Virus record (IMG/VR): IMGVR_UViG_3300034105_001592
Coordinates: 1-34,547 of that record
From: a virus
DNA length: 34,547 nt
Strand: one strand, 5' to 3'
The notes beneath the pieces were generated by a model. It was not told where the DNA came from, ran no database searches, and was given only the letters and a program-made list of their open reading frames with translations. Positions 1 through 34,547 of this stretch are shown here, piece after piece (positions within the stretch are counted from its first letter, which is position 1; each line of letters begins with the position of its first letter). A program made the translations under genes and the position numbers.

Positions 1-2738
1 TCTAATGGTTCTAAATCTACGTCAGTAAAACCTGAAATAATTACTGTAGGGGTTCCTGACGCCCAAGATAACCAACTTAATCCACTGCTTATACCTATAA
101 ATAATTCAGACTCTTGTAAAACTTTTATGATATCGGTCAGTTTACTCTTAGGTTGTACCGTAATTCCTTTAGGATGTTTGTTTCCCATATAACCATCTTC
201 CTCACGAGATAAGAGTCTAACTTCATAATTCTTAGCTTTAAGATAATCTACCACCTCCTGCCAACCAGTTGGGTTATTCCAATATTTACATTGAGCTGTT
301 GAATGAATAGCAATTGAAACCAATTTTTTCTTCTTCTTACCTAATTTTTTTAATTTAGGTTTAAGTTCCACATAATCTAATCCAAGAATATCGGACGCCA
401 CTTTCATTAATGGTTCCCTTTTAGGGTCGTTGTAATGTTTTGTGTCATCAATTTTACGATCACTAGTATAAAATAACCCCAAACGATATAACGCGTGTAT
501 ATTATTTACGTTTGATCCAGGTAAAACAAACTCAATATCGGGATACTGATCTTTGAATAGATCGTTATTAAATGATGAACAAATTACTTTACATTTATTA
601 TCTGTTCTAAATTTCTCAACATATGGTATCCAAGCTAAACTATCCCCTAATGATTTAGATTCAAAACATATCATTACTCTTTTATCCGTTAAATCAAAAT
701 TATACTCTTGGTAGAAATCATTATCAACGCCTTTAATTTTAATTAACCAATCTACATAGTATTTTTTAGATGACCTAACCCAATGATTACTCTTTAAATT
801 AAACTCAAATTCTAATTTACCATTCTTCTTATCGATGAATTGAACATTATAAAGATAATCTCCATTTTCTATTACCTCAACAAAAGGTCCATCAACAAAA
901 TGTATATTTACTCTCCTGTTTGTATTAACATTTTTTCTTGTTAATTTATTCTTTCGTCTAAACTCATTCATTTCATCCTTTAATTCTTGACTAAATATTT
1001 CTTTTCCTTGATAAAATACCTCAACAATTTCATTCTGTTTATAATCACCTAACCTTTCTAATTTATATTCACCCTTTTTAATTGTGTGAAACCTTTTATA
1101 TGAACCGTAGTTAATTTCAATTAAATAATCCTTATCGGCCGGTTGTTCTGAAAATCCCGATATAAAATGAATAAACAACTGTCCCGCTTCATCGACACCT
1201 AAGTATGTTTGTAAACGAGCACCATTTTTTAATATACCATTCCTATTCCACACCGCAAAAATATTAAGTTCATTATCGTTTGGTATGTACTTACTAACAA
1301 ATACACTATTAGTTACTTTTTTTATTGATTGGTATAATTGTTTCTCCAATTGCCATCTATCAGGTTTACCTTTGAAATATTCTTCCTTACTGTTGATAAG
1401 GCTAATCATCTTTAATGCAACGTCGGTTTTAATTGAAAAAATAAAAGCCGAACTATATGGATTACTTTCTCTTGTTGATCCTTCAGAATACTCATATACT
1501 ACCGCATCGTTGTTTCTAACATATTCCATGAAAGATTGTCGATACTGAATTTCGTCCGGTAAATTATCGTACTCTAAGAAATGGATATATTGTTTTCCTA
1601 ATTGTTTAACAAGGTTGAATGCATTCTTCATTGTCAACCAAATAGCATAATCGTGATGAAAGTCAATTTTATTAGTAATTTTATATGAACCCATGTCTGT
1701 CCATCGATCACTATTAATACTATACTCTTCAAAATCTTTTTCTAAAAGAATATCATTATTACTATCATAAATGTAGTAATCTACCATTACTTGAATCTCA
1801 GGTGAGACAGGATAATGTCCACATAATATAATAGGACAATTATATACCTTTAAACTTGTAAGTAATTTCTTTAAAACATTCTCCTTATCTTTGTTATCTG
1901 GCCAACAGTCAACTACAAAAACATCATCATTAAATTGTGTATATCCCATTACTTTTTTTTTTACATTCTCTATTTCTTTTACATTGTTCCATTTATGTTT
2001 TAATAGAACAATTTTATTATCATAACTAATAACACCATATTCATCCACCACAGTACCTTCAACTTTTCCATGATGTGTATGATTATGTATGTCATAACCC
2101 ATTTCAATTATATTATACCCTTGAGTTCCAATAATATACGATATTAACCATTGTTGCTTTGCATAATGATCAAACATTTTATCAACCTCAGAAAACCATT
2201 CACAATATTGATTAGCTAATTTTATCCATGTTTTTTTATTCATGGCAATTGCACCAGTATTGTAACATTTAATTTCTGACCAATCTGAATTAAATATTTT
2301 TGATTTATATCTTGTTGAGAATAACGCATTGTATTCATTATCTAATTTTTGATTTGGGTGCATATTATACCCTATAAAAACATCATCATCTTTTAATTGT
2401 CTGTACTTTATAAGTTCATCATCTGTTAAAGGTCTTTGTAACCACATGTCGCCGTCAGTGTATAAAATAACATCGTCATCATTTAAATTATTTGATAACT
2501 CAACTGATTTTAAAAATTCACCATGTTGTAAACATTTAATCTTAGTAATTGATTTTACATCATTAGGATCAACGTTTACTACTTTAATTTTGTCATAAGG
2601 TATTGTAACATTATCATTACCATAAATAACTAAATAATTCTCATCAAAGTTTGAGTTTTCTTGTATTGTATTTAAAAAAACATCAATCTTTTTAACATAA
2701 TTAACATCACATCCTGTAGCCAATATTAACTTATTCAT
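1..2738 (-). CDS. Partial multi-domain glycosyltransferase: GT-A domain plus autotransporter-type O-heptosyltransferase domain
   Basis: Reading the minus strand from the ATG at 2738 gives an uninterrupted frame of about 912 residues that runs off the left edge, so the C-terminus is missing. The N-terminal part looks like a GT-A transferase, with YTDGDMW around residues 93-99 as the nucleotide-sugar/metal motif. A middle region (from about 260) has a second transferase-like Rossmann segment. From about residue 600 the protein resembles the bacterial autotransporter strand-loop-strand O-heptosyltransferases (TibC/BAHT type): VDGPFVEV, FESKSLGDSLAWIPYV, AIHSTAQCKYWNNPTGW (about 806) and GISSGLSWLSWASGTP (about 880). 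That family transfers heptose from ADP-heptose to Ser of surface adhesins. The start overlaps the upstream stop as TAATG, so the two are likely translationally coupled. The domain assignment is from remembered motifs; substrate is unknown. Confidence 0.85.
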   Translation of the reverse strand, partial: MNKLILATGCDVNYVKKIDVFLNTIQENSNFDENYLVIYGNDNVTIPYDKIKVVNVDPNDVKSITKIKCLQHGEFLKSVELSNNLNDDDVILYTDGDMWLQRPLTDDELIKYRQLKDDDVFIGYNMHPNQKLDNEYNALFSTRYKSKIFNSDWSEIKCYNTGAIAMNKKTWIKLANQYCEWFSEVDKMFDHYAKQQWLISYIIGTQGYNIIEMGYDIHNHTHHGKVEGTVVDEYGVISYDNKIVLLKHKWNNVKEIENVKKKVMGYTQFNDDVFVVDCWPDNKDKENVLKKLLTSLKVYNCPIILCGHYPVSPEIQVMVDYYIYDSNNDILLEKDFEEYSINSDRWTDMGSYKITNKIDFHHDYAIWLTMKNAFNLVKQLGKQYIHFLEYDNLPDEIQYRQSFMEYVRNNDAVVYEYSEGSTRESNPYSSAFIFSIKTDVALKMISLINSKEEYFKGKPDRWQLEKQLYQSIKKVTNSVFVSKYIPNDNELNIFAVWNRNGILKNGARLQTYLGVDEAGQLFIHFISGFSEQPADKDYLIEINYGSYKRFHTIKKGEYKLERLGDYKQNEIVEVFYQGKEIFSQELKDEMNEFRRKNKLTRKNVNTNRRVNIHFVDGPFVEVIENGDYLYNVQFIDKKNGKLEFEFNLKSNHWVRSSKKYYVDWLIKIKGVDNDFYQEYNFDLTDKRVMICFESKSLGDSLAWIPYVEKFRTDNKCKVICSSFNNDLFKDQYPDIEFVLPGSNVNNIHALYRLGLFYTSDRKIDDTKHYNDPKREPLMKVASDILGLDYVELKPKLKKLGKKKKKLVSIAIHSTAQCKYWNNPTGWQEVVDYLKAKNYEVRLLSREEDGYMGNKHPKGITVQPKSKLTDIIKVLQESELFIGISSGLSWLSWASGTPTVIISGFTDVDLEPL

Positions 2739-5461
2739 TATTTCCAAAAATATATCATTTGTAATGCGTTATTATGTCCCATAAATAATAGGTATGAATT
2801 AAACCCAAGTCCATTCATTTTTTTAATAAAATTATTTCTTAAATCATCATCAAAATCAAAATGACTATGATGGTATTCCATTGCTATGGTTTTTACTTTT
2901 TGTAAGTTCTCATCACTAATACCCGCAAATGCCGCGTGTTCTGCACCTTCAATGTCCACTTTAAGAAAATCAATACGATCAATTAAACCACTTTCAAATA
3001 GATAATTTAATGTGTATGTTTTAACACTATAACCCTCTTTTCCTTCTATACCAAAAACATTAGATCCACCTAAGTGATTACTCTCATATAAATTTAATTC
3101 TCCCATTTCATGTGCTGCTGCGGCATTAAATAATATTGAACGTGGGTCAGCATTTAATGAAAGTAATTTGAAATATCTTCTATCCGGTTCAAATGATATT
3201 ACTTTACTTGCACCTTGATGATACGACCATCTATTAAAAATGCCCATATTACCTCCCAAGTCAACAACAATATCACCTTCATTTATTCTTCTTTCATTAC
3301 CACCTTTATAATAATCATGTAAATTAAATATTTCATGATAGATCGCTCTTGCCCATCCGTATTTATCGGCAATTTCTATTGTTCCGCCTTGAACATCTTT
3401 GATGTCGCCTAAGTTTTCCAACTTATAAATGTCAGTATAGAATTGTTCTGATTTATAAAAACTATCATCACGTTTCATCTTAATAAAGTTTACCATGAAA
3501 TCTGACATCTGCGCATTCTTGTTACCATGAAAATAAAGAATTTGATTTTTATCTTTTGGTATTGCTTGGTAACCAAATATTCTATTAAAGTTTTGTGGTC
3601 CTTCTTCGTTCCAAAACTTTAAGAAATGATGTTGTGTTTCATTTGTCATTCCATCATCACCATCGTATGACGATGTATCAAAATTAGATAATGGTAAATG
3701 TTTCTTAAAATTATATTTCCATCTCATTACGTTATCAATACCCTCATCATTCCATAGATATAAACGTTTATAATCTTTCCCACCGTCTTCCATTACTTTT
3801 ACATAATGACTTATAATCTCCTCAAACCACCATTTACATTCCTTATTAAACACATACATACAAACGTGCATATATGGTTGTTGTTTTTGTACTCCCCATT
3901 CATTTGCAACTTGTTCATTAAACAATTGAGATTTAGTTCCATTATCGTACCAACCGAAGAACTCTTCTTGTACATGAATGTCAGATATTGGGTAATTTTC
4001 AATCTCCTTGAAATATGATTTAATATTATCTACGTTGTAATTAACGACAACATCTCCGTCCAACCAAACATAGTTATCAAATCCTTCATTTAAAGATTCA
4101 ATACATGCGTGTTGTTTCCAATACCATTTATCGTATTCTGATATCTTTGGTGGATTTATTGTTCTTTTAATTACATTTGGGTAATCAAAAGGTACTTCAC
4201 AATCAATACCATAAACAATAATTTTACGTTTAGAAAATTCTAATAGTGATTTTACTAAATCTTCAATTACCGGCATGTATCCAATATTACCTGTTGTGAT
4301 GAAAGCGAAGTCATCAAATTTATTTTCAAGTATATCTGAAGCACCCTTTGCAACAGTACTCCAATTAAACTCTTCATGTATTTCTTTTGATTCAACCATG
4401 GCAAATGATTTATGTTTTTTATATTCGTTAAACGCACTTAACATTTGTTCACCCAAATTATTCCAATCAGGTTCACAATACTCACCAGGAAAATCTTTGT
4501 GTTCCACATTAGCAGGTCTTAATCCATCTATCTTTACAGGAATACCTTTACCTTCGGCAAACTGTAACTGACCTCCCCAATCTGAGTAAATTGATGGTGT
4601 TCCACACGCCATAGCCTCGATCAATGGTAAGTTCCATCCTTCACTACGAGCACACGTCACAAACACATCACCCTCTTGCAAATATTTCACATATTCTTCC
4701 TGTGGTGTGAATTTTATAAACTTGATGTTTGTTGTATCTATTTTGTGATGTTTAACCCTTTCTTCAGTTGTTTTAAGTCCGTCAAATGGATAAGGGTTTT
4801 CAACTGACGCAATCAACTCTACATCATCTCTATCTTTAAATGTCTCACTAAACGATCTTAAAACCTCTGTAGTTCCTTTCCTATAATCCCATCTACCGAA
4901 ATGTAAGAATCTAAATTTGTCCTTCTTTGGTATCTTAATTGATGGTTTAAATGTCTCCACATCAACTCCCTCAGGAACTATTGATATTTTATGTGATGGA
5001 TAACCCTGTTCAACCAAACAATCAAATTGCCATTGTGTTGGTACCCACACCTCGTCAAAATAATGTAATCTTTTAAAGAAATTATCGGGATAACGTGTTG
5101 ATTCCCAAACATTATAAGCTATTTTATAACCATCGTAGTCATCATAAAAATAACGATTGTTAGTATCAACCAAAACAATATGAACGTCAGGTTTATAACC
5201 ACCATCATATCCGTAGATTGGGTAATCTGATCTACTACCATCCGAATTATTAAGAGTTTGAAGAATTAACATATCCTTCATCTCATCTGTAATATAAGGT
5301 TCATTATCGTGTGGAGTATCATTCATTCCCTTCCAACCACCTCCGATTGTTGAGTTCCTAACTTTAACTGTGTGGTATTTGTTCAGAGCACAAAAAAAGG
5401 ACTTTGCATGATTAGCATATCCTGTAACTCCGATAAAACATGTATGTGCAAGTATTTTCAT
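2738..5461 (-). CDS. Three-domain glycosyltransferase (GT-B + GT-A) fused to FkbM-type methyltransferase
   Basis: This 907-residue protein has three enzyme modules. Residues 1-380 are a GT4-like GT-B transferase, with FGRWDYRKGT at 188-197 and SEGWNLPLIEAMACGTPS at 273-290 carrying the E-x7-E pair (E274/E282). Residues 385-690 look like a GT-A transferase, with VWLDGDVVV around 465-473. Residues 700-907 are an FkbM SAM-dependent methyltransferase, with the SAM loop VVDLGGNMG at 732-740, an acidic FEP motif and the family motif DIEGAEH at 836-842. It probably adds two sugars and O-methylates a sugar. The start has no Shine-Dalgarno and follows a 31-base gap. It is coupled (TAATG) to the giant transferase downstream. 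Confidence 0.9.
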   Translation of the reverse strand: MKILAHTCFIGVTGYANHAKSFFCALNKYHTVKVRNSTIGGGWKGMNDTPHDNEPYITDEMKDMLILQTLNNSDGSRSDYPIYGYDGGYKPDVHIVLVDTNNRYFYDDYDGYKIAYNVWESTRYPDNFFKRLHYFDEVWVPTQWQFDCLVEQGYPSHKISIVPEGVDVETFKPSIKIPKKDKFRFLHFGRWDYRKGTTEVLRSFSETFKDRDDVELIASVENPYPFDGLKTTEERVKHHKIDTTNIKFIKFTPQEEYVKYLQEGDVFVTCARSEGWNLPLIEAMACGTPSIYSDWGGQLQFAEGKGIPVKIDGLRPANVEHKDFPGEYCEPDWNNLGEQMLSAFNEYKKHKSFAMVESKEIHEEFNWSTVAKGASDILENKFDDFAFITTGNIGYMPVIEDLVKSLLEFSKRKIIVYGIDCEVPFDYPNVIKRTINPPKISEYDKWYWKQHACIESLNEGFDNYVWLDGDVVVNYNVDNIKSYFKEIENYPISDIHVQEEFFGWYDNGTKSQLFNEQVANEWGVQKQQPYMHVCMYVFNKECKWWFEEIISHYVKVMEDGGKDYKRLYLWNDEGIDNVMRWKYNFKKHLPLSNFDTSSYDGDDGMTNETQHHFLKFWNEEGPQNFNRIFGYQAIPKDKNQILYFHGNKNAQMSDFMVNFIKMKRDDSFYKSEQFYTDIYKLENLGDIKDVQGGTIEIADKYGWARAIYHEIFNLHDYYKGGNERRINEGDIVVDLGGNMGIFNRWSYHQGASKVISFEPDRRYFKLLSLNADPRSILFNAAAAHEMGELNLYESNHLGGSNVFGIEGKEGYSVKTYTLNYLFESGLIDRIDFLKVDIEGAEHAAFAGISDENLQKVKTIAMEYHHSHFDFDDDLRNNFIKKMNGLGFNSYLLFMGHNNALQMIYFWK

Positions 5462-5492
5462 TAATGATAATATAATGAAAATATCCTAAAAA

Positions 5493-6296
5493 TCAAATCA
5501 AACTTTGTTTATTTTTTGGTAAATAATTTATATAATGTGGGAAATTTTTTGATATAAAGTCATGTAATTTATTTGCGTATGTTTTATTGTGATTTGGTCC
5601 AGGATGTGAACCATCTGCACCAAAATCTATATATTTTCCATAATCACCATCAAACCTATTAGGTTCATAATAATCAAATGACGTTAATTCTCTACCGTTC
5701 CAAATCCAATCACATTTTTTTGATTCTAAAAAATATTTTATCAATAAATGATTTTTATACCAATTTATTATATCCTCATTATCATTTTGTAAATGAGTTA
5801 AATATTCTTGTGTTTTAATACCGTCATCTGTCTCTTTTAAATAACCCCAAGAACTTGTTGGCATGAATGGTTCAATTCCACCATCTCCTGTATATATTTC
5901 TCTTCTTAAAGGTGATGGATACATAATTAAAACTAAGTCTGGTTTGATTATATCATAATATGTTAATAAACATCTACATATAAAATCATTACTTCGTCCA
6001 CCCGTACCAAAATTAAAATTAACACCATTAGGTATTAAATAAGAAAATTGTGCTGGCCATGTATCACTATAATTTACACCAACACCTTCAGTATTCGAAC
6101 ACCCTAATGACATAATTTTAAACCCATTTTTTTTAATACTTTCCCCCCTGAACCCCAACTCATTATACGAATATGAACACTTACCGGTATTATCTGTACC
6201 AGATGTTTTATATGTTTTCCCTTTTCTTTCATTTAAATTAAAAAGAAACGATGATATTTCAAATTCTTCCGGTGTCCAATATTCTAATGGTTTCAT
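5493..6296 (-). CDS. SGNH/GDSL-like hydrolase (possible O-acyl esterase or transferase)
   Basis: This 267-residue protein carries the SGNH blocks. Block I is GCSNTEG at 65-71 (Ser67 would be the nucleophile), an oxyanion region is GGRSND at 99-104, and DGSH near 228-231 supplies the C-terminal Asp and His. Such enzymes hydrolyse or transfer acyl groups on carbohydrates, so it could edit acetylation of the glycan made nearby. There is no signal peptide, so a cytoplasmic place is likely. It overlaps the upstream oxygenase by ATGA. It ends in NKQSLI, the shared Leu-Ile ending, here written AGT-TTG-ATT although the next start codon lies 31 bases further on. Substrate unknown. Confidence 0.8.
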   Translation of the reverse strand: MKPLEYWTPEEFEISSFLFNLNERKGKTYKTSGTDNTGKCSYSYNELGFRGESIKKNGFKIMSLGCSNTEGVGVNYSDTWPAQFSYLIPNGVNFNFGTGGRSNDFICRCLLTYYDIIKPDLVLIMYPSPLRREIYTGDGGIEPFMPTSSWGYLKETDDGIKTQEYLTHLQNDNEDIINWYKNHLLIKYFLESKKCDWIWNGRELTSFDYYEPNRFDGDYGKYIDFGADGSHPGPNHNKTYANKLHDFISKNFPHYINYLPKNKQSLI

Positions 6297-6793
6297 ATTA
6301 ATTTATTTATTTCTATTTTTATGTGTTCATTTTGTAAAAACCAAAGTAATGAATATCTTTCCCCATCTAAAATAGGTGTTATTTCATGTTCAATTCTTAC
6401 ATCAAATAAATAGGCGTTTCCAACTACTTTATTTAAAATTATTTCATTTGGATTGTGTAATTTAAAGTCACCACCTTCAAAATCATCATTTAACAAAACA
6501 CCAACAGCATATACCCTATCGTCTCTAACATCGTTATGTTTTCCGAACCAATCACCTTTCGTAAATTTATGAAAATGTATCGTTTTTTTTATTGTTCTGA
6601 TTTTAATGTTTGCTTTCCTTTCCACAAAATCCTCCAACTTATCAAATAACCATTTGGTTTCTAACGAATAATTAATTGGTTGTGAATTATATTTTCTATC
6701 ACCCATCAACCAATTTGTGATGTCTGTTTTGTTATATGACATTATGGAGTCACACTCCTCTTTACTAAATAAGATTTTTTCTTTTAAAATCAT
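6293..6793 (-). CDS. Small 2-oxoglutarate/Fe(II) dioxygenase, prolyl-4-hydroxylase-like
   Basis: The 166 residues form one double-stranded beta-helix oxygenase. The iron triad is visible as H86-N-D88 and H136 (EHEITP), and R146 in GERYSL would bind the 2-oxoglutarate carboxylate. LNDDFEGGDF (101-110) is the typical strand between them. The N-terminal FSKEECDSI helix is shared with the neighbouring oxygenases, showing paralogy. It would hydroxylate a protein side chain or small molecule using O2; the substrate cannot be told. The ATG start lies 29 bases inside the upstream SGNH gene and the stop overlaps the next start (ATGA). It ends EINKLI. Confidence 0.9.
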   Translation of the reverse strand: MILKEKILFSKEECDSIMSYNKTDITNWLMGDRKYNSQPINYSLETKWLFDKLEDFVERKANIKIRTIKKTIHFHKFTKGDWFGKHNDVRDDRVYAVGVLLNDDFEGGDFKLHNPNEIILNKVVGNAYLFDVRIEHEITPILDGERYSLLWFLQNEHIKIEINKLI

Positions 6794-7454
6794 TTAAATT
6801 TATATTTTTATTAATTAAATTAATTAAAAAATCAGCAAATTCAATGTGTCCATCTTCACACCAATGTCCATCATCAACTACACCATTGGTTTCTTCTTTT
6901 ATTGATTTATATCCTTTAGGACGAATAATTCCACATTTCGATAAATCGGGACACCATGTCCAATGAATTATTTTATTTTTAGTTGAAAAATTAATTAATT
7001 TTATCCAATTACAAATTTCCAACATATAAAGAACATTTGTTCTATTTATGAGTAATTCTTGTACTGTATTTTCTGAAATAAACTCAAAAGTCTCAAATTT
7101 TTTATGTGAAAAAAATCCTTTATCATTTATTGGTTCTGTATTAAAATGTCCCCATTGATTATGTTTATTTACTAATCTGAATCTACTTTGATTTGTCCAT
7201 CCAAATATTAAAATATCATCTTCTTTAATTTTATCAACAACTTTACAAAACATTTCTAAAATGTGAGAATTGTCCACACCCCCCATTCCTAAATTTATTA
7301 AATTTAAATTAAGTTTCTCTGCGATGATTTCACCATATACTTTTGGTGTGTACCCTTTGAATTTGATATATTTTTGTCTCCAATGAATTTCCGATTTATC
7401 GGGTGGATAAAAGAAATCGGTAAAAGAATCTCCAAATGTCCATAATGTATTCAT
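6765..7454 (-). CDS. SGNH/GDSL-like hydrolase
   Basis: I start this gene at 7454, not at an in-frame ATG at 7493. The shorter protein begins MNTLWTFGDSFTD, placing the GDSF nucleophile block at the very N-terminus as is usual for the family, and its ATG overlaps the upstream stop as TAATG. The 229-residue product has GDSF at 8-11 (Ser10), a Gly block NLGMGGVDNSH, a WTNQSR segment and a C-terminal DGHWCEDGH that can give the Asp/His pair. It is probably an acyl esterase or acyltransferase of unknown substrate. It runs 29 bases into the next oxygenase gene and ends KRKNLI, written AAT-CTT-ATT before TAG. Confidence 0.8.
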   Translation of the reverse strand: MNTLWTFGDSFTDFFYPPDKSEIHWRQKYIKFKGYTPKVYGEIIAEKLNLNLINLGMGGVDNSHILEMFCKVVDKIKEDDILIFGWTNQSRFRLVNKHNQWGHFNTEPINDKGFFSHKKFETFEFISENTVQELLINRTNVLYMLEICNWIKLINFSTKNKIIHWTWCPDLSKCGIIRPKGYKSIKEETNGVVDDGHWCEDGHIEFADFLINLINKNINLNDFKRKNLI

Positions 7455-8008
7455 TAAATTAATGATTTTTTTATTGAGTATTTTGGCCAACAATTAATTG
7501 AATATCTGATTCCATTTGTAATTGGGTTAACTTTATGCATCATATTTGAATCAAATATATAGAGAGACCCCTTACCTTTTTCAAATTGAATCTCTTCATC
7601 ATCATATATATAACAAAATTCACCTCCATTATAATTGTTTGATAATTCTAATACGACAGTAATGGTTGCACCAAATTTTATTTCATGAAAATCGTCATGA
7701 TAATTTAAAAAATCATTAGTAGAATATTTATTAAAAGAATAATTACCAATATTATCGTATTTTAATCCTTTGAAAATAGTTAAAGAATTTATTTTATTTA
7801 AAATATTATTAGATAAGTTTTTAAATACTTCATTGAATTTATCCGATTTTATGTAAGCTATTTCTCTTTTATTAAAATCTAAATTTTTGATGATTTCACT
7901 TTCATAGGCAGTTTCTGCTGGTTTAAAACCAATACTATCTGACAATTCAATTATAGAATCACACTCTTTCTCGTTTAGAAAATTTTTTATTTCAATAGGT
8001 CTAATCAT
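7454..8008 (-). CDS. Small 2OG/Fe(II) dioxygenase, prolyl-4-hydroxylase-like
   Basis: This 184-residue protein has the complete catalytic set: H104-D-D106, H158 (MMHKV) and R168 (GIRYS), with LSNNYNGGEF in the core. The N-terminal FLNEKECDSIIEL helix matches its neighbours. It belongs to a run of small oxygenase genes interleaved with SGNH, radical SAM and sulfotransferase genes, so it probably hydroxylates the same unknown target or a derivative. Stop and start overlap upstream (ATGA at 8005-8008) and downstream (TAATG at 7454), suggesting coupled translation. The C-terminus is IKKSLI, with TCA-TTA-ATT codons. Confidence 0.9.
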   Translation of the reverse strand: MIRPIEIKNFLNEKECDSIIELSDSIGFKPAETAYESEIIKNLDFNKREIAYIKSDKFNEVFKNLSNNILNKINSLTIFKGLKYDNIGNYSFNKYSTNDFLNYHDDFHEIKFGATITVVLELSNNYNGGEFCYIYDDEEIQFEKGKGSLYIFDSNMMHKVNPITNGIRYSINCWPKYSIKKSLI

Positions 8009-8556
8009 ATTAAAGTTTTTTTAAAATTTTCCAATGGGGTTATTTTAAACCAATTAACCAATGAATATCTTGTTCCTGATATTATGGGTTTTACTCTATG
8101 TGTTAAATATGAATAAAAAATAAATAAATTACCCAATCCTTTTTCTAATGTTATTTCGTTACCATCCACATCTTTTATTTGTAATTCACCTCCTGTATAT
8201 TCTTCGTTTAATTGTATAACCATTGAACAATATCTTTCTTTAGTTAAACCACTATCAGAATCTGTGTGCCAATTATAATAACCATCTTTTGTATATTGTG
8301 TAAATTGAAATTCATTATCTGTAAAATCAATTTCATAACCTTTTACCTTAACTTCTTTTTTAAAAATTTTAATTAATTTTTCATTTAAATTTGGAAAATC
8401 TAAACTATAATCATGAAAAAAAATATTTGATTTTCTTATATCTAAATCACCGTTAACTACTGTTGCATCGGATAACTTTTTAGTTAATGAAAATTGTAAT
8501 AATAAATCACATTCTTCTTTTGTTAAAAATTCTTTTATTGTGGTAAATCCATTCAT
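8005..8556 (-). CDS. Small 2OG/Fe(II) dioxygenase, prolyl-4-hydroxylase-like
   Basis: The 183-residue product shows H97-T-D99, H153 (LTHRV) and R163 (GTRYSL), the complete Fe(II)/2-oxoglutarate set, with LNEEYTGGEL between. FLTKEECDLLL near the N-terminus is the same opening helix as in the neighbouring paralogs. The oxygenase family includes protein prolyl hydroxylases and many small-molecule oxidases; the target here is unknown. The ATG follows the upstream stop by one base after the context TTAATATAATATG. It ends NFKKTLI. Confidence 0.9.
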   Translation of the reverse strand: MNGFTTIKEFLTKEECDLLLQFSLTKKLSDATVVNGDLDIRKSNIFFHDYSLDFPNLNEKLIKIFKKEVKVKGYEIDFTDNEFQFTQYTKDGYYNWHTDSDSGLTKERYCSMVIQLNEEYTGGELQIKDVDGNEITLEKGLGNLFIFYSYLTHRVKPIISGTRYSLVNWFKITPLENFKKTLI

Positions 8557-8557
8557 A

Positions 8558-9601
8558 TTATATTAATGTTTTATTGGTGTTATCAATAAACTCATATAAA
8601 TTATGGAACAAATTTGTGTTTTTCCATATTTTATTAAATTCTTTTTTAAACAATTGGTGTTCAGGATGTTCAATATCCCACACCTGTTTTAATTTAAATT
8701 CCCCTTCCGAAAATGTTCCCCAATTAGTTATCTTACCAAAAAACACATTTACTTTATTACCAAAAATAGAATACATTAAATTATAAAATGTTTCCATTTC
8801 GGTATAATTTGTGTCTTGTACAACAAATGAGGTTTTTACATTCATATTTGGTAAAGTACTAATAAATCTTAAATTATTTAATAGGTTTTCCCAATTACCA
8901 CCTAATCTTGTTTTATTTTCATAAGTATCTTTGGTACCTGCGTCTATACTAATTTCACAAGTATGAACATATTTATGTACGTTTGGCATACTATCCCACA
9001 TTTCCTTATTCCACATAGATGCGTTGGTGTGAAAATGTATCGATGACAAATTTGGGTATTTTTTAGGATTAAAATTTCTTAGATAATTTCTAAATCCAAC
9101 GGAAACAAATGGATCACCTGAACCGGTTATGTATAAAGTTTGAACGTGTTTTGAATAATAATTATCAATGTCTTCAATCGTTTTTTCAACTCTTTTTATA
9201 CCTTCACTATTTTCAACAATTAAATCAACTCTACACGATGGGCATTTATAATTACAGGTTCTATCAAAATTCATCACCAAATAATTAGGTGTATTATTCT
9301 CTACAATCGGATTTTTAATATTTGAATTTGATTTTAGTGTAATAGGACCAGATGTCACACCATAGTTTACTAATTTACTTAAATAAGGACAAAGTTCTTT
9401 ACTACAATACTTAAATGAACCATCTAATATAGAATTTCTAATATCAATAATTGGTTCACTATTGTAGACATCTTTTAATGGAATTTTGCGAAGTTCTACT
9501 TTATTGGGTAACCAAGATGGGCAACAAACAAAACACACATTATTGTGTATTTCCAATGAATTAAATGGAACACTACATGTGTAATTTTTTAAATCTACCA
9601 T
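8558..9601 (-). CDS. Radical SAM protein with an N-terminal cysteine-rich (SPASM-like) region
   Basis: The radical SAM iron-sulfur motif CNYKCPSC is at C116, C120 and C123, followed by YITGSGDP as the SAM-binding GGEP-like segment, in a 347-residue protein. Ahead of it lies a second set of cysteines (C9, C23, C26, C27, C66, C71) in a pattern (VCFVCCPSW, YCSKELC) that resembles the auxiliary-cluster SPASM region usually found C-terminal to the barrel. SPASM proteins often modify peptides by radical chemistry; others act on sugars or alcohols. The substrate is not readable. It sits between oxygenase genes in the same operon and ends NTNKTLI. Confidence 0.88.
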   Translation of the reverse strand: MVDLKNYTCSVPFNSLEIHNNVCFVCCPSWLPNKVELRKIPLKDVYNSEPIIDIRNSILDGSFKYCSKELCPYLSKLVNYGVTSGPITLKSNSNIKNPIVENNTPNYLVMNFDRTCNYKCPSCRVDLIVENSEGIKRVEKTIEDIDNYYSKHVQTLYITGSGDPFVSVGFRNYLRNFNPKKYPNLSSIHFHTNASMWNKEMWDSMPNVHKYVHTCEISIDAGTKDTYENKTRLGGNWENLLNNLRFISTLPNMNVKTSFVVQDTNYTEMETFYNLMYSIFGNKVNVFFGKITNWGTFSEGEFKLKQVWDIEHPEHQLFKKEFNKIWKNTNLFHNLYEFIDNTNKTLI

Positions 9602-9610
9602 ATTGTATTA

Positions 9611-10081
9611 TTAATGAAACCAAAAATTTAAAGCGTATCGTGTACCTTCCGTTACTGGTTTTATTTCGTGATATTGATTACCACCATTAAATACAACACC
9701 ATCACCTTTTTCTAAATTTACAACTCTATCATTTATATATGTATCCCCACCTGTAAATTCATTTGATAACAAAATTATTGATGTTTTATTTCCTGCACCA
9801 TCGGTGTGTCTTCGTAACCACCTACCATTTTTATATTCCGTCATTTGTAACCACATTATTTTATGTTTAGGAAAATCACATTTAACCAACTCATTTATTA
9901 CCATATTATAAATTTCTTCGTTCCACTTTTCTTTATTTAATGGTTGACTGGATTGTTGTCCCCAAATTAACCAAACATACCAATCTGTTTTATGTGATTC
10001 ACTTAATACACATTCATTCTTAATTTTTTCTATTAAAGTATCACAAAAATCATTTGTTAATATGTTTTTATATATTTCCAT
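9611..10081 (-). CDS. Small 2OG/Fe(II) dioxygenase, prolyl-4-hydroxylase-like
   Basis: This 156-residue protein has H92-T-D94 (RRHTDG), H138 (QYHEIKP) and R148 (GTRYAL), the full iron and 2-oxoglutarate binding set. LSNEFTGGDTYI is the conserved mid-barrel strand. It is one of the shortest of the oxygenase group. Unlike most neighbours its C-terminus is NFWFH, without the Leu-Ile ending, although the downstream DNA (CATTAATAATACAATATG) still has the common TTAATA start context in another frame. Target unknown. Confidence 0.9.
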   Translation of the reverse strand: MEIYKNILTNDFCDTLIEKIKNECVLSESHKTDWYVWLIWGQQSSQPLNKEKWNEEIYNMVINELVKCDFPKHKIMWLQMTEYKNGRWLRRHTDGAGNKTSIILLSNEFTGGDTYINDRVVNLEKGDGVVFNGGNQYHEIKPVTEGTRYALNFWFH

Positions 10082-10084
10082 ATA

Positions 10085-10765
10085 CTATATTAATTGATTT
10101 GTTTTTTCAAATCTTTTTTCAAAATTTTCCCAAATAAATGATTTTAATTCATCGTTTATTATAATTTTATTTGGTCTTTTTGTGGATTGATTGGTGTTTT
10201 TTATAATTAATCTTTCACCAAATCTATTTTCAATAAAATCTACAAATTTATCTATTTCTTTAATATCAAATTCATATGTACATTTTTTATTGGATTTAAA
10301 AAACTTTTGAGAAACTAATGTTACCATTACATTTGATAACTTATTTGATGGGTCATATTTTTCTTTTACTAATTTTAAAAAACAATTTTTAAGTCCTACA
10401 TATTCACTATCGACTAAATGTAAATCATTTAGAAAGTTGATATCAATTATTTTATATAAAAATTCATTATCAAGATTTTCCCATTTACATATCAGTTCAA
10501 ATGAACTCTCATATTCAATCTTATCCCAAATAAAATTTAAAGCACTCATCCATCTATCTACCCAATCTCTATTAATACAAATAGTTTCTTTATTTCCCCA
10601 TATTGATAAACATTCGTTTAATGGAGTATGGTAATGTTTTGACATATCATTTGAGTCATACATTTCTAATTTTAGTTTTGAGTTTCTTAATGCCGTTTCA
10701 ATAGAAAAACTCGCACATTTTGGATTAGAAATCCAAATAAGTTCATTATTAATTAAATGAGACAC
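10085..10765 (-). CDS. Sulfotransferase-like protein (PAPS-dependent)
   Basis: The start is GTG (10763-10765), giving 226 residues. ISNPKCASFSIETA (12-25) matches the 5'-phosphosulfate-binding loop of sulfotransferases (PKxGSxS type). INRDWVDRWMSAL (64-76) matches the 3'-phosphate-binding motif (RDPxxRxxS type). Together these point to a soluble sulfotransferase using PAPS, probably on a sugar or a modified residue. An APS kinase lies about 4.3 kb upstream in the same operon and could supply PAPS. The loop has Ala-Ser where Gly-Ser/Thr is common. It ends EKTNQLI. Assigned from motifs only. Confidence 0.72.
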   Translation of the reverse strand: MSHLINNELIWISNPKCASFSIETALRNSKLKLEMYDSNDMSKHYHTPLNECLSIWGNKETICINRDWVDRWMSALNFIWDKIEYESSFELICKWENLDNEFLYKIIDINFLNDLHLVDSEYVGLKNCFLKLVKEKYDPSNKLSNVMVTLVSQKFFKSNKKCTYEFDIKEIDKFVDFIENRFGERLIIKNTNQSTKRPNKIIINDELKSFIWENFEKRFEKTNQLI

Positions 10766-10766
10766 T

Positions 10767-11066
10767 TTATAAGATGGTTTTGGTTTTTTTAAAAGTTTTT
10801 AAGTATTCTATCTCAATTTCTTTCCATTTTCCTAATGGGCATGACCCGTTTTCATCCAAATATGTGTTGGGTGTGTATACTTTACCTTTTAATGGACATC
10901 CACATTCTCCACACTTGAGAGACCATTCTTTTTTTTTAAAAATTTCTTTTTTTGATGGACATTCTAAACAAATTAAAAATCTATCGTCTGCTAATTTTTT
11001 TAGTTCATTGGAATGTGTAAGTTTATTATACCAAGCCGTGGCTATTTCTTTAAAATCTAATTTCAT
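10767..11066 (-). CDS. Small six-cysteine zinc-ribbon-like protein
   Basis: The 99 residues have cysteines at 33, 36, 52, 55, 57 and 76, as CLEC, CGECGCPL and SCPLGKW. This suggests a zinc ribbon binding one or two metals. The CPLGKW ending of the metal region is, from memory, recurrent in small proteins of aquatic phages; no function is known to me. The C-terminal tail is lysine-rich and ends KTKTIL, similar in character to the KxxTLI endings of the neighbours but not identical. The stop lies one base before the GTG start of the sulfotransferase gene, so the two are probably coupled. Confidence 0.75.
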   Translation of the reverse strand: MKLDFKEIATAWYNKLTHSNELKKLADDRFLICLECPSKKEIFKKKEWSLKCGECGCPLKGKVYTPNTYLDENGSCPLGKWKEIEIEYLKTFKKTKTIL

Positions 11067-11068
11067 TA

Positions 11069-11599
11069 TTATATTAATGATTTTGTTTTCTTTATGATGT
11101 AATCAACGGGTTTCCAATGTAAAAAAAATTGTAATACCCTTTCATTTTCTTTACAAGTTAAAGTGTTTCTCCAATGTATGTTTTTATCCGCATCAAATAA
11201 TAATATACCATCACCAACATTTGTATTGAATGAATATTCTTTACCATCTATTTCGGAAAATAATGGCCATGATTTGTTAATTGTAGATTCTAAACATATG
11301 GACATTGTAACACTTATATCCTTTCTATCTATATGTTTTGTTAAAAATGCATTATTAAAATATTCTCTAACATATGTGTTTACATTATCTAAATATTGAA
11401 TTTCATTATTGAATTCCAATATTTTTGGTTTTAGAATGTCTAAATATTTATCAAAATTATATGAAGGCCTAAAACCGAACGATTCATTGGTGTCTACCTT
11501 AATATCTGTGGAAAAATTATTTACTTTTTCAATATCAAATTGTTTAGACAAGAATTTACACTCCTCATTAGAAAGTATATTCGGAATGAAATAAACCAT
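11069..11599 (-). CDS. Small 2OG/Fe(II) dioxygenase
   Basis: This 176-residue oxygenase is more divergent than its neighbours but keeps H89-I-D91 (TKHIDRKD), H142 (IHWRN) and R154 (ERVLQFFLHW). The N-terminal ILSNEECKFLSKQF helix is shared with the paralogs. The strand and turn residues differ (SICLESTINKSWPLF in place of the usual EGGEF), and the HWRN...FLHWKP pattern recalls aspartyl/asparaginyl hydroxylase-like members, so the substrate may differ. It follows the 29-residue peptide gene by 17 bases and ends KKTKSLI. Confidence 0.85.
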   Translation of the reverse strand: MVYFIPNILSNEECKFLSKQFDIEKVNNFSTDIKVDTNESFGFRPSYNFDKYLDILKPKILEFNNEIQYLDNVNTYVREYFNNAFLTKHIDRKDISVTMSICLESTINKSWPLFSEIDGKEYSFNTNVGDGILLFDADKNIHWRNTLTCKENERVLQFFLHWKPVDYIIKKTKSLI

Positions 11600-11616
11600 A
11601 ACCTATTATTTTATAA

Positions 11617-11706
11617 CTAACTATTTGCAACTACTATTAAATTACCAATAGTTGTTAAGGTAGTATTTAATGTGTTAATTTCGGTATTTGTTATTATATT
11701 TGCCAT
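11617..11706 (-). CDS. Putative 29-residue peptide, Thr/Asn-rich
   Basis: An ATG at 11704-11706 opens a 29-codon frame ending in TAG at 11617-11619. The product starts MANIITNTEINTLNTT and ends IVVANS; it is rich in Thr, Asn and Ile. It fills most of an otherwise empty gap between the ATP-grasp/Hint-like gene and an oxygenase gene in a block with almost no wasted DNA. The ATG directly follows five tandem TAAAA units, the kind of A-rich leader seen before other starts here. It could be a substrate peptide for the modifying enzymes around it, a leader peptide, or chance. No homology is recognised. Confidence 0.5.
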   Translation of the reverse strand: MANIITNTEINTLNTTLTTIGNLIVVANS

Positions 11707-11735
11707 TTTATTTTATTTTATTTTATTTTATTTTT
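11706..11735 (-). repeat. Tandem TAAAA pentanucleotide repeat ahead of the 29-residue peptide gene
   Basis: On the plus strand TTTTA is repeated perfectly five times (11706-11730), followed by a T run. On the coding strand this reads as repeated TAAAA running straight into ATG. Similar but shorter AAAATAAAATAAAATG occurs before the PhyH-type gene at 21832. In hosts without Shine-Dalgarno initiation, A-rich leaders raise translation, so this may be a translational enhancer. A slippage-prone simple repeat is the alternative. Confidence 0.7.
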
Positions 11736-11744
11736 TACAATAGT

Positions 11745-13235
11745 TTATGGACAATCAGAATTGGCGTTTGTACATGTATACCATGCACTACATTTTGGTG
11801 AGGCTTTAGGACAGGTACCAGATGGACCTGCACCAGAACAAGATGGACAAAATTCCCCTTCGTTGTGCTCAATGGAAACAAATGATTCATTATTTGTTGA
11901 TGTTGTTTTAGTTAAAAATAGATGTGCGTTTTCTACTGATATAAACCATCCTGAAAATATTTTTTTAACCTCTGTATTTTCTACAACATTTTTTCTAATA
12001 AAATCTACTAAACTTTCCGATGTATCTAATAATAAAACAACATCGCCTACTTTTAAATTAAATAATTGTTCAAATTGTATAACATTATCTCTTTCAATTA
12101 AATAAGAAGAACCTCCGGTATCCTCCCATGTACTATTATCATCAAAAGTTAATTGATTTACCATTGATAATAAATTTACTCTTTTTTTATTAGTAACTCC
12201 ATTTGTTGAATAAGTTGTACCTGATACAAGTGTTTCGTATGTTATTTCAAAATTCGTAAGATAAGATGTGTTATCGACACCATTTGGATTTGGTATATCA
12301 ATTGTTTTAATTATATCACCAATTTGTAATTCCAATGCCGTTTTAAATGTACCGTCGGCCATTTCCACCATATCCGTATCTAATAATTTGGGTAATCCTT
12401 TTGTCGTTAGTGCGGTTACATAACTATCTCTATATTCCGAATTTAACACATATGTTGCCGAATCATATTCTACATCAGAAAAAGTTATATTTTCATTAAA
12501 TTTAGTGTATTGTCCAATTTGTATTGATTCTAATGTTGGTGGATATAATATATTTAAACTTCTTATCACTTTTACATGACCTTCAAAATTATTAGTAGTG
12601 TTACAATAATTCTCCATTAAGAAGTAATCAGAAGTTACGTTTTCTAAAATTGTATCCAATTCTTCTTGTGTCGTTACCTTAAAAAATTTAGGATAAACAT
12701 CCTTATCGTAACCTGGATATCTTGATTTTAAAATAAAATTTGGGTGTTCCCCATTATCATTTATAGTTGTAATGTTTGATACTAATTGGTTTGTATCATC
12801 TTTATATGCAAATTGAGAACCAAATGATTGGGATTGAATCAATTTCATAAATTCAACCTTATCTCTACAATATGTGTCATCTACTAATGCAGTTGTGTCA
12901 TACGCACTTCTGATGATTAGTTTTTCATCATTATCCTCTATAAATGGTATTGTAATCGCCGATGACCCAACAGCATGAAACTCATATGAAATTGAACTTC
13001 CAGTGTAATGTGATTCTAATGTTTTATGAAGAGGTATAATATCCCCCACGTAATGTATAGATGTAAATCCTTTAGTTTCAACAAATTGGTATAAACTTGT
13101 TAAATCTAAACAATCTACGTCATCTTCCACCTTTTGATGGGGTCCGTCCCAACCTACTGCGGTGTTGATTTCAATTGGTTTTAAATTACCATCTTTGTCG
13201 TACATAAAGTCCGAACCTATTAATACTGTTCTCAT
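11745..13235 (-). CDS. ATP-grasp-like protein with Hint-like region and Cys-rich tail
   Basis: The 496 residues divide into three parts. Residues 1-275 resemble a circularly permuted ATP-grasp ligase: DGNLKPIEINT (15-25) looks like the E-x-N metal motif usually found at the end of the fold. It is followed by LIIRSAYDTTALVDD (106-120), NFILKSRYPGYDKDV (166-180) and the hinge-like DYFLMENY (203-210). Residues 279-445 resemble a Hint (hedgehog/intein) module: LLDTDMVEMADGTFKTALELQIGD, KVGDVVLL and FISVENAHLF. The Cys/Ser nucleophile expected at the start of a Hint module is absent. The tail has six cysteines (463, 466, 475, 482, 488, 495). A virion or secreted component is possible. Fold calls are tentative; the reading frame is solid. 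Confidence 0.8.
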   Translation of the reverse strand: MRTVLIGSDFMYDKDGNLKPIEINTAVGWDGPHQKVEDDVDCLDLTSLYQFVETKGFTSIHYVGDIIPLHKTLESHYTGSSISYEFHAVGSSAITIPFIEDNDEKLIIRSAYDTTALVDDTYCRDKVEFMKLIQSQSFGSQFAYKDDTNQLVSNITTINDNGEHPNFILKSRYPGYDKDVYPKFFKVTTQEELDTILENVTSDYFLMENYCNTTNNFEGHVKVIRSLNILYPPTLESIQIGQYTKFNENITFSDVEYDSATYVLNSEYRDSYVTALTTKGLPKLLDTDMVEMADGTFKTALELQIGDIIKTIDIPNPNGVDNTSYLTNFEITYETLVSGTTYSTNGVTNKKRVNLLSMVNQLTFDDNSTWEDTGGSSYLIERDNVIQFEQLFNLKVGDVVLLLDTSESLVDFIRKNVVENTEVKKIFSGWFISVENAHLFLTKTTSTNNESFVSIEHNEGEFCPSCSGAGPSGTCPKASPKCSAWYTCTNANSDCP

Positions 13236-13262
13236 ATTGTTTTACTATTTGTATATAAATAC

Positions 13263-13478
13263 TTATTTTTTATCTTTTAAGCCAAATTTTATCCATTTAT
13301 ACCAAATTCTTTCGTGAAGATAGTATTGGATAGGTTTATATATTAATTCTACCACCCCGAAAGCCGTACCAACCTTGATTGATCCACTTACCCACCATAT
13401 GATTAGGAACCCAATAAGAGTACTTACAATACGATATGAGATGGTTTTAGCGATATGTCGTTTACGTTCTACTATCAT
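13263..13478 (-). CDS. DUF2061 small membrane protein
   Basis: This 71-residue protein matches the DUF2061 pattern: a basic N-terminus (ERKRHIAKTISYRIVST), a hydrophobic segment LIGFLIIWWVSGS (21-33), a second apolar stretch with VVELIYKP, and YYLHERIWYKW near the end. Two membrane helices are likely. Function is unknown; from memory DUF2061 genes often accompany cysC and sulfation genes, as they do here. It overlaps the upstream oxygenase gene by ATGA. A 27-base gap separates it from the ATP-grasp/Hint-like gene. Confidence 0.88.
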   Translation of the reverse strand: MIVERKRHIAKTISYRIVSTLIGFLIIWWVSGSIKVGTAFGVVELIYKPIQYYLHERIWYKWIKFGLKDKK

Positions 13479-14080
13479 AAAAATGTATTAGTATTTTTTA
13501 TATATTTTTTATTTTTATCCAAAATTGTAATGTTGGCGACATACACCACTCGTTTATTTGTTGAGTCTTTATTCAATTCAGGTTTATGTTCTACGTCTGC
13601 GGGAAACATTATTATTTGGTTTTCCACAGGTAAAATGGAAACTTCTTCATTATTTTTTGTTTTAAAGGTTAAGTGTCCATCATTTCCTTTCAAATTATTC
13701 GGTATCTCAACGTAATAACTAATAGTCCATTGAGGTGGTTCTTTAAGAAGGAAGAAATTAGATTGACTTATATGGTTATGATAGCAAGTTTTATTATTTT
13801 TATTATCACTAATATAAACCCAATCGTCAAAAGAAATTAAATAATTTTCATCAAGTTTAAAATGTAACATAACCATTTTTAATACCTCATTTCGTATATC
13901 TGTAATATTTTTTGAAATGATGTGAATTCTTGATTGTTTTCCTGGTGTACTGTCATCTGTCGTATATTTAGAAATATCACAATTATATTCAAAATCTTTT
14001 ACTAACGTTGGGTTATCAATATTTGTAATTGTTGATTTAAAAATTGTAAAATCTTCAGTAAGTTTAAATTCTTCAAACAT
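13475..14080 (-). CDS. 2OG/Fe(II) oxygenase-like protein with His-x-His metal motif
   Basis: The 201-residue protein resembles the putative 2OG-Fe(II) oxygenases described by TIGR02466, with YHNHISQSN (100-108), SYYVEIPNN, the strand GHLTFKTKN, FPADVEHKPE (159-168) and KRVVYVANI (176-184). The metal ligands would be H101 and/or H103, plus H165, with R177 for the cosubstrate. The usual H-x-D is H-x-H here, which also occurs in that family. Its sequence is far from the prolyl-hydroxylase-like paralogs around it. It ends NTNTFL. Activity and substrate unknown. Confidence 0.75.
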   Translation of the reverse strand: MFEEFKLTEDFTIFKSTITNIDNPTLVKDFEYNCDISKYTTDDSTPGKQSRIHIISKNITDIRNEVLKMVMLHFKLDENYLISFDDWVYISDNKNNKTCYHNHISQSNFFLLKEPPQWTISYYVEIPNNLKGNDGHLTFKTKNNEEVSILPVENQIIMFPADVEHKPELNKDSTNKRVVYVANITILDKNKKYIKNTNTFL

Positions 14081-14101
14081 AGTATAATAATGTTTTTTGT
14101 A

Positions 14102-14488
14102 TCATTTGTCATTCATATCTGAATATTCTATAATATCTCCATTTGAGTCAATATACCCGTTTCTTATACTTGTACCACTAATTTTCGCCACATCTTCAGG
14201 TGGTTCGTGGTAAATAACATCATACCCAACACCTCTACCATAATTGATGCTCTCAATATCGGGAATAATGGATATGTTAATTCTATGTGAATTTTCCATA
14301 AAAAACGGTTCTTCCGCTAAATCCATCATTACTTGTTGAGCAGTTTTTGGATTGTTCTCATCTGTCTCCACATTTCTAATGGCCACCCAAACGTCCTTAC
14401 CCTTTTCTAATTGTTGGTTAATTAACCATTCGTGACCCTTGTGCCAATTCTGCCATCTGCCCACATACATTGCATATTTCTTACTCAT
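14102..14488 (-). CDS. HIGH-superfamily nucleotidyltransferase (cytidylyl/adenylyltransferase-like)
   Basis: This 128-residue protein begins with an NMNAT-like Rossmann start, YVGRWQNWHKGHEWLI, holding the HKGH nucleotide-binding motif at 16-19. Its C-terminal half has ISGTSIR (103-109), the second conserved motif of the superfamily. Members transfer AMP or CMP to small phosphates. The same two motifs occur in ATP sulfurylase, and an APS kinase lies nearby, so a role in making APS is conceivable. The protein is far shorter than ATP sulfurylases, and a nucleotide-sugar or NMN role is equally possible. It lies one base after the upstream oxygenase gene. Confidence 0.82.
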   Translation of the reverse strand: MSKKYAMYVGRWQNWHKGHEWLINQQLEKGKDVWVAIRNVETDENNPKTAQQVMMDLAEEPFFMENSHRINISIIPDIESINYGRGVGYDVIYHEPPEDVAKISGTSIRNGYIDSNGDIIEYSDMNDK

Positions 14489-14489
14489 A

Positions 14490-15065
14490 TTATATTAAAT
14501 TTATTTTTTCAATTATGTGTTTTTTTCCAATTGGCATCACAATCGACCATCTTTCACCATTTGTAATTTCTTTTATTTCGTGAAAAATTCTACAATGATA
14601 TGACAATGCGGTACCTATTTGTTTTGAAATTAAAACTTCAGTATTATCATCGTCCCAACACAAATATTCACCACCTTCATACGAATCATTTAGTTGAATA
14701 CCTAAATTAAATCTCCTTGTGTTAAATCCTTTCGTTAAATCTATGTGTTTTGAGAATTCATCCCCAACACTGTATTGATGTAGTGTACAAAATTTTACCT
14801 TATTATCATAATTTATTTTAATATTGTTAACATCACTAAACCATTCCAATAATTTATTAAACATCCACTCCGTCTCTGACGAATTTTCTATAACAAATAC
14901 CCTATATGAGGTGTCACATTTTGTGGCCACCAATTTATTACTGTCTATAAGATTATAAACATCTGTAGTATTAAGATATTTACTTAAATCGGTAGGTTGT
15001 AATTTTACATATGATTTTATTAAATTACATTCTTCTTCATTAAATAATAATTGTTGGTGAATCAT
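14490..15065 (-). CDS. Small 2OG/Fe(II) dioxygenase, prolyl-4-hydroxylase-like
   Basis: This 191-residue oxygenase has H107-I-D109 (SKHIDLT), H162 (IFHEIKE) and R172 (GERWSI), with LNDSYEGGEYLCWDDD in the core. The FNEEECNLIKSYV opening helix is the group signature. Its closest look-alike in the window is the oxygenase at 6293-6793 (both have ETEWMF/ETKWLF and GERxS). It overlaps the APS kinase stop by ATGA and ends IEKINLI. Confidence 0.9.
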   Translation of the reverse strand: MIHQQLLFNEEECNLIKSYVKLQPTDLSKYLNTTDVYNLIDSNKLVATKCDTSYRVFVIENSSETEWMFNKLLEWFSDVNNIKINYDNKVKFCTLHQYSVGDEFSKHIDLTKGFNTRRFNLGIQLNDSYEGGEYLCWDDDNTEVLISKQIGTALSYHCRIFHEIKEITNGERWSIVMPIGKKHIIEKINLI

Positions 15066-15499
15066 ATATTTAATTTTTTTAATATTTCATAGTAAGAATC
15101 TACTTCGGTTTTATCCGTTGTATCCAAATCTATAAAGTTTTCGGTAGGTGGTTCATAGTTCTCAACGTGAAACTGATTTCTACCTCTATCCTCTGTCGTG
15201 TGTACATAAACCTCAATAACGTCTTCTCTATTCTTAAAGTCCTCTCTTTGGTCTTTATATGGTGAAACTAATGACACCAATACCGTAAACCCCTTTTTAT
15301 TCAAAAATTGAGAGATGTCTTGTGCTCTTTCAATATTTTTTCTCCTTCCCACCTCAGAATAGTCCTTATTTTGAAAGATATCCCTCAAATCGTCACCATC
15401 TATAATAATAGTGTTCTCCTTACCAAAATGGGTTAAGAGGTTGTTTACTAATGTAGTTTTACCTGATGCAGGTTGTCCTGTGAACCAATATATTGACAT
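15062..15499 (-). CDS. cysC: Adenylylsulfate (APS) kinase
   Basis: The 145-residue protein has the P-loop GQPASGKT (8-15), the DGDDLRD motif (34-40), GRRKNIERAQDIS (51-63), VSLVSPYKDQRE (75-86) and a YEPP segment (115-118), all features of APS kinase. It phosphorylates adenylyl sulfate to PAPS, the sulfate donor. It is shorter than the usual cellular enzyme (about 200 residues), lacking the N-terminal extension. The sulfotransferase at 10085-10765 is the obvious user. The start is placed at the first ATG, just ahead of the P-loop. Confidence 0.92.
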   Translation of the reverse strand: MSIYWFTGQPASGKTTLVNNLLTHFGKENTIIIDGDDLRDIFQNKDYSEVGRRKNIERAQDISQFLNKKGFTVLVSLVSPYKDQREDFKNREDVIEVYVHTTEDRGRNQFHVENYEPPTENFIDLDTTDKTEVDSYYEILKKLNI

Positions 15500-15537
15500 A
15501 ATACTATAATATAAAGAAACTTTTACAAAAAACCAAA

Positions 15538-15654
15538 TTAATGGTTATAAATAAATGGATCTCTTTTACGTAGTTCTTCTAATTTCTTTTTAAATTCCTT
15601 CTTTCTTTTCTTGTCGGCGAAGTACTTCTTCACCCAATTAATCAGTTTTTTCAT
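15538..15654 (-). CDS. Small basic 38-residue protein ending RDPFIYNH
   Basis: An ATG at 15652-15654 opens a 38-codon frame ending TAA at 15538-15540. The protein is very basic: an amphipathic start MKKLINWVKKYF, a Lys/Arg/Glu-rich helix with KKKLEELRK, and RDPFIYNH at the end. From memory, small proteins ending in RDPFIY recur in aquatic T4-like phages, which supports a real gene. It overlaps the end of the SGNH gene by 17 bases and fills the gap before cysC. Function unknown. Confidence 0.75.
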   Translation of the reverse strand: MKKLINWVKKYFADKKRKKEFKKKLEELRKRDPFIYNH

Positions 15655-16453
15655 TTTCTTCTATTTTTTTTATTATGTTTTGTGCAATTATTTGATGTGC
15701 CTTTTTAGATGGGTGTCTGTCATGTGGAGTAACCTCACCAAAAAATTCATCATCGCTTATTATTTCTAAATTAGAATTTTCATCTTCAAACATTTCAATC
15801 CAACAACTATAATTTTTACCATTATAATCAAATGTAATTAGTCTATTTTTTAAATATTCGTCATCATTAATCAAATTATTGAAATTTGGAGTTATGTTCC
15901 AAAATAAACATTTTAAACCTTTAGACTCATAAAATTGAAACTTAGTTTTTATGTCATTAATCAACTGTAATCTTAATTTATCATAATATTCATTAAAACT
16001 GTTTATACCAAAATCTTTAAGTTTATCAACAAAATCATCCAATTCCTTTCCTCCATTTTTTTGAAAATCATTTAATCTGAAGTGTTGGTCCTCTAATTTT
16101 ATAAAACATCTATCAGGATATGATGTTTGAAATATGATATATTCAATATCATCATAATCATATCTTCGGTTTGTAATATGTGGGTGCTCGTGGTTTTTGT
16201 CAAATAGGTGTTCGAGAAATAAAAAGGAATCTTGATCATTACCTGCGGTATATCTTCTTACCACATTAAAAGTGTTAAAGTGTTTCGATACTAAATTAGA
16301 AAAACGTAATTCTTCTCTAGTTTTAAATAAAAGATTATCTTTAACTTGAGTTATTTGAATTTCTGGTTTATTTATAAATTGATTATTTGGGCTATAATAT
16401 TCTAACCCATGTCCATAGGTAAAAGAGCAACCAGCAAATACCATTCCTTTCAT
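15638..16453 (-). CDS. SGNH/GDSL-like hydrolase
   Basis: The 271-residue protein starts with FAGCSFTYGHG (6-16), the SGNH block I with Ser as nucleophile. A TAGNDQ segment supplies the Gly/Asn blocks, and DRHPSKKAH (245-253) is the C-terminal Asp/His block. A long charged insert lies between. It follows the carbamoyltransferase gene by three bases and may remove or transfer an acyl group on the same glycan. No signal peptide is seen. It lacks the Leu-Ile ending (EENEKTD). Confidence 0.8.
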   Translation of the reverse strand: MKGMVFAGCSFTYGHGLEYYSPNNQFINKPEIQITQVKDNLLFKTREELRFSNLVSKHFNTFNVVRRYTAGNDQDSFLFLEHLFDKNHEHPHITNRRYDYDDIEYIIFQTSYPDRCFIKLEDQHFRLNDFQKNGGKELDDFVDKLKDFGINSFNEYYDKLRLQLINDIKTKFQFYESKGLKCLFWNITPNFNNLINDDEYLKNRLITFDYNGKNYSCWIEMFEDENSNLEIISDDEFFGEVTPHDRHPSKKAHQIIAQNIIKKIEENEKTD

Positions 16454-16456
16454 AAT

Positions 16457-18124
16457 TTAATTTTTATACATAACGTAATTACCCATTACTAATATATCCA
16501 TATCAGTATCAAAGAACGTATCAACAGCATCTTTTGGTGTTAATACCATTGTCTTATCTTTGATATTGAATGAGGTATTTAATAAAATTGGGTAACCACT
16601 TAATTTTTCAAACTCCATTAGTAAATCATGTATAATAGTGTATCTATATACTGTTTGGACTCTAGCACTTCCGTCCACATGAGTAACCGCCGGTAATTTA
16701 TCTTTATATTCTTCCTTCACTTTAACAACTTGATTCATATATGGAACATCGTCTGTCATTTCAAAGAACTGATGTTGTTTCTCTTTTATTACCATTGGTG
16801 CGAATGGTCTAAATCCTTCTCTCTTTTTAATAACCTTATTGATTCTATCTTTCATATCGGGATAAGTTGGGTTAGCTAATATTGATCTGTTACCTAACGC
16901 TCTAGAACCAAATTCAATATGTCCTTGAAACCACCCAACTACCTTACCTTCATATATTTTTTGAGCGATATAAGTTCTTAATTTATTTTCAGATTCATAT
17001 TTTCTAAAGTTATTTGTTCCAATTGCTCGTCTAATATCATCATAATAATACTGAGGACCTAAAAATGGACTTCTTGTAATTTTACTCCTTACTTTACGTT
17101 CTTTCACTAAATAATGAACAACAGCACCGATTGCAGATCCCGCATCAGACGGTGCCGGTGGAATCCAAAGATGAGTAAAGTGTGACTTATCTATAATTTT
17201 ACCATTAGCAGTACCATTATACGCACAACCACCACTTAATGTTAAGTTTGAACTTTTACTTACGTGTCTAATTGATTTGATAATTTCAAATAAAACCTCT
17301 TCGTATCTTAATTGAACCGCAGCCGCCAAGTCCTTATGTGTTTGTTCTAAAGTTTCTTCAGGTAGTCTTTGTGGAACACTTAATAGTTCCGCAAGTTTCT
17401 CATTAAACATGGACTTATCGGTTTTATTCCAACAAAATACGTCCATATTACACTCTAACTTACCTGATTTGAACGATATAAGGTTTCTTATCTCTTTAAT
17501 ATACTTTTGAGGGTCTCCATAGGACGCTAATCCCATTACCTTATACTCACCTTCATTTGGTCTAAACCCTAAATAAGAGGTTAATGCGGAGTAATAGAGA
17601 CCCATTGAATGTGGGTACTTCGCAATCGAACTGTATTTGATACCATTGTAATCCGCAACACCTAACGATACTGTATCAATCTCACCTACACCGTCAACAG
17701 ATAAACAAGTAGATTCCTCAAAGTGAGATGTATAATGTGCATAATACTGATGAGCTTCGTGGTGTGTTGAATAAAATACGGTAGGACAAATTTCCTTTAG
17801 TTTCTTATCAATTTCCTTTACGTTACTACGTATTCTTAAATGAGATTTTAAGGAATATAATGGGTTCTTAAACCATTGAGGTTTAATATTTTCCATTACC
17901 CTTTGATATTTTAATTTAGGGTCCTCGTAATAACAAACCGCCTGTAAGTTCTTAGGTGTAATCTTATATTGTTTGTAGATATATTCCAACGCTTTGGTTG
18001 GGAACGAATCATCGTGTTTAATACCTGTGAACTTTTCTTCTTCACATGCGAATATTAATTGATTATCTCTGAATAAACATACAGACGAATCATGATAAAA
18101 TGCAGATATACCTATTATGTACAT
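16457..18124 (-). CDS. NodU/CmcH-family O-carbamoyltransferase
   Basis: The 555 residues match the full carbamoyltransferase family. IIGISAFYHDSSVCLF begins the N-terminal ASKHA-like domain, with THHEAHQYYAHY for metal/phosphate binding, LSVDGVGE and TLSGGCAYNGTANGKI. The C-terminal domain has GPQYYYDDIRRAI, FGSRALGNRSILANPT and FRPFAPMV. The enzyme uses carbamoyl phosphate and ATP to carbamoylate a hydroxyl, often on a sugar. Length is as expected for the family. Three bases separate it from the TPP-enzyme fusion upstream, so the carbamoyl group probably ends up on the sugar made by this operon. Confidence 0.93.
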   Translation of the reverse strand: MYIIGISAFYHDSSVCLFRDNQLIFACEEEKFTGIKHDDSFPTKALEYIYKQYKITPKNLQAVCYYEDPKLKYQRVMENIKPQWFKNPLYSLKSHLRIRSNVKEIDKKLKEICPTVFYSTHHEAHQYYAHYTSHFEESTCLSVDGVGEIDTVSLGVADYNGIKYSSIAKYPHSMGLYYSALTSYLGFRPNEGEYKVMGLASYGDPQKYIKEIRNLISFKSGKLECNMDVFCWNKTDKSMFNEKLAELLSVPQRLPEETLEQTHKDLAAAVQLRYEEVLFEIIKSIRHVSKSSNLTLSGGCAYNGTANGKIIDKSHFTHLWIPPAPSDAGSAIGAVVHYLVKERKVRSKITRSPFLGPQYYYDDIRRAIGTNNFRKYESENKLRTYIAQKIYEGKVVGWFQGHIEFGSRALGNRSILANPTYPDMKDRINKVIKKREGFRPFAPMVIKEKQHQFFEMTDDVPYMNQVVKVKEEYKDKLPAVTHVDGSARVQTVYRYTIIHDLLMEFEKLSGYPILLNTSFNIKDKTMVLTPKDAVDTFFDTDMDILVMGNYVMYKN

Positions 18125-18127
18125 ATT

Positions 18128-19870
18128 TTAATGTTTCTTGTTAATTAAGTTTTTGAAAAAAACCGTATCTGTTTTATCTTTTGTGATTTCCAAAACTTTT
18201 TCTTTATTATTTTTAAATCTATGCCTTGATTCTTTATAAAATTTAATAACTTCGTCTTTATTTTTATGTAATCTTAAAATTTCATTAAAAATCATTTTAA
18301 ATCTTTTTTTGACATCTTTTTCATCGTCATAACTGTGGTCAATTAAATCGTCAAAAAAATCAAATCCAAAAACACCTCTCATTGTTCGAATATGTTCATG
18401 AGTTGCTGCAATGATTGGAAATTGTGAATAATGAAATGGGATGATTGATTTTTCAGTTATATGTACCACATCTTCAAATTCAAACTGTGATTCCCCCACA
18501 ATATTGATATATGAATTAGAGTGGTGATTCATTTCAAACGTTTTATTCCAATCAAATCCCCACTCACCTATGTCAACATCGTAATCTCTTTCATACTTAC
18601 TTTTTCTAACATCAATATTACCAAAATATTGTATTTCTTCGTTTAAATTTTCAATTTCATCTTCAAATAAAATATTACCCACCATCCAACCGGGTAAAAC
18701 ACCATCAGGTGTTCTAAAACTTTCCATTTGATGTCCTTTCAATAATGACCAATCTGTTTCTTCTAATAAACCATATTTTTTTAACATACATAACATACTA
18801 AATCTGTGAGATTTTAACATTCTGTTATGACACATAAATAAGTTTTCTTTATCTCCTTTAAATTGGTAATCATAACCAAACGTACACATATTTTTACTGA
18901 CTACAAGATGTAATCTATTCGTTGTATGTACATTAATTCCAGTGGTAATACTATTTTTTAATTCTGTTAATTTTTCATTACCATTAATAATATAAAATTG
19001 TTTAGTGTCCAATTTTTCATTTCTAATAGCATAATCCATTACTTCAATTATTTCATTAGTTTCACATTCATGTTCAGTTAGGAAAATAGTATATAAATTT
19101 TTATTTTCTCTCATTAATTGTTTTATTTCTTCCGATAGTGGTAAAATTGGGTTTTCACGATATAATGAAGTTAAATAACTATTAATAACAATTATATGGT
19201 AAAAATTTTCATTTTTACGTAAACTAATTTGATTACGGTCACATATTTCATAATTAGTAACTTCATACCAACCTTCTCCAAAAATATTTTGAATTTGATT
19301 AGTGTTAGAATAATCACTTGATTCGTCACAAATAATATTTAAAACACCATAGTCATTATATTTTTCAGGGTATTCATTTATAATATATACCCCTTTATTG
19401 TTATTGGCGAAATGATAAGCTTCTTTAATTTCTTTTGGTGATTTACAATCAAATATTTTGATTGTTTTGCACATCGATTTAAACTCCTCAATATAATTTG
19501 CTTTATGTTGGTGTCCTGGGTCTAATGGTGTGTCTGAACCCTTACCAACTCTAACTATTATATGTGGTTTTTGTTCTGTCATTAATTCGTATTTGTCGAC
19601 GTGATTAATTAACTGATTAGCTGCCGAAATAATAAAATCCCATCTTGGGTAAAATGTAACTACTTTTTTTCCTAACATTGATAACCCTAATGTCATACCC
19701 ATTTGTGTTTCTTCCATAACAGGTACTTCAATCATCATTTCTTTTGGTACATTTCCTAATGTTGTACTCATTGGATTTCCAGCGTACACAATTTGTTGTC
19801 CAATAAAAACTGTATTTGAATCTTTAGACATTTCTGTCATTATATTTGTAAGTGTTTCTTTATATGTCAT
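18128..19870 (-). CDS. TPP-enzyme beta-type pyrimidine-binding domain fused to a glycosyltransferase-like domain
   Basis: Residues 1-175 are a transketolase/E1-beta-type pyrimidine-binding domain: VFIGQQIVYAGNP, EVPVMEETQMGMTLGLSM with the expected Glu that activates thiamine diphosphate, FYPRWDF and GSDTPLDPGHQHKA. The usual transketolase C-terminal domain is missing. From about 200 to the end it aligns by eye along most of its length with the glycosyltransferase-like protein at 30485-31810: LTEHECE/LCEHES, CHNR, VHITEKS, GFDFFDDLIDHSYD/GFDLFDDLIDHSYD. The partner TPP-binding subunit is encoded immediately upstream. The fusion suggests the sugar is made and then transferred by coupled enzymes. 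Confidence 0.85.
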   Translation of the reverse strand: MTYKETLTNIMTEMSKDSNTVFIGQQIVYAGNPMSTTLGNVPKEMMIEVPVMEETQMGMTLGLSMLGKKVVTFYPRWDFIISAANQLINHVDKYELMTEQKPHIIVRVGKGSDTPLDPGHQHKANYIEEFKSMCKTIKIFDCKSPKEIKEAYHFANNNKGVYIINEYPEKYNDYGVLNIICDESSDYSNTNQIQNIFGEGWYEVTNYEICDRNQISLRKNENFYHIIVINSYLTSLYRENPILPLSEEIKQLMRENKNLYTIFLTEHECETNEIIEVMDYAIRNEKLDTKQFYIINGNEKLTELKNSITTGINVHTTNRLHLVVSKNMCTFGYDYQFKGDKENLFMCHNRMLKSHRFSMLCMLKKYGLLEETDWSLLKGHQMESFRTPDGVLPGWMVGNILFEDEIENLNEEIQYFGNIDVRKSKYERDYDVDIGEWGFDWNKTFEMNHHSNSYINIVGESQFEFEDVVHITEKSIIPFHYSQFPIIAATHEHIRTMRGVFGFDFFDDLIDHSYDDEKDVKKRFKMIFNEILRLHKNKDEVIKFYKESRHRFKNNKEKVLEITKDKTDTVFFKNLINKKH

Positions 19871-19880
19871 ATTGTTTTTT

Positions 19881-20513
19881 TTAAAATGCTACCCATTTAC
19901 CAGTTCCATAATGTGGATATTTTGATTTATAATCATACCAAATAACATCATCAGGTACTTCTCTTTTAATTCCATTCCATGTTGCTTCAGTTGGTGTGTA
20001 CGTAGATACTCCATTGTCTTCTACAACAAAATGTAATGGTAAGTCATAATTTTTAGCGTACTTATAAACTTCATAAAATATTCCACTTTCAAAACTCATA
20101 TCTCCAATGAATACCCAAACTTTTTCATCTGAATTATCTCTCTTTATTCCCATTGCCACACCTAACGCAATTGATAATGTTCCACCAACTATTGCGGATG
20201 AATAAAATTTTTCATCAGTTTTACAAATTGTTATTGATTTACCATCTAAAATTTGTCTCTCTAACCAATTAGGTGTAATGTCTTTCAATAAAGTATGATA
20301 ATGTGATCTCCAAGTTGAAAACACCCAATCTCTTTTATCAATTCTTTTAAAAATTTCAATTAATTGTTCCTCGTTACCGTTTGAAAGATGTACAGGTCCT
20401 CGTATTTTACCTCCTTCCCAATGGGATACAATTAAATCTTCAAAGGCAATTAAATCCTCTTTAGTTTGTGGTACTTCTCTAACCACCGGATATTTTTCTA
20501 AATTCTTTATCAT
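19881..20513 (-). CDS. TPP-binding (E1-alpha-like) subunit of a split thiamine-diphosphate enzyme
   Basis: The 210-residue protein has the thiamine-diphosphate/Mg motif GDMSFESG (137-144) followed 28 residues later by N167, the GDG-x(about 28)-N pattern. GPVHLSNGNEEQ, FSTWRSHYH and GGTLSIALGVAMG resemble the E1-alpha chain of 2-oxo-acid dehydrogenases. It is shorter than those (usually over 300). With the pyrimidine domain encoded next door it would form an alpha2-beta2 type enzyme moving a two-carbon unit. In the avilamycin and aldgamycin pathways such an E1-like pair builds branched-chain sugars, which fits the surrounding sugar genes. It overlaps the RmlC-like gene by ATGA. Confidence 0.85.
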   Translation of the reverse strand: MIKNLEKYPVVREVPQTKEDLIAFEDLIVSHWEGGKIRGPVHLSNGNEEQLIEIFKRIDKRDWVFSTWRSHYHTLLKDITPNWLERQILDGKSITICKTDEKFYSSAIVGGTLSIALGVAMGIKRDNSDEKVWVFIGDMSFESGIFYEVYKYAKNYDLPLHFVVEDNGVSTYTPTEATWNGIKREVPDDVIWYDYKSKYPHYGTGKWVAF

Positions 20514-21064
20514 TTATCTTTCATTTGTAATGTTGGATTATTTGTCGGCCATTCTATATTCCATTGTGTGTCATTCCATTTTGCGACTCCGTGATTAATT
20601 GAATCCACATATTCTCCTTTATAAAAAAGATTATAATGAAAAACACAATCAGTTAACGCATAATGTCCATTAGCAAAACCTGGTGGTATTAACACTTGGT
20701 CTCTATTTTTTTCAGATATTAAATAAGATTCCCACTTACCATACGTTGGTGATTTTTCTCTGACATCTAAAACAATTAAATAAATATCACCAACTAACGC
20801 CTGTACTAATTTCCAAGTTTTATCATCATAATGTAAACCTCTTAAAACATTTTTATATGATTTAGAAAATCTACCATGAATACTAATTTCATTTTTATCG
20901 TAATGAATGTGTCCCATTACAGGATGTTCTTCACTATGGAATGTTGTAAAAATTTCACCTCTAAATTCTCTGAATATTGAAGGTGTGAACACGGGAACTT
21001 CATAACCAAAAACTTTAGATGGTCTTTCTTCAAAATCGCTCCATTTTTTTTCTATTTGTGACAT
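20510..21064 (-). CDS. RmlC-like dTDP-4-dehydrorhamnose 3,5-epimerase family protein
   Basis: The cupin fold of the RmlC family is visible in 184 residues: VLRGLHYDD (73-81, with the catalytic His78), VQALVGDIYLIVLDVREKSPTYGKW (read in pieces from 87), VLIPPGFANGHYAL (124-137) and the C-terminal WNDTQWNIEWP. Such enzymes epimerise C3 and/or C5 of 4-keto-6-deoxy nucleotide sugars. Here the likely substrate pool is GDP-4-keto-6-deoxymannose or a product of the TPP enzyme, not dTDP sugars, because no RmlA/RmlB genes are present. This is the only start with a Shine-Dalgarno-like GGAG upstream, which may be coincidence with the end of the preceding gene. Confidence 0.88.
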   Translation of the reverse strand: MSQIEKKWSDFEERPSKVFGYEVPVFTPSIFREFRGEIFTTFHSEEHPVMGHIHYDKNEISIHGRFSKSYKNVLRGLHYDDKTWKLVQALVGDIYLIVLDVREKSPTYGKWESYLISEKNRDQVLIPPGFANGHYALTDCVFHYNLFYKGEYVDSINHGVAKWNDTQWNIEWPTNNPTLQMKDK

Positions 21065-21067
21065 ATG

Positions 21068-21832
21068 TTATTCTCCCCAAAATTTATTTTTAATTTCATG
21101 AACATCAATTGGTTCTCTTTTCATTAAACCACCTTCTCTCATAGGTGCGGTTTTTGCTTTATATCCAATTACTAATGAATTTCTATTTTTATCACTTTTA
21201 TTTTCGTTTGATCCGTGAACACAATGTGAATGTACAAACACAACATCTCCCGGTTTTGATTCAGTATAAACTAAAGGAAAATTATGTCCTTCAGGCATTT
21301 TACATGGTTTACCTCTTTCATTTTTCCAAAATAAAGGATTTGTTTTGGTTCTTTCTTCGTCAACTTCTATGTCTAAGATTGGTAAAAAATGTGAACTTTC
21401 ATAGACCCATAAACCTCCGTTAGTTTCATTAGAATAATCTAAAGTTACACTGGCGTTCATCGACCTACCCCAACCAGATTGAGAATATATTCCATCTTGG
21501 TGAGCGTCTCTACCTAATTCACCTGATGGTTTAAAATATGCCAAACTTTGTATTCCGACACATTCTTCACCAAATAGTAATTCAACAATTTCTAAAAGTT
21601 TTGGGTGTCCTAAATACTTTAAGATTTTTTCGGATTCTTTTTGTGGATGTGAATACATACCATATTCTCCCCATGTGGTTTCTTTTTCGTTTCTTTCAAT
21701 TCTTAAACGATTCATTTCACTTTTAATTTCCTCAGCCTCTTCTTCTGTAAAGACATTCACAACAACAAAACCTCTATATTTCCAATCGTGTAATATTCTT
21801 GTAATTTCTTTATCGTTAATGTATGTTTTCAT
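21068..21832 (-). CDS. Phytanoyl-CoA dioxygenase (PhyH)-family 2OG/Fe(II) oxygenase
   Basis: The 254-residue protein has RDAHQDGIY (H111-Q-D113), the second iron His in HSHCVHGSN (H206) and R217 (KNRNSLV) for 2-oxoglutarate, with GGLWVYESSH and KPGDVVFVHS as typical PhyH strands. It is a different branch from the small prolyl-hydroxylase-like genes to the left. PhyH members often hydroxylate lipids, natural products or sugars, so it could oxidise a nucleotide sugar here. The ATG is preceded by AAAATAAAATAAA, a TAAAA-type leader like that at 11706. Confidence 0.9.
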   Translation of the reverse strand: MKTYINDKEITRILHDWKYRGFVVVNVFTEEEAEEIKSEMNRLRIERNEKETTWGEYGMYSHPQKESEKILKYLGHPKLLEIVELLFGEECVGIQSLAYFKPSGELGRDAHQDGIYSQSGWGRSMNASVTLDYSNETNGGLWVYESSHFLPILDIEVDEERTKTNPLFWKNERGKPCKMPEGHNFPLVYTESKPGDVVFVHSHCVHGSNENKSDKNRNSLVIGYKAKTAPMREGGLMKREPIDVHEIKNKFWGE

Positions 21833-21843
21833 TTTATTTTATT

Positions 21844-22278
21844 TTACCCTTCATTTATTTCAGGTGTGGTACCATCCCAACTAATTCCCCAATTTTGAAA
21901 TTCCGCAGCTAAACAATCAACCTTATAGTCTTTTCTACCCCCAACAACTTCTTGAATTTTGTTTTTAGCGGTATTTCTAACACCATTTAAACCATGTGTC
22001 AATTCTAAATCGTTACCTTCCTTAATTCCTTTACGATAATTGGACTCATTGTGCCAAATATGTAAATTGGTTTGTGCTAACACAACAATTGCTCTAATTG
22101 TTTGTGCGTCTATCACACCATTGTTTTCACTAAGAATTAAATCGACGTCGTGTTGGATGTCTTTAATTTCCTGTGTATAAACTTCTTTATGTTCCGGTAT
22201 AAACACTTCTTTTAATTGTGATATACTCATTCTGTCAATTAATTCCGCCAATGTTGGCAAGTACTTTCTCTTTTCCAT
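21844..22278 (-). CDS. Conserved hypothetical protein, all-helical (DUF4254-like?)
   Basis: This 144-residue protein is not securely recognised. It is predicted helical, with LPTLAELIDRMSISQLKE at the start, a mid-helix LAQTNLHIWHNESNYRKG and LNGVRNTAKNKIQE, followed by RKDYKVDCLAAEFQNWGISWDGT. The IWHNE...R and N..RN patterns loosely recall DUF4254 and similar small helical proteins encoded inside polysaccharide loci. It sits between the GDP-mannose dehydratase and the PhyH gene with gaps of 3 and 11 bases, so a part in the same sugar pathway is likely. No catalytic motif is visible. Confidence 0.8.
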   Translation of the reverse strand: MEKRKYLPTLAELIDRMSISQLKEVFIPEHKEVYTQEIKDIQHDVDLILSENNGVIDAQTIRAIVVLAQTNLHIWHNESNYRKGIKEGNDLELTHGLNGVRNTAKNKIQEVVGGRKDYKVDCLAAEFQNWGISWDGTTPEINEG

Positions 22279-22281
22279 ATT

Positions 22282-23292
22282 TTATCTGTTTAAAAATTTT
22301 CTTCCGTTTTTTATTCTATCTCTCCAATATTCCAATAAATCATCCATTGTTTCATTAAACTTTATCTGTGGGGTCCAACCTGTATGGTTTTCAAATTTAG
22401 TTGTGTTCGGTACTTGTAGATTCGCATCGATTGGTCTTAACCTACTTTGGTCTATTATCACCTCAATGTTTTTAACTGTGGACTTGTTAATAAGATATTC
22501 CAAGGTATCACTTACTTTACATGTGTGATTACCACCTATATTATAATATTCACCTTTTATTGGGTTCATTGTGACTAACATATAATATGCTCGTACCGCG
22601 TCTCTAACATCAGCATATGTTCTTAATGAATCTAAATTACCTACATATATCTTAGGTTCTTGTAGTCCGTGTTCAATCATTGCAATTTGTTTTGCAAATG
22701 TGGATTCATGAAATACGTCTCCTCTTCTTGGTCCTGTATGTGTAAACATTCTAGTTGTCATTATTGTCATATCATACGCCTCAGCATAATAACGACCGAT
22801 TAAATCTGTTCCAACTTTAGAAATTGCGTACGGTGACGCCGGATGTATACTACATTCCTCATCAATTGGTAGTTTATCCGCCGGTACTCGACCAAATATT
22901 TCACTTGATGCACAAACATGAATTACGGCGTCTTTATATGGTGAAGTTTTTAAAGATTCTAATAAATTTGTGGTACCAATAATGTTAGTTTGTAAAGTCT
23001 CCAAAGGTGAATAAAAACTCGTTTGTGGGTACGATTGTGCACCTAAATGAAATACATAATTTGGTTTTGATATGTTTATGCTATTTGTAATTGAAGCGTA
23101 GTCATTAAGATCACCATAAATTAAGTGTATTCTTTCATTTTTATTGATGGTTTCTAACAAATGTTCAATATTATCCAAAGATTCGTTCCATCTACAAAAA
23201 CCGTAGATTATCCAATCTGTCTTTTCTAAAAGATAATCGACCAAATGAGACCCTACCATTCCACATATACCCGTAATTAATACTTTATTCAT
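22282..23292 (-). CDS. gmd: GDP-mannose 4,6-dehydratase-like SDR enzyme
   Basis: The extended SDR fold starts with the NAD(P) motif TGICGMVGSH (7-16). The catalytic residues are CASSEIFG (S129/S130-E131) and Y155-AIS-K159, and HTGPRRGD follows. The ending RPIDANLQVPNTTKFENHTGW matches the GDP-mannose 4,6-dehydratase subgroup, including the R-P-x-D substrate-binding motif. The product would be GDP-4-keto-6-deoxymannose, the substrate expected by the ColD-like enzyme encoded at 27892-29079. Length (336) fits. A related GDP-sugar reductase or epimerase activity cannot be ruled out from motifs. Confidence 0.85.
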   Translation of the reverse strand: MNKVLITGICGMVGSHLVDYLLEKTDWIIYGFCRWNESLDNIEHLLETINKNERIHLIYGDLNDYASITNSINISKPNYVFHLGAQSYPQTSFYSPLETLQTNIIGTTNLLESLKTSPYKDAVIHVCASSEIFGRVPADKLPIDEECSIHPASPYAISKVGTDLIGRYYAEAYDMTIMTTRMFTHTGPRRGDVFHESTFAKQIAMIEHGLQEPKIYVGNLDSLRTYADVRDAVRAYYMLVTMNPIKGEYYNIGGNHTCKVSDTLEYLINKSTVKNIEVIIDQSRLRPIDANLQVPNTTKFENHTGWTPQIKFNETMDDLLEYWRDRIKNGRKFLNR

Positions 23293-23297
23293 ATTTT

Positions 23298-24311
23298 TTA
23301 AAAATAAAATTTTTTAAATTTATTGTTTTTGATTGCGTTTTCAAATTCATCTTTATACTGAGTATATAATAACGAAAATTCTTGAGATGTAAACTTATTT
23401 TGTTTAATAATTTCAATTGAGGTTAAAGTATTTTTTTCTATTTTTTCTTTAAGTTTTTCATATATATTACTATAATCTTCGTCTTTTATTTTTAATAAAT
23501 TTCCCATAATTCCGTCTATTCTTTCTTCTAAAGACTCTTTTTTGTCAAACTCATAATCAAAAATCTCGTCGTACATCTCAAAACCATATTTTTTTAAATT
23601 ATTATGGTAATCTTTGGTTCCAGCAACTAAAAACAATTGTCCTAATAATATGGGTTTAGCCACCTTTTCCGTAATAAAAAAACATTCATCTGAAAGACAT
23701 AATGTTTCAGTTACTAAATTTATTAAAGGATTACCGTAATTAACCGATAACAAATGTTCATCTGATGTATCAGCACCAAATAATGTAATTTCATCAATTT
23801 TTGTTATTTTTTGTTCCCAACATTTAAAAATATGAGAGTCATAATATGTGTGCCACGAAAAATTACCGTAACTTAATAATTTATTTTCACAAAGTTTATC
23901 AATTGTCAATGATCTATTAGGTCTTGTGTGATGATTTAAACAAATATATAATTTATCATAAATTCTTTTATCTATCTCTTTTTTAACTTTATTATATGTT
24001 TCAAATTGTGTGATATATATTGAATTAAAAAAATAATGAGGAATAAATAAAATTTTTATATTTTTGTATTTTTCATATTTTTTAATTTTAACATCTTGTT
24101 TTTCAATTCCGAATAGAATGTATACTTCAATTTTAGTTTCATTAAGGAATTCTATTATCTCTTTATTTATTTTATTTGGTGACATATCACTTTCACTAAC
24201 CCAGTCCCACACAATAATTTTAGGGTTAAGACTATTAATTTCATTTTTTAAATTTAATAATTCAATTTCACTTTTAATTTCACAAAAACCAATAAAAAAT
24301 ATATTATCCAT
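23298..24311 (-). CDS. Glycosyltransferase-like protein, same family as three others in the window
   Basis: The 337-residue protein shares the C-terminal pattern of the genes at 18128, 30485 and 32968: LYICLNHHTRPNRS in the middle, NLVTETLCLSDECFFITEKVAKPILLG (read in pieces) and KKYGFEMYDEIFDYEFD. The TEK...KP segment followed by GF...D..D recalls GT10-type GT-B enzymes, in which this region binds the nucleotide sugar. The N-terminal half is a Rossmann-like domain. It is the most divergent of the four copies and is very rich in Lys, Ile and Asn. It overlaps the upstream SGNH gene by 8 bases. Activity is inferred only. Confidence 0.72.
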   Translation of the reverse strand: MDNIFFIGFCEIKSEIELLNLKNEINSLNPKIIVWDWVSESDMSPNKINKEIIEFLNETKIEVYILFGIEKQDVKIKKYEKYKNIKILFIPHYFFNSIYITQFETYNKVKKEIDKRIYDKLYICLNHHTRPNRSLTIDKLCENKLLSYGNFSWHTYYDSHIFKCWEQKITKIDEITLFGADTSDEHLLSVNYGNPLINLVTETLCLSDECFFITEKVAKPILLGQLFLVAGTKDYHNNLKKYGFEMYDEIFDYEFDKKESLEERIDGIMGNLLKIKDEDYSNIYEKLKEKIEKNTLTSIEIIKQNKFTSQEFSLLYTQYKDEFENAIKNNKFKKFYF

Positions 24312-25014
24312 TATTAATTAATTTATAAATAAATTCACAAAAATTTTTGTTCATTTTGAAGCTCCAATGAAAATCAGTTATCCCACATTCACCATTTGTT
24401 TCTAAAAAAACATCATTAAAAGATTCGTACAATCCCACATCTTCTTTTACATTATCTTTATTCCTTATGTAATTACTCGTTTGACCAAATTCGTCCCACG
24501 TAAAAATATATTTACCACATTTTGTTAATTTAGATAAACTTTCAATTAATTCTAAAAAATTCAATTCATTTGCGACTGAACTATTTATCATTTCTTGATA
24601 TTTTAAATTTTCTTCGAAATATTTCCAATTATATTTGTTTCCCCAATATTCTAAATGTTGGTATGAGTTATCATACGATGCGGTTCCATAAAATCTATTT
24701 ATTATATTAATTCTTCCGTCTGAAGATTTTAAATATTCATAATTAGTTTTGTGAAACGGTAATCTTGTTCTATTTAATGAAGGAAAACAGACAACTATAA
24801 AATCATCTTCATTTAATTGTGGTAATATTTTAATCCAATTTTCTAAAATGGTCTTGGCGTCCCTACTTGGTTGAGCGTCCAGTACTATTTCAAATTCATT
24901 ATTTAAATGTACTTTTAATTCATCGACCCAAAAACAAAACTTTTCATTAGGTCTAGTTTTTGATTTCTTGTATGATCTACAAAAACTATCTCCAATTATT
25001 ACTACTTTTTTCAT
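24304..25014 (-). CDS. SGNH/GDSL-like hydrolase
   Basis: The 236-residue protein opens with VVIIGDSFCRSY, the GDS block at the N-terminus. DAQPSRDAK stands where the second block is expected, and ITDFHWSFKMN near the C-terminus supplies the Asp/His pair. It is one of five SGNH proteins in the window, none close to another in sequence. The upstream gene overlaps by ATGA. The substrate is probably an acyl group on a sugar, by context only. Confidence 0.72.
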   Translation of the reverse strand: MKKVVIIGDSFCRSYKKSKTRPNEKFCFWVDELKVHLNNEFEIVLDAQPSRDAKTILENWIKILPQLNEDDFIVVCFPSLNRTRLPFHKTNYEYLKSSDGRINIINRFYGTASYDNSYQHLEYWGNKYNWKYFEENLKYQEMINSSVANELNFLELIESLSKLTKCGKYIFTWDEFGQTSNYIRNKDNVKEDVGLYESFNDVFLETNGECGITDFHWSFKMNKNFCEFIYKLINNG

Positions 25015-25994
25015 AGTATTTTATTTATAATTTTATCATAATCAATCTCAGTTTTATTAGTAAAATAACATCTTTTAACTGAGTGTTTTAACCTATCGTC
25101 TATTGATAGGTAATTCTCATCAAACTTTTCCATTTTTGGTGGTAAATTATAGTACTTCCATATAGCCTCTTTAATATACGGTCCTGGATAATGACCTAAA
25201 CCAGAATTAATACCTTCAATGTCATTTTTAAAGGTATCATGTGTTCTTCCCCACAATAAACCACAATTTATTTCAAAATAATCACCACCATTTAAAAATT
25301 CATCGGTGGGTTGACTATCCGCATGATATATGTGATAACATTTAGAGTTACCCATTAAAATATATTTTTTTCTAATCGCAGCACAAGTAAAAGATAATGA
25401 AGCCTCCATTCCACATTTACCATAAACGTCCGATACTGCAACACCGTAAAAATCTTTAATACTTTTATTTATTAAAACCACAACAAAATGACAGAATTGT
25501 TTTATTGGTATTATGTAATCCTTAGTTAAATCTAAAGTTTCTTGATGTGACGAATTTTCATTTAAATTTTCATGTCCGTGATCGTGATCCACATCTAAAT
25601 GTATCATACCATATTCACCACTATTATTCTTTTCAATCATTCTTGGGAACAAGTCCTCAATTTCTGAAAAGTTAATGCCAGCACTCACGTATAAATAACC
25701 ATTATATTCTTCTTTAAAGTTATCAATTGTGGTTTGTATTGTTTTGTTAAATGTAACCTGTAATGGCCATCTATAATCATATTTAATAACTGTGATTTTA
25801 TCTCCAAATGTATTAATTAATTCATCCACATATTTTTGATTATTTAATACCGATGAGACCACAACTCTCACACTACCATACAGATTATGTTTTTCTATAT
25901 GCCAAAATATCGAATTTAAATTATCAATATATTGTGTAGGTATTCTTGGAGTACCAAATGTATTATATACTATTAATAAGTCCTTTTGTACCAT
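25011..25994 (-). CDS. Probable GT-A type glycosyltransferase
   Basis: The 327-residue protein begins with a Rossmann-like strand LLIVYNTFGTP and has VRVVVSSVLNNQKYVDEL and ITVIKYDYRWPLQVTFNKTI, typical of GT2-like starts. MIHLDVDHDHGHEN carries a D-x-D-like, His-rich motif that could bind a metal. CYHIYHADSQP and GLGHYPGPYIKEA follow. The assignment is from general fold features, since no family signature is sharp. The start at 25994 gives a 22-base overlap with the SDR gene upstream. Confidence 0.65.
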   Translation of the reverse strand: MVQKDLLIVYNTFGTPRIPTQYIDNLNSIFWHIEKHNLYGSVRVVVSSVLNNQKYVDELINTFGDKITVIKYDYRWPLQVTFNKTIQTTIDNFKEEYNGYLYVSAGINFSEIEDLFPRMIEKNNSGEYGMIHLDVDHDHGHENLNENSSHQETLDLTKDYIIPIKQFCHFVVVLINKSIKDFYGVAVSDVYGKCGMEASLSFTCAAIRKKYILMGNSKCYHIYHADSQPTDEFLNGGDYFEINCGLLWGRTHDTFKNDIEGINSGLGHYPGPYIKEAIWKYYNLPPKMEKFDENYLSIDDRLKHSVKRCYFTNKTEIDYDKIINKIL

Positions 25995-26926
25995 TCTATT
26001 GTTTCTTTAATGCCCTCTTCAAATGTGTATGTCGGATTAAATCCTAATTCATTTTTTATTCTATCAATACTAACCGCTCTAAATGGAATTGTAGTGGGTT
26101 TTGTGACATCGTATTCTACTTTAGGTGTTTCACCTGTCACTTTTAAAATACTGTCAACAATCTCACCTATTGTGATTCCACCACCATATCCTAAGTTATA
26201 TGGTCTCATTGATTCTCCATTTTCTAAAATTAATAACGCACCTTTAACAACGTCTTTAACATATAAGAAATCTCTTACAACATCAGGTGTTCCCCATATA
26301 ACAAATGGGTCTTCTCCACTTAAATGTCTTTTAATTAAAGCCGGCACAACGTGACAAGTTTTTAAATCAAAATTATCATACGGTCCAAATATCGCGGTAC
26401 ATCTTGCTAAAGCAATTTCTAACCCTGAAAATCTTGAAACATGTTCCATTAACTTCTCTCTATATCTTCTCATCCAACCATAACCATAATATGATTTATA
26501 TGGTTCATCTACCCAAAACTCATCTTCAGTTAATGGTCTGCGAATATCAGGATACCCAGTTGAACTATTTAAATCTAAAAATCTTTTGACTTTATTTTTT
26601 GCACATGCCTCCAATACATTACCAATGATTGTTAATTGATTTAATGATATCTGAACATCTGTTGGTACCGTTGATGGGTGAGCAATACTCCCACCACAAT
26701 GGATTACATAGTCCGCCCCTTGTGTTAATATTAAACAATCATTCAAGTTTGTTAAATCAATGTTTTTAATTACTTTAATTTTATCGTCACTAACTTGAAG
26801 TGGTTTATTATGTGTATGTGTTCTTACGTCTGCACCTCTTTCTACTAATTCCAATAAAAAATGTGATCCAATAAAACCAGAACCTCCGGTTACTACTACT
26901 ATTTTACCTTCTAAAAAATTACTCAT
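25973..26926 (-). CDS. NAD-dependent epimerase/dehydratase-family SDR with Tyr-x-x-x-Arg at the active site
   Basis: The 317-residue extended SDR has VVTGGSGFIGSH (11-22), LNSSTGYP around 119-126 and GPYDNFD. Where the family has Tyr-x-x-x-Lys it shows Y149-GWM-R153, so the lysine appears as Arg. The C-terminal half (WGTPDVVRDFLYVKDV, NLGYGGGITIGEIV) is typical of nucleotide-sugar epimerases and reductases such as GDP-fucose synthase. It forms a tandem pair with the SDR at 26928. One of the two may do the ColC-like epimerisation and reduction of the 3,6-dideoxy intermediate. Confidence 0.85.
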   Translation of the reverse strand: MSNFLEGKIVVVTGGSGFIGSHFLLELVERGADVRTHTHNKPLQVSDDKIKVIKNIDLTNLNDCLILTQGADYVIHCGGSIAHPSTVPTDVQISLNQLTIIGNVLEACAKNKVKRFLDLNSSTGYPDIRRPLTEDEFWVDEPYKSYYGYGWMRRYREKLMEHVSRFSGLEIALARCTAIFGPYDNFDLKTCHVVPALIKRHLSGEDPFVIWGTPDVVRDFLYVKDVVKGALLILENGESMRPYNLGYGGGITIGEIVDSILKVTGETPKVEYDVTKPTTIPFRAVSIDRIKNELGFNPTYTFEEGIKETIEWYKRTY

Positions 26927-26927
26927 A

Positions 26928-27899
26928 TTAATGATTTACAAATGGATTATAACGTTTATCTAAAATATCTTTATTATTTAAAAACCAATTGGTTGTTTTT
27001 TTAATTCCATCATCTAATCCAATTTCAATTTCCCATCCATATGATTTTGCGGTGCTCATATCAAATAATCTTTTCTGGTCTCCATTTGGTTTGTCGGATA
27101 ACCATTTAACTTCTAAAACTTTACCTGAATGTTTAACTACTAAATCAACAACTTCTTTAATTGTATAACCAACACCCGAACCAAGATTTAATGGTTTAGT
27201 TATTTTATTATCAACCGCAAATATCATTCCTTTAGCGACGTCGTCCGCATAAATAAAATCTCTTATTGGTGTTCCGTCTCCCCAAACTTCTAAAATTTCA
27301 TTCTCCTGTGCTTTTCTAATTAACGATGGTATTACCATTGCATTGGCTGGATTAAAATTATCATATGATCCAAATACATTTGCCGGTCTCACTATTGAAA
27401 ATCTGTCAAAATCATATTGTATTTTATATGTTTCAGTTTGTAATTCTCCCATTCTTTTTGCCCAACCCGCATATTTGTCATTTGGTGATGGAAATGTTGA
27501 CCATACACTATCCTCAAAGAAAACATCGGATGGAGAATAAACCCCAACTGAACTAGTGTATAAAAACCAATCTACTTTAGCCTCAAATGAGGCTTGTATC
27601 ATGTTCGTATTAAACTGTAACATTGGAACCATAAAATCAACTGGTTGTTCCTTAGCCATTTGTGGTGATCCTTTAACTCCAGCTAAATGAAACACATAAT
27701 TCATTCCTTTACAAATGTCTAAACAATTGTCAAAAAATCTTAAATCAACCTGTAAGTGTTCAACACCTTCAGGTAAATCTGTCGGGGTTGTTAAATCTGC
27801 CACATATATCTTACATTCTTTATCTATTAATTGGTTAATTAATGACCTACCAATCATTCCACCTCCACCAGTGATTAAAACTTTTTTATTTTTAAACAT
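26928..27899 (-). CDS. NAD-dependent epimerase/dehydratase-family SDR
   Basis: The 323-residue protein starts VLITGGGGMIGRSL (7-20) and has FLYTSSVGVY (112-121), KYAGWAKRMGELQ (142-154), VRPANVFGSYDNFNP, WGDGTPIRDFIYADDV and NLGSGVGYTIKEVV. It is a GDP-fucose synthase or UDP-sugar 4-epimerase-like SDR. K148 is five residues after Y143, so the canonical Tyr-x-x-x-Lys spacing is off by one. It follows the ColD-like gene with an 8-base overlap, making it the best candidate for a ColC-like partner. Confidence 0.87.
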   Translation of the reverse strand: MFKNKKVLITGGGGMIGRSLINQLIDKECKIYVADLTTPTDLPEGVEHLQVDLRFFDNCLDICKGMNYVFHLAGVKGSPQMAKEQPVDFMVPMLQFNTNMIQASFEAKVDWFLYTSSVGVYSPSDVFFEDSVWSTFPSPNDKYAGWAKRMGELQTETYKIQYDFDRFSIVRPANVFGSYDNFNPANAMVIPSLIRKAQENEILEVWGDGTPIRDFIYADDVAKGMIFAVDNKITKPLNLGSGVGYTIKEVVDLVVKHSGKVLEVKWLSDKPNGDQKRLFDMSTAKSYGWEIEIGLDDGIKKTTNWFLNNKDILDKRYNPFVNH

Positions 27900-29079
27900 T
27901 ATTTAACATTTTACATAAATTTATTATTTGTTCGTCATTTAAATCAGTGTGATTACCAATATAAAGTGAATTACTATGTACGTAGTTTACATTTGTTAAT
28001 TCACCAACAACTTTATATTCATATTTTTCAAGATATGGTTGTAATGATTGATTTCCACCACCTGATGTCCCTAACCTATATTCAACACCATTTAAATCTA
28101 ATATATCACAAACACCACTAAAATCATCATTAATTGATAATCTATCGGTATAATTAGGTTTCATAATCAATGGTAACGCAAAATTACTATTGCCTTCCAA
28201 GTCAAATTCAACTATATACTTGTTCTTATCTAAATTGTCTAACCACAATTTAAAATTATGGCGACGTTTTTTGACATTTGAGTCAATTCTATTCATTTGT
28301 TCTATCCCCAATACCGCATTTAATTCTGTACTTCTCATATTAAATCCCGCAACCGCAAAAGTAAATAACGGATTTAAATTTGGGTATTTGTTTTTATATT
28401 CTTCTTGAGTTTCATTTGAAACTTCTCTGGTCATTCCGTGAGATCTAAATAATTTAGATAACTCGTAAATTTTTTCGTCATTCATTGATATCATACCACC
28501 TTCAACGGTTGTTATATGATGTCCAAAATAAAATGAAAATATAGATATATCACCAAATGTTCCAACTTTTTGACCATTGAATGTTGCACCATGAGCTTCA
28601 CAACAATCTTCAATTAATAAAATATTTTTTTCTTTTGAAATTTTAATTATTTCTTCGTTAATCGCATTAAATCCTAAACAATGCACTAAAACAATTGCTT
28701 TTGTTTTATCCGTAATAGCATTTTTAATGTTTTCAGATGTGATAGATAAATTATCCATAGAAACATCAACAAACACCGGAGTCATTCCAAGTTGGGTAAC
28801 AGATGAGATATCCGATACCCACCCTAATGGTGGTACGATAACTTCACCTATACCTAATAATTCTTTAACAATTGCGATTGATATGTAATTTCCTGAAGTG
28901 CCTGAATTAACCATAACTGAACGTTTAGTTCCAAGCCATTTTGACCATATATTTTCAAATTCTATGACTTTCTTACCGTTTGTTAATCTTTTATTTGAAA
29001 GTATAAAATCCGATAAAACCTTTCTATCTGAGATAGTTATATTGTCGTTAATTAATGGCCACTTGTAATCTATATTCAT
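27892..29079 (-). CDS. ColD-like PLP-dependent 3-dehydratase (DegT/DnrJ family)
   Basis: The 395-residue protein has the DegT/DnrJ/EryC1 fold: MVNSGTSGNYISI (56-68), VPPLGWVSDISS, LLIEDCCEAHGA (154-165) and VGTFGDISIFSFYFGHHITTV (read in pieces from 172) before EGG. At 187-188 two histidines stand where aminotransferases have the PLP lysine. The same swap (His188) is known for ColD, GDP-4-keto-6-deoxy-mannose 3-dehydratase of colitose synthesis, and for the CDP-sugar dehydratase E1. This indicates C3 deoxygenation, not transamination. ColD-like is favoured over E1 because there is a GDP-mannose 4,6-dehydratase in the operon, no CDP-glucose genes and no [2Fe-2S] cysteine cluster. Confidence 0.88.
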   Translation of the reverse strand: MNIDYKWPLINDNITISDRKVLSDFILSNKRLTNGKKVIEFENIWSKWLGTKRSVMVNSGTSGNYISIAIVKELLGIGEVIVPPLGWVSDISSVTQLGMTPVFVDVSMDNLSITSENIKNAITDKTKAIVLVHCLGFNAINEEIIKISKEKNILLIEDCCEAHGATFNGQKVGTFGDISIFSFYFGHHITTVEGGMISMNDEKIYELSKLFRSHGMTREVSNETQEEYKNKYPNLNPLFTFAVAGFNMRSTELNAVLGIEQMNRIDSNVKKRRHNFKLWLDNLDKNKYIVEFDLEGNSNFALPLIMKPNYTDRLSINDDFSGVCDILDLNGVEYRLGTSGGGNQSLQPYLEKYEYKVVGELTNVNYVHSNSLYIGNHTDLNDEQIINLCKMLNNV

Positions 29080-29109
29080 TGTTTTAATATAACAAAAAAT
29101 ATATGTAAA

Positions 29110-29841
29110 TCAAAGTTTTATTTGAGAATTATTTAAAATATATTCAATCAAATATGGGGAGGTTTTATTTGGATTGTGCATACCGAATGGAGTTGGGTAA
29201 AACACGTCTTCTACACTGAATTTCATAGCCGTTTCTAAATTAGGTAATTTTGTTTTATCTACATATTTTGTAAAGAATATATCCTCCCACATTGGGTCAT
29301 ATTCATTATATTTTTCGGATATTTCTAACATTTTATGTTTATTTCTAAGTGACAATCCTCCATTTCCAATTAAATTACCTTCTTTTGGTTTAGTCCACGG
29401 GGCACCAATATAATCGTAATCTAAAAATTCGTCTATTCCGTGTCTCAATAAAATAGAATCCATTTGAAACAATAAAACTTTATCCCCTTTAACCTTTTTC
29501 CAAAAATTTGGATTCTTAATATATTGATTAAACGTTATTTTAGTAAAATTATCAACTTCCATATTAACATATTCAACATTTAACCAATCCTTTGTTATGT
29601 GTTTAATTTGGTCTTCGTTGTTGATACCGTGAAATATTTGTAGTCCCCATTTTATATTTGATTCACTTTCATTTAGAAAATACATATGATTTTTTAATAT
29701 ATATAATATCTTGTGGTTTAATCTTGGTTCCACTAAAACAGCATAATAGTTTGTTTCCTTTGGTATTCTTGGTATGTAATCAACAAGTTTCTCACCAAAC
29801 TTTATAAGATATTTTTCTATTAAAAATTCTTGAGCTGTCAT
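29110..29841 (-). CDS. DUF5672-family putative glycosyltransferase
   Basis: The 243-residue protein fits DUF5672: YYAVLVEPRLN near the start, VLLFQMDSILLRHGIDEFLDYDYIGAPW (read in pieces from about 142), GNGGLSLRNKHKML and EDIFFTKYV. The FQMDS...DYIGAPW and GNGGLSLR segments look like a GT-A nucleotide-sugar and acceptor site. The family is common in polysaccharide loci. It overlaps the upstream SGNH gene by ATGA and is followed by a 30-base gap. Confidence 0.85.
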   Translation of the reverse strand: MTAQEFLIEKYLIKFGEKLVDYIPRIPKETNYYAVLVEPRLNHKILYILKNHMYFLNESESNIKWGLQIFHGINNEDQIKHITKDWLNVEYVNMEVDNFTKITFNQYIKNPNFWKKVKGDKVLLFQMDSILLRHGIDEFLDYDYIGAPWTKPKEGNLIGNGGLSLRNKHKMLEISEKYNEYDPMWEDIFFTKYVDKTKLPNLETAMKFSVEDVFYPTPFGMHNPNKTSPYLIEYILNNSQIKL

Positions 29842-30461
29842 AGTTTATTTATGATTTGTTTATAAATATAATCACCTATGACCTTATACCCCTTCAAATT
29901 TGGGTGGTAATCTCCTTCATAAAAGTTCTTTTCATCATTCCATACACTCCTACTACCATATTCCCAAACACCGATATCATTTTTAATTTCGTATTTTCTT
30001 AATACATCAGATACACATCCATCTGGATTTATAAAATATTCAGGTAATTTTTTTGTATCAACATCCTCTTCTCTAAATGACGGATAGAAAGAATTAAAGT
30101 AAAAATGTTTATATCCCTTTAATAATTCTTCTATGAGTAGATATATTTCAACAACATTGTGAGTATCTTTTGATTTATAACGGTAAGGATACGATAACAT
30201 TACTATAACAATATCGTCTTTATTAATGAACCCGTTTTCAACTGTTTCTTTTAAATCTTTTAAAATGTATTCATTACCATAACCACAAACACCTAAATTA
30301 ACATATTCACATTTTAATTTATCTGAGACCCATCTTGGCCACGAGTTCATATCTCTTAATTTTTGAATGAACATGTGAGGAAACGGTTCTTCTTTATATT
30401 TTACGTCAGTTTCAATTCCATGTCCTGCTGTCCAACTATCACCGAAACATATTAATTTCAT
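29838..30461 (-). CDS. SGNH/GDSL-like hydrolase
   Basis: The 207-residue protein has the sharpest SGNH signature in the window: LICFGDSWTAGHG (3-15) with Ser8 as nucleophile, NLGVCGYGNEY as Gly/Asn blocks, VMLSYPYR, and GDYHPNLKGY near the end as the Asp/His block. It is likely an acyl esterase or acyltransferase acting on the glycan, located in the cytoplasm because no signal peptide is seen. The start follows a TAAAATAAAATTA leader. Confidence 0.87.
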   Translation of the reverse strand: MKLICFGDSWTAGHGIETDVKYKEEPFPHMFIQKLRDMNSWPRWVSDKLKCEYVNLGVCGYGNEYILKDLKETVENGFINKDDIVIVMLSYPYRYKSKDTHNVVEIYLLIEELLKGYKHFYFNSFYPSFREEDVDTKKLPEYFINPDGCVSDVLRKYEIKNDIGVWEYGSRSVWNDEKNFYEGDYHPNLKGYKVIGDYIYKQIINKL

Positions 30462-30484
30462 TAATTTTATTTTATATGTTCATA

Positions 30485-31810
30485 TTACGACATCAAACTT
30501 TGTAAAAATTTCAAATCATTATCGTTATTTGGTATGTTACAAATAATTTCTCTATTTTTTTCAAATCTATATTGATTTTCGGAATAGAATTTTATAACAT
30601 TTTCTTCATTATCATTCAATCTTTTAATCTCATTATATACCATCATTAATCTTTTTTTAATGTCAGGCTCATTATCGTAACTATGGTCAATTAAATCATC
30701 AAACAAATCAAATCCATAAGTTTCTTTAATGAATTTTACATGACCTTGTGTTGCAACAAAAATAGGTAGATTATAAAAATTAAAAGGTCTAAATGATTTT
30801 TCTGTTATATGGACAACTTCATAATCGTCTAACCATATTGATTCAGTAACAATATTAATATATGAATTTTGATATGTTAAGCCATATTCAGGTAACATAT
30901 AACCACCAGATTCCATTGCCGCTCCACTTAAAGGTGGTAAATCAGATTTATCTGCCACTACATCGTGACCTATAAAATCTCTTCTATTTATTTCATAATC
31001 ACTTTTTTTAATATCTATTGAATAGAAATATAATATATCTTCTTTAATTTTTTCAACAATTTCCAAATCCATCACTTCACTTAATTGCCAAATCTCTTCT
31101 TCGTTTTTTTTATTTCCCGACACAAGTGACCAATTTACATTATCTATAAATCCACCATTTCTAATTAAGGATAAAATACCATATCTATGTGGTTTTTGAT
31201 TTCTATTGTGACAAATAAATAATTTACCTTCTTTATTGGTGATAAATGGTATTTTATTATGTGAAAAAATACTACAAGATGTCAACGCCAATAAATCTAA
31301 CCTATGTGTTTTGATTTTAGAATTATACTTTTCTCCATAGGTGTTCATTAAAAAATTATTGTTTAATAAAATAAATTGTTCTTGTGATAACCCCCATTCA
31401 CTTAATGAATGCAATAAAATTTTATACCCGTGAACATCATCACTTTCATGTTCACATAAAAAACAAACAAATATGTTTTTACAATTTTTTAGACAATTTT
31501 TAACTATAGGTGAAAATTTTAGACCTCTATCTAATAACATTACCCTAATATGTAAACTTGTTTTAATAAAATAATAAAAATTTTCGTTTGGTCTTTTCCA
31601 AACTTCCTCAATTTTATTAAAAGTTCTTGGTATGGAATTTCTATCGGTATTTAATTGAGCCTTATAGAATCTCTCGTAGAAATCAATAAAACCATTTTCA
31701 TATCTAAACTCAATGTCACCTAAACTATCTGAACAATTGGCAATCGGTTTATTATTTTCTTCATCCCAAACATCGTATACTAAATTAAGAACTTTTTCTT
31801 GTGTTTCCAT
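30485..31810 (-). CDS. Glycosyltransferase-like protein, close paralog of the C-terminal part of the TPP fusion
   Basis: The 441-residue protein has an N-terminal Rossmann-like half with VCFLCEHESDD, then KLFICHNRNQKPHRYG, NWSLVSGN, SYINIVTES, YEVVHITEKSFRPFNF and TYGFDLFDDLIDHSYDNE. The same blocks occur in order at residues 200-580 of the protein at 18128-19870, so this is the stand-alone version of that domain. TEK...P followed by GF...D..YD recalls GT10-type GT-B enzymes. A transferase role is inferred; donor and acceptor are unknown. The gene overlaps the dehydrogenase gene upstream by 26 bases. Confidence 0.75.
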   Translation of the reverse strand: METQEKVLNLVYDVWDEENNKPIANCSDSLGDIEFRYENGFIDFYERFYKAQLNTDRNSIPRTFNKIEEVWKRPNENFYYFIKTSLHIRVMLLDRGLKFSPIVKNCLKNCKNIFVCFLCEHESDDVHGYKILLHSLSEWGLSQEQFILLNNNFLMNTYGEKYNSKIKTHRLDLLALTSCSIFSHNKIPFITNKEGKLFICHNRNQKPHRYGILSLIRNGGFIDNVNWSLVSGNKKNEEEIWQLSEVMDLEIVEKIKEDILYFYSIDIKKSDYEINRRDFIGHDVVADKSDLPPLSGAAMESGGYMLPEYGLTYQNSYINIVTESIWLDDYEVVHITEKSFRPFNFYNLPIFVATQGHVKFIKETYGFDLFDDLIDHSYDNEPDIKKRLMMVYNEIKRLNDNEENVIKFYSENQYRFEKNREIICNIPNNDNDLKFLQSLMS

Positions 31811-32954
31811 ATTGGATTACTTTTATTTTATCTGATTTAAATTGTCTCCATGGGTCTAACACAACTGATTCTTCGGGAAAATCATAATCATGATGTTTAC
31901 CGTAATGTCCTAAAAGGTAGATAGCGGGAATTGGTTGTTCTAAATCGTATTCAACTTTATTATTTGTTTTTTCAACATAATGTCCGACAAGTATTGATGA
32001 TGACCCGTCAATATATTCTACATCCGGTTTATATGATTTACCTAATATTACAATTGGTAAATTAAATTCTTCACTTAATGAAACTAATTTATTTGCCATA
32101 TTCATGGCTTGTTTTTCTCTCGCCTCCATTATGGCATCAAATAAATCATATTTTAAATCTAATTTTTCCGCCATATAACGTAACGCTATATTATCTCTTG
32201 GGTGACATCCTCCACCGTCTCCCATTCCAGCCTTCATATATGCGGGACCCAATATTCTATATGTACTTCTTTCTAACGCACCTGTTACAACATCTACGTT
32301 CATATTACCAATCTTTTCTGCAACATCCTGAATCATATTGACTAATGCTACCTTTGTTGAGATGAATGTGTTGTAAAAAATTTTGATTCCTTCAGCTTCG
32401 TCCCAAGTACCTACCTCGTATCTTGTTCCTTCTTTTATAAATGTTTTATAAAAATCTAATAAGATTTTTGCGTCACCCGTAAATGAACCATCTTCGGTGC
32501 CAATAATAATCATTTCAGGATTAACCATATCCCATTTAACTGTACCCATAGCAATAAGATAAGGATTATATATAAATCTGATATTATCACATAAATTTAT
32601 AAACTCTCTTCTAATTGTTCCAGGTAATACTGTTGAAATTAAAACAACAAGTTGTTCTTTACTTGTGTGTTTATTTACCTCAGTTAATACCTCTTTAACT
32701 ATTGAGTAGTCAAAATCTTTATTAGGTAAATGTGATGTGGGGTTCCTACCGTCATAATCTGGATGATGTGGAGTGGGAACCGCGATAAAAATAATTTCAC
32801 CATGTTTACAAACATCCATAATTGATGTTGTCATATTGATTTTTGTTTCAGACATTATTTTAACATCGTAACCTAATACATCGTGTCCTGATTCATACAT
32901 AACTTCAGCGGCGTCCTTACCTAATTTTCCAACACCAATAAATCCTATTTTCAT
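31785..32954 (-). CDS. UDP-glucose/GDP-mannose 6-dehydrogenase-family protein
   Basis: The 389-residue protein has IGFIGVGKLGKDAA (3-16) for NAD, VPTPHHPDYDGR, VLISTVLPGTIRRE (104-117), YNPYLIAMG (129-137) and EGIKIFYNTFISTKVALVNM around 189-208. The catalytic Cys is C250 in GDGGGCHPRDN, the family's GGxCxPKD motif with His and Arg substitutions. VILGKSYKPDV is the C-terminal motif. Such enzymes oxidise C6 of a nucleotide sugar to a uronic acid with two NAD+. The variant motif means the substrate may not be UDP-glucose. Confidence 0.88.
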   Translation of the reverse strand: MKIGFIGVGKLGKDAAEVMYESGHDVLGYDVKIMSETKINMTTSIMDVCKHGEIIFIAVPTPHHPDYDGRNPTSHLPNKDFDYSIVKEVLTEVNKHTSKEQLVVLISTVLPGTIRREFINLCDNIRFIYNPYLIAMGTVKWDMVNPEMIIIGTEDGSFTGDAKILLDFYKTFIKEGTRYEVGTWDEAEGIKIFYNTFISTKVALVNMIQDVAEKIGNMNVDVVTGALERSTYRILGPAYMKAGMGDGGGCHPRDNIALRYMAEKLDLKYDLFDAIMEAREKQAMNMANKLVSLSEEFNLPIVILGKSYKPDVEYIDGSSSILVGHYVEKTNNKVEYDLEQPIPAIYLLGHYGKHHDYDFPEESVVLDPWRQFKSDKIKVIQYGNTRKSS

Positions 32955-32967
32955 GTTCTAATCTTTT

Positions 32968-34547
32968 TTAAATTATACTCCTTTTAGGTGTAAATGTCAA
33001 TGTTTTTTCACCATTTGGTATTTTATTATAAATTGACTTTATAATCAATTGTATTTCTTTTAATCCGTTTATATTTTCACCGTCAAATGAATACTTGTCT
33101 CTAACCATTTGTTTAAATCTAGCTTGGTTATGTAGACAAATATCTCTCATTTGATTTCTAATTATTTTCAATTCATCTATTGTTTTATCTTTATATTTTT
33201 CAATTTCATTAATGACCATATCTACCCTATTACCCATTTCCTCTTCCATATCATAACTTTCATCGAACCATCTGTCAAAAGTCATAAACCCAAACTCACG
33301 TAATTTTTTGAGTGTTCCTTTATTACCTATCACCATAAAAGGATGACCTGTTGCAATTGGTTTAAATATTTTTTCAGATAAAAACAAAGTATTTTTATCG
33401 GTTAAACTTTCAGTAACGATTGACATAAATGTATATGTATAATCGTTAGTGGTCACATCGTTAGCCCAATTAATATCTAATGATTTATCAATTATGATTG
33501 GTGTTAAATCGTGTAATCTTTTAATTGGGTCTTCGTTAGCTAATTCATCGTAATTGGCAGTTTCAAATTTATTCATACTTATTCTACCGTATTGTAATAA
33601 ATTTTTATTTAACATTCTTGATAATAATACTTTTCTATGGTGTCTTGGATTTCTGTTGTACGTTAAATATAAAAAATTGTTATCTATCGGTTCAAAATTA
33701 ACAATTGGTTTATCCTTAATTTCCAAATAGTTAATCCAATTATCAAAAGTTGATACGGGAATACAATCAAATTCTAAATTTTTTTCTTTTACTAATTTAT
33801 CTATAATTAAATTACCACTAATGTAATGTACACATTTAGGGTTAAATCTTGCATTTTCAATCCATTTGTTAATTATTTCTAAGTCATAATTGTTATCACA
33901 TCCACTATATCCTTCCATTGTTAGAAGTAACACAATGTGACATCTCTCTTCAATAATATCTTTTTTATATTTTTCGGAAATACAACCAAATCCAATGTCA
34001 ATATTTCTTATAAAAAAATTAGGATCGTATATGTTAATTAGATATATGTGTTTTTTATTTTCTAAATCTTTTTTAGTTACAAACTCAGCATAATCGTAAT
34101 AAAAACTTGGAGTTACTTGTTCTTTCGCAATACTAGGGTCAAACATTTTGTTATCTCCTTCAGTATTTACAATATTCCAATGTCCCCACATTTTTGGTAT
34201 GTCTATTTTACCTTCTTCTTGGAGATACCATGTTTTGGATGATCCGTTTGGTCTGTAATAATTTAATATGGTGTCCCATTCCTCTAAACTAAATGTTAAT
34301 TTATCTTTAAAATATAAATCAAAAACACCTCTTTCGTAGTTATAGCAATTTCTACTATTTAATCTTTTTAGTAACGAAAAATCAACAAAATATGATCTAC
34401 TATCTTCAGTTTCATAAAACAAAATATCAAGTTTTATGTTTAAAGTTTTTTCAATTATTTTTATTAATTGTCGTTTTGTAATATTAAATTTATTTATTCC
34501 AATATTAATTATACGTTCGTTGTAGTCTGCATTAATTAAATTTGATA
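32968..34547 (-). CDS. Partial fusion: nucleotide-sugar epimerase C-terminus + glycosyltransferase-like domain
   Basis: The frame stays open to the right edge, so the N-terminus is missing. A TTG at 34422 is not needed as a start. The first visible residues, NADYNERIINIGINK and so on to YFVDFSLLKRL, read like the end of an NAD-dependent epimerase (strand YNxG, then a helix, then VDxSKL). The rest is the transferase-like domain seen three more times in the window: FLYLTYNRNPRHHRK, FMSIVTESLTDKNTLFLSEKIFKPI (read in pieces) and EFGFMTFDRWFDESYDME. About 526 codons are in the window. It would couple making a nucleotide sugar to its transfer. It ends TPKRSII. Confidence 0.82.
   Translation of the reverse strand, partial: SNLINADYNERIINIGINKFNITKRQLIKIIEKTLNIKLDILFYETEDSRSYFVDFSLLKRLNSRNCYNYERGVFDLYFKDKLTFSLEEWDTILNYYRPNGSSKTWYLQEEGKIDIPKMWGHWNIVNTEGDNKMFDPSIAKEQVTPSFYYDYAEFVTKKDLENKKHIYLINIYDPNFFIRNIDIGFGCISEKYKKDIIEERCHIVLLLTMEGYSGCDNNYDLEIINKWIENARFNPKCVHYISGNLIIDKLVKEKNLEFDCIPVSTFDNWINYLEIKDKPIVNFEPIDNNFLYLTYNRNPRHHRKVLLSRMLNKNLLQYGRISMNKFETANYDELANEDPIKRLHDLTPIIIDKSLDINWANDVTTNDYTYTFMSIVTESLTDKNTLFLSEKIFKPIATGHPFMVIGNKGTLKKLREFGFMTFDRWFDESYDMEEEMGNRVDMVINEIEKYKDKTIDELKIIRNQMRDICLHNQARFKQMVRDKYSFDGENINGLKEIQLIIKSIYNKIPNGEKTLTFTPKRSII

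Follow-up and report, generated by a model that had tools for sequence, protein, structure and literature searches.

A viral gene run predicted to make a GDP-activated, branched 3,6-dideoxyheptose

A run of genes in the environmental viral record IMGVR_UViG_3300034105_001592 (positions 18128-29079 of the window, that is, the whole 34,547-nucleotide stretch analysed here) is, on balance, expected to make a GDP-activated, C4-branched 3,6-dideoxyheptose. In the proposed pathway, the PLP-dependent enzyme ColDL would strip the C3 hydroxyl to give, from GDP-heptose, GDP-3,6-dideoxy-4-keto-heptose, and an RmlC-like cupin would epimerise C5 as long as C4 still bears its ketone. A minimal E1-type ThDP enzyme, formed by TPPa and the pyrimidine domain of TPPb, would decarboxylate pyruvate and attach a two-carbon unit at the C4 ketone, and one SDR would reduce the new side-chain ketone. 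A PhyH-type oxygenase and a carbamoyltransferase may decorate the sugar, and fused or neighbouring glycosyltransferases would transfer the finished product. The individual reactions and their sequence, the donor, the stereochemistry and the place of the branch are all inferred from the genes. The initial annotation had proposed a carbamoylated, possibly branched 3,6-dideoxyhexose made from GDP-mannose and linked to GDP; a branched 3,6-dideoxy GDP-sugar is supported here, but a heptose is favoured over a hexose as the starting sugar.

All genes previously named (Gmd-like, ColD-like, two SDRs, RmlC-like, PhyH and split ThDP) are present as open frames between 18128 and 29079; these and all other features discussed below lie on the minus strand. 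Neighbouring genes are separated by -22 to +11 bases and are therefore read as one operon-like run. Pfam-type family scores are 244 bits for GDP_Man_Dehyd, 244 for DegT/DnrJ, 145 for each of the two Epimerase SDRs, 111 for dTDP_sugar_isom and 71 for PhyH. The run also holds a conserved ORF of 144 aa and, at 23298-25994, three more ORFs. The gene set is not a chance neighbourhood, for about 30 other viral contigs have it too, some of them from near-identical viruses; the genes and the families to which they belong are plain observations, as is the conservation of their linkage and of catalytic residues. Relatives include cyanophage-like and other large phages.

The ThDP enzyme is split. TPPa (19881..20513; E1_dh, 57 bits) is a short, E1-alpha-like ThDP-binding subunit of 210 aa and belongs to a discrete short family in which G137-D138 is invariant and N167 nearly so. 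TPPb-GT (18128..19870) joins an E1-beta-like pyrimidine domain (residues 1 to about 170) to a glycosyltransferase-like domain (about 185-580), an assignment based on a Transket_pyr score of 24 bits, slightly below the cut-off of 27, and on a predicted model (pLDDT 86) that matches E1-beta in Foldseek (E 1e-8). The Foldseek match past the pyrimidine domain was discarded (rmsd near 16); the fused domain of roughly 400 aa looks like other ORFs of the window. The same fusion is found in L007, L038 and L039, and elsewhere the pyrimidine domain stands alone, in relatives of 175-193 aa. The family search of TPPb returned Transket_pyr only and no transketolase C-terminal domain. Hence, the earlier description of an E1-alpha/E1-beta TPP enzyme holds in so far as this is a split E1-type pair with a ThDP motif, but the beta part is a pyrimidine domain only and the alpha part a short protein. 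As an E1-type pair it resembles the alpha-KADH2 branching enzymes (KbDH-alpha/beta, aldgamycin), E1-type enzymes that have been proposed or shown to add a pyruvate-derived C2 unit to a keto-deoxysugar or analogue (PMC12247030). It differs from them in the far smaller size of its subunits (alpha of 200-220 aa and beta of 175-190 aa in the window family), in lacking the transketolase C-terminal domain and in the fusion of beta to a glycosyltransferase-like domain. Being split, the pair is also not a YerE-like single-chain enzyme of the decarboxylase family. An Acinetobacter phage match (L005) was set aside as an ordinary acetoin dehydrogenase operon.

The sugar-gene set is common to dozens of viruses and ocean bacteria, and branching gains support because the ThDP step is tied to 4-keto and C3-deoxygenation genes in viruses, SAR11 and Omnitrophota, and because unrelated ThDP families replace the enzyme in some viruses. 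Of the 33 viral loci with the Gmd-like dehydratase GmdL, several of them near-identical, 30 encode some kind of ThDP enzyme. Four families are represented, the short and the full E1 as well as a split transketolase/DXS-like form and an acetolactate-synthase-like form, the last in L052 only. Bacterial loci with the short ThDP enzyme were compared with 27 canonical E1-alpha loci, which are not matched polysaccharide loci: an HddA-like (heptose-kinase-like) gene occurs in 35 of 42 against 0 of 27, a 4-keto-heptose-making gene in 33 against 1 and a His-type DegT dehydratase in 24 against 2, although 21 of the bacterial loci are similar Omnitrophota clusters, so that these counts, like the viral ones, are not phylogenetically independent. 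The HddA/HddC-like bacterial proteins score well under the curated cut-offs. The bacterial linkage of the ThDP family to genes for 4-keto-heptose formation and for His-type dehydratases, together with the exchange of ThDP families among GmdL loci, makes it unlikely that the product is an unbranched GDP-3,6-dideoxyheptose like that of C. jejuni HS:5/HS:11 and that the ThDP enzyme serves a separate sugar of the same cluster, even though C. jejuni makes GDP-3,6-dideoxyheptoses by four such steps (dehydratase, C3-dehydratase, epimerase and reductase) with no ThDP enzyme (PMC10440746), L040 holds GmdL, ColDL and both SDRs while lacking the ThDP enzyme and the epimerase, and some viral mini-TPP loci are without GmdL/ColDL.

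We consider it improbable that the ThDP pair is instead an upstream, transketolase- or DXS-like enzyme whose ketose phosphate feeds the heptose pathway, with no branching on the nucleotide sugar. The strong linkage to heptose-kinase-like genes would suit such a role, as would the transketolase/DXS-like pair in the ThDP position of L049 and the distant fused TPP forms of S-SM2 and P-TIM68, which have HldE-like genes and a Zn-dehydrogenase as neighbours, but the TPP pair is E1-like rather than transketolase-like in sequence, a GmhA-like isomerase is found in just 3 of the 42 bacterial loci, the ThDP genes are linked to C4-keto and C3-deoxygenation genes, and the replacement in L052 resembles acetolactate synthase. 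The absence of GmhA from three SAR11 genomes was left out of the evidence because these genomes are probably incomplete.

The starting sugar of the branched product is most likely GDP-heptose and appears to have been misread in the initial annotation. GmdL (22282..23292), formerly taken for a GDP-mannose 4,6-dehydratase, reaches 165 bits with the gmd profile TIGR01472, whose cut-off is 415, and its best solved relative in phmmer is the C. jejuni heptose 4,6-dehydratase 7us5 (350 bits), with only 137 bits for E. coli Gmd 1db3. In the tree, GmdL and 7us5 share a clade (support 100/99), and the GDP-mannose dehydratases, including E. coli and Naegleria GMD, form a separate one (100/100). Among isolates, the nearest GmdL (52%) is that of two cultured cyanophages, Bellamy and SynMITS9220M01, where it adjoins HddA-like and HddC-like genes, and HldE-like heptose-kinase genes are found in 12 of the 33 viral GmdL loci. 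Viral relatives without GmdL have another SDR, whose best PDB match, 6vo6 (353 bits, the next reaching 87), we take to be Cj1427. The RmlC-like cupin (20510..21064), predicted to epimerise a GDP-4-keto-heptose at C5 or at both C3 and C5, points the same way: its top eight PDB matches (130-138 bits) are all heptose epimerases of the C. jejuni type, five of which carry GDP-heptose labels, and RmlC 1dzr reaches 85 bits. As in DdahB/MlghB-type enzymes, the catalytic His, Lys, Tyr and Asp are kept, with equivalents of H67, K74, N121, H123, Y134 and D173 present and Phe in place of Y132. Of the C7-contact residues of heptose epimerases, Ile56 and His123 (PMC7949155), the latter is kept and the former is Ser, a change that may speak against a heptose module.

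ColDL (27892..29079), a DegT-family protein and predicted C3-dehydratase, has His for the Schiff-base Lys (FYFGHHITTVEGG), as had been recognised before, and its GHH motif is kept in all viral relatives. Its nearest solved relative is the hexose enzyme ColD (2gms, 192 bits) in a comparison that had the C. jejuni C3-dehydratase outside it, and this too would count against a heptose module. The originally proposed route, in which GDP-mannose would yield a colitose-type hexose that may or may not bear a C2 branch, is nevertheless the least probable, for although E. coli ColD is this closest relative, GDP-mannose is widespread and C. jejuni heptose epimerases and reductases keep some activity on mannose substrates (PMC7949155), the affinities of GmdL and the cupin, the tree, the cyanophage context and the bacterial neighbours all favour heptose. 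Both SDRs are Fcl-like members of the GDP-fucose synthase family. In SDR1 (25973..26926), a predicted ketoreductase, Thr and His occupy the positions of Fcl Cys109 and His179, a pair also present in DdahC (PMC7949155), and SDR2 (26928..27899), a predicted second reductase for the side chain or C4, has a GWAKRxGE motif in which the canonical Tyr, four residues ahead of the Lys, is absent. A bifunctional epimerase/reductase role of the Fcl type was rejected, as neither protein has a complete Cys/His dyad. Two SDRs with odd catalytic motifs exceed the needs of a simple branching route, which counts against the explanation preferred here.

Several accompanying genes may act on the finished sugar or travel with the module. 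The PhyH-type 2-oxoglutarate oxygenase (21068..21832), a possible sugar hydroxylase, is kept in L038 and L039, and a different 2OG oxygenase takes its place in L025-L036. Carbamoylation of the sugar is plausible because a NodU-type O-carbamoyltransferase (16457..18124) with both carbamoyltransferase Pfam domains adjoins the run and accompanies the set, following TPPb, in many viral loci. ORF144 (21844..22278), a conserved helical protein, is found in 28 of the 33 viral GmdL loci; its AF2 model is a four-helix structure for which the fold search gave no usable match. Across 23298-25994, where the ORFs have no Pfam match, weak similarity to other ORFs and inspection by eye suggest two glycosyltransferase-like proteins (23298-24311 and 25011-25994) and an SGNH-like one (24304-25014).

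The module has parallels in three further known systems. It shares a heptose-type 4,6-dehydratase, PLP C3-dehydratase, epimerase and SDR reductase with the C. jejuni HS:5/HS:11 pathway (PMC10440746, PMC10680097), which, however, has no ThDP enzyme, no branch and one reductase where the window has a ThDP pair and two SDRs. The C. jejuni cluster also carries hddA, gmhA and hddC, whereas no HddA, HddC, GmhA or GmhB genes were seen within the 34.5-kb fragment. With the yersiniose A pathway (YerE) it has in common a ThDP enzyme acting alongside 4-keto-3-deoxy sugar chemistry, a likeness extended by the acetolactate-synthase-like enzyme of L052, but yersiniose is built on a CDP-hexose and YerE consists of a single chain of the decarboxylase family, in contrast to the split E1-type pair and heptose-type genes of the window (PMC12247030). 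The E. coli colitose pathway (Gmd, ColD, ColC) likewise combines a ColD-like His enzyme, a 4,6-dehydratase and an SDR reductase on a GDP-linked sugar; the window differs in its heptose-type dehydratase clade, separate cupin epimerase and ThDP enzyme.

More tentatively, we propose a pathway, spread widely among environmental viruses, SAR11 and Omnitrophota, in which a new minimal two-domain E1-type ThDP carboligase makes an undescribed nine-carbon, C4-branched 3,6-dideoxyheptose. Each half is already known, 3,6-dideoxyheptoses from C. jejuni and C2-branched sugars such as yersiniose. The open literature searched, which leaves most subscription journals outside its coverage, yielded no viral GDP-heptose pathway or ThDP-branched heptose and no description of the heptose and ThDP-branching combination or of the short ThDP architecture. 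If the proposal is true, the viral genes specify a nucleotide sugar that ranks among the more elaborate described and unites the chemistry of 3,6-dideoxyheptoses with that of ThDP-made branches, which had been met only separately. The short ThDP family would then add a new, minimal enzyme to those that form C-C bonds, of potential use in the synthesis of tertiary alcohols, and would serve as a marker of heptose glycans so far unseen on bacteria and viruses of aquatic habitats.

The window, a linear 34,547-base IMG/VR virus record, is probably a fragment. Every member of the sugar-gene set listed in the initial annotation is present on the minus strand with its neighbours almost abutting, and Pfam confirmed the family of each named gene. 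The run also contains two glycosyltransferase-like ORFs, an SGNH-like ORF and the conserved 144-residue ORF144 (21844-22278), and is directly followed by a gene for a NodU-type carbamoyltransferase, CarbT (16457-18124); no heptose precursor genes were found in the fragment. ORF144, with a four-helix predicted model, accompanies the sugar module and has about 60 invariant positions among 16 relatives; it is virus-only, with no match in bacterial loci, Pfam or the PDB. By eye, at least seven ORFs in 6293-15065 are 2-oxoglutarate oxygenase-like, next to radical-SAM-like (8558-9601), nucleotidyltransferase-like (14102-14488) and APS-kinase-like (15062-15499) ORFs, while the ORF at 11745-13235, with no Pfam match, seems to carry an ATP-grasp-like N-terminal part and a Hint-like segment. 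Nine ORFs in 5493-15065 end in Leu-Ile, perhaps owing to a recurring gene-junction sequence near TTAATAT.

The GDP-mannose start proposed for the pathway is not borne out by the 4,6-dehydratase GmdL (22282-23292, minus strand), which misses the gmd cut-off by a wide margin and scores 350 bits against the Campylobacter jejuni GDP-heptose 4,6-dehydratase 7us5 versus 137 bits against Escherichia coli Gmd. In a maximum-likelihood tree, GmdL groups with 7us5 and with the copies from cultured cyanophages and SAR11 (100/99), and the GDP-mannose dehydratases form a separate clade (100/100). The top eight PDB matches of the RmlC-like cupin (130-138 bits) are heptose epimerases of the C. jejuni type: 7m14, 8dco, 8db5, 8dcl and 8dak carry a GDP-heptose label, and 7an4, 7ang and 7ani presumably come from that organism and series as well. 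An ordinary RmlC scores 85 bits at most. Six tested equivalents of the active-site residues from PMC7949155 are kept, with Y132 replaced by Phe and I56 by Ser.

Viral contigs yielded 18 loci when scanned with the ThDP alpha subunit and 33 when scanned with the dehydratase; the two sets partly overlap, include near-identical viruses and are not independent counts. Of the 33 GmdL loci, 12 include HldE-like heptose-kinase genes, and HddA-like and HddC-like genes (scores under curated cut-offs) adjoin the nearest GmdL of a cultured phage. Viral short-ThDP loci lacking GmdL carry an SDR whose top PDB match, at 353 bits (next, 87), is 6vo6, which we take to be the C. jejuni GDP-heptose C4-dehydrogenase Cj1427. 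Taken together, these lines of evidence favour a GDP-heptose substrate.

Most dehydratase loci share a conserved module of ColDL, SDR2, SDR1, GmdL, ORF144, RmlC or a 2OG oxygenase, TPPa, TPPb and often CarbT; L038 and L039 retain the window gene order, PhyH and the TPPb-GT fusion, and compact versions occur in L044, L041, L048 and L051. Some ThDP enzyme is encoded in 30 of the 33 GmdL loci: a longer E1 pair replaces the short one in L037, L042 and L050, a split transketolase/DXS-like pair occupies its position in L049 and an acetolactate-synthase-like protein in L052. That unrelated ThDP families are swapped at one place argues that a ThDP reaction is required there. Among the loci without such an enzyme, L030 and L057 are truncated and L040, also missing the epimerase, is a true exception. 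Near the ThDP genes of L049, L050 and L059 lie ORFs of about 500 residues that, on visual inspection, resemble B12-binding radical SAM enzymes and may be C-methyltransferases.

E1-type alpha-KADH2 enzymes add pyruvate-derived C2 units to keto-deoxysugars or analogues (PMC12247030). The split E1-alpha/E1-beta enzyme described initially holds in part: TPPa (19881-20513) and the GT-fused TPPb (18128-19870), both on the minus strand, keep the ThDP motif and a beta domain modelled as E1-beta, but lack the transketolase C-terminal domain; we therefore propose that the pair works like alpha-KADH2 yet, by its architecture, lies outside that group. A single scan of genomes detected the alpha subunit (about 200-220 residues) in SAR11, Acidimicrobiales, Omnitrophota, Nanoarchaeota, Desulfobacterales and Prochlorococcus; in searches around the SAR11, Acidimicrobiales and Omnitrophota members (397, 296 and 285 genomes), the short family scored 180-286 bits versus 115 or less for canonical E1-alpha. 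HddA-like kinases, again assigned under curated cut-offs, occur in 35 of 42 bacterial short-family loci versus none of 27 control loci, which carry canonical E1-alpha genes of SAR11 and Omnitrophota and are not matched polysaccharide loci (Fisher p 5e-13, uncorrected for relatedness). At stricter thresholds, a 4-keto-heptose-making gene is present in 11/16 SAR11, 21/21 Omnitrophota and 1/5 other loci versus 1/27 controls. DegT proteins with His for Lys, as in ColDL (27892-29079, minus strand), are found in 24/42 versus 2/27 (p 3e-5); most control DegT proteins have Lys, as in aminotransferases. GmdL or a 6vo6-like SDR accompanies the alpha subunit in 41 of 46 phage loci; like the bacterial loci, these are not independent counts. 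Of the other five, two are truncated by the end of a contig and three represent distant forms.

In C. jejuni HS:5, dehydratase, C3-dehydratase, C5-epimerase and C4-reductase steps yield GDP-3,6-dideoxyheptose (PMC10440746). Both Fcl-like SDRs and their relatives depart from the YxxxK motif: SDR1 (25973-26926) has a three-residue insertion and a Thr/His pair as in DdahC, and SDR2 (26928-27899) lacks the canonical Tyr, as does MlghC (PMC7949155). The C4-dehydrogenase and the C3-dehydratase used together in vitro produced a GDP-3-deoxy-4-keto-heptose (PMC10680097), and in Omnitrophota clusters such genes appear to be paired naturally. We propose, from sequence, context and predicted models, a pathway in which, as the simplest union of these systems, the C4 ketone of a GDP-deoxyheptose would gain a C2 branch, whose side chain would then be reduced.
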